Shown here piece by piece: positions 1 through 64,000 of a stretch of 64,000 nucleotides of DNA (positions within the stretch are counted from its first letter, which is position 1; every line of letters begins with the position of its first letter). Source of the stretch: Rhodopirellula sp. P2 (GTDB lineage Bacteria > Planctomycetota > Planctomycetia > Pirellulales > Pirellulaceae); assembly GCF_028768465.1 (NCBI RefSeq), contig NZ_CP118225.1:1-64000 (forward strand), written 5' to 3'. The notes below the pieces were generated by a model, which had not been told where the DNA came from, did not search any database, and worked only from the letters and a program-made list of their open reading frames with translations. The translations under genes and the position numbers were made by a program.

Positions 1-3000
1 AAGTCACGTCGCCCAGACCGTGAAGCAAGATGTTCGCATCGGCACCGCTGGTTGATGCAATTACCGTGCTACCAGCAGCGAGTTCCAGTCGCGTATTGCC
101 ACCCGTGGTGAACGGCATGCCGCCAATTTCATCAACAGCCTTCAGTGTGATCGTCTTACCGGCCGCGGGGGCTGACAAGTCAGCAGCCGTGTCATCCTGC
201 AAGTCGTTGATGCTGCCGCCCGTACTCTCGACATTGATATTGCCGGTTGTCGCGGTGAGCCGGTCGATGTAGATGTCACCCGTGTCGACGACTTGCAAGT
301 CGCCGACGCCTGCGATGGCGTTGATGGAAAAGACGTTGATCTCCAACGGATTGCCAGCACCGATGCTGCCCGCCGTCGCCGTCATCACCAAGCGACCGTT
401 CGGTGCAGCAATATCCAGCCCGCCAGTGGGATTGCCGGCAAAGACGGTGTCGCCATTGTCGACGATGTTCCCTGCGGTAGTCGTGATCGTGATTGCTGGT
501 GAGGTGAGCAACGTCAACGCAGTGTTGTTGACGTGTGTGGTCTTCAACCCAGACAAGCTGATATTGCCATCGGCCGTGAGCGAGATCGTACCGCTGCTGG
601 CCTGGAAGAGACTGCCGTCAGTTTGAGTGATGACAGCTCCAGCATCGCTGGCCGTGACACTGATATCGCCGATGCCGGTACTGGTGATATCTCCGTTGCC
701 TGTGAACGTCGCGTTGCCGCCGGTTGCAACCAGCACGATGTTTCCGTCTGCGGACTTGATTTCAGCAGCGGACGCGATGTTTTCGGCAGCAGTCAACGTG
801 ATCGTGCCCGCGTCGGCGGCGGTGATGACGTTGTTGACTACGATGTCATTGTTTGAACCAGTGGCGGTTAGCACAATGTCACCCCCTTCTGCCGTGATCC
901 CACTTCCGCCACTGCCCGGCGCTTCGACGGTGATGATGCCGCCAGCGAGGATGATGACATCGTCGTCGGTGGCAGTGCCGTTTTGATCGACTTTGATGAT
1001 CGACAATGAATTCGCTTCGGCAATATGGATCGGGCCGCTTGCGGTCGTTACGTCCAGGCTGCCAATTGTCGTTTCGATCGGGTTGCCAGCGGTGCCCACA
1101 CCCGTTTCGGCAACGATCAGGACGCGTCCCGAAACAGCAATCAGATCCGCATTTGTACTTGTTTCTGAAGCGTCGAGAACGGCTCCGCTAGTCGAAGTGA
1201 TCGAGATGGCCGGGATCGTGGCGCTGGTGGACTGAACCAAACCAAGGGTCACGTCGCCATCGGCAGTCAGCGAGACGGTCCCCAGTCCCGCATTGATGTC
1301 GGTACCTTCCACCATCGTGATGGCACCGAGATTGCTAGCCAAAGCCGCGTCCGCGGTCACGACGATGTTGCCACCGACGCTGTTAACGTCTCCAGCTTCT
1401 GAGAAATCGATGTTTTTATCCGCCTGAAGTGTGATCGCTCCGTTATTGGATGTCACACCAGCATTGACGGTGAGATCCCCGTCTTGACTGTTACCAGCAT
1501 CTGCGTTGATGGTGATGGTGCCGGTGGCGAACGTATTGACGACACCGCTGATGCCGTCGATCGGCGTCATGGTGATGGACAAGTCGCCAAGGTTGTTGAT
1601 GTTGATATTACCGGCAACAGCGGTATTGGTCAGGTTGTTAGCAACAGCCAAATTGGTGACGGTAACTTGAAGGTCGCCCGCCGAACCGATTCCTTGGCTG
1701 GCTTGTATCGCCAAGTTAGTGACTTTGATATCAGCTGGTGTTTCACCCGCAGTCTGATCGGTAACTTCTCCGCCCGTGACCAACGAGAGTGTCGTGTAAC
1801 CACTGTCCGCCTCAGTGATCGGGCCACGGATGTTGATGTCGCCGGTATTGATCGCTTTGGTCAAGTCGGCCGGGTCTAGTTGCCCGATCCGCAGAACACT
1901 GGTAGTCGCGATGCGATCAAGTTCCGCATCGTCCATGCTGAGTTCTCCGGGAACCTGAATTGCGTTGGATCCCAAACTAATCGCGGTGCCCGCAGTTCGC
2001 GGGCGGATCGTTACGTCCGCCGCAGCGGCGTTGATCGAGCCGGTCGTCGTGTCAATGTCGAGTGTGTCTTGAATCAGCAACACTTGACCGACCAACGGCC
2101 CTGTCCCCGAAGTAACCATCGGCGATTCAATTGTGAGATCGCTTGAGGTAATGGTCACATTTTTAGCAGTGGTTTCGACACCGTTAACGATCGTGTCTGG
2201 ACCTGTTGTGTTGAAAATTGTGTTGGCTGCAGCGGCCGACGGGATGATCAACGCATTCTTGTCGATGAACAAGATGGAACCGGTGGAACTCGACGCAACT
2301 AGATTGGTCACGTCATGGTTGTTTCCGTCCAAGAGGATTCCAGCACCTGCAACAAGTCGCAGGTTCGTCTCCTCGATGCTACCTGCTCCCGAATCGGAAA
2401 TGCTGGCGGCAGTGCGCAGAATCAGGGTGTCGGTAAACGCAGGAGCAACCGAGCCCGCAATATCAATTGCACCTGTTGCATTAGAGTCAGTCCGCCCAAT
2501 TTCGAGTGATTCAGCACTTACCGTACTGAGTTCATTGGTTGATAACGAGACTGACGTTCCCGAGCCGTTGGGTCCGAGGATGATTTGTTGATTTGCAGCA
2601 CTGTTGCGCAAAGTCGTGCGGCCTAGCAAACTTGTGATTGTCCCTGTCAGGTTCATGTCCCGCGCGGTAACGACAACGGCTTGGTTGCTACCATTGCCGG
2701 TCGTGACACTGCCACTATTTATGAACTGTCCCAGCGCGAAAGCGTCGGTCGCAACATCTATGTCGGCATCAATGAAAATGGTTCCGGTGTCGGCAGTGAC
2801 ACTACCTCCGCCCGATACGGTCACCCCAGACTTCGCGAAGACCTCGATTTCCCCTGCGCCCGTAATCGATGTCACCGCTCCGTTTATCGTTGCATTGACG
2901 GCCGACAATTTGATATCGCCACCTGTTGCTCGCACGAGACTGGAAACGGTTACATCGCCAACAGACTGCACGGTGACTTTGTCGCCGGCTGATTGGTTGA

Positions 3001-6000
3001 CCACATTAGTCAGCGTCAGTGCAGAACCTACGGTTTGATCGATAAAGATATCGCCGTCTAATCCGACGCCACCATTGAGCGCAGTCAGGGTGCCCGCATT
3101 GGTACGAACGTTGATTCCCTTGTTCGCAGTGATCGTCACGGTGCTGCTGTTGATCACACCAACGGCACCCCCAGTTTCGGAAATCACTCGACCACCGGAA
3201 CTATCCAGCGTGACGGGGACATTCGTTGCGGGATTGACTTGGTCCACTGTGATATCGTCCACCGCGTTGGCCGCGACGCTGGCTCCAGCGTTAAGCAGTG
3301 TTTTCACTTCGAGCGTACCGCCCGAGTCCAAATCAACGGTGTTGGGTGCCGAACTGGTACCGGTAATCGTGTCAATCACCAGACCGCCACTACCGGTGAG
3401 AATGGTGACATTGCCACCACTGGTTCTGACAGCTTGCAGGTTCGCAGACCCAGTGCCAGTGATGGCTCCATCGCTGGAAGCAGTAATCGAGACCGCGCCT
3501 TGTGCGGTGATATCGGCACCGCTATCGGCGGATACACTGGTCGCGTCGATCGTCACGTTACCACCAGCGTTCGTCGTCAGGACGTTTTTGAGCGTCACGG
3601 TTTCAGCGTCGATATTTACATTGCCGCCGACTGAAAGAGCTCCGTCGATGATGACTTCATCGGCGCCGTTGCTGCCTGAATCGAGATTAATGTCAAGGTT
3701 GCCGAGTAGATCAATGACCCCGGAAAAAGTGAGGGTTTCAGCGCCGCCTGCGCCATTGATTGTCAGCTTGTCGCCAACACCGAGAGCGAAGTTCGTGCTT
3801 TCGAAGCCAGGCGCATTGATATTGTAGTTTCCTGGGGATGTTTGGGTTACCGTCGCATCTGCACCGACATTCAAGTTGAATTCAACGTCATTCGTTGCAT
3901 CGATATCGACTGGCTCGAGTCCCGTGAATGTGATCGTATTGGAACCAATCTGGATGTTGCCTCCGAAATTGTTACCTGTACCGGGATCAGCGTCGAAAGT
4001 CACCGTGACATCTTCACCAGCGGTACTGCCAACGATCAGCTTGTCACCGTTAGCAGTCTCCTGCCCTTGACCGTGGACGGTAATTCCGGCAGCGGGAATC
4101 GCAGTCGGGTCGATGGTGAAAGTGTCATCGCCGTCGCCACCGCTCAGGACGAGCGGTTTGTCCGAGGTAATCAGGGCGGTGTGGACAACGGTACCGTTGA
4201 CTTTGACTTCCAAGTTCGCTCCGTTTTTGACAACCTCAATGGCGTCTGAACCGGAGGTACCCAGGATCATGGTTCCACCACCGAGGAACTGAAGCACCTC
4301 GACGCCTGCAAGCGTGTCTTCGCCATCGCGTGATGAAGTGTTGTCCGTGATGGTTGTGACACCACCGGCAGACGTGATTGTGTAGTCGGTCAGGGCACCT
4401 TGATATACGGCAGTGTCCACTCCCAAACCGCCATCGATGTCATCATTGCCGCCTTTGCCTTCGATCAGGTCATCGCCGGCTCCGGTGTCGATCGTATCGA
4501 CATCGGTGCCTCCGACGATGACATCATTGCCGTCACCGGTAGTGATCGTGTTAATGCCGGTCAACTGCGAGGAAGCGGCCTCGCCTGTAAGGTTGACGGT
4601 AGCGACAGCAGACCCGTTGAACACGTTGTCCGTCAGCGTCCACCCACTGACTGTGACACCTGCATCTCCACCGGTTCCTTGCCCGTCAAATCCGACCAGG
4701 GCATAGTCCAAATCATTCGCCGACGTGCCAAACGTGTTGTACTGGATGATGGGATCTTTGATCGTTCCCTGGATATTCTCTTGGCTGAAGTTGCTGGCAA
4801 CTTCGCCCGGCATGAGGATGCCGACATGAGTCTTGGTGAAGGTGTTGCCGTCGGCTGAAGTCGCCCCGCCAATTGTCAGATTATCGAGGTTCTGGGAGGC
4901 GCGGACGCGGATGCCGAAAACGGCTCCGGAGATTTCGTTGCCGCTGACGGTCGCTCCATCGATAGCTGCTCCGACGGCCGCGATCTGGATTCCGTAGAAT
5001 GCTTCCAATGGAAGGGTTCCGTCTAGATTTCCTGCACCGGGATTGACCATTCCCATGTCGATCTTGTTGTTTTTGATGACGATATCATCACTACCGTTCA
5101 CGTTGATCCCGCGACGAACGAGACCTGTTCCCTTGTTCAGGATGACAGAGTTTTCGACTGTCAGCCCATCGGTATTGCCCGGACTGTCTGCAAAGATTGC
5201 CGTCGTGTTATTAGCGGTGCTGGAGGCGTCGACGGTGATACCGTCGATTGTCACGCTACCAACAGTGATGTTGATCGTTCCTAGAATTAAAGCTTCGTCG
5301 GTGCCACGGACAACGTCGCTCCCATTGCCATGTTTACCCGCGAACGGTCCCTTGATGCTCACCGCTTTGTCGATCGTGAGATTTTGGGTGTAGTCTCCGT
5401 TTGCAACGGTGATCGTGGGAACGGGGTTGGTTAAACTAGGCGTGGCTTCAGCGACTGCGTTACTAAGTGCCGCGTAATGGTCGTAACCCTTCTTGTACCA
5501 AACTCCGTCGGTGTTCTCGAACCATTCGCCGTCCTGCAACGAAGCCGCGTCATCGTCAACCAGAATGTTATCTTTGCCGCTGTTGACGACTTCGTTTTCG
5601 TCGCTGAACGAGAGCGTTCCATCGGTTTGGACGATCGTCAAACCCGTTGGGTCACCTCCGATGGTGATATCGGCATCGCCGAGTGATACCAGATCGCCTG
5701 TTGGCATCGCAGCAAAACCGAAGGAGGCGTCTGTGATTTCGTTTTCTCCGTTGTTAACGAAATTGCTATCACCATCGATCTCCATGTTGTTGATGTCGGT
5801 TTCGCGTCCACCTGCAGGATCATCCGCTAAAATTCCGATAGCGGCCTGACCAGCATTAGAAATATCAACGTTTGTTAGCGTTGCGGAATTCATCGCTCCA
5901 TACAGAACCATTCCTACACCACCCACTAGACTTTCTGTGGGATCCGATGCGTCGCCAAGATCAATCGTAAAGTTGGTGAAGCTAATGTCGTCAACACCAT

Positions 6001-9000
6001 AAACAAGTGCTCCCACTACCGGAGCACCGTCAGCTGGCGTAGCGGCAAAATCACCCATGTCACCGCCGGTGACCGATAGTGAATCGACGTCATAGACTTC
6101 CAAAGCGGCTTGTCCACCCGCACCCGAACCGGTCCAGGTTGTGTCTGTGATGGCGACAGTCGCATCACTTAACGCACTGGTTCCTTTAAACTGAACCGTG
6201 CCAAAATTGTCGGCGAAGGAGGAATTCGACAAAGTTGCGTCTGCACCATCGGCCAGACGCACATGGAACGTAATGCTGTCGCCGCTGTCAGCGGTGAAAT
6301 TCATAACGTCCAAATCATCCATGGAAAGCGTGCCACCAAGCGTCCCTGTTTCGCTAGTGTGGATCGGCTTTAGAGCGGTGATTTGACCATCGAAGGTAAT
6401 CGACTGGAGGGTCAGACCATCCACCTGGTTGCCAACCGGGACTTCAATCTGCCAACCGGAAGCCTGAAGCGTCATGTTCTGCAGCGTGGAACCGCTTGCG
6501 TCGGTTGTTAGGGTGATGTTGCCATTGATTTCCACCCCGGCCTCAGACTCACCAATAATGGTGATATCTTTATTGACACTGAAGCTCTCGGCATAGGTCC
6601 CATTGGCAAGGTTAACGGTGCCACCCGAGTCGACCAGATCGATTGCTTGTTGGATTGAACCACCACTGTTGACGTTGATGGTCGACGCGGTCGCGGTGAC
6701 CGTGGCAGCGGTAAGTTCGCCACCAAGAACCAACGTCGTTGGCGACTCAATACTCAGGGCACCGCTGACAGTTACATCGCTGTCAATATTGACAGTACCA
6801 TTCGCGTTGGTCTTCAGTGTCAAATTCGCATTGTCACTTGCACCGGCAAGCGCGGAGCTCACTGTGATTGAGTTGGCACCGCCTCCCGTGGTCGCACTGG
6901 TGTCGATCGTGACGTTGGTATTGTCCCAAAGGTGAGCCGACTCGATATTGACGTTACCGCCACCAACGCCTGATTCGTCGGTATTGCCGCTGACCTTGAT
7001 CGCAGGGATCGTCCCCGCATCATTGACACCTACTGGTGCTGAGTTAAATCCGGTTTCCAAAGTAAGAGCGTTGGCCCCGTTGGCGGGCGAGGTAACGGTG
7101 ACGTTTTCCATGCCGCTAATGTCAACTGGTTCTAGACCAGTGAAGTGAATCGTGGCCGTCGCCGGACCGCTGCCGACAACGACTTGGCCGTCCCCGAACG
7201 TCGTGCTGCTTGGCGTATACACAGCATCTTGACCGGTCCCCACCACCTTCAACGTATCCGTTCCCTCTCCACTGCCACCCTCATAGTTAATCGTCATCCC
7301 GGCGATATCGGCTGCATGCAGGACCAATAGGTCCGCTTCTTCATTGCGGCCCGTCACCGTGAATCCGGTGACCTTCGATGCAGCATGTGATGCCATTCCC
7401 GGGATCGAATTGCCATCGGCATCTTGGAAAACAATCTGACCCGGGTTGCCGCCGCTGCCGGCAACTTTCAATACCGTGACATGGCCATCCGCAGCAGTGA
7501 AGGCAGCGTCGCCAATGGAAACATTTTCGAATTCGTCGGTGAGGGTCAGTGTGAATGAAGTCGTGTCATCCGGCATGCTACCGACGGAATCATCATCGAC
7601 CGAGATGGTAACGTGGTGGGTTACCTGGGCCTCGTGATCGAGCTCAACACCGGCGGCAACATGCAACTCGGGACCAGAAACGCCATTCACAATCACAAAA
7701 CTAGCGGCATCATCACCAGACAGCGTCAACTGGTTCCCGTTCACCCCCGCTTCCGCATCGTCGGTGATCGTGATATCCGCAACTTTGACCGATGTCGTCG
7801 TCGCAGTGTTCTCGGGCAGAGTGGAACTGGACGGCGTGATACTGATGATAGGAGCATCGTTGACTGGGGTGACATCCACGGTCATCACATAAGCGTCGTC
7901 GCTCAGCGCCGGGCCATTGGTGTCCTGGACCTTGAACTCAAATGAGTCATAGGCGGCACCGTTAGCATCGGCAACGGGAACGAACCGCAATCTACCGACG
8001 TCGATATCGGCGACGGTGATTAACTGATCCTGGGTAACGCCGATCCAGGCTGCCCCATTGTTCCACTGAAGCGCTCCAGCGGTTGGCAGGTCCGTGATTT
8101 GCACCACGCTAAAAGCGTCTCCGGAATCAACATCGGCGAAGTTAAAGTCGGTGGAGCTAAAGACGTAAGTTGTACCTTCATCAGTTGAAACGGTTGTGTT
8201 TGCCGCAGTAGGAGCCGTGTTCTGCGCAAACGCCGTCAGGATGACGGCGTTGCCTTGGTAATCTATTACAAGATCGATAGCGTCGCCGCCGATGGAAGTG
8301 GCGACTTTGTCGCCGCTCGCGAAGTTACTGAAGACGCCCGAAAGTGCACCAGTCGACTGGATGATCGTGAAGGTGTCACCTGCATTCACTTCGCCGCTGA
8401 TGATGTTGCTCACGTCGACGGTCAGCTCGCCCGCCAAGCTCGCAGTTCCCGTAGCACTGACCTGATCGTGTCCGTTCGCGGCACCTGCACCATCGGGGCC
8501 AACGACTTCAATGGTCGTTGTGGAGTTGCTGACAAGGACGTAGGCACCGTCGACGCTTAGAACTCCAGGCGACTGTCCTGGAGACACGTTGCCAATGAGG
8601 GTTGCCGACGGAGCCGTGATATCGGGTCCGGCGATCGCATCGTTGATGGTTCCGCCAGCGATGGTGACCGGATCAAGGAAGGTGACTGAATCGAGATTGA
8701 TAGTACCCGTTCCGCTAGTCGTGTCACCGATCGTGATGCTATTAAAACCGTCCGCGAGATATCCAAGTTCCGAAATATTGAGGCTCAGCGTTCCGGAGCC
8801 ATAGCCGAGACCGATCGAGGTGTCGGCCGTCCGCGGCTTGATCGTCAGATCTCCCGATGATGCGACGCTTGTGCCACCATAGAATGCGATCGTGTCGGCG
8901 TTCAGGGTGATATCACCGGTTGCGTTTGTTCCGCCAATCGTGGCGCCGGAAGAATGGATGTCCGGATAGGAGGTTCCCCGCCCGGTCCCCGTGATAACAA

Positions 9001-12000
9001 TCGACCCAGCGCCGGTCGACTCGGCCGCTCCCCCGCCGAAATGCACACCGTAATTTCCCGTGCCGCTGAGGTCCAGAGTTCCGTCGTTAACTCGAAAGAT
9101 TCCTTGGTTCAGAATCCCTTGATAACTCCAGCTTTCAGTTGCCGTTCCCACGACGGTCAGATTGCCGGAACCGGTACTTTGGACCGTTGCTCCAGGGTCG
9201 TTCCGCACTCCGCGGTTGTACGCACCACCACTTCCAATCAGTTCAATGAATCCATCTTCAGTTGAAACTGTCCCTCTCAACCTGACTCCCTCGCGACCAG
9301 AATCGGTAATAGAAGACCCATTGATCGAGATGCCACCTGAGATGCTATTAGTGACAGACGCGCCGGAATAAATCTCGACTCCAATATTGCCGCTTCCCGT
9401 AAGCGAGATTGCTCCGCCCTGTGACTCAATGCCACCATAAACTATAATTCCGTGGCCAACAGCCATGGCAGACGGATTCCCGAGCAGCGTGATATCACCA
9501 GTCTCCGTCGATACGGTTCCGCCTGTCGGGACGTAAATTTGCCGATTGGCGGTAATACTCACAGCTCCGGACCCTGCTGCCACAATATCACTAAAGACGA
9601 CGACATCGTACGACCGAGCAACGAGCGCGATGTCTTTATCCGTCTGGTTAGTTAACTCTTCGTTCACATAAAAGTAGCCGCCTACGAGCGTAACGTCGTC
9701 CTTGAACGCGGAATCACTGATGCGGACGTAGCCAGTTCCGTTAACAGCATCACCGATCGTGATGTCGCTAAAACCAGCCGCGAGATTTGTGAGTTCATTG
9801 TCATCGAGGTTTAGAGTTCCGCTGTCGCCGCCAAGGCCGATCGACGAACCTGCCTGTGATGGAACAATCGCCAGCGAGCCTGTGCCGGAGATCGTGCCAC
9901 CTAACTCAACTTCCGCCGCTGTTATCGAAACGTCGCCACCCGAAGCGGCAATGGCACCACCAGTCGTTCCCGGCCATTCATATACGCGCACGTGCCCCGC
10001 ATCGGGTTTATCTCCGTTATATCCGTCATTGTAGATCGCCCCAATAGCCACCCGGCTGCCGTCCGCACTTAGGGAGACCGACCGACCGCTCCGGTCGCCT
10101 GCCGCCTCGCCGTCGATGTCCGCACCGACTTGGTCCCAAGTTCCTTCGGTGATATTCCATTCATAGATTCGTACGTGCCCTGCGTTGTTGCCGCTCCCGT
10201 CGTTGAGAAAAGCCCCAATAGCCGCCCGGCTGCCGTCAGCACTTAGGGAGACTGAATAACCGCTCTCGCCATTTGCTGCTTCGCCGTCGATGTCCTCACC
10301 GAGCTGCTCCCAAGTACCATCCGTGATATTCCATTCATAGATTCGTACGTGCCCTGCGAGGTTGCTGCTCCCATCGTTGCCGTTCGCCCCGATAGCTACC
10401 CGGCTGCCGTCAGAACTCAGGGAGACCGACCGACCGCTCTGGTCGCCTGCTGCTTCGCCGTCAATGTCCGCACCGAGCTGCTTCCAAGTACCATCGGTAG
10501 TACCAACGGCGACATTCCATTCATAGATCCGTACGTGCCCTGCGGAGCTGCCGCTCTCATCGTTGAACAAAGCCCCAATAGCTGCCCGGCTGCCGTCAGC
10601 GCTTAGGGAGACCGAATAACCGCTCTGGTCGCCTGCTGCTTCGCCGTCAATGTCCGCACCGAGCTGCTTCCAAATACCATCGGTAGTATCAACGGTGATA
10701 TCCCATTCATAGATCCGTACGTGTCCAACGGTGCTGCTGTTGTCCCCACCGTTGCGGTGCGCCCCAATAGCTACCCGGCTGCCGTCGGCACTTAGGGAGA
10801 CCGAATGACCGCTGGAGTCGCCTGCCGCTTCGCCCTCGATGTCCTCACCGAGCTGGTCCCAAGTACCATCGGTGATATTCCATTCATAAATCCGTACGTG
10901 CCCTGCGGATTCGCCGTTTCCATCGTTATAGACCGCTCCAATCGCTACCCGGCTACCGTCCGCACTTAGGGAGACCGAATAGCCGCTCTGGTCGTAAACT
11001 GCTTCGCCGTCGATGTCCGCACCAAGCTGGTCCCAAGTACCTTCGATGATATTCCATTCATAGAGCCGCACGTGCCCAAAGAAGTTGCGATTTTCGATAG
11101 CCCCAATAGCCATCCGGTTGCCGTCAGCACTTAAGGAGACCGAATGACCGCTCTGATCGTATGCCCCTTCGCCATCAATGTCCTCACCTAGCTGGGCCCA
11201 TCTCGGACTCGACATGTCCAACGTCCCGCCATTGATACCATCATTATCCGCATTGACGGTGAAATCGCCGCCGCCGGTATCGACGAATGCATCGATCGTC
11301 ACATTGTCGTTGGCGGTGATGCTAATGGGACCGCCTAGCGTGCTCACCGCTCCGGAAATCGTGACAGCGTCATCCGCCCCTGCACCCCCATCGACATCCA
11401 GGCCTTGCCCCGCCCCCAGCGATAGAGTCCCGATGGTGATCGAATCGTCGCCATCGCCACCCTTGATCACCAGATCTCCCGAACCAAATGCACTCAACGG
11501 CACGGTCGCCTGATTCGTTCCGTCACCAGTGCCACCAAAAATGCCACCGCCAGTGAAATTCAGCGTGTTATCACCGATGGATGAATCGACAATCGTCAGG
11601 TTCGTCCCGTCTGAACTGAACAGCAACGTATCCGCATTAGCGCTGCCGGTAATCTCCAGATTGCCACTGGTGATCCCAATATCCGCCGCCAGCAACTGGC
11701 GTTGCTCGAGGGTTTCGGGGCTGAGTCGGTTGCGGGTGGTGCTTTGACGGCGGGTGCTTTTTGTGTCTCGCTTCCCGAAGCTAATGCCCCAGGGCAGCAT
11801 CACGGTATATGGGACGCTCGGGCGTTTTTCCAAACGCACGTAGAACGGTGGGTTGGTGATGAAGTTCCAAATCGCGATCAGGCCCAGACCAAACTTGGTG
11901 ATCCAGCTGCCTCGGAATGCGTTTTGGTATCGCTCAATTCGGGCGGCTTGCTTGGCGACCCAATGTGCTTTGCGTTCGTTGGCTTTTTGTTCCCAGCGAT

Positions 12001-12085
12001 TGAAGCGTTCCCGCATCTTCTGCATGCGTGTGGCGGAGGTGTTTTGGCTGTTGTTGGAGAACTGATGGCTCGGGCGAATCGACAT
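1..12085 (-). CDS. Giant secreted repeat protein, 3' end outside window (giant protein A)
   Basis: Open frame from an ATG at 12085 to the left edge with no stop: at least 4028 codons, C-terminus missing. Residues 1-60 are charged and helical (MQKMRERFNRWE), 61-82 form a hydrophobic segment (FGLGLIAIWNFITNPPF), and 121-134 carry LSPETLEQRQLLAA, a planctomycete LEPR-XLL-like export motif. Then follow a seven-repeat FG-GAP-like propeller (about 294-705), haemagglutinin-like beta-solenoid stretches rich in GDITL/ADGDV, cadherin-like modules with VNDAP linkers (about 1287-1520), right-handed beta-helix parts (about 1815-2500), RTX-like calcium repeats (GDGNDVIVGG, GAGDDLIEGKGGNDD; about 2508-2562), and more solenoid. 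I infer an exported adhesin or matrix protein. The N-terminal 135 residues and the upstream region match giant protein B at 14802-27575. The ligand is unknown. Confidence 0.9.
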   Translation of the reverse strand, partial: MSIRPSHQFSNNSQNTSATRMQKMRERFNRWEQKANERKAHWVAKQAARIERYQNAFRGSWITKFGLGLIAIWNFITNPPFYVRLEKRPSVPYTVMLPWGISFGKRDTKSTRRQSTTRNRLSPETLEQRQLLAADIGITSGNLEITGSANADTLLFSSDGTNLTIVDSSIGDNTLNFTGGGIFGGTGDGTNQATVPLSAFGSGDLVIKGGDGDDSITIGTLSLGAGQGLDVDGGAGADDAVTISGAVSTLGGPISITANDNVTIDAFVDTGGGDFTVNADNDGINGGTLDMSSPRWAQLGEDIDGEGAYDQSGHSVSLSADGNRMAIGAIENRNFFGHVRLYEWNIIEGTWDQLGADIDGEAVYDQSGYSVSLSADGSRVAIGAVYNDGNGESAGHVRIYEWNITDGTWDQLGEDIEGEAAGDSSGHSVSLSADGSRVAIGAHRNGGDNSSTVGHVRIYEWDITVDTTDGIWKQLGADIDGEAAGDQSGYSVSLSADGSRAAIGALFNDESGSSAGHVRIYEWNVAVGTTDGTWKQLGADIDGEAAGDQSGRSVSLSSDGSRVAIGANGNDGSSNLAGHVRIYEWNITDGTWEQLGEDIDGEAANGESGYSVSLSADGSRAAIGAFLNDGSGNNAGHVRIYEWNITEGTWDQVGADIDGEAAGDRSGRSVSLSADGSRVAIGAIYNDGYNGDKPDAGHVRVYEWPGTTGGAIAASGGDVSITAAEVELGGTISGTGSLAIVPSQAGSSIGLGGDSGTLNLDDNELTNLAAGFSDITIGDAVNGTGYVRISDSAFKDDVTLVGGYFYVNEELTNQTDKDIALVARSYDVVVFSDIVAAGSGAVSITANRQIYVPTGGTVSTETGDITLLGNPSAMAVGHGIIVYGGIESQGGAISLTGSGNIGVEIYSGASVTNSISGGISINGSSITDSGREGVRLRGTVSTEDGFIELIGSGGAYNRGVRNDPGATVQSTGSGNLTVVGTATESWSYQGILNQGIFRVNDGTLDLSGTGNYGVHFGGGAAESTGAGSIVITGTGRGTSYPDIHSSGATIGGTNATGDITLNADTIAFYGGTSVASSGDLTIKPRTADTSIGLGYGSGTLSLNISELGYLADGFNSITIGDTTSGTGTINLDSVTFLDPVTIAGGTINDAIAGPDITAPSATLIGNVSPGQSPGVLSVDGAYVLVSNSTTTIEVVGPDGAGAANGHDQVSATGTASLAGELTVDVSNIISGEVNAGDTFTIIQSTGALSGVFSNFASGDKVATSIGGDAIDLVIDYQGNAVILTAFAQNTAPTAANTTVSTDEGTTYVFSSTDFNFADVDSGDAFSVVQITDLPTAGALQWNNGAAWIGVTQDQLITVADIDVGRLRFVPVADANGAAYDSFEFKVQDTNGPALSDDAYVMTVDVTPVNDAPIISITPSSSTLPENTATTTSVKVADITITDDAEAGVNGNQLTLSGDDAASFVIVNGVSGPELHVAAGVELDHEAQVTHHVTISVDDDSVGSMPDDTTSFTLTLTDEFENVSIGDAAFTAADGHVTVLKVAGSGGNPGQIVFQDADGNSIPGMASHAASKVTGFTVTGRNEEADLLVLHAADIAGMTINYEGGSGEGTDTLKVVGTGQDAVYTPSSTTFGDGQVVVGSGPATATIHFTGLEPVDISGMENVTVTSPANGANALTLETGFNSAPVGVNDAGTIPAIKVSGNTDESGVGGGNVNIESAHLWDNTNVTIDTSATTGGGANSITVSSALAGASDNANLTLKTNANGTVNIDSDVTVSGALSIESPTTLVLGGELTAATVTATASTINVNSGGSIQQAIDLVDSGGTVNLANGTYAESFSVNKDITIIGESEAGVEINGNITLTTDASGSTLQNMTLQASGWQIEVPVGNQVDGLTLQSITFDGQITALKPIHTSETGTLGGTLSMDDLDVMNFTADSGDSITFHVRLADGADATLSNSSFADNFGTVQFKGTSALSDATVAITDTTWTGSGAGGQAALEVYDVDSLSVTGGDMGDFAATPADGAPVVGALVYGVDDISFTNFTIDLGDASDPTESLVGGVGMVLYGAMNSATLTNVDISNAGQAAIGILADDPAGGRETDINNMEIDGDSNFVNNGENEITDASFGFAAMPTGDLVSLGDADITIGGDPTGLTIVQTDGTLSFSDENEVVNSGKDNILVDDDAASLQDGEWFENTDGVWYKKGYDHYAALSNAVAEATPSLTNPVPTITVANGDYTQNLTIDKAVSIKGPFAGKHGNGSDVVRGTDEALILGTINITVGSVTIDGITVDASSTANNTTAIFADSPGNTDGLTVENSVILNKGTGLVRRGINVNGSDDIVIKNNKIDMGMVNPGAGNLDGTLPLEAFYGIQIAAVGAAIDGATVSGNEISGAVFGIRVRASQNLDNLTIGGATSADGNTFTKTHVGILMPGEVASNFSQENIQGTIKDPIIQYNTFGTSANDLDYALVGFDGQGTGGDAGVTVSGWTLTDNVFNGSAVATVNLTGEAASSQLTGINTITTGDGNDVIVGGTDVDTIDTGAGDDLIEGKGGNDDIDGGLGVDTAVYQGALTDYTITSAGGVTTITDNTSSRDGEDTLAGVEVLQFLGGGTMILGTSGSDAIEVVKNGANLEVKVNGTVVHTALITSDKPLVLSGGDGDDTFTIDPTAIPAAGITVHGQGQETANGDKLIVGSTAGEDVTVTFDADPGTGNNFGGNIQIGSNTITFTGLEPVDIDATNDVEFNLNVGADATVTQTSPGNYNINAPGFESTNFALGVGDKLTINGAGGAETLTFSGVIDLLGNLDINLDSGSNGADEVIIDGALSVGGNVNIDAETVTLKNVLTTNAGGNVTIDATSVSADSGADITAQGAVSITASSDGAITGTGSANLQAVRTSGGNVTILTGSGGLVIDTITGTSSAPNTVDLDSGGTLEVKTLLNAGASVAANAVDDITVDQVNPATNVPVTLDSSGGRVISETGGAVGVINSSTVTITANKGINVRTNAGTLTALNGGVGLDGDIFIDQTVGSALTLTNVVNQSAGDKVTVQSVGDVTVSSLVRATGGDIKLSAVNATINGAVTSITGAGEIEVFAKSGVTVSGGGSVTADTGTIFIDADIDVATDAFALGQFINSGSVTTGNGSNQAVVVTARDMNLTGTITSLLGRTTLRNSAANQQIILGPNGSGTSVSLSTNELSTVSAESLEIGRTDSNATGAIDIAGSVAPAFTDTLILRTAASISDSGAGSIEETNLRLVAGAGILLDGNNHDVTNLVASSSTGSILFIDKNALIIPSAAAANTIFNTTGPDTIVNGVETTAKNVTITSSDLTIESPMVTSGTGPLVGQVLLIQDTLDIDTTTGSINAAAADVTIRPRTAGTAISLGSNAIQVPGELSMDDAELDRIATTSVLRIGQLDPADLTKAINTGDINIRGPITEADSGYTTLSLVTGGEVTDQTAGETPADIKVTNLAIQASQGIGSAGDLQVTVTNLAVANNLTNTAVAGNININNLGDLSITMTPIDGISGVVNTFATGTITINADAGNSQDGDLTVNAGVTSNNGAITLQADKNIDFSEAGDVNSVGGNIVVTADAALASNLGAITMVEGTDINAGLGTVSLTADGDVTLGLVQSTSATIPAISITSTSGAVLDASETSTNADLIAVSGRVLIVAETGVGTAGNPIETTIGSLDVTTASGPIHIAEANSLSIIKVDQNGTATDDDVIILAGGIITVEAPGSGGSGITAEGGDIVLTATGSNNDIVVNNVITAADAGTITLTAAENIASAAEIKSADGNIVLVATGGNATFTGNGDITSTGIGDISVTASDAGAVITQTDGSLFQASSGTISLTADGNISLSGLKTTHVNNTALTLLTSPAITITTTAGNIVDNGDTVFAGNPTGGLDIAAPNGRLVMTATAGSIGAGNPLEINVFSINAIAGVGDLQVVDTGDIYIDRLTATTGNINVESTGGSINDLQDDTAADLSAPAAGKTITLKAVDEIGGMPFTTGGNTRLELAAGSTVIASTSGADANILLHGLGDVT
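9970..11205 (-). repeat. Seven tandem FG-GAP-like repeats coding a probable seven-bladed propeller
   Basis: Seven units of about 168-192 bp lie inside giant protein A. Each codes W-x-QLG-x-DIDGEA, then SG-x-SVSLSADGSR-x-AIGA, then AGHVRIYEWN. I counted seven copies of each of the three blocks; the SVSLSADG blocks lie near 11130, 10959, 10788, 10598, 10418, 10238 and 10067. Spacing varies because loops differ (two units carry an extra VDTTDG or VGTTDG). Seven is the blade number of integrin-alpha-type propellers. Near-identical DNA between units suggests recent duplication or gene conversion. Confidence 0.85.
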
Positions 12086-12307
12086 AATGAACTCAGCTGA
12101 AAAAAAGCGTCAAATGAATGGTGAAGGCGACCCGGTGGGCCCGCGGTGTGAATCAAAGAAGCGTGAAAAAGGGTCGCGTCGAAGTTTCTGAAAAGCAATG
12201 CCCGCAGAGGCGAGCGTCAGTGCTTGGAAGAGTCTGCATTCGGGCGAGTGGCACAAAGGGGCTACCACCGATCGTTGACGGATGGAGGCCGTAACGGGTG
12301 CGATCGA

Positions 12308-12332
12308 CCGAATTCCTGGCGAATCCGGCGAC
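12308..12332 (-). repeat. Degenerate REP in the leader of giant gene A
   Basis: On the minus strand this reads GTCG then CCGGATTC-GCCAG-GAATTCGG. That is the main REP hairpin of this window with GTCG in place of GTAG. It lies 223 bp upstream of the ATG at 12085, inside the predicted 5' leader. It has no inverted partner. Confidence 0.65.
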
Positions 12333-12687
12333 GGGAGACGAGGGGGCGGCATGAAGGTGCGAGAAGCCGACGATGGTAAAAACCAGGGCGATCGCCACTC
12401 ACGAATAGCGGGACGAAAGATGGCCTGAATCGCGCAGTCGTCATCCCCAGGAAAGAACCAGGCTGAGATCGCGAAGGCTGTTGAATCCGGCTGAAGCGAG
12501 CCCTCGCCCGAACCGCACCGGTTGTTCCTGGACATCCAATCATATTTTCTACATTGGGTGGGTCTTTGAAACGCATCGCAGAAGCTCCACTTCCGATTCG
12601 TCAGGTGACGAATGTCCAGCGATCCGAGGGCTCTGCACGCCCACACCCTCCCACAAAGAGGGGGTGCCCTCGCGAGCGTGAAGGAAG

Positions 12688-12716
12688 ATCCTAACTGGGG
12701 GTTCTGGGGCGAGCAA
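12688..12716 (-). promoter_or_regulatory. Conserved promoter-like element upstream of giant gene A
   Basis: On the minus strand: TTGCTC (12711-12716), a 17-bp spacer ending in GAACCCCCAGT, and TAGGAT (12688-12693), as in a sigma-70-type promoter. The same arrangement, with an almost identical spacer, lies at 28074-28102 before giant gene B. A start near 12681 would give a leader of about 600 nt containing a G/C-rich hairpin (12644-12666) and the degenerate REP at 12308. A second conserved block at 12871-12906 lies 178 bp farther upstream. Promoter function is inferred from position and conservation. Confidence 0.55.
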
Positions 12717-12730
12717 GCATTCGATTCGTC

Positions 12731-13912
12731 AAAATCGGATGAATCCTGAGGCGTCCCAAAAAAGTTTGTTGCAGTGGATCCAACTGGCAGTCGCGAAGCA
12801 TTCGTAAAACTGCGTTCGCCCCGTTTTTTGCGATCATTTTGACTCGACTGCAAAATATATTTCCATTTCGCTTGAGTACTTTTGGCGAGCTGGACTGTGC
12901 GGACGGTCGCGTGCCACCCGACCAACTGCCCCAAGGGTGGCTTGACGTCGCAGATCGGCAATGGGGGGGCACACAACGAACACATTCGAGAACAACCACA
13001 CCTCCCGCAGGGGGCGTACTATGAGAGGGGTATTCCGCGGCTGATGCCAATGGCCATGCATCGTGATGGAGGGAGCGACACGGGGGTTCACACCGGCGAG
13101 ACCCGCCAAGCGGAGGGGGCAATTGTGCTTGGCAGACTGAAAGAATTGCCCGGGCTGCCGAGCAAAAGCAACATGAAGAGACCGATTGCACTCGTTCTGT
13201 AACGTGCATCTTGCTTGGTGGGCGAGCAGCGTATTGATTCTGCATCGCCCTGTGGTTGCAATGAGCAACCGCGGTCACGCGCCGAGCGAAACCTGGGACG
13301 CGAGATTTTGATTTTGCAGGCGAGGGCAATCGACCTGGAGACATCCCAAGAGGACACAACCTCTCAGACTGCGCAGAATCGTGAAAAACCTCCCTCGGCG
13401 AGCACGGCTGCGAACCTTGGTTTCCGGGCGTCAACCAACTTGCACGTGATCTTCCCGAGGCCGCATGTCATGGCTGCACTCATGTATCGTTTTGGGCCCC
13501 TCGCAAACCCTCGGGCGATGCTTTGAAACGGGCTTGAAAAAGCCTCACAGACTTTCCTCAGATCAATCCCGACCGACGCGAAGCAAACGCCGGCAATCGG
13601 CACCAATTCGATAAACGAGCGTCAGGTATTTGACCCCACACGCGGTTGGCAAATGGTCGCAACAATATCAATAGCTCAGCATCCGGCAAAATGCATCTTG
13701 TTGCCACATCGTGATTGCTGGAGCCCTTCCGCATCGGACTAACAATGGCCCAGCTCAGATCGATTCGAAGGTGAGGCGAGAGGGACGATCTTACTCAACT
13801 GATTCCAAGACGAAATCGCAAATGGAACCACATTCCATCACGCCTCAAGACGCTTCCGCCCGCCGATTCGGCGGAAGAGCCGAAAACTGTGATTCCTATC
13901 GAATGAGAACCA
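12731..13912. other. Non-coding stretch between the PEP-CTERM gene and the giant gene A promoter
   Basis: About 1.2 kb without a convincing gene. Frames are open on both strands but give arginine/proline/serine-rich translations with no domain, signal or family resemblance. The part nearest the promoter (12835-12906) aligns with 28211-28290 upstream of giant gene B. Beyond that I see nothing recognisable. Confidence 0.5.
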
Positions 13913-14587
13913 TCAGACTACTTGCAAACGGCTCTTCTTCGCCCTGCGACGCTGGCGAGCAACGACCCCCGCACAAACAACTGCACAGATTCCTAGAGAC
14001 GCGGGTTCTGGAACTGCCGCAGCAGTGATCACTAGAGAACCGTTGGTCGAGCCAACCGGAACGGAGACGCCAGGGCTTGCCTCTAAAAGCACAGTCGACG
14101 CGCCGCCGAAATTAGGTGTCAAAGTGTAGGTGCCTTCAGCCAGGCCACTCAGGTCCACTGTGAAGCGAGTAAAAACGCCATCCAGCTCAACACCAGTGAA
14201 GCCGCCACCAAAGACTGAACCATTCGAAACATCGGTGGTTCGAAGATCGTCGAAGGTCTCATAGCTCTGAGAATTGAATCCAACATCCGGGGCTGAAGCC
14301 CAGATTGTGCTCGTCCAGTTGCCAGTGAATGTGAGAGGAGGGGATGCAATGACTGCCCCAGAAGTACCGTCGCCGTTCTCAACCGCGAATAAGACACGCC
14401 CCCCAATCAAACTCTCGTCAGCGCTCCTCGAAACCATGACATCAATCTGGTAAGCCGACAAGCCTGCAGTCCCCACGGCCTCTGAGTAATTCCCAATCGA
14501 ATACGTTACCGCACCCTGAGCGACTGGAACTGTCAAAGCATACATAAATGCTATGCAGGATAAACACTTGATCAATTTGATCTTCAT
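13913..14587 (-). CDS. PEP-CTERM sorted secreted protein
   Basis: A 224-residue protein starting at the ATG at 14587, with GAGAG about 10 nt upstream; an in-frame TTG at 14593 is less likely. Residues 1-26 form a signal peptide (MKIKLIKCLSCIAFMYAL ... AQGA). The C-terminus has the full PEP-CTERM pattern: AVPEPAS, a hydrophobic stretch (LGICAVVCAGVVA), then the basic tail RQRRRAKKS. In this system an exosortase cleaves and anchors or releases such proteins. The body is beta-rich with Gly/Ser/Thr (YSIGNYSE, FTVDLSGLAEGTYTL) and resembles other PEP-CTERM proteins of unknown function. It follows giant gene B on the same strand after 214 bp, so co-expression is possible. No exosortase gene is in the window. 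Confidence 0.85.
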   Translation of the reverse strand: MKIKLIKCLSCIAFMYALTVPVAQGAVTYSIGNYSEAVGTAGLSAYQIDVMVSRSADESLIGGRVLFAVENGDGTSGAVIASPPLTFTGNWTSTIWASAPDVGFNSQSYETFDDLRTTDVSNGSVFGGGFTGVELDGVFTRFTVDLSGLAEGTYTLTPNFGGASTVLLEASPGVSVPVGSTNGSLVITAAAVPEPASLGICAVVCAGVVARQRRRAKKSRLQVV

Positions 14588-14801
14588 ATCCAAATTTCTC
14601 TCACTCGAAATTTCATTTCAATCGGTTAAGACGACAAACGGAGGGGGACAAGGCTTACCTTGCCCCACATCAATTCGCCCACACAACTCACTCATATCAT
14701 AATTCAACAGAAGAAGATGCAGCATCAAATCTGCATCTCCCAGGCAGGAAGTTCATCGACGATCGAGAACTTCCTGCAAAAGTGCATTCCGCGCCAGCTG
14801 C

Positions 14802-17800
14802 TTAGAACAGCATTCCATCAACGAGAAGATCGTCATCGTCGACCTCCGCGAATACGGAGTCAACAACACTTGCGCTGCTAGACGGCATCATCACCGGAAC
14901 CATTGGAGTCGGCGGGGTGAACAACAGAAGTGAATCTCCGGGCAGAGAGCCGGTTTTGTTGAAGAAGACCCCGAACAAATCCCCGTTATCAATGACACCA
15001 TCTCGGTTGATGTCAAAGTTGTTTTCAACCCCAACGGCCGCGGGGCCTTTTTCTAAAAAGACACTGTTCAAGTCACCGTTGTCGACCACTGTGTTTCCAG
15101 GCACATTCTCTGTTTCGCCAACCTGGTTACCCCAGTAGTGAACATCCGGAGCCAGCAGACCTGTGCTGGCGTTTGCTTTCACCGTGACTTGCAACCACTG
15201 GTTCTTGATCGCTTCGTCCGCCCAGATCAATTCAATTCGATCGGAGCCGCCGGAACCCTCCCCTGCTCGCACCTCAATGGTCGGTTGCTGGCCAGCGTCG
15301 AGCAGAGTCCAAGAGGTTGGATCTGCCGTGTTGCCAACGCGAAACTCGAAATCAGATGCTGTCAGGCTTGTCGCTGGCAGGTTCGCAATATCAACCATCA
15401 CACCATTGATACCACGCAGGTAGTTGGTGTAGTTCGCCGCGGTTGCGGATGCACCGGGCAGCAAGGCGACTTTGTCGGTTGCGATGGCGGCATCGTCATT
15501 GGCCCCGTCGCTCGCGGACCCGATTGGAGTCCCGTCGAATACCGATCGATTGTAGAACACGTGACGGCCTGCAACCGATGCCGGCACTGCTGTCACGTTG
15601 ACGGTGAACGTCTTGACATCCGACGCACCGTCGTCGTCAGTGACCGTCACGGAGACCGTTTTGGCTCCCACAGTGGCAAACGTGTGGCTGATCGCAAACG
15701 TTTTGGAAACGCCGGTGTAGTTGACGGCGGGCGACCCGTCGCCAAAGTCAACGACGGCATCCCAGGTGTCTGCACCCGGGTCATTGAAGGTGACATTTCG
15801 GGAGAAGAGATCCCCCGCTTGCACCAATCCGTCGATCGGCTGAACGATCGTCGGATCGACGTTGTTAACGACGTACGGGATCGTGTACGAATTCTGCCCC
15901 AACTCGTCGTCCTTCACAACGACCTTGATTTCTTTGTTGATGGCCAGGAACGCCGGCAAGTTGTCAGCCAAGAAACTGTCGGGAATCGAGACCGTCGACG
16001 AAGTGGAGTCTTCGATCTCGAAAAGACCATCGTTATTGAAGTCATAGCTGTACCTCAAATTTGCCGCGTCAGGGCCAGACGGATCGAAGATGTTGGTCAA
16101 ATTCACCTGCCCTCCTGTGTCGCCTTCGTTGAATGGTCCGTTCGCTGAAACACTCGCCGTCGGTGCGACGTTGTTCACAGTGATCGGCATTGTTCCCGCA
16201 GACTGGAAGACCGCCGCGTTGCCTTGCGACTCGAGAGCCACCCGGATCGGATTAGTGACCCATGCGTCATCCTCATAGAGATGGTCCACCGTGATCGACC
16301 CACTGCCATTGAGTGCTACGATCTCAGCCGCTGTCAACTCATATTCGGAGGCAGCCGGGAAATCACCAAAGTAGACCGTTCCACCCGTGATTGGATCGGC
16401 GACCAAACCGGCGGGATCAGTGAGCCCACTCAGTGTCAGCGTGTAGGCAACGGTGCTGCTTTCATCATGCGTTGCCGCACCGGCTAGCGTGATGGTCGGT
16501 CCGGCGTCGGTGCCTTCCAAATCGAAGCTGGCGGTTGATGAGTTACCTGCGACACCGACATTGCCTGTGGCTCCAGCGTCGCTGGCAGTCACGGTAACCG
16601 TCAACGTCTCCGTCAAGGCCGCTCCTGGATCCACATCATTGATATTGATTTGGACCAGGGCAAGGTTTGCTTGAACGTCTCCCATTTCACCGCTGAAGGT
16701 GGCGATCTTGTTCGATCCTGACAGCACAATCGTGCCGCCCGACGGTCCAGCCAATTGCTCAAACTCAACCCCACCTGCTGGAAGCGTGACCACAACGGTC
16801 AGGGTACCTGGTGAGACGCCATCATTGATATCGATGTCATCAACGCTAACCAAGGTCTCCAGACCAACCGAACTGGCTTCATCGACGGCAACTCCCGTCA
16901 GCGGAACGGTGATTTCTGGTGGGTCGTTGACCGGCAAGACGTTGAAGGATGCCGTGACGGGGCCCTCCAGGGTTCCGCCTTGGACCGAGAATTCAATCTC
17001 GACTGGCCCAGACTCATCGTCGTCTGGCGTGAAAGTCCACGGGCCAGTCCCCGATAGCGATCCAGCTCCTGAGATCAAACTGACCGAAGTGACGCTCAAG
17101 GCGTCGTCGGGATCACTGGAATTCGCCAAGAGCTGAGCGGCGGTGATTGTCACGGCTTCATCTTCATCTGAATCTCCCAGTGTCACGTCGGCTGCCAAGG
17201 TTGGGAAGTCGAATTCGTCAACAGTGATGTCGAACTCGATGTCACTGGTATCCGCTCCCCCCGCGTTGTCGACGGCGGTCACCGTGACAGTCGTTGTACC
17301 AGACATGCTGCCATCCGGTGTGAATGTCAACTTGCCGCTGGAGTCAATCGCGGGTCCGGCGGTGAACAGGGAAGGATCGTCTGCAACGACCGTGAAGGTC
17401 GTGATCGATTGCCCCGATTCGTTGGCAGGCCCCGGTTCGACCGTCAAGAATGCGGCTGCCTCATATGCCCCCACGTTTTGCAGGACGGTGACGTCGTTCA
17501 GTGTGGCGGGGGTGAAAACCGGAGGATCGTTGACGGCAGTCACGTTGAGCACAACGGCCTGAGGCACACTGTCCGCCGTCCCGTCGTTGACCTTGTAAAC
17601 AAACCCATCGGTTCCGTTGAAGTTGGCAGCCGGCGTGTAGTCAAAGCTACCAGTCGCCGGATTCAAAGTGAAACTCAATGCGTTGGCTGGGGCAGAAACC
17701 ACGACATATTCCAACGTGTCGTTGGAGTCGGTGTCCGTGGCGGTGATCCCGACATCACCCACAATCGCCGTGTCTTCCAAAGTGGTTCGGGCACCTCCTG

Positions 17801-20800
17801 CTGACGTTGTCGGTGCGTCGTTCACTCCGGTGACCTCAATCGTCGCTTGCGCTGACGACGTGTTGCCCGCGGCGTCCTTCATCGTGTAATTGACAACGAC
17901 CGTCGCTGCCTCACCCAAGGCAAGCTGCTGATAGTCCGAGGATGGCGTGAACTTCAACTGGTTGCTGTCGATGCTCGCGCTACCACTATTTGTGATTGAG
18001 ACACCGGTCGGAGTAGACACCGAGTCAATCGCCACCGAATCGAGCACAAAGTTCGTTGGCGAATCATCGCCATCGACATCGGTGTCATTGGCGAGCACGT
18101 CGACCAGTACCGATGGTGCGTCTTCAGTCAAGGAAGCCCCTGTATCGTTCATGGCAGTGGGGTCATCGGCGAGTCCCGTGACTGTGATCGTCAGCGTGCC
18201 TGTCGCCGTCCCCGGTGTCGGTGAAAAACCGTCGGAAACGGTATACGAAACCGTGACGGTCGCCGAATCACCGGCATCCAATTCGGCGAATGCAGTTCCA
18301 GGATCAAACGTGACCTCATTTCCAGAGACACTGACAGTGCCTGCAACGGCAGGGCTTCCGCTCAATCCCGCTGTCGCAGTGATCGACGCACTCTGCAGCG
18401 TAAGCGTCGGCGAGTCAACGTCGGTGTCGTTCGCAACAACATCGACCGTGAGCTGCGTGTCTTGATCCGTCGTTCCCGAATCAGCAACTGCTACGGGAGC
18501 GTCATTCGTCGCCGCGATGTTGATCAAGACAGTGACCGGCGCTGAAAGTGCACCGCTGTTGTCTTTCACCCGATAGACAAAGCTGTCTTGTCCGTTCTGG
18601 TTTGCAAACGGAGTGTAGTTGAATGCACCGTTGGCAGCCATGATGATCGAACCCTTCGTGGGTTGAGTCACCAGCGGCAGATTGACGGAAAGATCGTTCT
18701 TGGAACCGTACTTGTCGTCAACATCTGTGTCATTCTGCAGGACTCCCGTCGCTGCTGGCACCACCAAGGTGGTTTCCTCTGACGTGGCATAAGTTTCCGC
18801 AACACCAACCGGCGCGTCGTTGACACCGTTGACCGTGACGGTCAATGTCGCCGTGTCCTGCAACGCACCAAGATTGGCCGTGTATTCAATCTCGACCGTC
18901 GCCGACTCACCCGCATCCAACGTATCAAAACTGGTGCCCGGTGTGAAAACCACCTCATTGCCGACGACATTGACAGTTCCATTGCCAAGCGTGACGCCAC
19001 TTGGTCCGCTGACCGAAACCACGGTTGGATCAGAAACAGTCAGACTCGAGGTCAGATCATCGTCGTCGACCACTTCGTCGTTGGCCAACACATCCACCGT
19101 CAACGCATCGTTTTCATCGGTTGTGTAAGAAGAATCGTCGTCATTGGCGATCGGTCCGTCATCCGCTCCATTGATGGTGATGACCAAAGTCGAACTGCTT
19201 TGAGCACCTGCCGTGTCTTCCATCGTATAAGGAATCGTGACTTCAACGGAATCACCAGGGTCGAGCGAGTCGAATTCGGTGCCTGGTTCAAACTTAATTG
19301 AATCTCCATCGATGCTGATCGTCGAATCGCTGAGATCAAAGCCACCTGTCGAAGTTGCGACACCCAGCGGCGAAACGAGCGTAAAGTTGATGGCGGAATC
19401 CGAGTCATCCGCGTCAGTGTCGTTCGCCAAGACCGCGACCGTCGTGTCTTCATTCTCATCGATCGTTTTGGTGTCAGCAACGGCGGTTGGCGTATCGTTG
19501 GTGCCGTTGACAGTGATGACCAACTCGCCTGAATCGGAAAGACCTTCGTCATCTGTCATCGTGTAAGGAACGGTGACCGTTGCTGTGTCGCCTGCGTCCA
19601 GGCTGTCAAACGCCGTGCCTGGATTGAATGCAATTTGATTGCCAACAATGTTAAATGACGCACCACCCAAGCTTGGTACGCCCGAGACGGTGACGGTACC
19701 CAGCGAATCGAGGATGAAGTTGGCAGGGACATCGCTTGGAGCATCCGGGTCGGTGTCATTGGCAAGCACATCAAACGACTTGGTTTCGTTCTCGCCTGCG
19801 ACTCCGGTGTCGTCCGTGACGACAGGTGGATCGTTGATGTCAACGATGTCGATTGTGATGGTGTGGACCGCCGAGGTCGCCGCCCCATCCGAAACTTCGT
19901 ATTCGACCACGATTCCTGTCGTGATCGAAGGAGACGGTGGAGCGACAAACGTCCAGACGGAACTGCCACTCGGTGCTGTGAGTGTTCCGGTACTCGGACC
20001 GCTGACCAAGGTGTAAATCAACCCTGAATCAGGTGTTTCGACATCGTCAACAAAGGGAGCCAAATCAAACACAAAGGTTTGCCCTTCGCCAACGGCAAAC
20101 GCGATGTCACTCGCCGTCGGGGTGTCGTTGACTGGGTTCACTGTTACCAGGAACGAATCCTCGACAAAATCTCCGGCAGTATCCGTCGCACGCACCGTAA
20201 TTGTTGCGGTTCCATTTTGGTCGGGCTGATAGTCCAGAATCAGATCCGTTCCAGAAACGGAAATTGCGGCCGTTACAAGTGAACCATCAGAGCTGCTTGC
20301 GGTGTAAGTCAAGCTGTCACTGTTCGTTAGAATGTCAACATCGTCGAACACATTCGAGAGATCAACTGTTGAATCCGCTGCGTCCTCATTGACAACAACA
20401 TCCGCGAGCCCAGCCACAACGGTCGGTTCATCGTTCTCGGCCGCAACTTCAACTTCAAAGGTGTCCTCAACAAACAATCCAGCAGCATCCGTTGCACGCA
20501 CCGTGATTGTCGCAGTTCCGTTTTGCTCGGGCTGATAATCGAGAATCAGATCCGTTCCAGAGACGGAGATCGCTGTGGTTACGAGCGAACCATCCGAACT
20601 GCTCGCCGTGTAGGTCAAACTGTCGTTGTTTGTCAGGATGTCAACATCTCCAAACACGCCCGAAAGATCGAGTGTTGTGGATGCGGCATCCTCTAGAACG
20701 CTGACGTCGGATAGTTGGTTCGCAACAGTCGGAGCGTCGTTCAACTCTGCAACCACAACCTCAAACGTGTCTTCAACAAACAATCCGGTAGAATCTGTTG

Positions 20801-23800
20801 CACGAACCGTGATGGTCGCCGTTCCGTTTTGCTCGGGCTGGTAGTCCAGCACCAAGTCGGTGCCTGCCCCAGAAATGGTTGCCGCTACCAGCGAACCATC
20901 GGAACTGCTCGTCGTGTAAGTCAGGCTGTCACCATTTGTAAGAATGTCAACATCGTCGAACACGGTCGACAGGTCGATTGTAGTATCGACTGCATCTTCA
21001 TTGACACTGACGTCGCCGATCGGGTTCTCCACGGTCGGAGTGTCATTCTCCGGATTCACCGTGACACTGACGGTGGCCTCGTTGGAATCAAGGTTCGGTG
21101 AGCCGTTGTCACGAATCGTGTAGGTGAACTCGAAACTTCCGTTGAAATTCGCTGCCGGAGTAAAGTCGAAAGTCTTCCCTGATGGATTGATTGCTAGATT
21201 TCCAAACACGCCGGATGGATAACCGGGAACTAGCGAGAAGGAGACAATGGTCAGATCCTGAGCCGATTCGTTGGGCTGGCCCGCATCATCGGCTCCGTTC
21301 GGTGTCACGTTGCCAATCACGTCGAGAGAGAATGGCGAATCGTCTTCTTCCAGGACAAATGTGTCGTTGGTCGCAACCGGGGCGTCATTGACCGGACTAA
21401 TCGTGATCGTAAAGGTCTCGGTCGCCGAAGTGTCATCACCACCGTCCGAGACGCCGCCGCTGTCCTTGACATTGACCTCAATGATCGCCGAACCGAACGC
21501 GTGTGCGGCAGGCTCAAATGTCAACGTTCCGTCTGGAGCGATCGCGGGCGATGTCGAGAACAGGGCTGCGTTGTCGTTGCTGAGGATCTCATAGGTGAAG
21601 GTTTGAGTCTCGTTGGCTGCGCCTGATGTCGGAGTCGCAAATCCAGGGACAGATTGAGCCGTCGAGTTTTCAAGAACGGAAACCACGGACGAGACCGTCA
21701 GCGTTGGCTCATCATTGACCGGCTTGACTTCGAATGTGTAGGAATCGACCGCGTTGTCGACGCCGGGAGTTCCGCCGGTGTCGGTCGCCGTGATCGTCAG
21801 CGTGGTGCTACCGAAAGCGTCGTCTGCCAATTCATAGGACAGCTCACCATTGGCATTGATGGTCGGCTGAACATCAAAGAGAGTAGGATCGCTCGCGACC
21901 ACTGCAAAGCTAACCGTCTGACCGGACTCGTTTGTTGCACCAGCGGAGATACCGGCCAAGAATGGCACATCAACCGCATCTGCGGAATCCTCCAGCACAG
22001 CAGAGGCCGTGGGAACGGTAAATTCCGGTGCATCATTCACCGCAGTCACTGTGATCGACACGACCGCACTACTGGTTGAGTCCCCGTCAGAGACAAAGTA
22101 GGTGAATGAATCGGAGCCGACGAAGTCCTCTACCGGGACGTAGGTGAACGCTCCGTTGCTAGCGACACTGAATGACAAAGCGTGTGCTGGGGCAACGCTG
22201 CCGACAATGACAGGTGTGTCATCTGGATCGGTGTCACTCGGAGCATCCGTGATCACATTCCCGGTCAATGTCCCCTCTTCCGCAACGCTGTAAGCATTGG
22301 GGTTGGCGACCACAGGGTCATTCACGCCGGTGATGGTGATTTCAAGCTCCGCGGTCGAGCTTTCCCCGCCACCGTCATTCATGGTGTAAGGAATCGTCAC
22401 GGTGACCGATTCACCGGTGTCGAGATGGTCAAACAATCCGGATGGATCGAATGTGACATCGCCATTGGCTGTGAAATTGAAGGCGGACCCGGGAATCGTT
22501 GTTGAATCAGACGCGGTCGCAGCACCTAGGCCAGACAGAACAAAATCTGCAACATCATCGTCAGGGTCGGCGTTGGGGGCATCGTCATCATTGGCGAGCA
22601 CATTCTTCGTAACGGAGGTGTCTTCATCGGTCGTGGTCGAGTCGTCCGTGGCTGTTGGGCCATCATTCACTCCGGTAACCGTGACCTCCAAAGTGGAACT
22701 GGATGTCGCACCATCGTCATCCTGCATGGTGTATGGAATTGTCACGGTGACCGATTCACCCGTGTCTAAGTCCTCAAACAAACCTGCTGCGTTGAATGTG
22801 ATAACGCCGGCTGAAGTACTGGTGATCGCCGCCCCCGGAATCACCCTTGCATCGGACGCCGTGGCAGAACCGACTGAAGCAAGCGAGAACTCTCCCGCAC
22901 TGTATAAATCATCGAGATCTGTATCATTGGCAAGCACATCCTTCGAGACCGAAGAATCTTCGTCGACCGTTGCGGTGTCCGCCGCCGGCGTTGGGGAATC
23001 GTTGATCTCATCGACCTCAACCCCACGTGTTTGTGCAAGGCTAGCGACATCACCGTCACTCACCGAGAAGCTGATCGTTCGAGTGTTCTCGGTAGGCTTT
23101 TCGGAAGTGTTCTCAAATTTCACAGCCCGCAAGATGGCTTGGTACTGGGCAACCGACGCTGCACCTGTGATGGTCAACGTATCACCCGAGAAGCTACTGG
23201 TCACGCCCGCTGGCAACCCCGTCACGCTCAATACGTCGCCAGCCTCGAAATTGGTGGTGATTTGAACGGTCGCACTTTCCAGCTGCGCGTCATCAATGTC
23301 GGTGGCGACAATCGTATTGGTAATCTGAGTCGCGGCATCACCTTCAGCAAAGCTGAACGTCGACCCCTCGATGGCTGACAATACTGGCGCATCATTTACT
23401 GGAAGCACATCGACAAACACCGTCCCTGCAATGGTTGCAGGTGAACTGGCATCCTTCACCGTGTAGGTGAACTTAACGTTGCCATCAAAGTTGGCTGGCG
23501 GCAACGGGGTGTACTTCACCGTCTGATCAACGTTGATCCCCAATTGACCTTGGAAGGCACCCGTTCCTCCCACTGATGGTGTTAGCGAGTAGGTCACTCC
23601 GTCTAAGTCAGCACCACCGTTGAGCGAGATATTGACTCCACCAGCGGTGTCTTCATTCACGACCCAACCCGCGGATTGAATCACCGTTCCGGCGGTGGCC
23701 GATTCAATTGCCGCATCCATCGAAGCGAAGGCTTGGTAACCAACGATCAAGCCCGGAACAGGCGTGCCTGCAACCGGCGTGAAGGTAACGGTGTCACCGA

Positions 23801-26800
23801 CCGAGAAGCCATCGCTACCTGGATCGTTTGTGACAGTGAATGCTCGATCAACCCCACCTGCTTGAGTCGATGCGGCGTACAACGTCGAATAGCTGGCCAC
23901 GCTTAAAACGACGTCGTTTCCATCGCCACCGGCGTAGTCAATGGTCAACGGCACACTGGCACCACCGGGAAGAACCACCGTGAAATCGCCAGCAGAGTGG
24001 GAGGAAAATTCTGTGGTGATCACATCGGTGCCGTCATTGTCAATCAATGTCCATGAATCACCCGGGGACGGCACATAGCCAAAGTCGAGGCTGAGCGATC
24101 CGTCAAGCGAAACGGTGCCGGTTCCGGCACCGGCCGCAACAATGTCCACCTTGATTTGGTCATATTCCGCACCAGCGGCCGTGCCATCCAGTTCCAGCAA
24201 CGTGGTCCCACCACTGGTTTGCGTGTAGCTGCCCACGGTGTTGATCGCGGGGCTGGCACCTGGGCTGTAGGTGTAGTCATCGACGTTCACGTCTTCACCG
24301 TAAGTCCCGCCCCGAACCTGCAGGGTCCCACTCGCGTTGAGCAGGGACTGTCCCTCTGCGATCCGTCCGCCACCCACTTGCTGGCCCGACGCATGAACGA
24401 TCAGGCTATCAAAGTCCGTGCTCGTTCCTGTCGGTGCGGCATTCAGCATCGGGGTGTAATCGACATTGCCGCTCGTCGTCACCGAGGCGGGACTGGTCGT
24501 GCCAAAGTAGTTCCCGGATGCGTTGACCGTCATGCCGGAGCCAGTGTTGTTGTTGACCTGCACGCCTGTCTGGCCCGTGAAGTCACTACCGGAGACCGTG
24601 GCCGCAATAACGCCAGAGTAAGTGCCAACACCTCCATCGGCATTTCCGGAGAATACCGAGTCAGTAATGGCCAAAGTCACAGGGCCGGAGACAGCCACAC
24701 CCCAGCGGGTGTTGTTCTGCGAGATGACGTTGTCAATCGTCAGACTCATTGGAGCCGCTAGTTGTGCAGCTCGAATTCCGTGCCGCGTCCCAGCATTCTC
24801 CACCGTCAAATCACTGATCGTCAGGCTGCTAACACCTGTCGTGGCAACATTGATGACATCGTCAGTGACGAGCGAGCCTTGCAGGATGACGTCACTCGCT
24901 GTCCCGGTTGCACCTTTGATCGTCACGTCCTTGGTGACCTGAACACCGGCGACCGCGGCGTACGTGCCCGCAGCAACGTTGACAGTGTCACCTGCGGTTG
25001 CTGCATCGACTGCACGCTGAACACTTGGTTCAGTCGTGCCAGCAGCGGCATAGTAACTGTCCGTTGTGATGTAGACGTTATTGGCCACGACGCGTACAAG
25101 ACCGACTGAGTACGGCGTCGCGACTCCGAGTATTGCGACGTCAACCGCATGCAAAATCTTGTCTTCGACGGCGAATGCCTGGCTAATATCTCCGGCCGGA
25201 TTCAACGCTCCACCGTTATTGAATGCAACGCCTGTCGCATCAACAGCGGAAGAAGATGAATTAACGATAAATGCGGCTAAAGGATTTGGTTGCACAAGTT
25301 GCACATCGCCCAAATCGACTGGTCCCGTGGTCACGTCGATAAACACGTTGCCTAACGGAGTTCCCAGACCGCCGTCCAGCGTAACCGAACTGGCGATCGA
25401 AAGCCCATCAGCGGCATCGTCTCTTACAGCTAGGTTCGACGAACCACCGGTTACTGTCAGATTTGCGAGTATTGTCCCCTCCAGCTTGCCAGCGTTGGCC
25501 GGAGTTACCGTGTCAGGCCTCGCGCGCAAGTAGACTGCGGGCGACAGAGACATCCCATTATTAACCGTGCCGCTGAGCGACACACCGGTCGATGTTCCGT
25601 TCACGGCACGAATCTCAAAGGACGACAGTCCGGCGTTGGTTGCCGAATTCTCGCCCGTGGTAACGATCGCGACGGTATCAAAACTGACATCGGTCAACAA
25701 ACCTTGCAGATAAACGGACCTATCCGCACCACTCATTGTCAGTGAACCAGAACCGTCACCGAACGTCGAATTTGACAAGCTGCCATTTTGTCCAGGAAGA
25801 CTGTACATATACACGTCGTAAAGGTTGCCAGAAAATGACGACGCGCTGTCGACTGCCAAGTCGTTGACAGTAGCGGTTGCTCCGACCTGAAGGCCGATTG
25901 CATTTCCAGTGATATCCACATTGACGAGTGTAACCCCATCGATTGCCCCTTCGAGTAACAACGCAGTGTCGCCGGCACTTGAACTGCCAGCGAGAGTCAC
26001 GTTTGCTAGCGTCGTACCATCGGCCCCATTAACCACCACGCCATCAACACCAGTCGCTCCCTCCACAGTCAGATCTTGAAGCGAGACGTTGTCGGCGGTG
26101 ACGCTGACCGTTTGACCTGTGGTCCCTTGAATAATCGTGAGTCCCTCGCCCGCACCTACGATTGCCACTTGCTTATTGAGTACCAAATCTTCAACATAGG
26201 TTCCGGCAGCAACGCTGATGGTGTCACCGTCAAAAGCGGCATCGACAGCAGCCTGAATGGTAGTCACGACCGAAGATATATTTCCGGTAACAACGCCCGA
26301 GGGCAAATCGGCGCTGCCGAGTGTCGTAGGCGAGGTGAACGAATTGCCGCTGACGTCTGAACCGGCTCCGTAGTTATTTGGCGTGTTTCCGAATGCGTCG
26401 ACATCGAGACCGTTGCCGCTGAAGTCATTGCCTGTCAGCGTCAAGACTTGGGATCCAGCATAGTTGCCATCCGCTCCGACGCCCGCGTGGAAATTGTCCC
26501 TAATGGTGTTTCCAGTGATGGTTGCGTCATTATTTGCCCCCTGCACATAGACACCCATATTCCAGTCTTCGACGACACTATTTGAGACAGTCAGCCCATC
26601 GGACACACCCGAGGTGATAACCGCTTCAACGCCAATCCCTGCTGCTGCGCCGGTTCCATCTCCGGTTAAAATGGAGTTGGTGACTGTGACATTCGCCGCC
26701 TGAACGTAAACGCCAGCCTTGCTCCCTGATACCGCACCGCCGTTCAGTACCTCAACACCATCGAGTTCCACGTCTGCTGCGTCGATTTTGATATACCCGT

Positions 26801-27575
26801 CGATGGTTGATTCGGCACCACGTGTACCGTCTCCTGCGACTCCTGAGTTTGCTCCGACGATCGTCAACCCTGTCTTTGTGCTGTTGATCGTCAAATCCTC
26901 GGAATACGTGCCCGGAGCGAGATGAATCGTGTCGCCAGCAGAAGCTGCATTGATCGCATCTTGAATCGTGCCAAACGCACCTTCGTCGCTGACAACAGAT
27001 CCGAAAGTTAAGCCAGTTTCATTGTCCCCACCGGTACCGACATTGCCGTCGGGGCCGCCCCAAGTGACAATATCCCCGTCTTCAATTGTTCCCAAAGTTC
27101 CAGCAACGACGTTCGTCGTTTCTTGGAAATCCGCTGGTGCGTCCACATACAAATCCCCCGCGAGCAACTGGCGTTGCTCCAGCGTCTCGGGGCTGAGCCG
27201 GTTCCGCGTGGTTCGCACTCGCTTGCTGCTGCCGCGTTTCTTCTTGTTTTTGTCGTTCTTCGCGAAGTTCAATCCAAACGGCAGCATCGCGGTGAAAGGA
27301 ACCGTGGCGCGTTTTTCGATCGAGACCACGAACGGTGGGTTGGTGATGAAGTTCCAGAGGGCAACGAGCCCCAGGCCGATCTTGGAGATCCAACTGCCGC
27401 GGAAAGCGTTGCGGTAGCGTTCCACACGAGCTTTCTGGCGCTCGATGAACATTGACTTGCGCTGGTTCGCTTGGTGCTCCCAACGATTGAAACGCTCCCG
27501 CATTTTTTGCATGCGTGTTGCTGGGGTGTTTTGGGTGTTGCCGGCGAAGTTGTGATGACTGGGGCGAATCGACAT
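14802..27575 (-). CDS. Giant cadherin/PKD/dockerin-like surface protein (giant protein B)
   Basis: Complete at 4257 residues. Residues 1-60 are charged, 62-84 hydrophobic (KIGLGLVALWNFITNPPFVV), and 127-140 are RLSPETLEQRQLLAG, the LEPR-XLL-like motif shared with giant protein A. Three pectate-lyase-type right-handed beta-helix starts follow (motifs like IQDAINAASAGDTIHLAPGTY, near residues 205, 465 and 850). A long series of cadherin/VCBS-like modules, each ending in VNDAP or a variant, runs from about 1390 to 3600. One ~101-residue module is triplicated (about 2180-2486). A PKD-like module (DFGDGSPAVNY ... VTVTDDDG) is near 3950. The C-terminus has a dockerin-like calcium loop, DINRDGVIDNGDL (4187-4200), and an acidic tail. 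I infer an exported adhesin or matrix protein. The missing partner would be a cohesin-like receptor, if there is one. Confidence 0.92.
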   Translation of the reverse strand: MSIRPSHHNFAGNTQNTPATRMQKMRERFNRWEHQANQRKSMFIERQKARVERYRNAFRGSWISKIGLGLVALWNFITNPPFVVSIEKRATVPFTAMLPFGLNFAKNDKNKKKRGSSKRVRTTRNRLSPETLEQRQLLAGDLYVDAPADFQETTNVVAGTLGTIEDGDIVTWGGPDGNVGTGGDNETGLTFGSVVSDEGAFGTIQDAINAASAGDTIHLAPGTYSEDLTINSTKTGLTIVGANSGVAGDGTRGAESTIDGYIKIDAADVELDGVEVLNGGAVSGSKAGVYVQAANVTVTNSILTGDGTGAAAGIGVEAVITSGVSDGLTVSNSVVEDWNMGVYVQGANNDATITGNTIRDNFHAGVGADGNYAGSQVLTLTGNDFSGNGLDVDAFGNTPNNYGAGSDVSGNSFTSPTTLGSADLPSGVVTGNISSVVTTIQAAVDAAFDGDTISVAAGTYVEDLVLNKQVAIVGAGEGLTIIQGTTGQTVSVTADNVSLQDLTVEGATGVDGVVVNGADGTTLANVTLAGSSSAGDTALLLEGAIDGVTLVNVDITGNAIGLQVGATATVNDLAVDSASSFSGNLYDVYMYSLPGQNGSLSNSTFGDGSGSLTMSGADRSVYLQGLLTDVSFDTVAIVTTGENSATNAGLSSFEIRAVNGTSTGVSLSGTVNNGMSLSPAVYLRARPDTVTPANAGKLEGTILANLTVTGGSSNLAVRDDAADGLSIASSVTLDGGLGTPLGNVFIDVTTGPVDLGDVQLVQPNPLAAFIVNSSSSAVDATGVAFNNGGALNPAGDISQAFAVEDKILHAVDVAILGVATPYSVGLVRVVANNVYITTDSYYAAAGTTEPSVQRAVDAATAGDTVNVAAGTYAAVAGVQVTKDVTIKGATGTASDVILQGSLVTDDVINVATTGVSSLTISDLTVENAGTRHGIRAAQLAAPMSLTIDNVISQNNTRWGVAVSGPVTLAITDSVFSGNADGGVGTYSGVIAATVSGSDFTGQTGVQVNNNTGSGMTVNASGNYFGTTSPASVTTSGNVDYTPMLNAAPTGTSTDFDSLIVHASGQQVGGGRIAEGQSLLNASGTLQVRGGTYGEDVNVDDYTYSPGASPAINTVGSYTQTSGGTTLLELDGTAAGAEYDQIKVDIVAAGAGTGTVSLDGSLSLDFGYVPSPGDSWTLIDNDGTDVITTEFSSHSAGDFTVVLPGGASVPLTIDYAGGDGNDVVLSVASYSTLYAASTQAGGVDRAFTVTNDPGSDGFSVGDTVTFTPVAGTPVPGLIVGYQAFASMDAAIESATAGTVIQSAGWVVNEDTAGGVNISLNGGADLDGVTYSLTPSVGGTGAFQGQLGINVDQTVKYTPLPPANFDGNVKFTYTVKDASSPATIAGTVFVDVLPVNDAPVLSAIEGSTFSFAEGDAATQITNTIVATDIDDAQLESATVQITTNFEAGDVLSVTGLPAGVTSSFSGDTLTITGAASVAQYQAILRAVKFENTSEKPTENTRTISFSVSDGDVASLAQTRGVEVDEINDSPTPAADTATVDEDSSVSKDVLANDTDLDDLYSAGEFSLASVGSATASDARVIPGAAITSTSAGVITFNAAGLFEDLDTGESVTVTIPYTMQDDDGATSSSTLEVTVTGVNDGPTATDDSTTTDEDTSVTKNVLANDDDAPNADPDDDVADFVLSGLGAATASDSTTIPGSAFNFTANGDVTFDPSGLFDHLDTGESVTVTIPYTMNDGGGESSTAELEITITGVNDPVVANPNAYSVAEEGTLTGNVITDAPSDTDPDDTPVIVGSVAPAHALSFSVASNGAFTYVPVEDFVGSDSFTYFVSDGDSTSSAVVSITVTAVNDAPEFTVPTASAVLEDSADAVDVPFLAGISAGATNESGQTVSFAVVASDPTLFDVQPTINANGELSYELADDAFGSTTLTITATDTGGTPGVDNAVDSYTFEVKPVNDEPTLTVSSVVSVLENSTAQSVPGFATPTSGAANETQTFTYEILSNDNAALFSTSPAIAPDGTLTFEPAAHAFGSAIIEVNVKDSGGVSDGGDDTSATETFTITISPVNDAPVATNDTFVLEEDDSPFSLDVIGNVTPNGADDAGQPNESAQDLTIVSFSLVPGYPSGVFGNLAINPSGKTFDFTPAANFNGSFEFTYTIRDNGSPNLDSNEATVSVTVNPENDTPTVENPIGDVSVNEDAVDTTIDLSTVFDDVDILTNGDSLTYTTSSSDGSLVAATISGAGTDLVLDYQPEQNGTATITVRATDSTGLFVEDTFEVVVAELNDAPTVANQLSDVSVLEDAASTTLDLSGVFGDVDILTNNDSLTYTASSSDGSLVTTAISVSGTDLILDYQPEQNGTATITVRATDAAGLFVEDTFEVEVAAENDEPTVVAGLADVVVNEDAADSTVDLSNVFDDVDILTNSDSLTYTASSSDGSLVTAAISVSGTDLILDYQPDQNGTATITVRATDTAGDFVEDSFLVTVNPVNDTPTASDIAFAVGEGQTFVFDLAPFVDDVETPDSGLIYTLVSGPSTGTLTAPSGSSVWTFVAPPSPSITTGIVVEYEVSDGAATSAVHTITIDIVDINDPPVVTDDTGVAGENETKSFDVLANDTDPDAPSDVPANFILDSLGTVTVSGVPSLGGASFNIVGNQIAFNPGTAFDSLDAGDTATVTVPYTMTDDEGLSDSGELVITVNGTNDTPTAVADTKTIDENEDTTVAVLANDTDADDSDSAINFTLVSPLGVATSTGGFDLSDSTISIDGDSIKFEPGTEFDSLDPGDSVEVTIPYTMEDTAGAQSSSTLVITINGADDGPIANDDDSSYTTDENDALTVDVLANDEVVDDDDLTSSLTVSDPTVVSVSGPSGVTLGNGTVNVVGNEVVFTPGTSFDTLDAGESATVEIEYTANLGALQDTATLTVTVNGVNDAPVGVAETYATSEETTLVVPAATGVLQNDTDVDDKYGSKNDLSVNLPLVTQPTKGSIIMAANGAFNYTPFANQNGQDSFVYRVKDNSGALSAPVTVLINIAATNDAPVAVADSGTTDQDTQLTVDVVANDTDVDSPTLTLQSASITATAGLSGSPAVAGTVSVSGNEVTFDPGTAFAELDAGDSATVTVSYTVSDGFSPTPGTATGTLTITVTGLADDPTAMNDTGASLTEDAPSVLVDVLANDTDVDGDDSPTNFVLDSVAIDSVSTPTGVSITNSGSASIDSNQLKFTPSSDYQQLALGEAATVVVNYTMKDAAGNTSSAQATIEVTGVNDAPTTSAGGARTTLEDTAIVGDVGITATDTDSNDTLEYVVVSAPANALSFTLNPATGSFDYTPAANFNGTDGFVYKVNDGTADSVPQAVVLNVTAVNDPPVFTPATLNDVTVLQNVGAYEAAAFLTVEPGPANESGQSITTFTVVADDPSLFTAGPAIDSSGKLTFTPDGSMSGTTTVTVTAVDNAGGADTSDIEFDITVDEFDFPTLAADVTLGDSDEDEAVTITAAQLLANSSDPDDALSVTSVSLISGAGSLSGTGPWTFTPDDDESGPVEIEFSVQGGTLEGPVTASFNVLPVNDPPEITVPLTGVAVDEASSVGLETLVSVDDIDINDGVSPGTLTVVVTLPAGGVEFEQLAGPSGGTIVLSGSNKIATFSGEMGDVQANLALVQININDVDPGAALTETLTVTVTASDAGATGNVGVAGNSSTASFDLEGTDAGPTITLAGAATHDESSTVAYTLTLSGLTDPAGLVADPITGGTVYFGDFPAASEYELTAAEIVALNGSGSITVDHLYEDDAWVTNPIRVALESQGNAAVFQSAGTMPITVNNVAPTASVSANGPFNEGDTGGQVNLTNIFDPSGPDAANLRYSYDFNNDGLFEIEDSTSSTVSIPDSFLADNLPAFLAINKEIKVVVKDDELGQNSYTIPYVVNNVDPTIVQPIDGLVQAGDLFSRNVTFNDPGADTWDAVVDFGDGSPAVNYTGVSKTFAISHTFATVGAKTVSVTVTDDDGASDVKTFTVNVTAVPASVAGRHVFYNRSVFDGTPIGSASDGANDDAAIATDKVALLPGASATAANYTNYLRGINGVMVDIANLPATSLTASDFEFRVGNTADPTSWTLLDAGQQPTIEVRAGEGSGGSDRIELIWADEAIKNQWLQVTVKANASTGLLAPDVHYWGNQVGETENVPGNTVVDNGDLNSVFLEKGPAAVGVENNFDINRDGVIDNGDLFGVFFNKTGSLPGDSLLLFTPPTPMVPVMMPSSSASVVDSVFAEVDDDDLLVDGMLF
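20110..21035 (-). repeat. Three tandem ~303-bp cadherin-like modules in giant gene B
   Basis: Three successive copies of a 101-102-residue module: D(V)SVxEDA, DLSxVFxDVDILTN, DSLTYTASSSDGSLV, LDYQPEQNGTATITVRATD, VEDTFEV. Matching points lie near 20342, 20648 and 20953, a 303-306 bp period. The copies are far closer to each other than to the other VNDAP modules of the same protein, which points to recent duplication or homogenisation. Confidence 0.85.
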
Positions 27576-28073
27576 GGATATTCTCTAGAAATGAAAGTCA
27601 GATGTATTCGGGGATAGTGCCTGAAGCGTTGGGCAAACGGCAGGCTTTGATCAGCGGTCGACGAGAATTCAAAACTCGTCAGTGGCCACGGGGCGAAAGG
27701 TGGCGAACAGGGCCCCTCACGGGGGATTTACCGTCAGGTCACGCTCACTCGCGTTCCATCGCGAGGCGGATGCGGCGGGCGAAACACTTGCCAGCGAGAC
27801 TGGCAGATTCGCCCCTGCGAGAGCATTGAAAAAGGAGGCAGCGACGGATCGAAATCGCATGTTCCCGCCCCGTAGGTCGCCTCACGACGTCCCTCCAGAA
27901 AAGCGGTTTTATCGATGCACTCAACCATTGCGTCTTCTCACTCGAGGAAGATAGCGACCGCCCAAAAAGCGGCTTCAAATGACTCAGCCCGACCGGAACA
28001 CCCCCCATGCTTGCCAGCACCAAGACCGATCCAAAACCCCTTGATGGGGGGAACCGTTCGAGCATAGCGAAAG

Positions 28074-28102
28074 ATCCTAACTGGGGGTTCTAGGGGAAAC
28101 AA
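28074..28102 (-). promoter_or_regulatory. Conserved promoter-like element upstream of giant gene B
   Basis: On the minus strand: TTGTTT (28097-28102), a 17-bp spacer ending GAACCCCCAGT, then TAGGAT (28074-28079). It is the counterpart of 12688-12716. The predicted start near 28067 gives a leader of about 490 nt (27576-28066). A short hairpin, CCCC-ATCAA-GGGG followed by TTTT on the minus strand (28033-28049), sits soon after the start. The second shared upstream block is at 28258-28290, 179 bp from the -10, against 178 bp in gene A. Confidence 0.55.
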
Positions 28103-28882
28103 GCATCCGATCCAGCAAATCCGGAAGAACTGTCGGCACGCTCGAAAAAGTTCCCCCTGTACGGTTCACACCCACTGCACAAAACACGAGAAAAATCAAA
28201 TTGACCCTCTGTTTTGCAGTCTTTTTGAACATGCCCCCCTTTAAGAAAAAAAATTTTCGTGAGTACATTTCGGTCGATTGTGCGTACGGGACGATGAAAT
28301 GATCAGCCACCACCACTAACGAACCCCCTTTCGGGCGGTGATCACACGCACCCCGCACGTAAATCGCCGCCCATTTGGCGGAACCTTCCGATCGCACCCA
28401 TCCGTTGAGCGGACACGAACTTCGCGTTTCCAAATGGGCCCCCTCTGTCACTGTGCCCACGGAACCGCTAATCAAGCGAAACTCAGCGCCCCACCTGAAC
28501 GGTCATGCACCTCACTGTTCAGCGTTGACGAAAGGGCGGAAATGCCCTTGGTGATGGACCGAGATCAACGCTCTCGCAGTTCACTCAACTTGGCGCCGGC
28601 TGATCCTCACTTCGCCCCTCACACACGAGGAGGTCGTGCGGCTTTGCTTCCCCCTCCCGATGGGAACTTGTTGATGAACTGCCTGGCGATACGAGCAATG
28701 AAACCGCACGGCCTCCGAGAGCGTGGGGCCCGGCACGTGACCGCCAACGGACGATGACTGACGCGCGAAATGGGGGCCGAGAGATCGGCTAAGATGGGGC
28801 GGAAGCGTTCTCGCGCTCGCGATCCGAACCGCGGTCGCAGGACGCTTTCCCCACCCCACTTCCCACCCTTGGAGCAGAGCTG
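28103..28882. other. Intergenic region between giant gene B and the oxidoreductase
   Basis: The left part (28211-28290) is the duplicated upstream region also present before giant gene A. The remainder, up to the oxidoreductase start, contains no gene I can support. Short open frames on both strands have atypical composition and no recognisable motif. Confidence 0.5.
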
Positions 28883-30397
28883 ATGAATCGTGACGTGAAT
28901 GCTGTTGACCGACCTGGACTTTCCAATATGAATTCCGAATTCTTGGCGAATCCGGCTACGGGATCGTCTTCCGAATTCTCGGCACCGGACGGCTTGCGCC
29001 GTTCCGCTAACGATGGGGACGCGTTGGCACGGCGGGGCTTTTTGAAGTCGGCGGCTTTGGCTGGCGGGGTTGCTGCGGGGGTGACGCTGAATGCGCCTGC
29101 GGTGCACGGGCAGGAGACTCCGGATGTGATTCAGGTGGCTTTGGTGGGGGCGGGTGGTCGTGGAACGGGGGCTGCCAATGATGCACTGCATGTGGACAAC
29201 GCAAAATTGAAAGTGGTCGCTGTCGCGGATGTCTTTCCAGAGAATGTGGCTCGCAGTGTCAAAGCTCTCTCGAATGAACACATCGATGCACCGGAGAAAG
29301 TGGACGTGCCGGAGGAACGCCAGTTCGTTGGCTTCGATGCTTACAAGCACGCGATGGACGCGCTCGATCCGGGTGACATTGTGATCCTGGCAACGCCGCT
29401 GGCGTTTCGCTGGGTTCACTTCCAGTACGCGATCGACAAAGGGTTGAACGTGTTCATGGAAAAACCGCTGACGGCTGACGGGCCTTCGTCCAAACGGATG
29501 CTGGAACTTTCCGCTCAAGCCGACGCGAAGAACTTGAAGTGCGGCGTGGGTTTGATGGTCCGTCACTGCCGCGGACGACAAGAGCTGTTCGAACGCATTC
29601 AAGACGGCCAGATCGGCGACATCATCATGATGCGTGCGTACCGAATGCACGGTCCGATCGCGTCAGCGTTCACCAAACGTCGCTCGGATGACATGCCTGA
29701 AACGCTGTGGCAGATCAAGAACTTCCACAGCTTCCTGTGGGCCAGCGGTGGTTGCTTCAGCGATTTCTACATCCACCAAATCGACGAGACATCGTGGATG
29801 AAGAACGCTTGGCCGATCAAGGCTCAGGCTCTCGGCGGACGTCACTACCGCGGCGATTGGATCGACCAAAACTTTGACACCTACGCGGTGGAGTACACCT
29901 ATCCCGACGGCAGCAAGCTGTTCCTCGACGGCCGCTGCATGCCAGGGTGTCGCAATGACATGTCCAGCACCGTGCACGGCAGCAAGGGATCCGCGATCGT
30001 GAGCACCTCGGGGCACACGCCGGGCAAAGTCCGGACCTTCAGCGGCCAAAACCAAAGTCGCCGTGAGGTGACCTGGGCGTACCCGCAACCAGAGAAGAAC
30101 CCGTACCGGCTGGAATGGACGGACTTGGTCGACGCAATCGTCCACGACAAGCCTTACAACGAGGTGCCGCGTGGTGTGCAAGCGAGTTTGGTGACCAGCA
30201 TGGGGCGGATGGCGGCTCACACCGGCCAAGAGATCACGTTGGAGCAGATGACCAACTGCCCGCATGAGTTCGCACCGGGCGTGGCGGAACTGACCGTGGA
30301 CGGCCCGGCGCCTGTGATCGCCAACGCAGATGGCTCGTACCCCGTTCCTCAACCTGGGATTCTGAAAGACGTCGAGTACAAGTTGTTCGACGTCTGA
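28883..30397 (+). CDS. Tat-exported Gfo/Idh/MocA-family oxidoreductase
   Basis: A 504-residue protein, probably an NAD(P)-dependent sugar dehydrogenase-type enzyme acting outside the cytoplasm. The ATG at 28883 has GGAG 8 nt upstream. The twin-arginine signal is ARRGFLKSAALAGG (about 49-62), followed by a hydrophobic run and VHGQ. The Rossmann dinucleotide loop is VALVGAGGRGTGAAN; the family EKP motif is in FMEKPLTAD, followed by the GVGLMVRH strand typical of planctomycete members. The substrate cannot be told from sequence. Oddly, the ~48 residues before the twin arginines include NSEFLANPATG, the direct translation of a REP element (28935-28959). A REPIN begins 26 bp after the stop codon. 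Confidence 0.92.
   Translation: MNRDVNAVDRPGLSNMNSEFLANPATGSSSEFSAPDGLRRSANDGDALARRGFLKSAALAGGVAAGVTLNAPAVHGQETPDVIQVALVGAGGRGTGAANDALHVDNAKLKVVAVADVFPENVARSVKALSNEHIDAPEKVDVPEERQFVGFDAYKHAMDALDPGDIVILATPLAFRWVHFQYAIDKGLNVFMEKPLTADGPSSKRMLELSAQADAKNLKCGVGLMVRHCRGRQELFERIQDGQIGDIIMMRAYRMHGPIASAFTKRRSDDMPETLWQIKNFHSFLWASGGCFSDFYIHQIDETSWMKNAWPIKAQALGGRHYRGDWIDQNFDTYAVEYTYPDGSKLFLDGRCMPGCRNDMSSTVHGSKGSAIVSTSGHTPGKVRTFSGQNQSRREVTWAYPQPEKNPYRLEWTDLVDAIVHDKPYNEVPRGVQASLVTSMGRMAAHTGQEITLEQMTNCPHEFAPGVAELTVDGPAPVIANADGSYPVPQPGILKDVEYKLFDV
28935..28959 (+). repeat. Single REP element inside the oxidoreductase coding sequence
   Basis: CCGAATTC-TTGGC-GAATCCGG-CTAC, one complete REP hairpin ending in CTAC (GTAG on the other strand). 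It is read in frame as part of NSEFLANPAT between the start codon and the Tat motif. A decayed second copy (CCGAATTC-TCGGC-ACCGGA) follows at 28971-28989 and translates as SEFSAPD. Confidence 0.8.
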
Positions 30398-30423
30398 AAG
30401 ACGTCGCCGGATTCGCCTTAAAC

Positions 30424-30493
30424 GTAGCCGGATTCGCCAAGAATTCGGAGGGACAACAATCAGGAACATCCGAATTCTGGCGAATCCGGCTAC
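30424..30493. repeat. REPIN (two inverted REPs), 70 bp
   Basis: The left REP is GTAG-CCGGATTC-GCCAA-GAATTCGG. The right REP is its near-perfect inverse, ending in CTAC, with about 21 bp between. Each REP can form an 8-bp hairpin with one G-T pair. A truncated REP (GTCGCCGGATTCGCC) lies just before it at 30412-30426. It sits 26 bp after the oxidoreductase stop codon. Confidence 0.9.
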
Positions 30494-30849
30494 GGTGGCC
30501 TGACGGGTGCTGAGGATGAATTTGGCCTCTGGCCAAGAACCCTCGTGGTGGACTTGCTTCGCAGCCTGTTGATTTAGTCAGCCGGAGCGCGATCGCGTCC
30601 GGTTCGTCTCCGGTAACCGTGGGCTAACGTCCGTCGGCTGATCGTTCAATCTTTGAAACGTATTGAATCAACAATCTGTTAGCCAGTGAGGTGAGTTGGC
30701 TGCATCATTTCGGTGAGCTCGGTGCTCTCTATGGCAAACGACATGTCGTGGGCGAGATGGGGGATTGCTGGACGCCTCGCTTCTGGCGAAGCATCGGCTG
30801 GGTGCCATGTGAGACATGGCCTACATTGGTGCTGGAAATGCGTCTGCGT

Positions 30850-30873
30850 CCGAATTCTGGCGAATCCGGCTAC
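30850..30873 (-). repeat. Single REP
   Basis: CCGAATTC-TGGC-GAATCCGG-CTAC, a solitary REP without an inverted partner. It lies in the 630-bp spacer between the oxidoreductase and rlmA genes. I see no gene in that spacer; it holds this REP, two REPINs and a truncated REP start at 30929-30940. Confidence 0.85.
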
Positions 30874-30949
30874 CGGTGAGTGGCCTTGCTGACGCGGCGG
30901 GTTATGACCAGTGGGCTTGCAATCCTAGGTAGCCGGATTCGGTGGGAAC

Positions 30950-31019
30950 GTAGCCGGATTCGCCAAGAATTCGGAACGGCGATGATCAAGAACATCCGAA
31001 TTCTGGCGAATCCGGCTAC
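30950..31019. repeat. REPIN directly before the rlmA-like gene
   Basis: A 70-bp REPIN of the same family, with both GTAG ends intact. A truncated REP (GTAGCCGGATTCGG) lies 10-20 bp before it. Its right end is only about 20 bp from the probable ribosome-binding region of the methyltransferase gene, so the hairpins would lie in that gene's 5' untranslated region if transcription starts upstream. Confidence 0.9.
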
Positions 31020-31027
31020 GGGCGGGA

Positions 31028-31873
31028 TTGAATGAAGAAAGGAACACAGGTTTGTTTGAGTTGCGCTGTACGGTTCGAAATTGCGGGCTGGCTTTGTCGC
31101 CGGTGGAGGGTGGGCTGCGCTGTGAGAACGGGCACCATTTCGATCGGGCTCGCGAGGGCTACTACAGCTTGTCCCAGCCCCAAGATCGCAAGTCCAAACA
31201 ACCGGGCGATGCGGATGCAGCCGTGCTGGCCCGCCATCGTTGGTTGCAACGTGGGCATGCCAGCGGATTGATTGATGCCTTGCGGCCTTGGGTGGCAAGG
31301 CAAGCGGGAAACGGCAACTCCCGAACAATTGACTTGGGTTGCGGCGAAGGCACCTTTGGCCCGGCTCTGTTTGGTGATTCGCCCGATACCTATTGCGGGA
31401 TCGATCTGTCGAAGAAGGCGATCAAGCTGGCCGCTCGCGGGTGGCCGGAAGCGACGTGGGTCTGGGCCAATGCGGATCGGTCGCTGCCGGTGGCGGATGG
31501 CAGTGTCTCTCGCGTGCTGTCGCTGTTCGGTCGTCGGCCGGTGTCCGAAATCGCTCGCGTGCTGACGGAAGATGGAAAGCTGATCGTTGCCGTGCCTGGC
31601 GAAGAGGACTTGATCGAACTACGCGAACATGTGCAGCAATCGGGGCAACGCCGGAGTCGCTGGGAGAAGGTCGTCGACGAGATGGCCGCCGAAGGATTGA
31701 AGCTGGTCGAACATCGACTGTGGCAGCAGCAGGTTGACCTGGATCGCGAGGCGATCGCGGACGCGATGGCGATGACCTATCGCGGCGTGCGGTTTTCGCA
31801 GAACGCTCGCGTGCAGACCGCCTCGGCCATGCCAGTGACGCTGGCCGCGGATCTGATGTTGTTCTGCCGATGA
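31028..31873 (+). CDS. rlmA: RlmA-type 23S rRNA (guanine-N1) methyltransferase
   Basis: 281 residues from the TTG at 31028. A second in-frame TTG at 31052, with AAAGGA 8 nt upstream, is equally likely and gives MFELRC. The N-terminus has the RlmA zinc knuckle (C14, C19, C32, H36) followed by FDRAREGYYSL, equivalent to FDMAKEGYVNLL in E. coli RlmA. Next come GDADAAVLARHRWLQRGH and the SAM-binding motif IDLGCGEGTFG. The enzyme methylates N1 of a guanine in 23S rRNA. The first cysteine pair is spaced C-x4-C rather than the usual C-x2-C. REPINs lie on both sides, and the last ~60 bp of the gene are the source of the tandem array downstream. Confidence 0.85.
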   Translation: MNEERNTGLFELRCTVRNCGLALSPVEGGLRCENGHHFDRAREGYYSLSQPQDRKSKQPGDADAAVLARHRWLQRGHASGLIDALRPWVARQAGNGNSRTIDLGCGEGTFGPALFGDSPDTYCGIDLSKKAIKLAARGWPEATWVWANADRSLPVADGSVSRVLSLFGRRPVSEIARVLTEDGKLIVAVPGEEDLIELREHVQQSGQRRSRWEKVVDEMAAEGLKLVEHRLWQQQVDLDREAIADAMAMTYRGVRFSQNARVQTASAMPVTLAADLMLFCR

Positions 31874-31881
31874 GCCTCGAT

Positions 31882-31951
31882 GTAGCCGGATTCGCCAAGA
31901 ATTCGGAGGGGCAACGAGCAGGGACATCCGAATTCTGGCGAATCCGGCTAC
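31882..31951. repeat. REPIN, array copy 1
   Basis: A 70-bp REPIN starting 8 bp after the methyltransferase stop codon. Both GTAG ends are intact, and the inner spacer reads AGGGGCAACGAGCAGGGACAT with minor variation among copies. Confidence 0.9.
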
Positions 31952-32028
31952 GAACCGGTGCAGACCGCCTCGGCCATGCCAGTGACGCTGGCCGCGGACC
32001 TGATGTTGTTCCGCCGATGATCCTCGAT

Positions 32029-32098
32029 GTAGCCGGATTCGCCAAGAATTCGGTGGGGCGAACAGCAGGGACATCCGAATTCTGGCGAATCCGGCTAC
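32029..32098. repeat. REPIN, array copy 2
   Basis: A 70-bp REPIN, 147 bp after copy 1, with a few substitutions in the inner spacer (TGGGGCGAACAGCAGGG). Confidence 0.9.
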
Positions 32099-32175
32099 GA
32101 ACCGGTGCAGACCGCCTCGGCCATGCCGGTGACGCTGGCCGCGGACTTGATGCTGTTCCGCCGATGATCCTCGAC

Positions 32176-32245
32176 GTAGCCGGATTCGCCAAGAATTCGG
32201 AGGGGCGACGAGCAGGGACATCCGAATTCTGGCGAATTCGGCTAC
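32176..32245. repeat. REPIN, array copy 3
   Basis: A 70-bp REPIN. The right REP has GAATTCGG in place of GAATCCGG, which removes the G-T wobble and makes that hairpin perfect. Confidence 0.9.
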
Positions 32246-32322
32246 GAACCGGTGCAGACTGCCACGGCCATGCCAGTGACGCTGGCCGCGGACCTGATGT
32301 TGTTCTGCCGGTGATCCTCGAT

Positions 32323-32392
32323 GTAGCCGGATTCGCCAAGAATTCGGAAGGGCGACGAGCAGAGACATCCGAATTCTGGCGAATCCGGCTAC
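32323..32392. repeat. REPIN, array copy 4, downstream of the RAYT gene
   Basis: A 70-bp REPIN ending 18 bp before the RAYT stop codon (the gene is on the minus strand). A further REP-end remnant, CGGCTACGAACC, overlaps the RAYT stop. Confidence 0.9.
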
Positions 32393-32410
32393 GTGTCCGA
32401 AGGCAGTCGG

Positions 32411-32986
32411 CTACGAACCTCGTTGCAGCCCGTTGGATCGCAGGTAGGAGACGATTCGCCAGTATCGTGGCCAATAGTCGGCGGCGAAGGGAGTCAACTC
32501 GGGATAACCGGGAACCAAGCACCCGGTGAACTTGTAGTCGGCATAGCCATCGATGGGCACTAAACCAGCACGCTCTGGGTTCCGAGCGATGTAGTCACAG
32601 ACGGCCTCGATCGATTGTTCCTTGCGTTCTTCGTCCTGCAAAACGTCGTCATAGGCCTGCCCCTGCAACTCCACCTGGAGTCGCTCCAGCACATCATTGA
32701 GTCGGTCGCGAAAGTGACGCATCCCAAGACGCTGATCGCTGCTCTCAAACAACCCCATCCATAGCATGTGAATGTGATCCGGCATCAAGCAATACACCGG
32801 GCAAGCGATGGCGTATCGAAAGACGGTGTGCGTGAGCAGCTCGCGAAACTTGTAGAGAAGGGTCGGTTTGCACCAGCCTCGCTTGCGGTCCTGAATGACA
32901 AGACTCCAGTGCACACAAGCATCTCCACGATAAAACTCGGGCGAGAGCCGCTTGAGGTAGGAGTGCTTGCTGGACGGTCGCTTCAT
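32411..32986 (-). CDS. REP-associated tyrosine transposase (RAYT, Y1/HUH family)
   Basis: 191 residues from the ATG at 32986. The Y1 transposase signature is complete: HIH at 71-73 in MPDHIHMLW (metal-binding HUH pair), and Tyr132 in DYIARNPERAGLV (catalytic tyrosine with the NP-x-RAG context typical of RAYTs). Such enzymes cut single-stranded REP DNA at a GTAG/GGAG-type tetranucleotide next to the hairpin and are thought to spread REPs. The surrounding REPs carry exactly GTAG next to a hairpin. REPINs lie 55 bp upstream and 18 bp downstream. The frame stays open upstream to 33610 only because the REPINs lack stops there; that extension resembles nothing. It is probably a single-copy domesticated gene rather than an insertion sequence, since no IS ends are visible. 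Confidence 0.9.
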   Translation of the reverse strand: MKRPSSKHSYLKRLSPEFYRGDACVHWSLVIQDRKRGWCKPTLLYKFRELLTHTVFRYAIACPVYCLMPDHIHMLWMGLFESSDQRLGMRHFRDRLNDVLERLQVELQGQAYDDVLQDEERKEQSIEAVCDYIARNPERAGLVPIDGYADYKFTGCLVPGYPELTPFAADYWPRYWRIVSYLRSNGLQRGS

Positions 32987-33041
32987 GAGCCTGATCTGAG
33001 AGCAGGTGGAAGAGCATTGCTGGTTGTGGGACCGTTTCGAT

Positions 33042-33111
33042 GTAGCCGGATTCGCCAAGAATTCGGAGGGGCGACGAGCAGGGACAACCGAATTCTGGCG
33101 AATCCGGCTAC
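33042..33111. repeat. REPIN upstream of the RAYT gene
   Basis: A 70-bp REPIN, 55 bp before the RAYT start codon. Both GTAG ends are intact. The next REPIN starts 97 bp farther on. Confidence 0.9.
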
Positions 33112-33138
33112 GGGTGGGGGGCGGTGAGGAGTTTCGAC

Positions 33139-33208
33139 GTAGCCGGATTCGCCAAGAATTCGGACGGGCGGACAGCAGGGACATCCGAATTCTGGCGAAT
33201 CCGGCTAC
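33139..33208. repeat. REPIN overlapping the DUF1501 stop codon
   Basis: A 70-bp REPIN whose right end (CTAC, 33205-33208) contains the TAG stop codon of the DUF1501 gene on the minus strand. The coding sequence ends TCG-TAG, where TAG comes from the GTAG tetranucleotide. Confidence 0.9.
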
Positions 33209-34719
33209 GAATTGAGGATTTCTTCGACGACGCGGCTTTGCTTGACTCCGGTGAGGCGTTGGTTGAGGCCTTTGAAGGGATAGACCATCGTCTCGTGGTG
33301 GAAGCCGAGCAGGTGCAGCATCGTCGCATGGAAGTCTCGCAGGTGCACGGATTCGGTCGCCGCGGTGTAACCGACCGCATCGGTCTCGCCATAGGTGAAC
33401 CCTGGTTTGACGCCCCCGCCGGCCATCCACATCGTGAACGCCTCGGGACTGTGGTCGCGGCCGTGGAACGCCATCGTCGTTCCGCCGCGGTTCTCTCGCA
33501 TCGGTGTGCGGCCAAACTCGCCGCCCCAGACAACCAGCGTGTCTTCCAGCATTCCACGCTGCTTGAGATCCGCCAGCAACGCCGCGATGGGCTTGTCCGT
33601 TTGCTTGCACTTGTCGGGCAAGCCGTGCTCGAGCGATTCGCTACGGTTGGATCCGTGCGTGTCCCAGCCCCAATCGAACAACTGCACAAAGCGGACGCCT
33701 TCTTCGACCAATCGTCGCGCGAGCAAGCAGTTGTTGGCAAACGATTCTTTGCCAGGTTCCGCGCCGTAGCTCTCGAGGGTCTCCGCGGTTTCTTGCGACA
33801 GATCCATCGCTTCGGGAGCAGCCACTTGCATCCGATAGGCCATCTCGTACTGAGCGATTCGGGTGACCGTTTCGGGATCGCCGTATTGCTGCAACGACTC
33901 TTGATTGAGTGCCGCCAGAGCATCCAGAACTTGCCGTCGTTCTTGCCGCGAAACACCTTCGGGGTTGGCGACATTCAGAACCGGATCGCCTTTGGATCGA
34001 CACTGCACGCCTTGATAGACTGAAGGCAAGAATCCTGATCCCCACAGAGCCTTGCCCACCCGAGGCAAACGACCACCGGACAACAAGACAATGAATCCAG
34101 GCAGGTCTTCGTTCTCGCTGCCCAAACCATACGTCACCCAGGAACCGATCGATGGCGATCCCATCGGCGCGGCTCCGGTGTGCACCATCAACTGAGCCGG
34201 GCCGTGATTGAATTGGTCCGTCTTGACCGTTTTCAAGAAGCACAAATCATCGACTTGCTTGGCCAAGTTGGGCATCAGTTCGGACACCCATGCGCCAGAT
34301 TCACCGTGTTGCTGGAAGTCATATTGGGGCCCCAGCATCCGGGGCGTGCCGTTGATGAAAGCAAAACGCTTGCCTTCCAAGAACGACTGCGGGCATTCTT
34401 TGCCATCGAGCTTCTTGAGATCTGGTTTGTAGTCAAACAACTCCAGTTGGCTGGGTGCACCGACCATGTGCAAGTAGATCACCCGTTTGACCTTGGCCGG
34501 CTGAGGCGGCGTCAGGGGACTGAGCGGATTGGTGGCGTCGTGCTGGGGATCAAAACCATGTTGCAGCGAGGCATTGGCGTGCGCTGCGTTTCCGCCCGCT
34601 TGCTGGGTCGCCAAGTAAATGGCTCCCAAACCAGCGGCGGATTCGGTCAGAAATTGCCGACGACTGGTTTGCAACAACGACTGACGAAAAAGCTCTTGAG
34701 AGAATGATTCGCGATGCAT
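33205..34719 (-). CDS. DUF1501 family Tat-exported protein
   Basis: 504 residues. It has a twin-arginine signal (SRRQFLTESAAGLGAIYLA, about 19-37). The body is a DUF1501 domain, which has an alkaline-phosphatase/sulfatase-like fold: VIYLHMVGAPSQLELFDYKP, HTGAAPMGSPSIGSWVTYGLG, DWGWDTHG, VVWGGEFGRTP, GRDH. In planctomycetes it is nearly always paired with PSCyt1/DUF1549/DUF1553 proteins, as here: its ATG lies one base after the stop of that gene, so the two are probably translationally coupled. The biochemical role is unproven; a periplasmic part in polysaccharide or sulfate-ester use is often proposed. Its stop codon lies in a REPIN. Confidence 0.92.
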   Translation of the reverse strand: MHRESFSQELFRQSLLQTSRRQFLTESAAGLGAIYLATQQAGGNAAHANASLQHGFDPQHDATNPLSPLTPPQPAKVKRVIYLHMVGAPSQLELFDYKPDLKKLDGKECPQSFLEGKRFAFINGTPRMLGPQYDFQQHGESGAWVSELMPNLAKQVDDLCFLKTVKTDQFNHGPAQLMVHTGAAPMGSPSIGSWVTYGLGSENEDLPGFIVLLSGGRLPRVGKALWGSGFLPSVYQGVQCRSKGDPVLNVANPEGVSRQERRQVLDALAALNQESLQQYGDPETVTRIAQYEMAYRMQVAAPEAMDLSQETAETLESYGAEPGKESFANNCLLARRLVEEGVRFVQLFDWGWDTHGSNRSESLEHGLPDKCKQTDKPIAALLADLKQRGMLEDTLVVWGGEFGRTPMRENRGGTTMAFHGRDHSPEAFTMWMAGGGVKPGFTYGETDAVGYTAATESVHLRDFHATMLHLLGFHHETMVYPFKGLNQRLTGVKQSRVVEEILNS

Positions 34720-34720
34720 T

Positions 34721-37591
34721 TTATTTACTCATGATTTCGTCGAGGTTCAACAAAGCAGACGCAACCGCTTCGTAGGCGTCTTGCTCTTGTTCGGACTGTT
34801 GCTTGGCTTGCTCATACAGAGTCACCAAGATCTTCTGTTCAGAGGACGTTGGTGACCGAGAAGTCACCAACTGAAACCCCTTCGTCAAACGCTCTTCCAG
34901 CGGCCCATCCATGGCTTCGACTTTCTTTGCCAGTGCCTGCATGCATTCCACAAACGTGACGTCGTTGAGTGTCGTCAAGGCTTGCAGAGGCGTGTTGGAT
35001 CGAAGCCGCCGCGGCGTGCAGAACTCGCGTGAAGGGGCGTCGAACGCGGCGAACATCGGATAAGGAATGCTGCGTTTGGTGTAGGTGTAAATCGAACGAC
35101 GGTAGCGATCCGGGTTGCCAACATCGGGCGTGTTCCATTTGTCGCCGCCTTGAAAGGGCTTCCAAACGCCGTCGGGAATCGGAGGATGCACAGGAGCCCC
35201 ATGCACTTCCGGCGAAAGCAATCCGGACACAAACAAGGCTTGATCGCGAACCATTTCGGCGGGCATGCGGAAACGGGGCCCACGAGCCAACCATCGGTTT
35301 TGCGGATCGACCAAGTCCGAATTGGGATCCATGACAGCGTCTTGTCGGTAGGTGCTCGACAAAACGATGGATCGGATCAGCTGCTTCCAGCTCCAGTCGT
35401 ATTCATTCTGGAATTTGAGAGCCAAGTGATCCAGCAACTCAGGATGCGTCGGCCGTTCGCCGCTGGAACCAAAGTCTTCCTCGGTTGGCACCAAGCCCAT
35501 CCCGAACAGACGAGCCCAGACACGGTTCACGGTCACACGTGCCGTCAGCGGGTTGCTGGGATCCACCAACCACTTCGCCAGATCCATTCGGTTGAACGGA
35601 CCTTCACCAGCGATGGGCGGCATCGAATTCGGAACGTTCGGTTGGACCTGTTGATCCTTGGTCAGAAACAAACCGCGAATGAACACGTGGCTGGGGCGAG
35701 CCAAATGCTCGGGTCGTTCCATCATGATCGGGATGCGGACCGAAGCGATCTTTCGTCGTTCGCCAGAGATCCGTGACAGTTCGGCTCGCTCATCTGACAA
35801 GTCTTTGTCGGTCCACGCAAGCAATGCTTTTTCGTCCGAACAAACATCAACGCTGCCGCGACGGACGACCAAGGGGAACGCTCCCAAGGCTTGTTGTCGA
35901 CAACTCATGTCGAGTTTGAGCTTTGCACCCTCGGGGACTTCAACTGGTTCCTTCAACAAGAACACGGCCACACGTGGATGATGGATTCGCGTGAAGGCTG
36001 CGAATCCGTCGCTGTTCTTCGGATCCATGCTGGATCGAGCATGCTTCAGTGGCTCGGGTTCATCCGCGACGACATGCGAGAACTCGATTTGAGTCGGTTC
36101 GTCTTCGCCACTGACCAAGACCGCATTCAAATGCGACAGGACAAATCCCCATTCGGAATCCGCCAGTGCGGTTTCGGGATTGCGAGGCAGCAGCGTCAAA
36201 CGGATGGCGGTGAGCTTGTCGGCCGACGCAGGCATCTCACATTCGAGCGAGATCGTGGTGCCGTTGGACAGCGTGTCGATCGTGTAGAACTCCGTCCGTC
36301 CGTTGCGTTCTTCGACATCGACTTTGGTTTGCTTGGTGGCCGAGGCGGTCATGGAGTCGATCGGCTTCCAGTCCAACTCGTTCTCGCTGACCGCTTCGAA
36401 TTCTTGATGCCAGATCGACTGTTTGAGCGAACGAATTCGGCGATCCAGTTCCGACGCACGCTCTTCGTCTTCATTGGCCAGCGGCACCGACAACAACGGT
36501 TCCTCACCACTCAGGTCACAATCGACCGAGTTGTTGAAGAACGCCATGAACTCGTAAAACTCTTCGTGTTCGATCGGGTCGTAGGGGTGGCTGTGACACT
36601 GAACGCAGCCGAACGTGATGCCTTGCCAGGTTTGCCAAACGGTGCTGACGCGGTCCATCACCGCGTTGATTCGAAACTCTTCATCGTCGGTGCCGCCTTC
36701 TTCATTCGTCTGAGTCAAACGACTGGCGGTGGTTGCCAAGCGATCGCTGATCGAGGGATCGGGCAGCAGGTCACCGGCGATTTGTTTGATCGTGAATTCA
36801 TCAAACGGCATGTCGTTGTTGAGCGCGTCGATCACCCAGTCGCGATACTTCCACGCGTTGCGACGACCGTCCAATCCCAAGCCGCGGCTATCGGCATAGC
36901 GAATTTGATCCAGCCACACCGAGGCCCAGCGTTCGCCATAGCCGGATGATTGCAACAGCTCATCAACCTTCTCTGAGTAGGCCGCGTCACCACGTTCATT
37001 GGCGGCGGCTTGAAAGCGTTCGACTTCCTCCAGCGTCGGTGGCACACCGGTCAGGTCCAATGTGACTCGCCTAAGCCATTGGTGAGGTGGGGCATCCGCG
37101 GCGGGCTGAATGCCTTTCTCTTCGAGCGATTTGCGAACGAAGCGATCGATGGATTGACGGCAAGCGTCCGGGTTGGCAACGTCAGGAACGCTGGGGGCAA
37201 CCGGAGGCTCATAGCCCCAGGATTGTTTCCACTTGGCACCTTCTTCAATCCAAGTCTTCAGCAGGGCAATCTTCCCCTCGGTCAACGGCGCGCCATGCTC
37301 GGGAGGCGGCATGATCTCCGATTCGTCATCCGACAGAATCCGATCGATCATGTAGGAGCCATCGACGTCGCCCGGCTCGATCACCGCCAGCGCGCTGTCC
37401 CGCTGAATGAACGACAGATCGCCGGCTTGTTTGACACCGCCGTGACAGGCCACGCAGTGCTCGTTCAAGATCGGTTGAATGTCATCGGCAAAGTCGACGG
37501 CAAAGTCGACGGCAAACGCGGACGACCAAGTCCCGAAACCGGTTCCAAGCCAAGTGGCAGCAAAACAGAAGAGATAAAAACGTTGTGTCAT
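34721..37591 (-). CDS. PSCyt1-DUF1549-DUF1553 secreted cytochrome-like protein
   Basis: 956 residues with an N-terminal signal peptide. Planctomycete cytochrome domain PSCyt1 comes first (FADDIQPILNEHCVACHGG ... IMPPPEHGAPLTEGKIALLKTWIEEGAKW, about 34-130), with CVACH as haem-binding CxxCH. DUF1549/PSCyt2 follows (DRFVRKSLEEKGIQPA, RRVTLDLTGVPPTLEEV, YGERWASVWLDQIRYADS), with a second CxxCH, CVQCHSH. The C-terminus is DUF1553/PSD1 (NRVWARLFGMGLVPTEEDFG, NTPLQALTTLNDVTFVE). It is first in an operon with the DUF1501 gene, one base apart. A 12-bp tandem duplication in the signal region repeats VDFA. The exact redox role is unknown. Confidence 0.93.
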   Translation of the reverse strand: MTQRFYLFCFAATWLGTGFGTWSSAFAVDFAVDFADDIQPILNEHCVACHGGVKQAGDLSFIQRDSALAVIEPGDVDGSYMIDRILSDDESEIMPPPEHGAPLTEGKIALLKTWIEEGAKWKQSWGYEPPVAPSVPDVANPDACRQSIDRFVRKSLEEKGIQPAADAPPHQWLRRVTLDLTGVPPTLEEVERFQAAANERGDAAYSEKVDELLQSSGYGERWASVWLDQIRYADSRGLGLDGRRNAWKYRDWVIDALNNDMPFDEFTIKQIAGDLLPDPSISDRLATTASRLTQTNEEGGTDDEEFRINAVMDRVSTVWQTWQGITFGCVQCHSHPYDPIEHEEFYEFMAFFNNSVDCDLSGEEPLLSVPLANEDEERASELDRRIRSLKQSIWHQEFEAVSENELDWKPIDSMTASATKQTKVDVEERNGRTEFYTIDTLSNGTTISLECEMPASADKLTAIRLTLLPRNPETALADSEWGFVLSHLNAVLVSGEDEPTQIEFSHVVADEPEPLKHARSSMDPKNSDGFAAFTRIHHPRVAVFLLKEPVEVPEGAKLKLDMSCRQQALGAFPLVVRRGSVDVCSDEKALLAWTDKDLSDERAELSRISGERRKIASVRIPIMMERPEHLARPSHVFIRGLFLTKDQQVQPNVPNSMPPIAGEGPFNRMDLAKWLVDPSNPLTARVTVNRVWARLFGMGLVPTEEDFGSSGERPTHPELLDHLALKFQNEYDWSWKQLIRSIVLSSTYRQDAVMDPNSDLVDPQNRWLARGPRFRMPAEMVRDQALFVSGLLSPEVHGAPVHPPIPDGVWKPFQGGDKWNTPDVGNPDRYRRSIYTYTKRSIPYPMFAAFDAPSREFCTPRRLRSNTPLQALTTLNDVTFVECMQALAKKVEAMDGPLEERLTKGFQLVTSRSPTSSEQKILVTLYEQAKQQSEQEQDAYEAVASALLNLDEIMSK

Positions 37592-37929
37592 GAGCAGACA
37601 AACAAAGGAAAGGCAACTTCACTCGCAGGCAGCAACATTCCGCAGCAAGTCAACGCAGGCTTGGCCTGCGGCATTCTAAACCGCAGAGTCCTGGCTGATT
37701 TCTCCCAACGCACCATCCGCCAATGGCAACGTCGAGCGCCATAACAAAGAAAAAGGGAGCGGTCCCATCCACAATAAGCGGAACCATGCACCTCGGCAAA
37801 TGACAAATTGCCACCAGCAAACGGTGCCAAATCGGCGAATATCGAGAAACGCCCGGCATATCAGGCGATATGCCGGGCGTTGTCGTTGCCGTTAAAAACG
37901 CAAAATTGAGTGAGGACTAAGACCGAGAA
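37592..37929. other. Spacer between DUF1559 and PSCyt1 genes
   Basis: 338 bp without a gene. It holds an inverted repeat CGCAGG-CTTGG-CCTGCG near 37651-37668 and the strong hairpin listed separately at 37850-37879. No promoter for the PSCyt1 gene could be assigned with confidence. Confidence 0.6.
37850..37879 (-). terminator. Probable terminator of the DUF1559 gene
   Basis: A perfect 13-bp stem (CGCCCGGCATATC / GATATGCCGGGCG) with a 4-base loop, about 50 bp after the DUF1559 stop codon. On the minus strand it is followed by TTTCTCGATATT, a modest T-rich tail. Confidence 0.6.
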
Positions 37930-39219
37930 TCAAAATTCCTGATCGATCACCTCTCTTGCACCACGGGTTCCCAGTGCCCCCCACAATCCATAGGGGCTGG
38001 CTGACCCAGGCGGATTGCTGCTCTCTTGCGAGGCGTTTCGATGCCAAACCGTTTCCGCCCGGCTGTTTCCGGCTTCGATCGAATCGGTGATGAACTTCAC
38101 CGCCCCATCGGCCATCAACACGTGCACGCCGCCCTGGTGTCGACTGCTGGCAGTCGTGATGCCTTCCGTGCCATGGTTTCCGCCCAAGCAAACTTCACTG
38201 TTGGGCGGAAGGATGCACAGGAACTGAGAATAAAGCGGACGAAAATCAGCCCAGCGTCCACCGCGTGTCGTGGCACCACCCGAGGTCGTTGTGCCAGCCA
38301 GCCAAAACCCCGGACGGGCTGGATCGATCAGAGCATTGTCTTCGCAAGTCTTGGGATTTCCCATGATGCCGTTGCCCCACTGGCCACCGTGACCGCCGTT
38401 GTTTAGCGCGGCTGCCGAGCGGATGTCACGGTCGCCCAAGTCCGTGACGATTTCGCCACACATGATCGTGTTGGAAGTCCCATCAAGAATGTCTCGGAAA
38501 CGAGTGTTGCCTCGGGGAACAAACACGCCGCGTAAGTTCGCCCGGCACTGGCGGACCAAATAGGTTTCATCCTGGTATCGCCATCGGCCTTGCCCGCCAT
38601 GGAAATGCGAAGCACCAATCTGAGTTCGACTGGTCGCATCGCCAACGCAGGCAGCGTAGTTGCTTCGTCCAACCGTCGGCAGTCCCCGACCGGGATCACT
38701 GGGGCAACGATAAGTCGGCACATCGGTTCGCCAAGGCAAGTAGCGGACCGCGTAGGGTGCCGGCCCCATCGCGGGCCACGTTCGATTCGCTTCGTCGGTG
38801 AGTGGATTGGAGATGTGTTCCCACATCCCTTGCTGCTCAATGAACGGCAGGATGCCAACCGAGTAGCTCAACATGTGCCGACTGAATCCGACCGGCGGCG
38901 CAGGCGCGGTCCCGTGGTCATCCCCCAACGACCAAGAATCATTTGTTTCGTTGGTGGCCCCCGTGCCGTGCATCGGCAACTGGCTGAAGGCCGCGTGGTA
39001 ATTGTGAACGCCCAAGCCAATCTGCTTGAAGTTGTTGCCACAACTCATTCGCCGAGCCGCTTCGCGAGCGGCTTGGACTGCGGGCAGCAGCAACCCAACC
39101 AACACACCGATGATCGCGATCACGACCAACAACTCGACCAAAGTGAAACCGCCGCGTTGACGATTCCCGTGGCCACTCCACGGAGGTGGAAGCCGACTTC
39201 CGCTTCTTTGAATAGACAT
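37930..39219 (-). CDS. DUF1559 prepilin-like protein
   Basis: 429 residues from the ATG at 39219; a TTG at 39249 could add ten. A type IV prepilin-type leader is present: RGGFTLVELLVVIAIIGVLVGLLLPAVQAARE, with cleavage by prepilin peptidase expected between G and F, leaving a hydrophobic helix. The body is DUF1559, common in dozens of copies per planctomycete genome: RRMSCGNNFKQIGLGVHNYHAAF, the middle YRCPSDP, the DGTSNTIMCGE motif and a C-terminal HQGGVHVLMADGAVKFI (the H-x9-DG block). It probably forms pseudopilin-like surface or periplasmic structures. A small lipoprotein gene lies upstream on the same strand. Confidence 0.92.
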   Translation of the reverse strand: MSIQRSGSRLPPPWSGHGNRQRGGFTLVELLVVIAIIGVLVGLLLPAVQAAREAARRMSCGNNFKQIGLGVHNYHAAFSQLPMHGTGATNETNDSWSLGDDHGTAPAPPVGFSRHMLSYSVGILPFIEQQGMWEHISNPLTDEANRTWPAMGPAPYAVRYLPWRTDVPTYRCPSDPGRGLPTVGRSNYAACVGDATSRTQIGASHFHGGQGRWRYQDETYLVRQCRANLRGVFVPRGNTRFRDILDGTSNTIMCGEIVTDLGDRDIRSAAALNNGGHGGQWGNGIMGNPKTCEDNALIDPARPGFWLAGTTTSGGATTRGGRWADFRPLYSQFLCILPPNSEVCLGGNHGTEGITTASSRHQGGVHVLMADGAVKFITDSIEAGNSRAETVWHRNASQESSNPPGSASPYGLWGALGTRGAREVIDQEF

Positions 39220-39344
39220 TTCACCGAACTCGTAAAAAAGAGAAAACAATGAACGCTGGCGGCAATGAAGGCGGACAGCGTGAGATCCCGGTGAGGATTC
39301 GCAGGGTGGAACGGACCCCTGGCAGCGGCTTCAGACCGCCTGGA

Positions 39345-39527
39345 TCAAGGAGCCAGTTTCTCGGCCTCCTCGGCGGCTTCCGCTTCTGCTCCCGCCATTG
39401 CCTCGTCGTAGGCCGCGAACGCGTCTTCATCTTCACTGATCACCGTGGGCTTCGCTTCACAGCCAACCCACATGCCAACCAGCAACAACGCCAACCAAGA
39501 CCTGCCGAACAACGAAGCGACTTTCAT
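39345..39527 (-). CDS. Small secreted lipoprotein-like protein
   Basis: 60 residues from the ATG at 39527, with AGGG 5 nt upstream. The N-terminus MKVASLFGRSWLALLLVGMWVGCEA is a short signal with a Cys after VG, a non-standard but plausible lipobox. The remainder is acidic and alanine/glutamate-rich (EDEDAFAAYDEAMAGAEAEAAEEAEKLAP). Small lipoproteins next to DUF1559 genes are frequent in planctomycetes. The stop lies 125 bp before the DUF1559 ATG, so the two are probably co-transcribed. Confidence 0.65.
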   Translation of the reverse strand: MKVASLFGRSWLALLLVGMWVGCEAKPTVISEDEDAFAAYDEAMAGAEAEAAEEAEKLAP

Positions 39528-39539
39528 CGTCCCTACCAA

Positions 39540-40490
39540 TCACAACCGAGAGAACGGAGACGCAGACGCACAAAGGGGCGACAAGCCTCTTTGCGCACCA
39601 ACAACGCGCCTGAGAACAACATCACAGCTGATAGTGGGGGATCCCCGCGGCGAAGTCAAACTCGATCGGAGCGACCTGTTCACGTCATCAAAAGTGGCGC
39701 AGCATTCGCTTGGGGTCCACCAAACCCCGCAGGTCAACAGATGACTCGTTTTCTTACCCGCGAAGGCGTCAAGATAGGTAGCGATCAAAGACTTCACGGG
39801 CATGAGCTTCGCTCTAAGAAAATCGCCCGAAAAATATTCTTTCAAGGACTTTTGGGCGAAGCCTTTGAAATCGACGCGTGAACCAGGAGGCTCCCCAGCG
39901 TTTTCGGCCCCGTCGCTGCAAGGGACATCGATTTCTTACGTAGGCCGGATCAAGCCGTTTCGGCGCCGCTCCGGCAGATGAACGGACCAGTCCGGGCAGG
40001 TCATTGCCGGATGCGCGTCGCAAAACCTCCTTCATCCGGCCTCCGTCGGCATGAGGCTGGGCGTTGCCCTGGGCTGGCAGAGGGCTGCCCCGTTGGGGCG
40101 AAGTCGCAGAATAAACTTGGCATCCGCAATCAGAGCGTCAATCGTGACGGTTTGTTGACTCAGTTCTCAACGACGTTTCAGCGCATGCAGGATGGGCACC
40201 CTTGCTCGTCAGAGTCGGTCAAGACCACCCATCACAACCCGACGAGCGAGGGACGCCCCCAACTCCCACGACGGCCCCCTCCGGGGCGACCGTTTGTTTT
40301 CCGGCACCGGTCTCTCGGGGCTTCCGCCCCGAGCTAAGCACGACGGCCCCATCCGGGGCGAAACCCAGACGCCAGCCACCATTTATTTTCGAACATCCCG
40401 TTTGGGGCGAAGTCGTGGAATAAAACCTGCGTAGTCCAAAGCGGCGTCAAGAAAGCCGCACGGCCTACCAAGGCGGGCAGTCAGCGCATG
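39540..40490. other. Repeat-rich non-coding region
   Basis: About 0.95 kb without a supported gene. It contains a REPIN-like pair (39940-40044), the hairpin CTCGGGGC-TTCC-GCCCCGAG (40314-40333), two copies of CGACGGCCCC-x-TCCGGGGCGA (near 40269 and 40340), and two copies of CCCGTTGGGGCGAAGTCG-like sequence (near 40090 and 40400). These look like decayed members of several short interspersed palindrome families. Confidence 0.6.
39940..40044. repeat. REPIN-like element of another family
   Basis: The left end is GTAG-GCCGGATC; the right end ATCCGGC-CTCC is its inverse with one change. Inside are two hairpins: GCCGGA/TCCGGC (39944-39975) and GCCGGATG/CATCCGGC (40006-40040). The GTAG end and paired hairpins match REPIN architecture, but the sequence differs from the main family. 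Confidence 0.5.
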
Positions 40491-40531
40491 AAAAAACGCC
40501 AAGGCAACCAGCATGGCTGGTTGCGTTGGCG
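40491..40531 (-). terminator. Intrinsic terminator of the NRDE gene
   Basis: On the minus strand: a 16-bp stem, CGCCAACGCAACCAGC / GCTGGTTGCCTTGGCG with one mismatch, a 3-base loop, then TTTTTT (40491-40496). It lies about 45 bp after the stop codon of the NRDE-family gene. Confidence 0.85.
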
Positions 40532-40573
40532 TGATGAGTTTTCAGTGCCGCCAAAGACGGCGACAATCAAAGA

Positions 40574-41353
40574 TCAGGAGCCGACTTTGGCCTTGGTGCG
40601 AGCTTCCCGCAGACCACGACTGAGGATGTCTCGCAACATGGGCGAGTAATCCTCGTACTTGCTCTCGTCTGGTGCACCGCTGCTGAACTGATAGATCGCA
40701 TCGCGTGGCTTCACCCCCAAGGCGATCAGCGTGCTGCTGACCGTGGCGTAGTCGCCATTGCGAATGACCATGCTGGGGCGACCTTGCCCAACCGGTGAAC
40801 GAGCGAAGACCTTGCTGGCCACCGCCAGGAACTTCACGGGTGAGTCCAACGTCTGAAGGGTCAGAAGGCGGCGAGCCAATTGCACGCGACCGTCGTCCGG
40901 ATCGTTCAAGTTGCGAGCCCCGATGATGTTCAGGCCCTCCTGCAACTCAACGACTTCCTGACGCTCGTCGGCGTGAATCGCAAAACCAGCCTTGGCATCC
41001 GCCAAGATGATGTTGCAACCCTCGTAGCGATTCTTAGCGAATTCAGCGTGGGCTTTTTCCAGTGCACGACGAGACGACGTGCAACGCAATAAGTCCATCG
41101 CCAATTGGCCACGAGACCGTTGACCGAACAAGGGCGTCGCGGTGGCGCGGTTGGTTAAACCAACAAACAACCCGTTTTGATTAACCCCCAACCAAGTTCC
41201 ACCGGCCTTTTGGTCGATCCCACACAAAACGCGTGGTTTACCGGATTGGATGGACGGCGTTTGGCTCGGGCGGTCCACATACTCCTCGCGGTTGGCCGCA
41301 ACGAGGATGGGACTTTCGGGAACCAAACGGTACTGAACAGCAAGCAAGCACAT
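40574..41353 (-). CDS. NRDE-family (TANGO2-like) protein
   Basis: 259 residues from the ATG at 41353 (MCLLAVQYRLVPESPILVAANREEY); an upstream start at 41368 would add five residues. I prefer the shorter form because family members begin MC, and the Cys2 position resembles the nucleophile of Ntn-type hydrolases. The motif NREE is the family's N-R-D-E signature with Asp replaced by Glu. Further family features are GGTWLGVNQNGLFVGLTNR and the RSRGQLAMDLL segment. In eukaryotes TANGO2 is linked to haem transport and Golgi organisation; the bacterial function is unsettled. It lacks a signal peptide. A strong terminator follows. Confidence 0.85.
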   Translation of the reverse strand: MCLLAVQYRLVPESPILVAANREEYVDRPSQTPSIQSGKPRVLCGIDQKAGGTWLGVNQNGLFVGLTNRATATPLFGQRSRGQLAMDLLRCTSSRRALEKAHAEFAKNRYEGCNIILADAKAGFAIHADERQEVVELQEGLNIIGARNLNDPDDGRVQLARRLLTLQTLDSPVKFLAVASKVFARSPVGQGRPSMVIRNGDYATVSSTLIALGVKPRDAIYQFSSGAPDESKYEDYSPMLRDILSRGLREARTKAKVGS

Positions 41354-41596
41354 CTGGGAGACATCCAACTTTCAAAGATCGGTGATTTCCAGTCTCACGC
41401 ACGTGATCTCTCGCCAATTGATCGGGGACCCCCCGGCGAGCCTGGTGCGATACACGTGGGAACAATGTAGCCACGCGAAATCCGCCACCACACCCCCGCC
41501 TGGGTGGTTTCGTAGATATTTCTCAGATCTGGCGCGGAAGACAACCGGTCAGGGAAGATCGACCCAAACCGGTGCTCTTTGCCGTTTAGGCAGCCT

Positions 41597-41630
41597 ATTT
41601 CGGGCCCGGGCGAACCAGCGAGCCCGAAAT
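41597..41630 (-). terminator. Possible terminator after the epimerase gene
   Basis: A 9-bp stem ATTTCGGGC / GCCCGAAAT with a 16-base loop, 15 bp after the epimerase stop codon. No clear T-run follows, so it may instead be an mRNA end-stabilising hairpin. Confidence 0.35.
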
Positions 41631-41644
41631 CAGTGGGTCCAAGC

Positions 41645-42493
41645 TCAGGCTTTTCGGGCTGCGATTTCAGCCTTCATGAATTCCAGACCCTCTTTCGCGA
41701 GCGTCAATTCGTCGGTGAACATCTTCCGCCAGATCTTCGTGGCGGCGGCGATTTCCGGCAGAGCCAGCCCGAACGCTTCGATGGTCAGGTAGCCGTCGTA
41801 GCCCGATTTCACGATCGCATCGAAGTTCTCTTTCCAGTTCACGCCGCCCTTGCCAGGTGTGCTGCGATCATTTTCGCTGATGTGAATGTGGAACAACTTG
41901 TCGCCGCCGGCCAAGACCGCTTCGGTGACCGATTTCTCTTCGATGTTGCTGTGGAACGTGTCGTACATGATCCCGCAGGACGGATGATCGACTTCGCGAG
42001 CGAAACGGGCTGAGTCGCCATGGCAGTTCAGCAGGTAGCACTCAAAGCGGTTGAGGGCTTCAACACCCAATTTCACGCCCACGGTCTCGGCGTATTCCGC
42101 GGTGGCTCGCATCGATTCGACGCCCCACTTCCACTCGTCGTCGGTGGGCCCAGCGCCGCTGAACAACCCGATCGCCGAGTGATACGGACCGACCAAGATT
42201 TCGACTCCGGCGGCTGCACAGCAATCCAACGTCTTTTTGTTGAGCTCAACGCCTTTGGCGCGGACCGCGGCATCGGGCGAGATCGGGTTGTCTTCTTCGC
42301 CGCGAATCGTCACGGCAGTGCGTCCCAGTCCGAGCTCATCCAGACGTTTGCCAATCTTGGCGTAGTCCAGATCGAGGTTGAACATTGGCAATTCAACGCT
42401 GTCGTATCCGAGTCCTTTGAGCTGCTCGCAAACCGGCAACATTTCCTCGGTGACTTCGCCGGACCACAACAGCAGGTTCATGCCGTACTTCAT
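41645..42493 (-). CDS. Sugar phosphate isomerase/epimerase, ketose 3-epimerase family
   Basis: 282-residue TIM-barrel protein without a signal peptide. Four metal ligands line up with the D-tagatose/D-psicose 3-epimerase family: E145 (GVEALNRFECY), D178 (GIMYDTFHSNIEE), H204 (FHIHISENDRSTPG) and E239 (LTIEAFG). The spacings 33, 26 and 35 are the same as in Pseudomonas cichorii D-tagatose 3-epimerase (E152, D185, H211, E246, from memory). The expected reaction is C3 epimerisation of a free ketose with a divalent metal; the true substrate may differ, since planctomycetes hold many such paralogues. The next gene upstream starts a separate reading unit 36 bp away, on the same strand. Confidence 0.88.
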   Translation of the reverse strand: MKYGMNLLLWSGEVTEEMLPVCEQLKGLGYDSVELPMFNLDLDYAKIGKRLDELGLGRTAVTIRGEEDNPISPDAAVRAKGVELNKKTLDCCAAAGVEILVGPYHSAIGLFSGAGPTDDEWKWGVESMRATAEYAETVGVKLGVEALNRFECYLLNCHGDSARFAREVDHPSCGIMYDTFHSNIEEKSVTEAVLAGGDKLFHIHISENDRSTPGKGGVNWKENFDAIVKSGYDGYLTIEAFGLALPEIAAATKIWRKMFTDELTLAKEGLEFMKAEIAARKA

Positions 42494-42529
42494 GATGTTC
42501 TTCTCTACAGAGTTCTCGAAAGGGGAATT

Positions 42530-43246
42530 TCAACGCAGTTTTGTGTCACCAGGATTGGCTGGGGAAGCCAGCGTCAGCTCAGGATAAGCCATCGGGCGAC
42601 CTCCAGGGGCGAGCAGACGTGCGTGATGAAGTCGCACCTCTCGGCGGGCTTTGGGCAGCCAATCGCGGACGGCATCCGGCAACGCCACCAACCCAACTCG
42701 GGCCATGACTTGGTTCAACCGCATCAGCAGTGTGTCGTCGTTCAAGTAATCGTACAAGAACCGGGTGGAAGCGAACCGCTGCAGCGTGGAGGGGATTTTG
42801 TCGGTCGATTTGCCCGTGATTTTCTGAACCGCGAGCGACATTTCGTCCAGGGGGACTTCCTCAAACAACGCGTAGTACCGCTCGCCAATCTCCGGTCGGT
42901 CCTCGATCAGATTTGAATCCAACAGCATCTCGATCAGAATGTGACCGACGAAACTGGGGCGAAACCCAGCGTCACCTGGCAACAGGTCTCGCAACTGCAC
43001 GGCGAACTCCAGGTTCATCCGGGCGAACGTTTCGCCTCCGTGAAACCAGTGGTCGTCATCGATGTGTGCCAGCACCCCGCGAGCGACTTGTTGAAGCACC
43101 GGATCGGCGTCGTCGACAAACGGCGCCGCCAATCGTCCGCGGGCTCGAATCTTGCGATCGATCACCGACAAAAAATCGGGGATGCCCGTCGAAACCGCCA
43201 TCACAGGATGTTCCAAGTAGGGGATGGCGTGACACAGAAAATTCAT
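42530..43246 (-). CDS. AcpH-like (ACP phosphodiesterase-like) protein
   Basis: 238 residues from the ATG at 43246 (MNFLCHAIPYLEHPVMAVSTGIPDFLS). The opening MNFL-x-HA, the early G-x-PDF, the VLAHIDDDHWFHG block and FVGHILIEMLLD recall acyl-carrier-protein phosphodiesterase AcpH, an HD-type hydrolase that removes 4'-phosphopantetheine. Overall similarity is weak, so the enzymatic role is a suggestion. An in-frame TTG start at 43270 would add eight residues. It is probably in a transcription unit with the downstream epimerase gene (36-bp gap). Confidence 0.5.
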   Translation of the reverse strand: MNFLCHAIPYLEHPVMAVSTGIPDFLSVIDRKIRARGRLAAPFVDDADPVLQQVARGVLAHIDDDHWFHGGETFARMNLEFAVQLRDLLPGDAGFRPSFVGHILIEMLLDSNLIEDRPEIGERYYALFEEVPLDEMSLAVQKITGKSTDKIPSTLQRFASTRFLYDYLNDDTLLMRLNQVMARVGLVALPDAVRDWLPKARREVRLHHARLLAPGGRPMAYPELTLASPANPGDTKLR

Positions 43247-43324
43247 GGGCAGATCTTCATCGATCGGCAAGAGAAGGCGAACGGAGTCTCGAACGAATGA
43301 CGTTCCGATGTGAGTTGGGAACGG

Positions 43325-44503
43325 TCAACGCGTTGTGCTGCCCGTTGCGTCGGACGGCAACGATGCCGAGTGCCATTGCCCCAACCACTGCATCATCGAC
43401 CACCGCAGATCGGACTGGTGCTCGGCGATCGCATCGTTCAATCGGTCCGCCAGTCGAGCATTCTCTTTCTTCAACCACAACCGAATCAGCGTGTCCTCGG
43501 CCAGGTTGCCAAGCTCCTCCGCCGCGTCGCCACCCAGCTTGCTGATCCGTTCCACGTTGAAACGATCCATTCGCACATTGGCCTTTGCCACGTGCACGTC
43601 CAACTGAATCGCGGGAGGCACCTCGCTGTAATCGGCTGACATGCTGATCACAAACTGGCACTCCAAGTTCACATCCATCGTGCCATCCACGCTGATGCTG
43701 AAAGCCTGCAGGCCCAGATTCCAACGTTCCAATCGAGTGTGAAATTTCGCAGGGGTTCGCACGACGGCGTCGACCAACCAACCGGGATTGCCGGCCGGCG
43801 TTGTCGAAGGCACCACGGACCGAATCGTCAGCGGCGATTGGGCGACCGGGGATTGGGCCAGCCTTCCCGAGGCGCCGAGGGGCAGGGTGGCAGGCCATGC
43901 CAATGCGGAAAACAGACCGGTGTTGGCGGACGAGCTGAGGTCATGCTCGGCCCTCCCCTCACTTCGCTCGACCCTCCCAGAGGGAGGGTGAAGGGTTGGT
44001 TTGGCTTGTTCGGCCCTAGAAGGAGGGCGAAGTGTTGGTTCGGCTTGTTCGGCCCTAGAGGGAGAGTGGAGGGTTGGTTCGGCTGTTGAGATGGGGCGTT
44101 GCAGCTCAGCGAGTTCCGGCAACGAGATGTCGTAGCGGACCCAGCGTCCATGCCGGACATCGCGTCGGCGGCGATTGGTTTTCAGTTTCCAACCATCGCG
44201 ACGAACTTTGACGCCCGCCCAAAGCGACTTGGTGTTGCCCCAATCGTCGTCGCCATCGAAATGATCAGGCACGTGTTTGAGAAGCTGATCGGCCAACCAC
44301 TGCACGGATTGGCGAGCCTGATCGGGCGTCATCTCAAAGCTGGTGGCCGGCGGCAACGCTGCCGTGGTGCTGGAACGCTCTGCCGCAACAGGCCAGTCGT
44401 TCGCCGGCGCGGTCAGCGGAACTTGCCCACTGCATCGCGCCAAACATCCAATGCAACCCGATGGCACAACCGCCGACTCAGCAAGAGCGACGGCCATCAC
44501 CAT
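43325..44503 (-). CDS. Secreted protein of unknown function with inserted tandem repeats
   Basis: 392 residues if started at the ATG at 44503, 8 bp after the stop of the CAP-domain gene; the frame is open farther upstream, so the start is uncertain. The N-terminus is hydrophobic (MVMAVALAESAVV) with a Cys-rich GCIGCLARC soon after. The N-terminal part (DQARQSVQWLADQLLKHVP) and the C-terminal part (SISVDGTMDVNLECQFVISMSADY) read like ordinary folded protein. The middle is a 13-residue tandem repeat (PTLHSPSRAEQAE) ending in SGRVERSEGRAE. I do not recognise the family. It is probably in an operon with the CAP gene. Confidence 0.6.
   Translation of the reverse strand: MVMAVALAESAVVPSGCIGCLARCSGQVPLTAPANDWPVAAERSSTTAALPPATSFEMTPDQARQSVQWLADQLLKHVPDHFDGDDDWGNTKSLWAGVKVRRDGWKLKTNRRRRDVRHGRWVRYDISLPELAELQRPISTAEPTLHSPSRAEQAEPTLRPPSRAEQAKPTLHPPSGRVERSEGRAEHDLSSSANTGLFSALAWPATLPLGASGRLAQSPVAQSPLTIRSVVPSTTPAGNPGWLVDAVVRTPAKFHTRLERWNLGLQAFSISVDGTMDVNLECQFVISMSADYSEVPPAIQLDVHVAKANVRMDRFNVERISKLGGDAAEELGNLAEDTLIRLWLKKENARLADRLNDAIAEHQSDLRWSMMQWLGQWHSASLPSDATGSTTR
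43974..44090 (-). repeat. Tandem ~39-bp repeats inside the unknown secreted gene
   Basis: Three units code PTLHSPSRAEQAE, PTLRPPSRAEQAK and PTLHPPSGRVERSEGRAE. The DNA holds CCCTCCCAGAGGGAGGG-type palindromes. The last part (CCCTCACTTCGCTCGACCCTC) looks like an interspersed repeat that entered the gene in frame. Confidence 0.7.
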
Positions 44504-44511
44504 CGCGGGGA

Positions 44512-45381
44512 TCAGCGATACACGACGCAGAAATAAACGCCATCGCGACCACGCGCCATCGCGGCACCTGCCACTCGCATGTTGGGATCGCTGGTGTAAC
44601 AAGCCGAGACTCCGGCGGGCGTGTGGGAACTGCTCCACCCGACGCCTTCATAACGTCCGGGGGCAAACGATCCCGACGGATGAGTTTTCAAACCCGTCGA
44701 CGCCATCAACTGAGCGCGTCGTTCCGCGACCGCTTGCAATTGCGGATCATACGCAAGACCACGCAGTCCCTGTCGAGACCGTTGTGCGTTCAAAGTCGAC
44801 AAGACGCTCGAAACCGCACCGCCCACGCGATGCGAATGGGTCGCTGAATGCGAGACCGGCGTCACCGCCGGCTGGCTCGGTTGTTGAATCACCTGGCCAT
44901 GCTGGATCGCAGGGCTTTGCGAAACCACCTGGCTGCCGCCAATCGTTTGGCCGACGTGAACCGGTTGGCTGCTGTGAAACACTTGCGTTCCACCAACGAC
45001 TGGGCTCCCTGGGTGAACGATTCGGCCGTGCTGCACGAGCTGGCTGTGTTGCACGGGCTGCCCATGTTGCACGGGTTGGCTGTGTTGCACAGGCGTTCCC
45101 ACCGAAACGGTTTGGCTGGAAACAGCTGACTGCATCACCACGCTTCGATTCTGCCCGCAATTGGTGCAGCCGGATCCAGTGGGGATCGTCGTCCTCTGAA
45201 CCACTCTGCCATTGGCAGCGTGGGCTTCCGTCGAGGTCGCCAACATCGATCCGCAGGTGATCCCACCGATCGCGATCAAGGCCGGCAGGTGAGGCACAAA
45301 CAACCGAGGCACGAGACCTTGTACGAGTTTGGCCAACGGGTTCCGTCCTGCGAAACGAGACGCTTCAAACAATCGAGACAT
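44512..45381 (-). CDS. CAP-domain (SCP-like) secreted protein with His/Gln-rich linker
   Basis: 289 residues. The N-terminus has a long signal or anchor (LVPRLFVPHLPALIAIGGITCGSMLATSTEAHA), then a CxxC pair (GCTNCGQ). Residues about 95-180 form a low-complexity linker with repeats of VQHSQP/VQHGQP and VHVGQ. The C-terminal ~100 residues are a CAP/SCP-PR1-like domain: LNAQRSRQGLRGLAYDPQLQAVAERRAQLMA, then GRYEGVGWSS and GAAMARGRDGVYFCVVYR. Functions in bacteria are poorly known (cell wall, matrix or lipid binding). The His/Gln linker might bind metal, which is my inference. Confidence 0.8.
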   Translation of the reverse strand: MSRLFEASRFAGRNPLAKLVQGLVPRLFVPHLPALIAIGGITCGSMLATSTEAHAANGRVVQRTTIPTGSGCTNCGQNRSVVMQSAVSSQTVSVGTPVQHSQPVQHGQPVQHSQLVQHGRIVHPGSPVVGGTQVFHSSQPVHVGQTIGGSQVVSQSPAIQHGQVIQQPSQPAVTPVSHSATHSHRVGGAVSSVLSTLNAQRSRQGLRGLAYDPQLQAVAERRAQLMASTGLKTHPSGSFAPGRYEGVGWSSSHTPAGVSACYTSDPNMRVAGAAMARGRDGVYFCVVYR

Positions 45382-45826
45382 TCGACACTCCTAGAGAAAA
45401 GGAGCCGGTGGAGCCATTCCATGGTCCAAGAACAAGTCACTTCCGTGTGCAGCACCGGCGAGATTCCGTCGCCGCGAACCATTGCGATTCCCCGCATCGC
45501 GAAAAGCCCTGTTCTGGCAAAAAGTGCTTTTCATCGCGGCTTGCGCTGACGGAGAGCGACGGAAGTCACCATCTGTTCACCACTTAGAAATGAAGCGATC
45601 GCCCGAAGAAGTTCCCAAGGTCTTTCGGGTGAGGCCAGGCCACCTGTCAAACTGGGCAAACCTGCCGCAGTCAAAAGGACGCCGCGAGCCTGGACATCAA
45701 TGCGCAAACTCGGCCAGTTGCTGCAACTTCACCCCCGTAGCCGGATTCGCCAGAATTCGGACTGCCAACCAACTCGAGCCTCTGAATTCTGGCGAATCCA
45801 GCTACGACCTCTTCAACGGCCTCCAC
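45382..45826. other. Spacer between CAP and SNF2 genes with a degenerate REPIN
   Basis: 445 bp without a supported gene. The only structure I recognise is the decayed REPIN at 45737-45805, placed 22 bp after the SNF2 stop codon. Confidence 0.6.
45737..45805. repeat. Degenerate REPIN
   Basis: The left REP is GTAG-CCGGATTC-GCCA-GAATTCGG (intact). The right REP is decayed (CTGAATTC-TGGC-GAATCCAG-CTAC), and the inner spacer does not match the others. It lies 12.5 kb from the RAYT cluster, so the family is spread beyond it. Confidence 0.8.
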
Positions 45827-47752
45827 TCAGGCCACCTTCTTGCCGCCCGGTGCTCGCAAGTCGAACAGTCCGAAGATCTCGTCCCGTGACAGACCACCGG
45901 CCTGGGACAACGGTCCCGACTTCGCCGGTCCATCGCCCGCGGCGTTCTTGGACGCATCGCGTTGGTCCGCGAACAGCATGTCAAACATCTCGCGTTTCTG
46001 ATCCAGCACCGCCGCGATGCGTTGCTCGATCGTGTTGACCGCCATCATTCGCGTGACCGTCACGCTGCCAGCCGCTCCGATGCGGTGGGCTCGATTGATC
46101 GCTTGATCCTCAATCGCGGGGTTCCACCACCGATCAAACAAAAACACGTACCGGCAAAACTGCAGGTTCAAACCCACGCTGCCAGCGCCATAGCTCATCA
46201 AAATAATGTGGCTGTTGGGATCGTTTTTGAATTGCTCGATCACGCCTTCGCGTTTCTTGTGCGGGATCTTGCCGTGGTATTCCAGCGGCCCAAACCGTTC
46301 CAGCGTTGGACGCATCTTGTCAATCGTCTTGGTCCACTGACTGAACAGGATCGCCTTCTGTCCGCTGGCAGCGACCTCTTCCATGTCCGCTTCGAGACGC
46401 TGCAGTTTGGCGCTGGAATTGGTCACCGGATCGAAGTTGCAAATCTGTTTGAGCCGCAACACCAACTCGAACACGTGTTGCACGGTCAGAGACTCTTCCA
46501 GTTCCTCCAGATGAACCACGCCTTCCTTCTCAGCGGTGTCGTAGCGAGCCCATTGTTCGGGCGTCAGATCAATGTCGGCGTCGCGATAAAGCTTGGGCGG
46601 CATGTCTTCGAGCACCATGTCTTTGGTGCGTCGCAAGATGTAGTCCCCCGCCATGCTCGCCATCTGCGACATCGGCATGCCGGTCTGCAAGTACCCCGGT
46701 GAGAGAAAGTCAAAGATGCCGACCAAATCATCGGGCGAGTTTTCGACGGGCGTTCCGGTCAGAGCCCACGACCTGGTTCGCGGGATGGCGCGAACGATTT
46801 CGCTGGTCGAGTTGTTGATGTTCTTGATTCGCTGAGCTTCGTCGAGCGCCACCAAGTCAAAGTGCAGCCCGCCCTCGAGCACAATCTCTTTGTCTCGCAT
46901 CAACAATTCGTAGTTGGCAATCTTCACCGGCACATTGGGCTCGCGCCACTGGAACTCTCGTTTGGCCGCGTTGCCTTCGATTGCAACCACGGGAATCTCC
47001 GGCGCCCAAACGCTGAACTCGCGCAGCCAGTTGCTGACCAACGGCTTGGGGCAAACCAACAACACGCTGCGCAGTTCCCCGCTGCACAACAGCATCCGCA
47101 TCGTGCTGATCGCTTGCATGGTTTTGCCCAGCCCCATCTCATCGGCCAGCACGCAGGCATACCGAGGAAACAAGAACGCGATTCCATCGAGCTGATAGGG
47201 AAACGGTTCGAACGGAAAGTTCAATTGCCCGCTGCCGACCAGCAAATCCAATGGCGGTTGCAACAAGTAATACAACCGGTCCTGCAACTTCACGATGTCG
47301 TTGGGTGGCTTGATCCGCGAACGCTTGCCCATCGATTTGCGACGCTTTTTGAAACCTTCGTCTTCGGTTTCAGTTTCGGATTCGCCTTGTCCCTCGGGAC
47401 CGATGGAACCAGCCACGGCGGGCGTGGGTTTCTCAGTTGGCTTGGGAATCCAAGACGCCGACTCGGGAAACAAGAACCCGGTTGTCTTGGCAACCAGCGG
47501 CGGCAATTTGATCGGCACACGCATCGGCTGCAGCGCCGGCAACGTCCACTCGTTTGTTTCCAACTCAAAAGCCGTCGCGGCATCCCAACTGTTGGTGCCG
47601 TCGATCTCACACAGCATCGTGGGACGCGGTGTCGAAGTCACCGGTGAGGACGCGGTTGGCGGGACTGCGTCAACAGCCAGCGTCGAGGGCAACGACGTCC
47701 TGGATGCGTCCAGCGAATCATCTGCAACCGGAGACGATTTTCGGAACCACAC
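45827..47752 (-). CDS. SNF2-family DEAD/DEAH helicase-like ATPase
   Basis: 641 residues starting with GTG at 47752. The first ~150 residues are low complexity (Ser/Pro/Glu-rich, with a KKRRKSMGKRSR basic patch). The SNF2 ATPase core follows: FPYQLDGIAFL, Walker A DEMGLGKT (204-211), VCPKPLVSNWLREF, DEAQ box (LVALDEAQRIKN), ALTGTPVEN, and a C-terminal helicase lobe with LFSQWTKTIDKM, YHGKIPHKKR, SYGAGSVGLNLQ and the arginine-finger motif DQAINRAHRIGA. It translocates on double-stranded DNA; the bacterial role is unknown. It shares one base with the stop codon of the upstream 176-residue gene, implying translational coupling. Confidence 0.92.
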   Translation of the reverse strand: MWFRKSSPVADDSLDASRTSLPSTLAVDAVPPTASSPVTSTPRPTMLCEIDGTNSWDAATAFELETNEWTLPALQPMRVPIKLPPLVAKTTGFLFPESASWIPKPTEKPTPAVAGSIGPEGQGESETETEDEGFKKRRKSMGKRSRIKPPNDIVKLQDRLYYLLQPPLDLLVGSGQLNFPFEPFPYQLDGIAFLFPRYACVLADEMGLGKTMQAISTMRMLLCSGELRSVLLVCPKPLVSNWLREFSVWAPEIPVVAIEGNAAKREFQWREPNVPVKIANYELLMRDKEIVLEGGLHFDLVALDEAQRIKNINNSTSEIVRAIPRTRSWALTGTPVENSPDDLVGIFDFLSPGYLQTGMPMSQMASMAGDYILRRTKDMVLEDMPPKLYRDADIDLTPEQWARYDTAEKEGVVHLEELEESLTVQHVFELVLRLKQICNFDPVTNSSAKLQRLEADMEEVAASGQKAILFSQWTKTIDKMRPTLERFGPLEYHGKIPHKKREGVIEQFKNDPNSHIILMSYGAGSVGLNLQFCRYVFLFDRWWNPAIEDQAINRAHRIGAAGSVTVTRMMAVNTIEQRIAAVLDQKREMFDMLFADQRDASKNAAGDGPAKSGPLSQAGGLSRDEIFGLFDLRAPGGKKVA

Positions 47753-48282
47753 TACGCTGCCCTCGCGATTTGGGACTGAGCCTCTCGGATCGCTTCTCGA
47801 ATCCGCTCGAAAGGTTCCATCACATCGGGGAAGTCACTCATCTGCTGAGTGACCTGTTCGGCGGCTTCCATTTGCTCCATCGCCACCAACACGGATGCAC
47901 CACGAACTTTCATCGCACAGTGCCCGTCGGGTTCTCGCGCGACGTAAGCTTTGCCATCGTTTTCCGGCGTGGCGACAAACCCGATCGTGCAACTGGCATC
48001 CGCCATTTGCAGGGACTCCGTTTGCTCACACATCAACATGGAGATCGGTGTGCGGCATTTCTTCAAGAGCGTGGGTCCGATGACGTCGCAAATCAGATGC
48101 TGACGCAGCGTGTTGCCAAACAAGATTTCGTGAGCCTTGGTTGGACGCAGCGGCAACGTGCACTGGAACTCCAGAGGCCGACCGCCTCCGTTGAGGACAA
48201 GCAATCCGCCCGTCCAACCGGTGCGTTCTTGTTGAACGATCGTGAAATAACCAAGCGTCGCAGGTGCCAATTTCGACTCCAT
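47752..48282 (-). CDS. Unknown protein coupled to the SNF2 ATPase
   Basis: 176 residues with a good ATG start. Its TAG stop shares one G with the GTG start of the SNF2 gene. No signal peptide or membrane segment. The sequence is typical soluble alpha/beta (LGYFTIVQQERTGWTGGLLVLNGGGRPLEFQCTLP, HEILFGNTLRQHLICDVIGPTLLKKC), ending in a helical, Glu/Gln-rich region. I do not recognise the family. The tight coupling suggests that it works with the helicase, perhaps as a partner or specificity subunit; that is inference. Confidence 0.75.
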   Translation of the reverse strand: MESKLAPATLGYFTIVQQERTGWTGGLLVLNGGGRPLEFQCTLPLRPTKAHEILFGNTLRQHLICDVIGPTLLKKCRTPISMLMCEQTESLQMADASCTIGFVATPENDGKAYVAREPDGHCAMKVRGASVLVAMEQMEAAEQVTQQMSDFPDVMEPFERIREAIREAQSQIARAA

Positions 48283-48641
48283 CGTGGATTCGATCGGATG
48301 ATTGATTGAGGTAGGTCGTCAAAGTTTCGCGGGCGAACGGACGCAATCGACATGCGGGTGTCAACTGCGTCCGCCCACTCGACGAATGGACGATCGATCA
48401 CGTCCCGGCTGGGTCGACGAACGAGCCCGGTGCATCTGCGGAAGATGCATCCGACTCGTTCGTCCCAGGACGAATCGATCGTTGAGTCAAGAAAACAGCG
48501 GCGTGAGCCGTTTGGCGGTCTGGGAAAGCGAATGATGAGGTCATCACCGTGGCGAAAGTCGTCAAGACTTTCGGGATTTCGTCGAGCGAGTCGAAACTCT
48601 TGACGAATTTCGCGTCCCGAACCATTTGCCGTCACGGCCTT
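48283..48641. other. Spacer upstream of the SNF2 operon, with several small hairpins
   Basis: 359 bp without a gene. Three short inverted repeats are visible: TGCATCT/AGATGCA (near 48430), TTCGTCC/GGACGAA (near 48461-48477) and CGAAAGTC/GACTTTCG (48553-48573). The last could end the htrA-like transcript or belong to the SNF2 operon leader. Confidence 0.5.
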
Positions 48642-50147
48642 CTAGCGTCGTGTCAGCTGGTTCCCTTGCGAAGCCAATTGAAGATGGCCATACAACGTCT
48701 GGTCTTTTCGAACGAGGTAGAACTTGGCCTTCGAACCGCGGCGGATATTGGGTTGGTCGAGAATCTCGGCCAAGTCTTCCAGCCCGGCGGTTTGCCAAAC
48801 GTGAATCCCCAGCAGAACGTCGCCCGCCGTGATCCCTTGTTCGCTCGCCGCGGAACCGGCCCGCACATCGGTGACAATCAAACCACCGCGATAGTTGGTT
48901 CGCAGTCGTGAATTCATGCGACGCACAAACGACTCGCCAGCGGGTCGGACCGAGACGCCCACCACTTGCCACGCCAGGGCGGCGGCCGGGTCACCAAATT
49001 CTTGCGACGAAACAGCGGTCGCCAATTGCGTTTGAAAGAACTCGCCGTCGCGTTCGAATTCGACCTGCATCGGATCCCCTGGCCCAACTTCCAGCACCGA
49101 CAACGCGTAGTTGAGTGGATCCGCAATGTCTTGTTGGTTGATTCGCACCAAGCGATCGCCTGCCTGCAGGCCAGCCTGTTGTGCCGAACCACCGTCGGAC
49201 AATCGCGTCACCTGCAACCCACCACGCGAGACTGCCGATCCATCCATTCCGATCACCATCCGGCGATCGTTGTGGCGGTTGATCATCTCCGTCACGGTGT
49301 CGAGCACCTGATCAATTGGAATGGCAAACGCAATCTGTTGAGCACCGACGCGAACGGCAACGTTCACACCGATCATTTCACCATCGATGTTCAGCAGTGG
49401 ACCACCGGAGTTGCCGGGGTTGATGCCGGCACTGGTTTGAATCAGATCGCGGTACTGCTGTGTCTCGTTGACCGGCACATCGCGGTGCAGAGCACTGATG
49501 ATGCCTTCGGTGCTGGTGTGGACGTAACCAAACGCGTTGCCGATGGCGATGACCGTTTCACCGATCATCAAATCATCGCTGTGACCACGTGGGATCGTTG
49601 GGAACGGGCCTTGGCCTCGCAATTTCACCAACGCCAGATCGCTTTGTGGATCCGAGGCGATCAAATCGGCTCGGGTGGCTTCGCCGTTGTGCAACGTCAC
49701 GTTGAGTTCGTTGACGTCTTCGACCACGTGGTAATTCGTGATCACATAACCACGCGGATCGATCACGACCCCTGTGCCCATGCCGTTGACTTGGCGAAAC
49801 GAATCCGGCGCCCCACCAGCCATGCTGGCCGCGGTGGTGCGAATCGTTTTTTGACCGTGCAAATTCACCACCGAGGGGGAAGCACGACGAATCGCGGTCA
49901 CCGTGGGCGTTTCACGCAACGATCGCGATGACCGACTGGTCGATCGCACGTCCCGAACGCTTGCATCGCTGGAGCGAAAGCTGGTCGCCGTCACGCTCTG
50001 CAAGTCATCGGCTGACACCGAATCATTGCTGCCGAAGCCGACGGTCAATCCCGCCAGCAACCCCATCGACAGCAACACACCCATGGATGGGGAACGATGC
50101 ACCGACACGTCGTGACGTGAAGGCGAATGTTTTAGAAACCAACGCAT
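48642..50147 (-). CDS. HtrA/Deg-type serine protease with two PDZ domains
   Basis: 501 residues from the ATG at 50147; an in-frame TTG at 50168 is an alternative. A signal or anchor (MGVLLSMGLLAGLTVGFGSNDSVSA) is followed by a low-complexity Ser/Arg linker. The trypsin-like domain has the catalytic triad H140 (ITNYHVVED), D170 (QSDLALVKL) and S247 (GINPGNSGGPLL). PDZ1 is near 285-370 (GLQVTRLSDGGSAQQAGLQAGDRLVRIN), PDZ2 near 410-490 (GLIVTDVRAGSAASEQGITAGDVLLGI). It acts in the envelope, degrading or refolding damaged exported proteins. The assignment fits a window rich in secreted proteins. Confidence 0.92.
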   Translation of the reverse strand: MRWFLKHSPSRHDVSVHRSPSMGVLLSMGLLAGLTVGFGSNDSVSADDLQSVTATSFRSSDASVRDVRSTSRSSRSLRETPTVTAIRRASPSVVNLHGQKTIRTTAASMAGGAPDSFRQVNGMGTGVVIDPRGYVITNYHVVEDVNELNVTLHNGEATRADLIASDPQSDLALVKLRGQGPFPTIPRGHSDDLMIGETVIAIGNAFGYVHTSTEGIISALHRDVPVNETQQYRDLIQTSAGINPGNSGGPLLNIDGEMIGVNVAVRVGAQQIAFAIPIDQVLDTVTEMINRHNDRRMVIGMDGSAVSRGGLQVTRLSDGGSAQQAGLQAGDRLVRINQQDIADPLNYALSVLEVGPGDPMQVEFERDGEFFQTQLATAVSSQEFGDPAAALAWQVVGVSVRPAGESFVRRMNSRLRTNYRGGLIVTDVRAGSAASEQGITAGDVLLGIHVWQTAGLEDLAEILDQPNIRRGSKAKFYLVRKDQTLYGHLQLASQGNQLTRR

Positions 50148-50411
50148 GCAATCCCCGCACTCACGCAATCAAGCGGAAGTCATTGAAACAACCGGAACAA
50201 CACACTGCCAAGGCAGCATCTTGCTCCTGTGATGTCACTCGCCCGATCCGACAAAGCGGAACCAAGCGGAGTGACCGGTACGAGGGTTACCATCGGACAT
50301 CGCCGCAAGGTCGCTTGATCAGTGACAGACCGCGCCGCAAGGTTTGCCAAACTTCACAATTGGCAGAAAATCAAGGATTTGATTGAAGACAAAAACTTGA
50401 GCCAACCGGGT

Positions 50412-52634
50412 TCAATTGTCGAGAAAACTCAGGGGCCCATCGGGTGGCACCACGCCCAACCGGCGTTGCCGATCGGTCAGTTCTGAAGGCGACGCCTTGG
50501 TGATCGGAAGGACCACGTGGGGCAGTTCTCCCAACGTTTTGCCGGGATTGGCGTCCAACCAAGCGTTCTCGAATAACTTCAACTGACGTCGCAGAGGCGG
50601 CGAGTTGGGTGTCAGTTCGACCGCTTTCCGCTGCGTCACAATCGCGGAGGGCAAATCGCCCACCGCGAAATAACAACGGCCGCACGTGTCCAACAAAGCC
50701 TCACTGCCAGGACTCATCTCCAGCGACTCGATGCTGCGTTTCAGCGCTTTGTCGTAGTCGCCTTCGGTGTTGCTGACCAACCAAGCGTATTGGTTGTAGA
50801 AATTTGCCAGCAACAAATCGCGAATCGCGGTTTGCCGCCCGGGACGACCGTTGCCGGTCTCGCGAAACGTTTGCTGTGTTTCCTCGATGTCTTCGTCGAT
50901 TTCCGCCAACACGGATTGGATCTGGCTGGTCACGTCGTCCTTCCACGCCTCGTTCCACTCCATCCGGTACATCGCGATCAGAATGTCGATGTTCTCCGGG
51001 TTCATCGAAAAAGCGGACTGCATTCGTTCGCTGGCCGCGGCTTTGTCCTCGCGGTTGGCGAGGTCCAATCCGGCTTGAAAATCCAGATGACTGCGAAGCG
51101 ATTGGTAATCAAAGTCATGAGCCATCAGCTTGTGCCGAAAGTCATCGTCTTTCTCCATTCGTTCCACGAGCGGCTGCAGCAACGCAACGACTTGCCCGGG
51201 CAGTTGCAACTCGGCCAAGTGTTCCGCCAGCTCCCACCGCGCCGTCGCAGAAGACACGTCGTGCAGCGGCAACTCGTCAATCAGTTTGCGATACTCGTTC
51301 TCCGCCCAATCCGACAACCCTCGGTCGATCAAATCTGCCGCGATGCGCAGATGGGCTTCCGCATGGCTCTCCAACAAAACCGGGTGCAGGGGAGGCTGCC
51401 CTGATCCTTCCGAGTTCACGACCGGATTCAGCTCCAACGCCTGCTGGGCTCGTTCAGCTGCCAACGCCGGTTGCCCCGATTCCAACAAAGCCTCCGCCGA
51501 GGCATACATCAAAGAAGGCGACTTCTCAAACAACGATTGGTGCTTGGCGTGAGCCGCGGTGATGACATCAAACAGTTTGTGATCGATTGCCCACAACGCC
51601 GCGTCCGTCAACTCACGTGTGCGTGGCGGAATGACATCGATGTGCTGCGAGAGGAATCGTGAAGCGTCGTCGACTTGCCCCAGCACCCGGGCTCGTTCCG
51701 CGTTCAACCACGTCAGCCGGAACATTTCGTTGCCGCTGATCATCGCTCCAGGAGCAATCAAACCACGAGCCACGTCTTGCGGCGACGCACCGTCATCCAT
51801 GTCCCAGCTGGATTCCATCTCCTCAATCAGCTTGTTCCAGCCATCGGCTTCAAAACGCCCCGATTCCAACTCCTTCGCGTATTGCCTCATCCACAGTCCG
51901 CTGAACTGTGTGTCCTTGGCAAACACTTGCTGCAGATGCGTCACCATCAGCGAACGGTCGTGAGAACTCAGCCCCAACCAATTGTCGTTTTCCGAATTGG
52001 GGGCATCGGAAGCGGCATCTTCGCGGGCATTGGCTGGGGCCCATTCCGAACGCAACTCCAACGTGGCGCGGACGGGTTGTGCGAGCAACGCCATCGCGGC
52101 GAAACGGCTGAGCGTCGGCTCGGCTTCGTAACGCGTCAAACGAACGAGCGCCGGGAACGATTCCATCGTTGGCAGTGAGGCCAGTTCGCCAATGCGTTGT
52201 CGACGGGACATCACGGAACGCGACCCGTACTCATCCAAGATCTCCTGCACGACGGGCGAGTCCGTGTTGACCGACCAAGGCACCTCGACACCGCTGGTCA
52301 GTTTGCGAGCCACAATCGCAATTTCGCTGTCGGGATGCTTGCGAGCTTGTCGCAACGCGTCGAACGCCGCCAAGCCAATTCGCGACAAACGCAGACGACA
52401 CCGAACCCGCGTGGCGTAACTCTCCGATCCCAGGCCTTCGATCAGCGCCGCAATTTCGTCATCGTCGACGACCGGCACGGTGCGAAGCCATTCGCTGTCG
52501 GCCATCGCAGCAGGGCTCATCAACGCCCCCCCGCCCGGGAGCGATAACCCAGCCAAGGGGCCGAGAAGAACGCTCAAAACCAAGCAGCCAAACGCCTTTT
52601 TCGCGGGCTGGGAGGAGAGATTTTGGATTCGCAT
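50412..52634 (-). CDS. Secreted TPR-repeat protein
   Basis: 740 residues from the ATG at 52634 (MRIQNLSSQPAKKAFGCLVLSVLLGPLAGLSL), a signal peptide. The N-terminal ~230 residues resemble HEAT-like armadillo segments (SLGSESYATRVRCRLRLSRIGLAAFDALRQA), and the middle and C-terminus contain tetratricopeptide units (ESGQPALAAERAQQALELNP; DYDKALKRSIESLEMSPGSEALLDTCGRCYFAVGDLPSAIVTQRKAVELTP). It is divergent to the small TPR protein gene at 52860, about 225 bp away, so both may share a control region. Specific function unknown; scaffold-type interactions are typical. Confidence 0.8.
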   Translation of the reverse strand: MRIQNLSSQPAKKAFGCLVLSVLLGPLAGLSLPGGGALMSPAAMADSEWLRTVPVVDDDEIAALIEGLGSESYATRVRCRLRLSRIGLAAFDALRQARKHPDSEIAIVARKLTSGVEVPWSVNTDSPVVQEILDEYGSRSVMSRRQRIGELASLPTMESFPALVRLTRYEAEPTLSRFAAMALLAQPVRATLELRSEWAPANAREDAASDAPNSENDNWLGLSSHDRSLMVTHLQQVFAKDTQFSGLWMRQYAKELESGRFEADGWNKLIEEMESSWDMDDGASPQDVARGLIAPGAMISGNEMFRLTWLNAERARVLGQVDDASRFLSQHIDVIPPRTRELTDAALWAIDHKLFDVITAAHAKHQSLFEKSPSLMYASAEALLESGQPALAAERAQQALELNPVVNSEGSGQPPLHPVLLESHAEAHLRIAADLIDRGLSDWAENEYRKLIDELPLHDVSSATARWELAEHLAELQLPGQVVALLQPLVERMEKDDDFRHKLMAHDFDYQSLRSHLDFQAGLDLANREDKAAASERMQSAFSMNPENIDILIAMYRMEWNEAWKDDVTSQIQSVLAEIDEDIEETQQTFRETGNGRPGRQTAIRDLLLANFYNQYAWLVSNTEGDYDKALKRSIESLEMSPGSEALLDTCGRCYFAVGDLPSAIVTQRKAVELTPNSPPLRRQLKLFENAWLDANPGKTLGELPHVVLPITKASPSELTDRQRRLGVVPPDGPLSFLDN

Positions 52635-52859
52635 CGTTAGGACTTCGTGTGAACGAGAGAACCGGTCCAAAAAAATTGCATTCCGAATTGTAGCAACCTG
52701 GGACGACCACACGCGTTTCTCACTGATGACTTTCCCCCGCAAACGCCCCCTTTGAATTCGACGCGTCAACGTTTTGTTTGATTCCCCCGGTGCAGACAAC
52801 TAAGCTGCAACGGTCTGTTGTTGAACCATCCGCTCTTCCGTCACAGGGTCCCCGTCGCG

Positions 52860-53636
52860 ATGAAGATTCGCCTTGCCTCGCCACTTCTCCTTTTCGCCTT
52901 GGCGATTGGCTTTTTGAGCACCACCCAGACCAACACCGTCTCGGCCCAATCTGCTGTGCTGGCGGAAATCTACGGCCGAGGTGTTCATGCCTACAACGCT
53001 GGAAACTACAGCAAGGCCTATGAGCTGCTCTCAATGGCCATCGACAACAACATCCGTGACCCGCGGGCGTATTACTTCCGTGGACTGGCCGCCAGCGCCA
53101 ACGGAATGGGCTACGCCGAAGGCGATTGGCAAATGGGTGCGGAACTGGAAGCACGCGGCGGCGACGCGCGATCGATCGGCCGCGCCCTGTCTCGCATTCA
53201 AGGCTCCCAGCGTCTGAAACTTGAAGCCATTCGCGAAAAAGCTCGTTTGCAAGCACTCGCGACCGGAGCCGCTCGCTCGACCATTCGTGCCAATGAATTG
53301 TCAGCCCAAGGCGGTCAGCCCGCAGCTGCTTCCGGAGCCCCTGCGATGCAACGTGGTGCCACGCCACCACCGGCCCCCGCCTCCGATGACAATCCCTTCG
53401 CTGACGATTTGGCAGGCGAAGCTCCCGTGGTGGAATCCAACGACGCCCTGGAAGGCGCGATGGACAATCCGTTGGCCACCGAAGCGGCTGCCTCCGACGC
53501 CCCCGCTGCTCCCGCCGATGGTGGTGCCAGCCCGTTTGAAGGTGGCGCTGCTCCTGACGATCCATTCGCCCCCGCCGGAAACGACGACCCGTTTGCTCCC
53601 GCTGGTGGTGGTGACGATCCGTTCAGCGGATTTTGA
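52860..53636 (+). CDS. Small secreted TPR protein with DPFAPAG-type tail
   Basis: 258 residues from the ATG at 52860 (MKIRLASPLLLFALAIGFLSTTQTNTVSAQ), a clear signal peptide. Residues ~33-110 form one or two TPR-like units (GRGVHAYNAGNYSKAYELLSMAIDNN, RDPRAYYFRGLAASA). The C-terminal ~100 residues are low complexity (Ala/Pro/Asp-rich) and end with DDPFAPAGNDDPFAPAGGGDDPFSGF. Family unknown. It is divergent from the large TPR gene. Confidence 0.75.
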   Translation: MKIRLASPLLLFALAIGFLSTTQTNTVSAQSAVLAEIYGRGVHAYNAGNYSKAYELLSMAIDNNIRDPRAYYFRGLAASANGMGYAEGDWQMGAELEARGGDARSIGRALSRIQGSQRLKLEAIREKARLQALATGAARSTIRANELSAQGGQPAAASGAPAMQRGATPPPAPASDDNPFADDLAGEAPVVESNDALEGAMDNPLATEAAASDAPAAPADGGASPFEGGAAPDDPFAPAGNDDPFAPAGGGDDPFSGF

Positions 53637-53760
53637 TTTGGAAAGCGTTCGCGTCTGAAACGTGAGCCTTTGATCCCCCAGATTCGTTGTTCCCACAGCG
53701 ATTCGGTGACCTTAAAGTGTGTTCCTTCGAGCACCTTTCCTCCCAACGGTCGCGAATCCT

Positions 53761-54624
53761 GTGTCTCCCACCATCGAATCGATTTGCCAATCCCTGTCCT
53801 CCATCGCTCCTTTGAAGCTGGCGGAGGAATGGGACAACGTGGGCCTGCTGCTGGGAGACCGCTCCGCGGAAGCTCACCGGATCCTGACCTGTTTGACAAT
53901 CACCCCCGCGGTGGTCGAAGAAGCGACGGAATTGGCGGCGAATCTGATCGTCGCCCACCATCCGCTGCCATTCAAACCGATGAGCCGGATCACAACCGAT
54001 TCCGCCGCCTCCGCCATGGTTTGGAATCTGTGTCGAGCCGGAATCGCGGTCTACAGCGCTCACACCGCCTACGATTCAGCTCACAAAGGCATCAATGAGC
54101 AGTGGGCAAACCGTCTCGGACTGAGCTCGATCACCCCCCTGACGCCGTCCATCGAAGACCACACGGTCGGTTCGGGCCGCTACGGCGAGCTCCCAGAACC
54201 GATGACGGCGAGAGAGTTTTTGGCGTTTGCCGCAAAATCATGTGGTTCCTCTCGGCCTCGTTTGGTGGGTGATTTTGAACGCCCCGTCCGCCGAGTTGCG
54301 ATCGGCTGTGGCAGCGGAGGCTCGTTCGTCGGTGCCGCTCGCCGACGCGGATGCGATGTTCTGCTAACCGGCGAAGCCACGCTGCACACGTGTTTGGAAG
54401 CAGAAAACACGGGATTAACGATGGCTTTGGTCGGCCATTACGCCAGTGAACGCTTCGCGATGGAAACGCTGGCCGAACAGCTTCTGCAAGAGATCCAGCC
54501 GCTGCACGAAACCTTTGCCGGCGATCAAGACCCGTCGACTCCGGATCCAACGGGCAATTGGGTCCGTAGTAGCCAACGCGAACAAGATCCGATCGCAGTT
54601 GACCCAATTTCCCTGAACCCGTAA
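53761..54624 (+). CDS. Nif3-like dinuclear metal centre protein (YbgI/DUF34)
   Basis: 287 residues from the GTG at 53761 (SPTIESICQSLSSIAPLKLAEEWDNVGLLLGD); a GTG at 53719 would add 14 residues with no family match. Motifs of the Nif3 family: EEWDNVGLL, LIVAHHPLPFK, IAVYSAHTAYDSA, and the late GHYASER (metal-ligand His and Glu). The family forms toroidal oligomers with two metals per site. The function is unsettled; GTP cyclohydrolase-type and repair-related roles have been proposed. It ends 69 bp before secA and may be co-transcribed. Confidence 0.88.
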   Translation: MSPTIESICQSLSSIAPLKLAEEWDNVGLLLGDRSAEAHRILTCLTITPAVVEEATELAANLIVAHHPLPFKPMSRITTDSAASAMVWNLCRAGIAVYSAHTAYDSAHKGINEQWANRLGLSSITPLTPSIEDHTVGSGRYGELPEPMTAREFLAFAAKSCGSSRPRLVGDFERPVRRVAIGCGSGGSFVGAARRRGCDVLLTGEATLHTCLEAENTGLTMALVGHYASERFAMETLAEQLLQEIQPLHETFAGDQDPSTPDPTGNWVRSSQREQDPIAVDPISLNP

Positions 54625-54693
54625 CGTTGGAAGTTGGCATGGTTTACGTAAGCCGCACGCTTTCACCCCCCAATCGCACTGATTTGATCTTTT

Positions 54694-58410
<3,717 letters not shown>

Positions 58411-58433
58411 TCAAACAAGTGGCACAGGCTTCC

Positions 58434-58524
58434 AAGCAGGTACGCAGGTGTCATCGGGTATGTGAGCCGCTGGCGTTAGCCACGGTTTTCACGCACAACC
58501 GGGGCGAACGCCCAAACGGCTCAC
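58434..58524. repeat. 91-bp palindromic repeat, family 2, copy 1
   Basis: AAGCAGG-x-ACGCAG, then TGTCATCGGGTATGTGAGCCG, then GGCGTTAGCC ... GGCGAACGCC and CGGCTCAC. The ends GTGAGCCG/CGGCTCAC form the inverted repeat (58462-58524). It lies 24 bp after the secA stop codon, so it may also act as a terminator or mRNA-end hairpin. A second copy in reverse orientation is at 62841-62931. Confidence 0.85.
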
Positions 58525-58734
58525 ATGGTTGCGTTGGATCACTCCTACCGACCTGCTTAGCCTGTGAAAAAGAGTAGAAAGGATTTGATGTGGGCCCTCG
58601 CTCACGCGTCGGGTTAGCATTCCCATCCTCGTCTGATGTGAACCAATCCAACTCGGGGCGCCCCGCATGGTTTCGCTCAAACAAAGAGTTCGTTCCCCGA
58701 CATCAACGTTCCGCTCCTGCCAAGGAAGGCAACC

Positions 58735-60048
58735 ATGTGGCTCAACCTCGCCTACGCCGCTGCCCTGACAGCGGTCTCGCCATTGGTTTTGCACCGGATG
58801 ATCCGCCACGGACGCTATCGCCGCGGCGTCGGTCAGAAACTGCTGGGACTGTCGCCCGAACGCGCCGCTGAAATCCGCGGTGATGCCGAGCGAACCATTT
58901 GGTTGCACGCGGTCAGCGTCGGCGAAGTCAATTTACTTCCCGAACTGGTTCGCCGATTCGAGAATCAGCATCCTGAAATCGCACTGGCGATCAGTTCCTC
59001 CACCGACACCGGTTACGACCTCGCTCGCAAGCACTTCGGTGATGAACGCGTCTTCTTCTGCCCACTGGATTTCAGCTGGGCCGTTCGTCGCACGCTGAAG
59101 AATCTCCGCTGCGAACAATTGGTGCTGGCGGAACTGGAACTGTGGCCCAACCTGATTCGCTGTGCCCAAGAAGCAAACTGTTCCGTCCATGTCATCAATG
59201 GCCGACTCAGCGAAACCAGTGCGGGACGCTATCAACAGTTTGCCAAGGTCCTGCGTTCCACGTTCGCGCGTTTGGATTCCGTGGGCTGCCAAGACACATC
59301 GGCAGCCGAGCGTTTCATTGCTTGCGGAGTCGCCCCCGAAAACGTCACCGTCACGGGTTCCCTGAAATTCGACAACGCACCTCGCACACGGGACACCACC
59401 GAAGTCAACGAACGAATCAATTGGTCCGGGATCGATCCTTGGCACCGAGTGTGGTGCTTTGGCAGCACCCAAACTGGCGAAGAAGCGATGGCTCTGCGTG
59501 TCTACGATCGCCTTCGATCTCAGCACCCCGAACTCCGCCTGATCTTGGTCCCGCGTCACGTCGAACGATTCGAAGAGGTCGCCGAACGAATTCAATCCCA
59601 AGGCCTGTCCCCCATTCGTCGCAGTCGCAATGAAAGCCAATACGCCGATCAATGGGATTCCGACGAAGTCATTTTGATTGACACCATCGGCGAACTTCGG
59701 CACTGGTGGGGCGTCAGTCACATCGCCACCGTCGGCGGCAGCTTTGGCGATCGAGGCGGCCAAAACATGTTGGAACCCGCGGGTTATGGCTGTGCCGTGT
59801 CCTTCGGCCCCAACACGAAAAACTTCGACACGATCGCCAAGCAATTGATCGCCGCGGAAGCCGCGATTCGCGTGGCGGACGAAGCCGAACTCGAACAGTT
59901 CGTGGCACGCTGTCTGACCGACATCCAGGCTGCCGATTCGCTCGGCCAAGCCGCTCGCGAGTTGGTCAACCAACACCGGGGCGCGTATCAAAAGACGGTG
60001 GAGATGTTGTTGCCCACGAAAGTCAAACCGCTTCAACGAGCCGCCTAG
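58735..60048 (+). CDS. waaA: 3-deoxy-D-manno-octulosonic acid (Kdo) transferase
   Basis: 437 residues, near the usual length. It transfers Kdo from CMP-Kdo to lipid A precursor at the cytoplasmic face. The N-terminus is a membrane-anchoring helix (MWLNLAYAAALTAVSPLVLH). Family motifs: RTIWLHAVSVGEVNLLPELV (family glycine/Glu segment), ISSSTDTGYDLA, FFCPLDFSWAVRR, LAELELWPNLI, NGRLSE, TGSLKFD and the C-terminal nucleotide-sugar region VGGSFGDRGGQNMLEPAGYGCAVSFGPNTKNF. It starts 324 bp after secA, separated by a palindromic repeat. Its presence supports an LPS-type outer membrane in this organism. Confidence 0.95.
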   Translation: MWLNLAYAAALTAVSPLVLHRMIRHGRYRRGVGQKLLGLSPERAAEIRGDAERTIWLHAVSVGEVNLLPELVRRFENQHPEIALAISSSTDTGYDLARKHFGDERVFFCPLDFSWAVRRTLKNLRCEQLVLAELELWPNLIRCAQEANCSVHVINGRLSETSAGRYQQFAKVLRSTFARLDSVGCQDTSAAERFIACGVAPENVTVTGSLKFDNAPRTRDTTEVNERINWSGIDPWHRVWCFGSTQTGEEAMALRVYDRLRSQHPELRLILVPRHVERFEEVAERIQSQGLSPIRRSRNESQYADQWDSDEVILIDTIGELRHWWGVSHIATVGGSFGDRGGQNMLEPAGYGCAVSFGPNTKNFDTIAKQLIAAEAAIRVADEAELEQFVARCLTDIQAADSLGQAARELVNQHRGAYQKTVEMLLPTKVKPLQRAA

Positions 60049-60149
60049 CCCTGGGCGGTCAATACATCGGCCTTCCAGAGGAAAAAGACTTACGCAAGTT
60101 TTGAAGTTGCGCTTTTGCATTCGGTTTGTTGGCCAACGGCCTTCGTCAT

Positions 60150-60172
60150 CGTAGCCTGGGGCATCGCCCCAG
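60150..60172 (+). repeat. REP-like hairpin with GTAG end, family 3
   Basis: GTAG followed by CCTGGGGC-ATC-GCCCCAGG, a perfect 8-bp hairpin. Direct copies of GTTGGCCAACGGCC flank it at about 60127-60140 and 60197-60210. This single REP lies at the 3' end of the low-complexity protein gene on the other strand. Confidence 0.6.
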
Positions 60173-60235
60173 GGATCGAGAATGAACGGGAATTGGTTGG
60201 CCAACGGCCATCATCAACCCACACGTCAACCTGGC

Positions 60236-60775
60236 TCAGCGGTTCTGAGTCGCCCAAGGTGCCGAAGCCGCGTCCCAGCCATTCTGGCCACCCGCTTGGG
60301 GTTGGGCATTGTAGTTTTGCGGCTGATAAACGTTTGGGTTGTAAGCACCTTGCTCGCCATAGCCCGCGTTGGGCTGGGCGGCGGGGTAGTTGTTGTACCC
60401 TGGGGTTTGGTTGGAGTTGGGCACGTTGTAATTCGGCACGCCGTAGCTTGGCGTGCTGTACCCGGCACCTTGCACTGGCTGGCCACCTTGTGGCGGCCAA
60501 GCATTCGGATTGGTAGGCGCACCGCCGGGATAGTAGCCACCTTGGCCTTGATCCGGGTATCCGCCTGGTTGTTGAGCAACCTGCTGTTGAGCGGCTTGCT
60601 CGCGTTGCCGTTCGTCGAGAATGTCTCGGCCTCGGTCAATCGCGGACCGCGTGTCGCTGCGGATCTCTGTTTTGTTGATTTCAATGCGAGTTTTGTCGCC
60701 ATCACGCTCGATGGTGAACCATCCTGCCATGAAAGCTCCACCGATGGCCAAGCCGAGTAATAGTATTGTTCGCAT
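60236..60775 (-). CDS. Membrane-anchored low-complexity protein
   Basis: 179 residues from the ATG at 60775. The N-terminus is one hydrophobic segment (MRTILLLGLAIGGAFMAGWF), a signal anchor. Residues 21-65 are charged (IERDGDKTRIEINKTEIRSDTRSAIDRGRDIL), then Gln-rich, and from 66 on Gly/Tyr/Asn/Pro/Gln-rich (GGYPDQGQGGYYPGG, NPNVYQPQNYNAQPQAGGQ). No known domain. The gene is convergent with waaA and divergent from lepA. Disordered tails of this kind can mediate self-association; that is inference. Confidence 0.75.
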   Translation of the reverse strand: MRTILLLGLAIGGAFMAGWFTIERDGDKTRIEINKTEIRSDTRSAIDRGRDILDERQREQAAQQQVAQQPGGYPDQGQGGYYPGGAPTNPNAWPPQGGQPVQGAGYSTPSYGVPNYNVPNSNQTPGYNNYPAAQPNAGYGEQGAYNPNVYQPQNYNAQPQAGGQNGWDAASAPWATQNR

Positions 60776-61015
60776 GACACATCCTTGAAAACAGAAAAGA
60801 CGAAACGGTCCTCCGAACGTTCGATCATCTCGAAGATCGAGTTTCGGCGGAAGATCAATTCATCAAGCTGAATCGGCATTCCGAAACTGGAAAATCCAGC
60901 CCTTCCCGAATTTTCCGTCAAATCGTCGCAATCCGTTGCCTCCGCAAATCCCTGTTGAATCAACACCTGATTCACTACGATGGGACGTCCCCGCCGCGTC
61001 GCACGAAACGAAACC

Positions 61016-62812
61016 ATGAAACACATTCGCAATTTTTGCATCATCGCCCACATCGATCACGGCAAGTCCACCTTGGCGGACCGGCTGATCCAATCCTGCG
61101 GCGGTGTGACTCAACGTGAGTTTCACGATCAAATGCTCGACTCGATGGACATCGAGCGGGAACGAGGCATCACGATCAAAAGCAACACGGTCACGCTGAA
61201 CTACACGGCGAAAGACGGTGAGGCGTACCAACTGAATCTGATCGACACGCCCGGCCACGTTGATTTCTCGCACGAAGTCCGCCGGTCGCTGATGGCCTGC
61301 GAAGGGGCTCTGATGGTCGTCGACGCCTCCCAGGGGGTCGAAGCTCAAACCGTCGCCAACCTGTACCTGGCGCTCGAATACGACCTGGAACTGCTGCCGG
61401 TCATCAACAAAATTGATTTGCCCGCCGCCGATGTCGACCGCGTTCGCGGAGAAATCGACGAGGACCTGGGACTGGATCCCTTCGTCGCGATTCCGGTTTC
61501 CGCCAAAACCGGCCAGGGAATCGAAGACGTGCTCGAAGGAATCGTCAAGAACCTGCCCGCTCCGCAGGGCGACCCCAAGGCACCACTGAAGGCGTTGGTG
61601 TTTGACGCCTTCTTCGACAAGTATCGCGGTGTGATCCTGCAATGCCGTGTCATGGAAGGAACCCTCAAACCCAAAGACGAGATCCACTTCATGCACGCCG
61701 ATCGCGACTTCACCGTCGACGAACTCGGCTACAACCAATTCAAGCTGGTTCCCAAGAAGGAACTGGCCGCGGGCGAAGTCGGCTACATCGTCGCGGGCGT
61801 CAAATCGGTGCAAGACATCGAAATCGGCGACACGATCACGCTGGCCAACCACCCCGCGAAGGAACCAATCCCCGGTTATCAACCCGCACGCCAAGTCGTG
61901 TTCTCGTCGGTTTATCCGATGAGCACCGACGAATACCAAGACCTCACCAAGGCACTCGAGAAGCTCTCGATCAACGACGCCGCACTGACGTTTGAAAAAG
62001 ACAGCTCTGCGGCACTGGGATTTGGCTACCGCTGCGGATTCCTCGGCTTGCTGCACCTGGACGTGGTGCAAGAACGCTTGCAGCGCGAATTTGACATCGG
62101 ACTGGTCATCTCGGCTCCCTCGGTGCAGTACAAAATCAAACTCAAAGATGGCTCCACGCAGGACGTCGACAACCCGACCTACTGGCCTGATCCCTCGACC
62201 ATTGACTCGGTCAGCGAGCCTTACATCAAAGCTCAGATCTTGATCCCAGAGGAGTACGTCGGCCCGGTGATGGAACTTTGCCGAGAGCATCGGAGCGAGA
62301 GCCAAACGATGAACTACTTGTCAGCCGGACGCTTGGAAGTCACCAGCGAAATGCCGCTGGGCGAAGTCCTGTTCGACTTCTATGGCAAGCTGAAGATGAT
62401 CACGCGTGGTTATGGATCGTTCGACTACGTGCCGATCGAGTACCGCAAAACCGACATCGTCAAAGTTGACATCCTGGTCAACAAGGAGCCCGTCGACGCG
62501 CTCGCTTACCTCGTGCACCGTGACAAATCACGCGCACGTGCCATGCACTACTGCGAGCAACTCGCCGAAGCGATCCCACGTCACCAGTTCAAGATTCCGA
62601 TCCAAGGTGCGATCGGTGGCACCGTGATCGCACGAACCACGATCGCCCCGTATCGCAAAGACGTGACCGCAAAACTTTACGGTGGCGATGTGAGTCGCAA
62701 GAAGAAGCTGCTGGAAAAACAGAAGAAAGGCAAAGCCAAGATGAAACAGTTTGGCAGCGTCAACATCCCGCAAAAAGCCTTCATCTCCGTGCTCCGCACC
62801 GACAAAGACTGA
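61016..62812 (+). CDS. lepA: Elongation factor 4 (LepA) GTPase
   Basis: 598 residues from the ATG at 61016 (MKHIRNFCIIAHIDHGKSTLADRLI), the usual LepA opening; an upstream in-frame ATG at 60980 adds only an untypical stretch. G1 AHIDHGKST (11-19), G3 DTPGHVDF, G4 NKID and G5 SAKTGQG are all present. The LepA-specific C-terminal domain is complete (RKKKLLEKQKKGKAKMKQFGSVNIPQKAF). LepA binds ribosomes and promotes back-translocation or initiation-related steps. A palindromic repeat and a strong inverted repeat follow the stop. Confidence 0.98.
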   Translation: MKHIRNFCIIAHIDHGKSTLADRLIQSCGGVTQREFHDQMLDSMDIERERGITIKSNTVTLNYTAKDGEAYQLNLIDTPGHVDFSHEVRRSLMACEGALMVVDASQGVEAQTVANLYLALEYDLELLPVINKIDLPAADVDRVRGEIDEDLGLDPFVAIPVSAKTGQGIEDVLEGIVKNLPAPQGDPKAPLKALVFDAFFDKYRGVILQCRVMEGTLKPKDEIHFMHADRDFTVDELGYNQFKLVPKKELAAGEVGYIVAGVKSVQDIEIGDTITLANHPAKEPIPGYQPARQVVFSSVYPMSTDEYQDLTKALEKLSINDAALTFEKDSSAALGFGYRCGFLGLLHLDVVQERLQREFDIGLVISAPSVQYKIKLKDGSTQDVDNPTYWPDPSTIDSVSEPYIKAQILIPEEYVGPVMELCREHRSESQTMNYLSAGRLEVTSEMPLGEVLFDFYGKLKMITRGYGSFDYVPIEYRKTDIVKVDILVNKEPVDALAYLVHRDKSRARAMHYCEQLAEAIPRHQFKIPIQGAIGGTVIARTTIAPYRKDVTAKLYGGDVSRKKKLLEKQKKGKAKMKQFGSVNIPQKAFISVLRTDKD

Positions 62813-62840
62813 TCAGGCAGGAACGATTGGTTTTCACCCT

Positions 62841-62931
62841 GTGAGCCGTTTGGGCGTTAGCCCCGGTTGTGCGTAAAAACCATGGCGAACGCCAAACGGC
62901 TCACATACCCGATGACACTGCGTCCCTGCTT
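62841..62931. repeat. 91-bp palindromic repeat, family 2, copy 2 (reverse orientation)
   Basis: Reverse complement of the element at 58434-58524 over its whole length with few differences: GTGAGCCG at 62841, CGGCTCAC at 62897-62904, then ATACCCGATGACA and CGTCCCTGCTT. It lies 28 bp after the lepA stop codon, just as copy 1 lies 24 bp after secA. Confidence 0.85.
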
Positions 62932-63095
62932 CAGTGTCAGAAAATCGGCACTCGCCGACGTTTCAGCTCGTGCCAATTCGTCGTCACCTCTCTGCCAACT
63001 TGGTTGACATCGCGTTCACGCAGAAGACTTCACCCTTCCTTGGGGAGTTGGTGCCTACACAGTTCGAAAACCCATTCTCTCATCAGTCGGAGTCA

Positions 63096-63137
63096 TTGAA
63101 AAAGTTAAATCGACAATTGTCAATTTAACTTTTTCAA
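63096..63137. terminator. 42-bp near-perfect palindrome, probable bidirectional terminator
   Basis: TTGAAAAAGTTAAAT at one end and ATTTAACTTTTTCAA at the other, pairing over almost the whole length with one mismatch. T-tracts exist on both strands. It lies between lepA (plus strand) and the esterase gene (minus strand), 20 bp from the esterase stop codon. The rest of the 62813-63157 spacer holds only the family 2 repeat. Confidence 0.7.
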
Positions 63138-63157
63138 TCATCCGCCCGCGGCATCCG

Positions 63158-64000
63158 CTACTCCGCATCCGCCTCGTAGCCGTGCCACATCCAAGCCAGC
63201 GTGTCGGCCAAGGTCGCTTCGAACACTTTGCGGTCGCAGTGCCGGGTGGCTTTCGAGAACACATACCGATACTGATAGCCCTTGGCCTCCAGCGCGTCCG
63301 CGGTTCGCTCATTGGCCATCACCCAGTTGTGATAGGTCGACTCCGGATCGTTGGCTCGATTGTCGTTCTCCGCAACGTGCGTGAAAATCCGAAGCGGTTT
63401 CTTCTCGCTGTTTTCAATCAGCTTCATGCTCGAGTGATACTCCCAAGCCCCCAGCGGGTACTCGGCTTCCTCGGGTGCATCATCGTCTTGCTGATCGACG
63501 AACGTGCCCGAGTAAGTGATCAAGCGGCGGAACCAATCCGGACGAAACCAGCCCATCGTCAGGGCTGCGGCACCGCCACTGCTGCACCCCATCACGCCAC
63601 GCCCCCAGGGGTCATCCGTCAACTTAAAATTCGGGTAGGCCGCCCGAATCTCAGGGTGGTTCTCAACGGCTGGCAAAACTTCCAACTGGATGAACCGAGC
63701 CAATCGGTCTGACATCGTGTCGTATTCCAATCCACGTTGGCTGCCTTTGCTGTCATTGCCACCGTTTTGAACTGCGATCGCAATGAAGGCGGGAAGGCGA
63801 CGACTGGGATCCTTTGAGATCGTCATGTTGTCCAGTGCGTTGCGTACCAAGTTCAAACGACTCGGTCCATCATGCATGACCAGGAACGGCGCTGCAGTCC
63901 CGTCTTGGTAAGCCGCTGGAACATAGACCACGATTTTGCGTTCCTTGCGAACGTCTTTGCGTGGATCCAACGTGGAATCCGTGCCATCGAAAATCTTGCT
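63158..64000 (-). CDS. Esterase (esterase D/enterochelin esterase-like), 5' end outside window
   Basis: At least 281 codons; the frame is open to the right edge, with SKIFDGTDSTLDPRKD preceding a possible internal TTG start at 63970. The sequence KIVVYVPAAYQDGTAAPFLVMHDG is the typical first strand of planctomycete secreted esterases. The nucleophile elbow is GCSSGG (VMGCSSGGAAALTMGWFRPDWF), and a late TRHCD may hold the catalytic His. The alpha/beta-hydrolase substrate is unknown. Signal peptide and N-terminus are beyond the window. Confidence 0.85.
   Translation of the reverse strand, partial: SKIFDGTDSTLDPRKDVRKERKIVVYVPAAYQDGTAAPFLVMHDGPSRLNLVRNALDNMTISKDPSRRLPAFIAIAVQNGGNDSKGSQRGLEYDTMSDRLARFIQLEVLPAVENHPEIRAAYPNFKLTDDPWGRGVMGCSSGGAAALTMGWFRPDWFRRLITYSGTFVDQQDDDAPEEAEYPLGAWEYHSSMKLIENSEKKPLRIFTHVAENDNRANDPESTYHNWVMANERTADALEAKGYQYRYVFSKATRHCDRKVFEATLADTLAWMWHGYEADAE

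Follow-up and report, generated by a model that had tools for sequence, protein, structure and literature searches.

A conserved promoter-like region upstream of giant genes in Rhodopirellula

Two giant genes, A and B, lie in tandem on the minus strand at the start of the genome of Rhodopirellula sp. P2, and similar promoter-like elements are found in the DNA upstream of both. This raises the question of whether the two upstream regions are forms of one conserved regulatory region, and what such a region would control. The window analysed here is the first 64 kb of the single-contig genome (7,291,416 bases). An initial annotation of this DNA had named a TTG box, a 17-bp spacer, a TAGGAT box and a block farther upstream, and all of these elements were found in place at both loci. 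The coordinates of the features are collected in Table 1.

Table 1. Features associated with giants A and B in the 64-kb window
Feature	Positions	Strand	Remarks
Giant gene A	2..12085	minus	ATG at 12085; 4028 codons in the window; continues past the left edge
Predicted leader, giant A	12086..12687	minus	602 nt; without a detectable small-ORF homologue (profile search)
Candidate promoter core, giant A	12686..12720	minus	ATGCTTG-N20-TAGGATCT; present in 8/8 giant loci
Core boxes, giant A	TTG 12714-12716, TAGGAT 12688-12693	minus	
Distal site, giant A	12873..12879	minus	GTACTCA; 159 bp upstream of the core
Giant gene B	14802..27575	minus	ATG at 27575; 4257 aa; cadherin-like/Ig-like/PKD repeats
Predicted leader, giant B	27576..28073	minus	498 nt; 72% identical over 242 nt to the R. 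baltica (G003) leader
Small ORF, giant B leader	27734..27928	minus	64 codons + stop, ending ...CQSRWQVFRPPHPPRDGTRVSVT
Candidate promoter core, giant B	28072..28106	minus	ATGCTTG-N20-TAGGATCT; same basis as the giant A core
Core boxes, giant B	TTG 28100-28102, TAGGAT 28074-28079	minus	
Distal site, giant B	28260..28266	minus	GTACTCA; 160 bp upstream of the core

The giant genes and their upstream core

The N-termini of the two giant proteins are 69% identical. Giant B is a giant ORF with repeated extracellular-type domains (Big_9, Cadherin_4/5 and PKD_4). In giant A, FG-GAP_2 reaches 66.9 bits in total against a cut-off of 23, a sum in which no single stretch passes alone. The proteins of this family are probably surface-exposed. 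They resemble known planctomycete giant genes and the Planc_extracel motif (PF07595) in their cadherin/Ig/PKD repeats and in a weak PF07595 match of giant B, the N-terminus of which (the LSPETLEQRQLLA stretch) scores 20.5 bits (E 3.7e-4) and thus remains below the gathering score of 25.5. They differ in the shared promoter-like region, which is not described in the accessible portions of PMC2754498 and PMC5177795. Between giants B and A, likewise on the minus strand, there is an ORF of 226 aa (13913-14593) with weak matches to PEP-CTERM (E 0.014) and Ig-like (E 0.019) sequences, both below the curated cut-offs; it possibly encodes a small exported protein.

The core upstream of giant A consists of TTGCTC, the 17-bp spacer GCCCCAGAACCCCCAGT and TAGGAT. 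With up to three mismatches allowed, the 17-mer GAACCCCCAGTTAGGAT was found twice in the window, against a mean of 0.07 in shuffled sequences. In the 7.29-Mb genome it has two copies, both of them at giants A and B. Local alignment of the two upstream regions (BLASTN) yielded 59 bp that include the core, with 48/59 identical positions (81%, E 3e-11). The shared promoter-like region upstream of giants A and B is real, and the original observation is confirmed.

For comparison we used 13 Rhodopirellula genomes, and 241 genomes of the family Pirellulaceae were searched for the exact core. A DNA search of 40 genomes (P2 and 39 relatives) gave seven places in five genomes, P2 included, all of which are Rhodopirellula. 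Searching with the giant N-terminus gave eight places in 6 of the 13 Rhodopirellula genomes and added G001, which the DNA search had missed. The eight giant loci are A and B of P2, two in R. europaea 6C (G006), and those of G001, R. baltica (G003), G004 and G009. All eight have the pattern ATGCTTG-N20-TAGGATC, with the start codon following at a distance of 464-602 nt. Seven of them have the same spacer, AACCCCCAGT; in G001 it has drifted, and the ATGCTTG and TAGGATC ends and their 20-bp separation are unchanged. The base before AACCCCC in the core (12704 and 28090) is G in both P2 copies and in G009, and A in both R. europaea 6C copies, in G003 and in G004, the drifted spacer of G001 standing apart. 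Gene conversion or co-adaptation between paralogous promoters is a possible source of this pattern.

We also considered that the motif might occur at random positions, which was not borne out: the exact core has eight matches in the 241 family genomes, and every one of them lies upstream of a member of the giant-gene family (a reversed control gave three matches). Within the reach of such genome comparisons, this shows a conserved core that is exclusively linked with the Rhodopirellula giant-gene family. When one mismatch was allowed, nine matches were found in the 13 Rhodopirellula genomes, namely the eight giant loci and one place in G007 (G007:C2:197232-197267). In the latter, with the sequence TTGACG-N17-TAGGAT, 131 nt separate the end of the match from the downstream start codon of a gene that we take to be pilin-like (DUF1559-type). 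A search of 149 family genomes with the giant N-terminus identified eight giants in seven genomes of other genera (35-45% identity). At these eight loci the core was absent with up to three mismatches allowed in its 14 fixed bases, and four places were found with four mismatches.

Distal site, descent and promoter reading

The distal site is located upstream of the core at a near-constant distance (Table 1). The fixed spacing proposed in the initial annotation holds in this form, the 178 and 179 bp given there having been measured to another point. GTAC(T/C)CA is found 159-160 bp upstream of ATGCTTG in seven of the eight loci; its counterpart in G001 is ATACCCA at 180 bp, with a 12-base context, TACCCAGCAAAA, common to G001 and G004. 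The helical repeat of DNA is 10.5 bp, and the extra 20-21 bp in G001 would correspond to about two helical turns. The site is only 7 bp long, and when only A and B are compared, the distal block does no better than chance (local score of 25, shuffle maximum of 27). Aligned without gaps, the stretch between the distal site and the core is identical between A and B at 63/140 positions, where 300 mononucleotide shuffles reached at most 52. It is thus only through the fixed spacing in other species and this gapless A/B identity up to the core that the distal site becomes convincing. For 13 chosen pairs of loci (G001 left out), the same stretch was above the shuffles in nine, in one case by a single base; the four pairs that were not above the shuffles all include the A-type copy of G006. 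In addition, a T-rich block like AACTTTTT is present 46-47 bp before the core in six of the eight loci.

The region had been described as duplicated, a description that stands for an old shared descent and falls for a recent copy, since BLASTN at E 1 aligns nothing between the leaders of A and B in P2. R. europaea 6C likewise has two tandem members of the giant family, and its A-type copy has N-terminal residues in common with giant A that are absent from the B-type copies. The A/B pair is therefore probably older than these species. One could argue that the tandem paralogues passively inherited their upstream DNA and that the core is non-functional, as the N-termini mark A and B as paralogues and the stretch from the distal site to the core still aligns between them. 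However, the leaders that adjoin the core do not match, and the core ends are invariant in six genomes, G001 retaining both despite its drifted spacer. This explanation is already disfavoured by the sequence comparison, and we find it scarcely credible. Conservation of the core and its upstream DNA next to leaders without a match indicates that selection has preserved the core and that no recent copying is involved. As comparative genomics, the case that this is a real, selected regulatory region is solid.

All eight loci contain TTGnnn-N17-TAGGAT, which has the layout of a sigma-70 promoter in that a TTG and a TA...T hexamer are 16-18 bp apart. A fit to -35 and -10 boxes is suggested by the ends of the core, which are invariant while the middle drifts. 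The initial interpretation as a regulator site followed by a promoter and a long leader is well supported by the comparison of species. It was not supported by a generic sigma-70 scan (at least 9/12 matches to TTGACA/TATAAT), which did not report the core in the A or B regions. The one 9/12 match considered as a nearer promoter for giant A (12113-12084) overlaps the start codon and was rejected. To place the spacing in the context of the P2 genome, TTG...TANNNT spacers were surveyed across 1.2 Mb of its sequence (438 upstream regions). The combination was commonest at spacers of 16 (13/2024), 17 (15/2017) and 18 bp (15/2005), and lower at 14 (6/2033), 15 (11/2027), 19 (10/2001) and 20 bp (5/1997). 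This peak at 16-18 bp, which rests on small counts, lends modest support to the promoter reading. At a spacer of 17 bp in the P2 upstream regions, the six -10 hexamers listed do not include TAGGAT, and TANNAT is not enriched.

From this arrangement we infer promoter activity, the type of sigma factor and the presence of an activator. The housekeeping (RpoD-type) sigma factor with RNA polymerase would recognise TTGnnn-N17-TAGGAT. Because the -35/-10 pair is weak by consensus, we propose an activator at the distal site: a putative protein that binds GTAC(T/C)CA some 160 bp upstream, on a fixed helix face, would activate the promoter or loop to it. The gap between a -10 box and the start of transcription is usually 7 nt, and a start about 7 nt after TAGGAT would give a leader of about 460-600 nt, from which most members would first translate a small ORF (58-64 codons, ...WQVFRPP(H/L)P...). 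We regard this combination of a housekeeping-type promoter and a distal activator, producing a long leader mRNA with a small ORF translated first, as quite probable.

Like sigma-70 (RpoD-type) promoters with a distal activator, the region has a TTG, a 17-bp spacer, a TA..AT hexamer and a near-constant upstream site. Unlike them, it has a core that matches TTGACA/TATAAT poorly, a strongly conserved spacer and a 5' ATGC, and the exact core occurs in one gene family of one genus among the 241 family genomes. Such features could mean that the core mainly binds a dedicated regulator or an alternative (e.g. ECF-type) sigma factor and is not a housekeeping promoter, given that a spacer identical in seven of eight loci and an invariant ATGC before the TTG exceed the needs of a sigma-70 promoter, and that the exact core is confined to a single gene family. 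We consider this unlikely: in G001 the spacer has drifted with TTG and TAGGAT retained, a spacing of 17 bp agrees with the weak TTG/TANNNT preference seen in the P2 genome, and the near-match in G007 keeps both boxes and the 17-bp spacing in front of the pilin-like gene. The housekeeping-type promoter thus remains our preferred reading.

Predicted leaders and a conserved small ORF

Leaders of about 600 and 490 nt had been expected for A and B, and the lengths predicted here from the -10 box to the ATG (Table 1) agree well with this. The longest leaders are those of giant A (602 nt) and G001 (593 nt), both without the small ORF, and the others measure 464-502 nt. Compared with each other, these two longest leaders have only a 13-base match (E 0.52). 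Within the predicted giant A leader there is one terminator-like match (12215-12200); three such matches were found in the region, against 1.7 expected.

If transcription began further upstream, the conserved region might act as RNA instead of serving as a promoter, forming a structured leader or attenuator. A hairpin of C-rich and G-rich strands can indeed be drawn by eye soon after the core in seven of the eight leaders. However, the consensus stem from seven sequences (G001 left out) has only four pairs (-6.57 kcal/mol), Rfam has no match at the gathering score (mir-1292, E 0.75, reaches 22.3 bits against 90), and no terminator-like site was reported at the hairpin in A or B. An RNA-level role of this kind is very improbable, and we continue to treat the leaders as transcribed from a promoter at the core.

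The conserved ORF in the leaders is a new observation; it is present in the leader of giant B and not in that of giant A. An ORF of 58-64 codons with WQVFRPP(H/L)P and a short tail at its end was found in six of the eight leaders. Counted from the -10 box, its ATG falls at leader position 144-148 in all six copies, in the start context TGAGA(A/T)GAC-N3-ATG, and the ORF ends 143-175 nt before the giant gene. WQVFRPP(H/L)P is present in every copy, and over its nine codons the variable columns number 0, 1 and 8 at codon positions 1, 2 and 3. Comparison of the copies thus shows a conserved spacing and a coding signature, and the ORF counts as a small conserved uORF with a conserved C-terminal block. 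Run against the eight leaders alone, a profile made from the five B-type copies recovers the A-type copy of G006 (E 8e-9); it did not detect the ORF in the leaders of giant A and G001. In giant A, FRP can be seen by eye in one frame, a candidate that was rejected as the profile did not support it. No further copy was found in the 13 Rhodopirellula genomes (150 candidates scored per genome, next best E 0.02), and DNA coding for WQVFRPP occurs once in 60 family genomes (two of them Rhodopirellula), at giant B. The two of the six copies that were scanned have no Pfam or NCBIfam match. Among the matches listed in the open-licence PMC literature, there was nothing relevant on mapped start sites or leader ORFs in Rhodopirellula.

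We further infer that the small ORF is co-transcribed with the giant gene and exerts control over it, in that it probably would modulate translation of the giant gene or transcription read-through into it. Alternatively, the ORF might be a small-protein gene in its own right, driven by the same promoter as the giant gene but without control over it. Small proteins are common in operons, and the ORF has its own conserved start context, GAGA(A/T)GAC-N3-ATG, as well as variation in third positions. Its restriction to giant leaders in the scored candidates of the 13 Rhodopirellula genomes speaks against this, as does its position after the promoter, which is fixed while the middle part of the ORF varies. 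We give the independent gene slightly less than an even chance. With regard to a modulating uORF, the gap between the small ORF and the giant gene is richer in C than in G in all six cases (C 0.28-0.34, G 0.20-0.23), a composition that would permit Rho loading without being evidence of it.

The arrangement has some likeness to the RAPP-like arrest-peptide uORFs (SecM, ApcA, ApdA/ApdP, CruR and, in Planctomycetota, uA_LPPP). The planctomycete LPPP class and a list of RAPP-type motifs are given in the accessible part of PMC10987492, and for CruR the corresponding part of PMC9426467 describes that relief of uORF translation arrest triggers Rho-dependent termination. Common to these systems and the ORF described here are the small uORF, in our case 143-175 nt before the main gene, its variable middle and a conserved block rich in proline close to the C-terminus. 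The differences are that the block reads FRPP(H/L)P and not RAPP, RGPP or RAGP, that a strongly hydrophobic segment is lacking, and that the ORF precedes a giant surface-type gene and not sec/yidC or a copper-regulated operon. None of the RAPP/RGPP/RAGP-type motifs was found in the small ORF, which has FRPPHP or FRPPLP instead, and judged by hydropathy (best mean over 15 residues, 0.25-1.03), none of the six copies shows a secretion signal or TM segment at its N-terminus. Because it lacks both a RAPP-type motif and a strongly hydrophobic segment, the small ORF was not assigned to the RAPP-like arrest peptides. That it represents a new class of nascent-peptide leader, in which a ribosome pause at FRPP(H/L)P gates the entry of RNA polymerase or ribosomes into a 12-25 kb gene in combination with a helically phased distal activator, is distinctly unlikely. 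If it were true, pausing there would protect the cell under stress from the cost of making giant proteins.

The RB11769 locus of R. baltica

In R. baltica (G003) one copy of the giant gene was found, and the match starts at 6,335,006. This equals the start printed for RB11769 ("probable aggregation factor core protein MAFp3", 24,522 bp) in the accessible part of PMC1274298, and RB11769 is therefore a member of the giant family. It has the same promoter core and small ORF as giant B of P2, and differs in that a single copy was found in R. baltica. In the accessible portions of PMC2754498, Table 2 gathers the genes that heat, cold and high salinity repress, RB11766 (129 aa, plus strand) among them, and RB11766 is suggested as a possible regulator of RB11769, the giant gene next to it. 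Neither of the shared-stress tables (Tables 1 and 2), as they appear there, contains RB11769.

Over both strands of the 3-kb R. baltica locus, only one 129-codon ORF was found (6,334,355-6,334,744), and this ORF overlaps the core at 6,334,509-6,334,543. Identified by its length, strand and place only, it is probably RB11766; its computed pI is 9.55, compared with a printed value of 10.4 for RB11766. The frame is interrupted by stops in five of the seven other loci (G004, which also has no start codon, both copies of R. europaea 6C, G006_1 and G006_2, G009, and giant B of P2), and RB11766 is thus probably not a protein. At the giant A locus the aligned part of the frame is open (37% over 90 residues), and G001 matches too weakly to judge. 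An ORF of 291 aa upstream of giant A (12110-12985), which overlaps the core and has no Pfam match, was treated as a chance ORF, although the R. baltica 129-codon ORF aligns, with no stops, to part of this upstream region.

RB11766 is probably a mis-annotated gene, the span of which corresponds to the promoter and leader of RB11769. The array signal of RB11766 probably reports the giant-gene leader, provided that the oligo lies downstream of the start site; it could also lie upstream of it. The promoter, the fixed distal site and the leader ORF offer concrete handles for testing giant-gene control in R. baltica, and the stress-repressed array feature RB11766 becomes a probable read-out of the transcription of the giant-gene leader.
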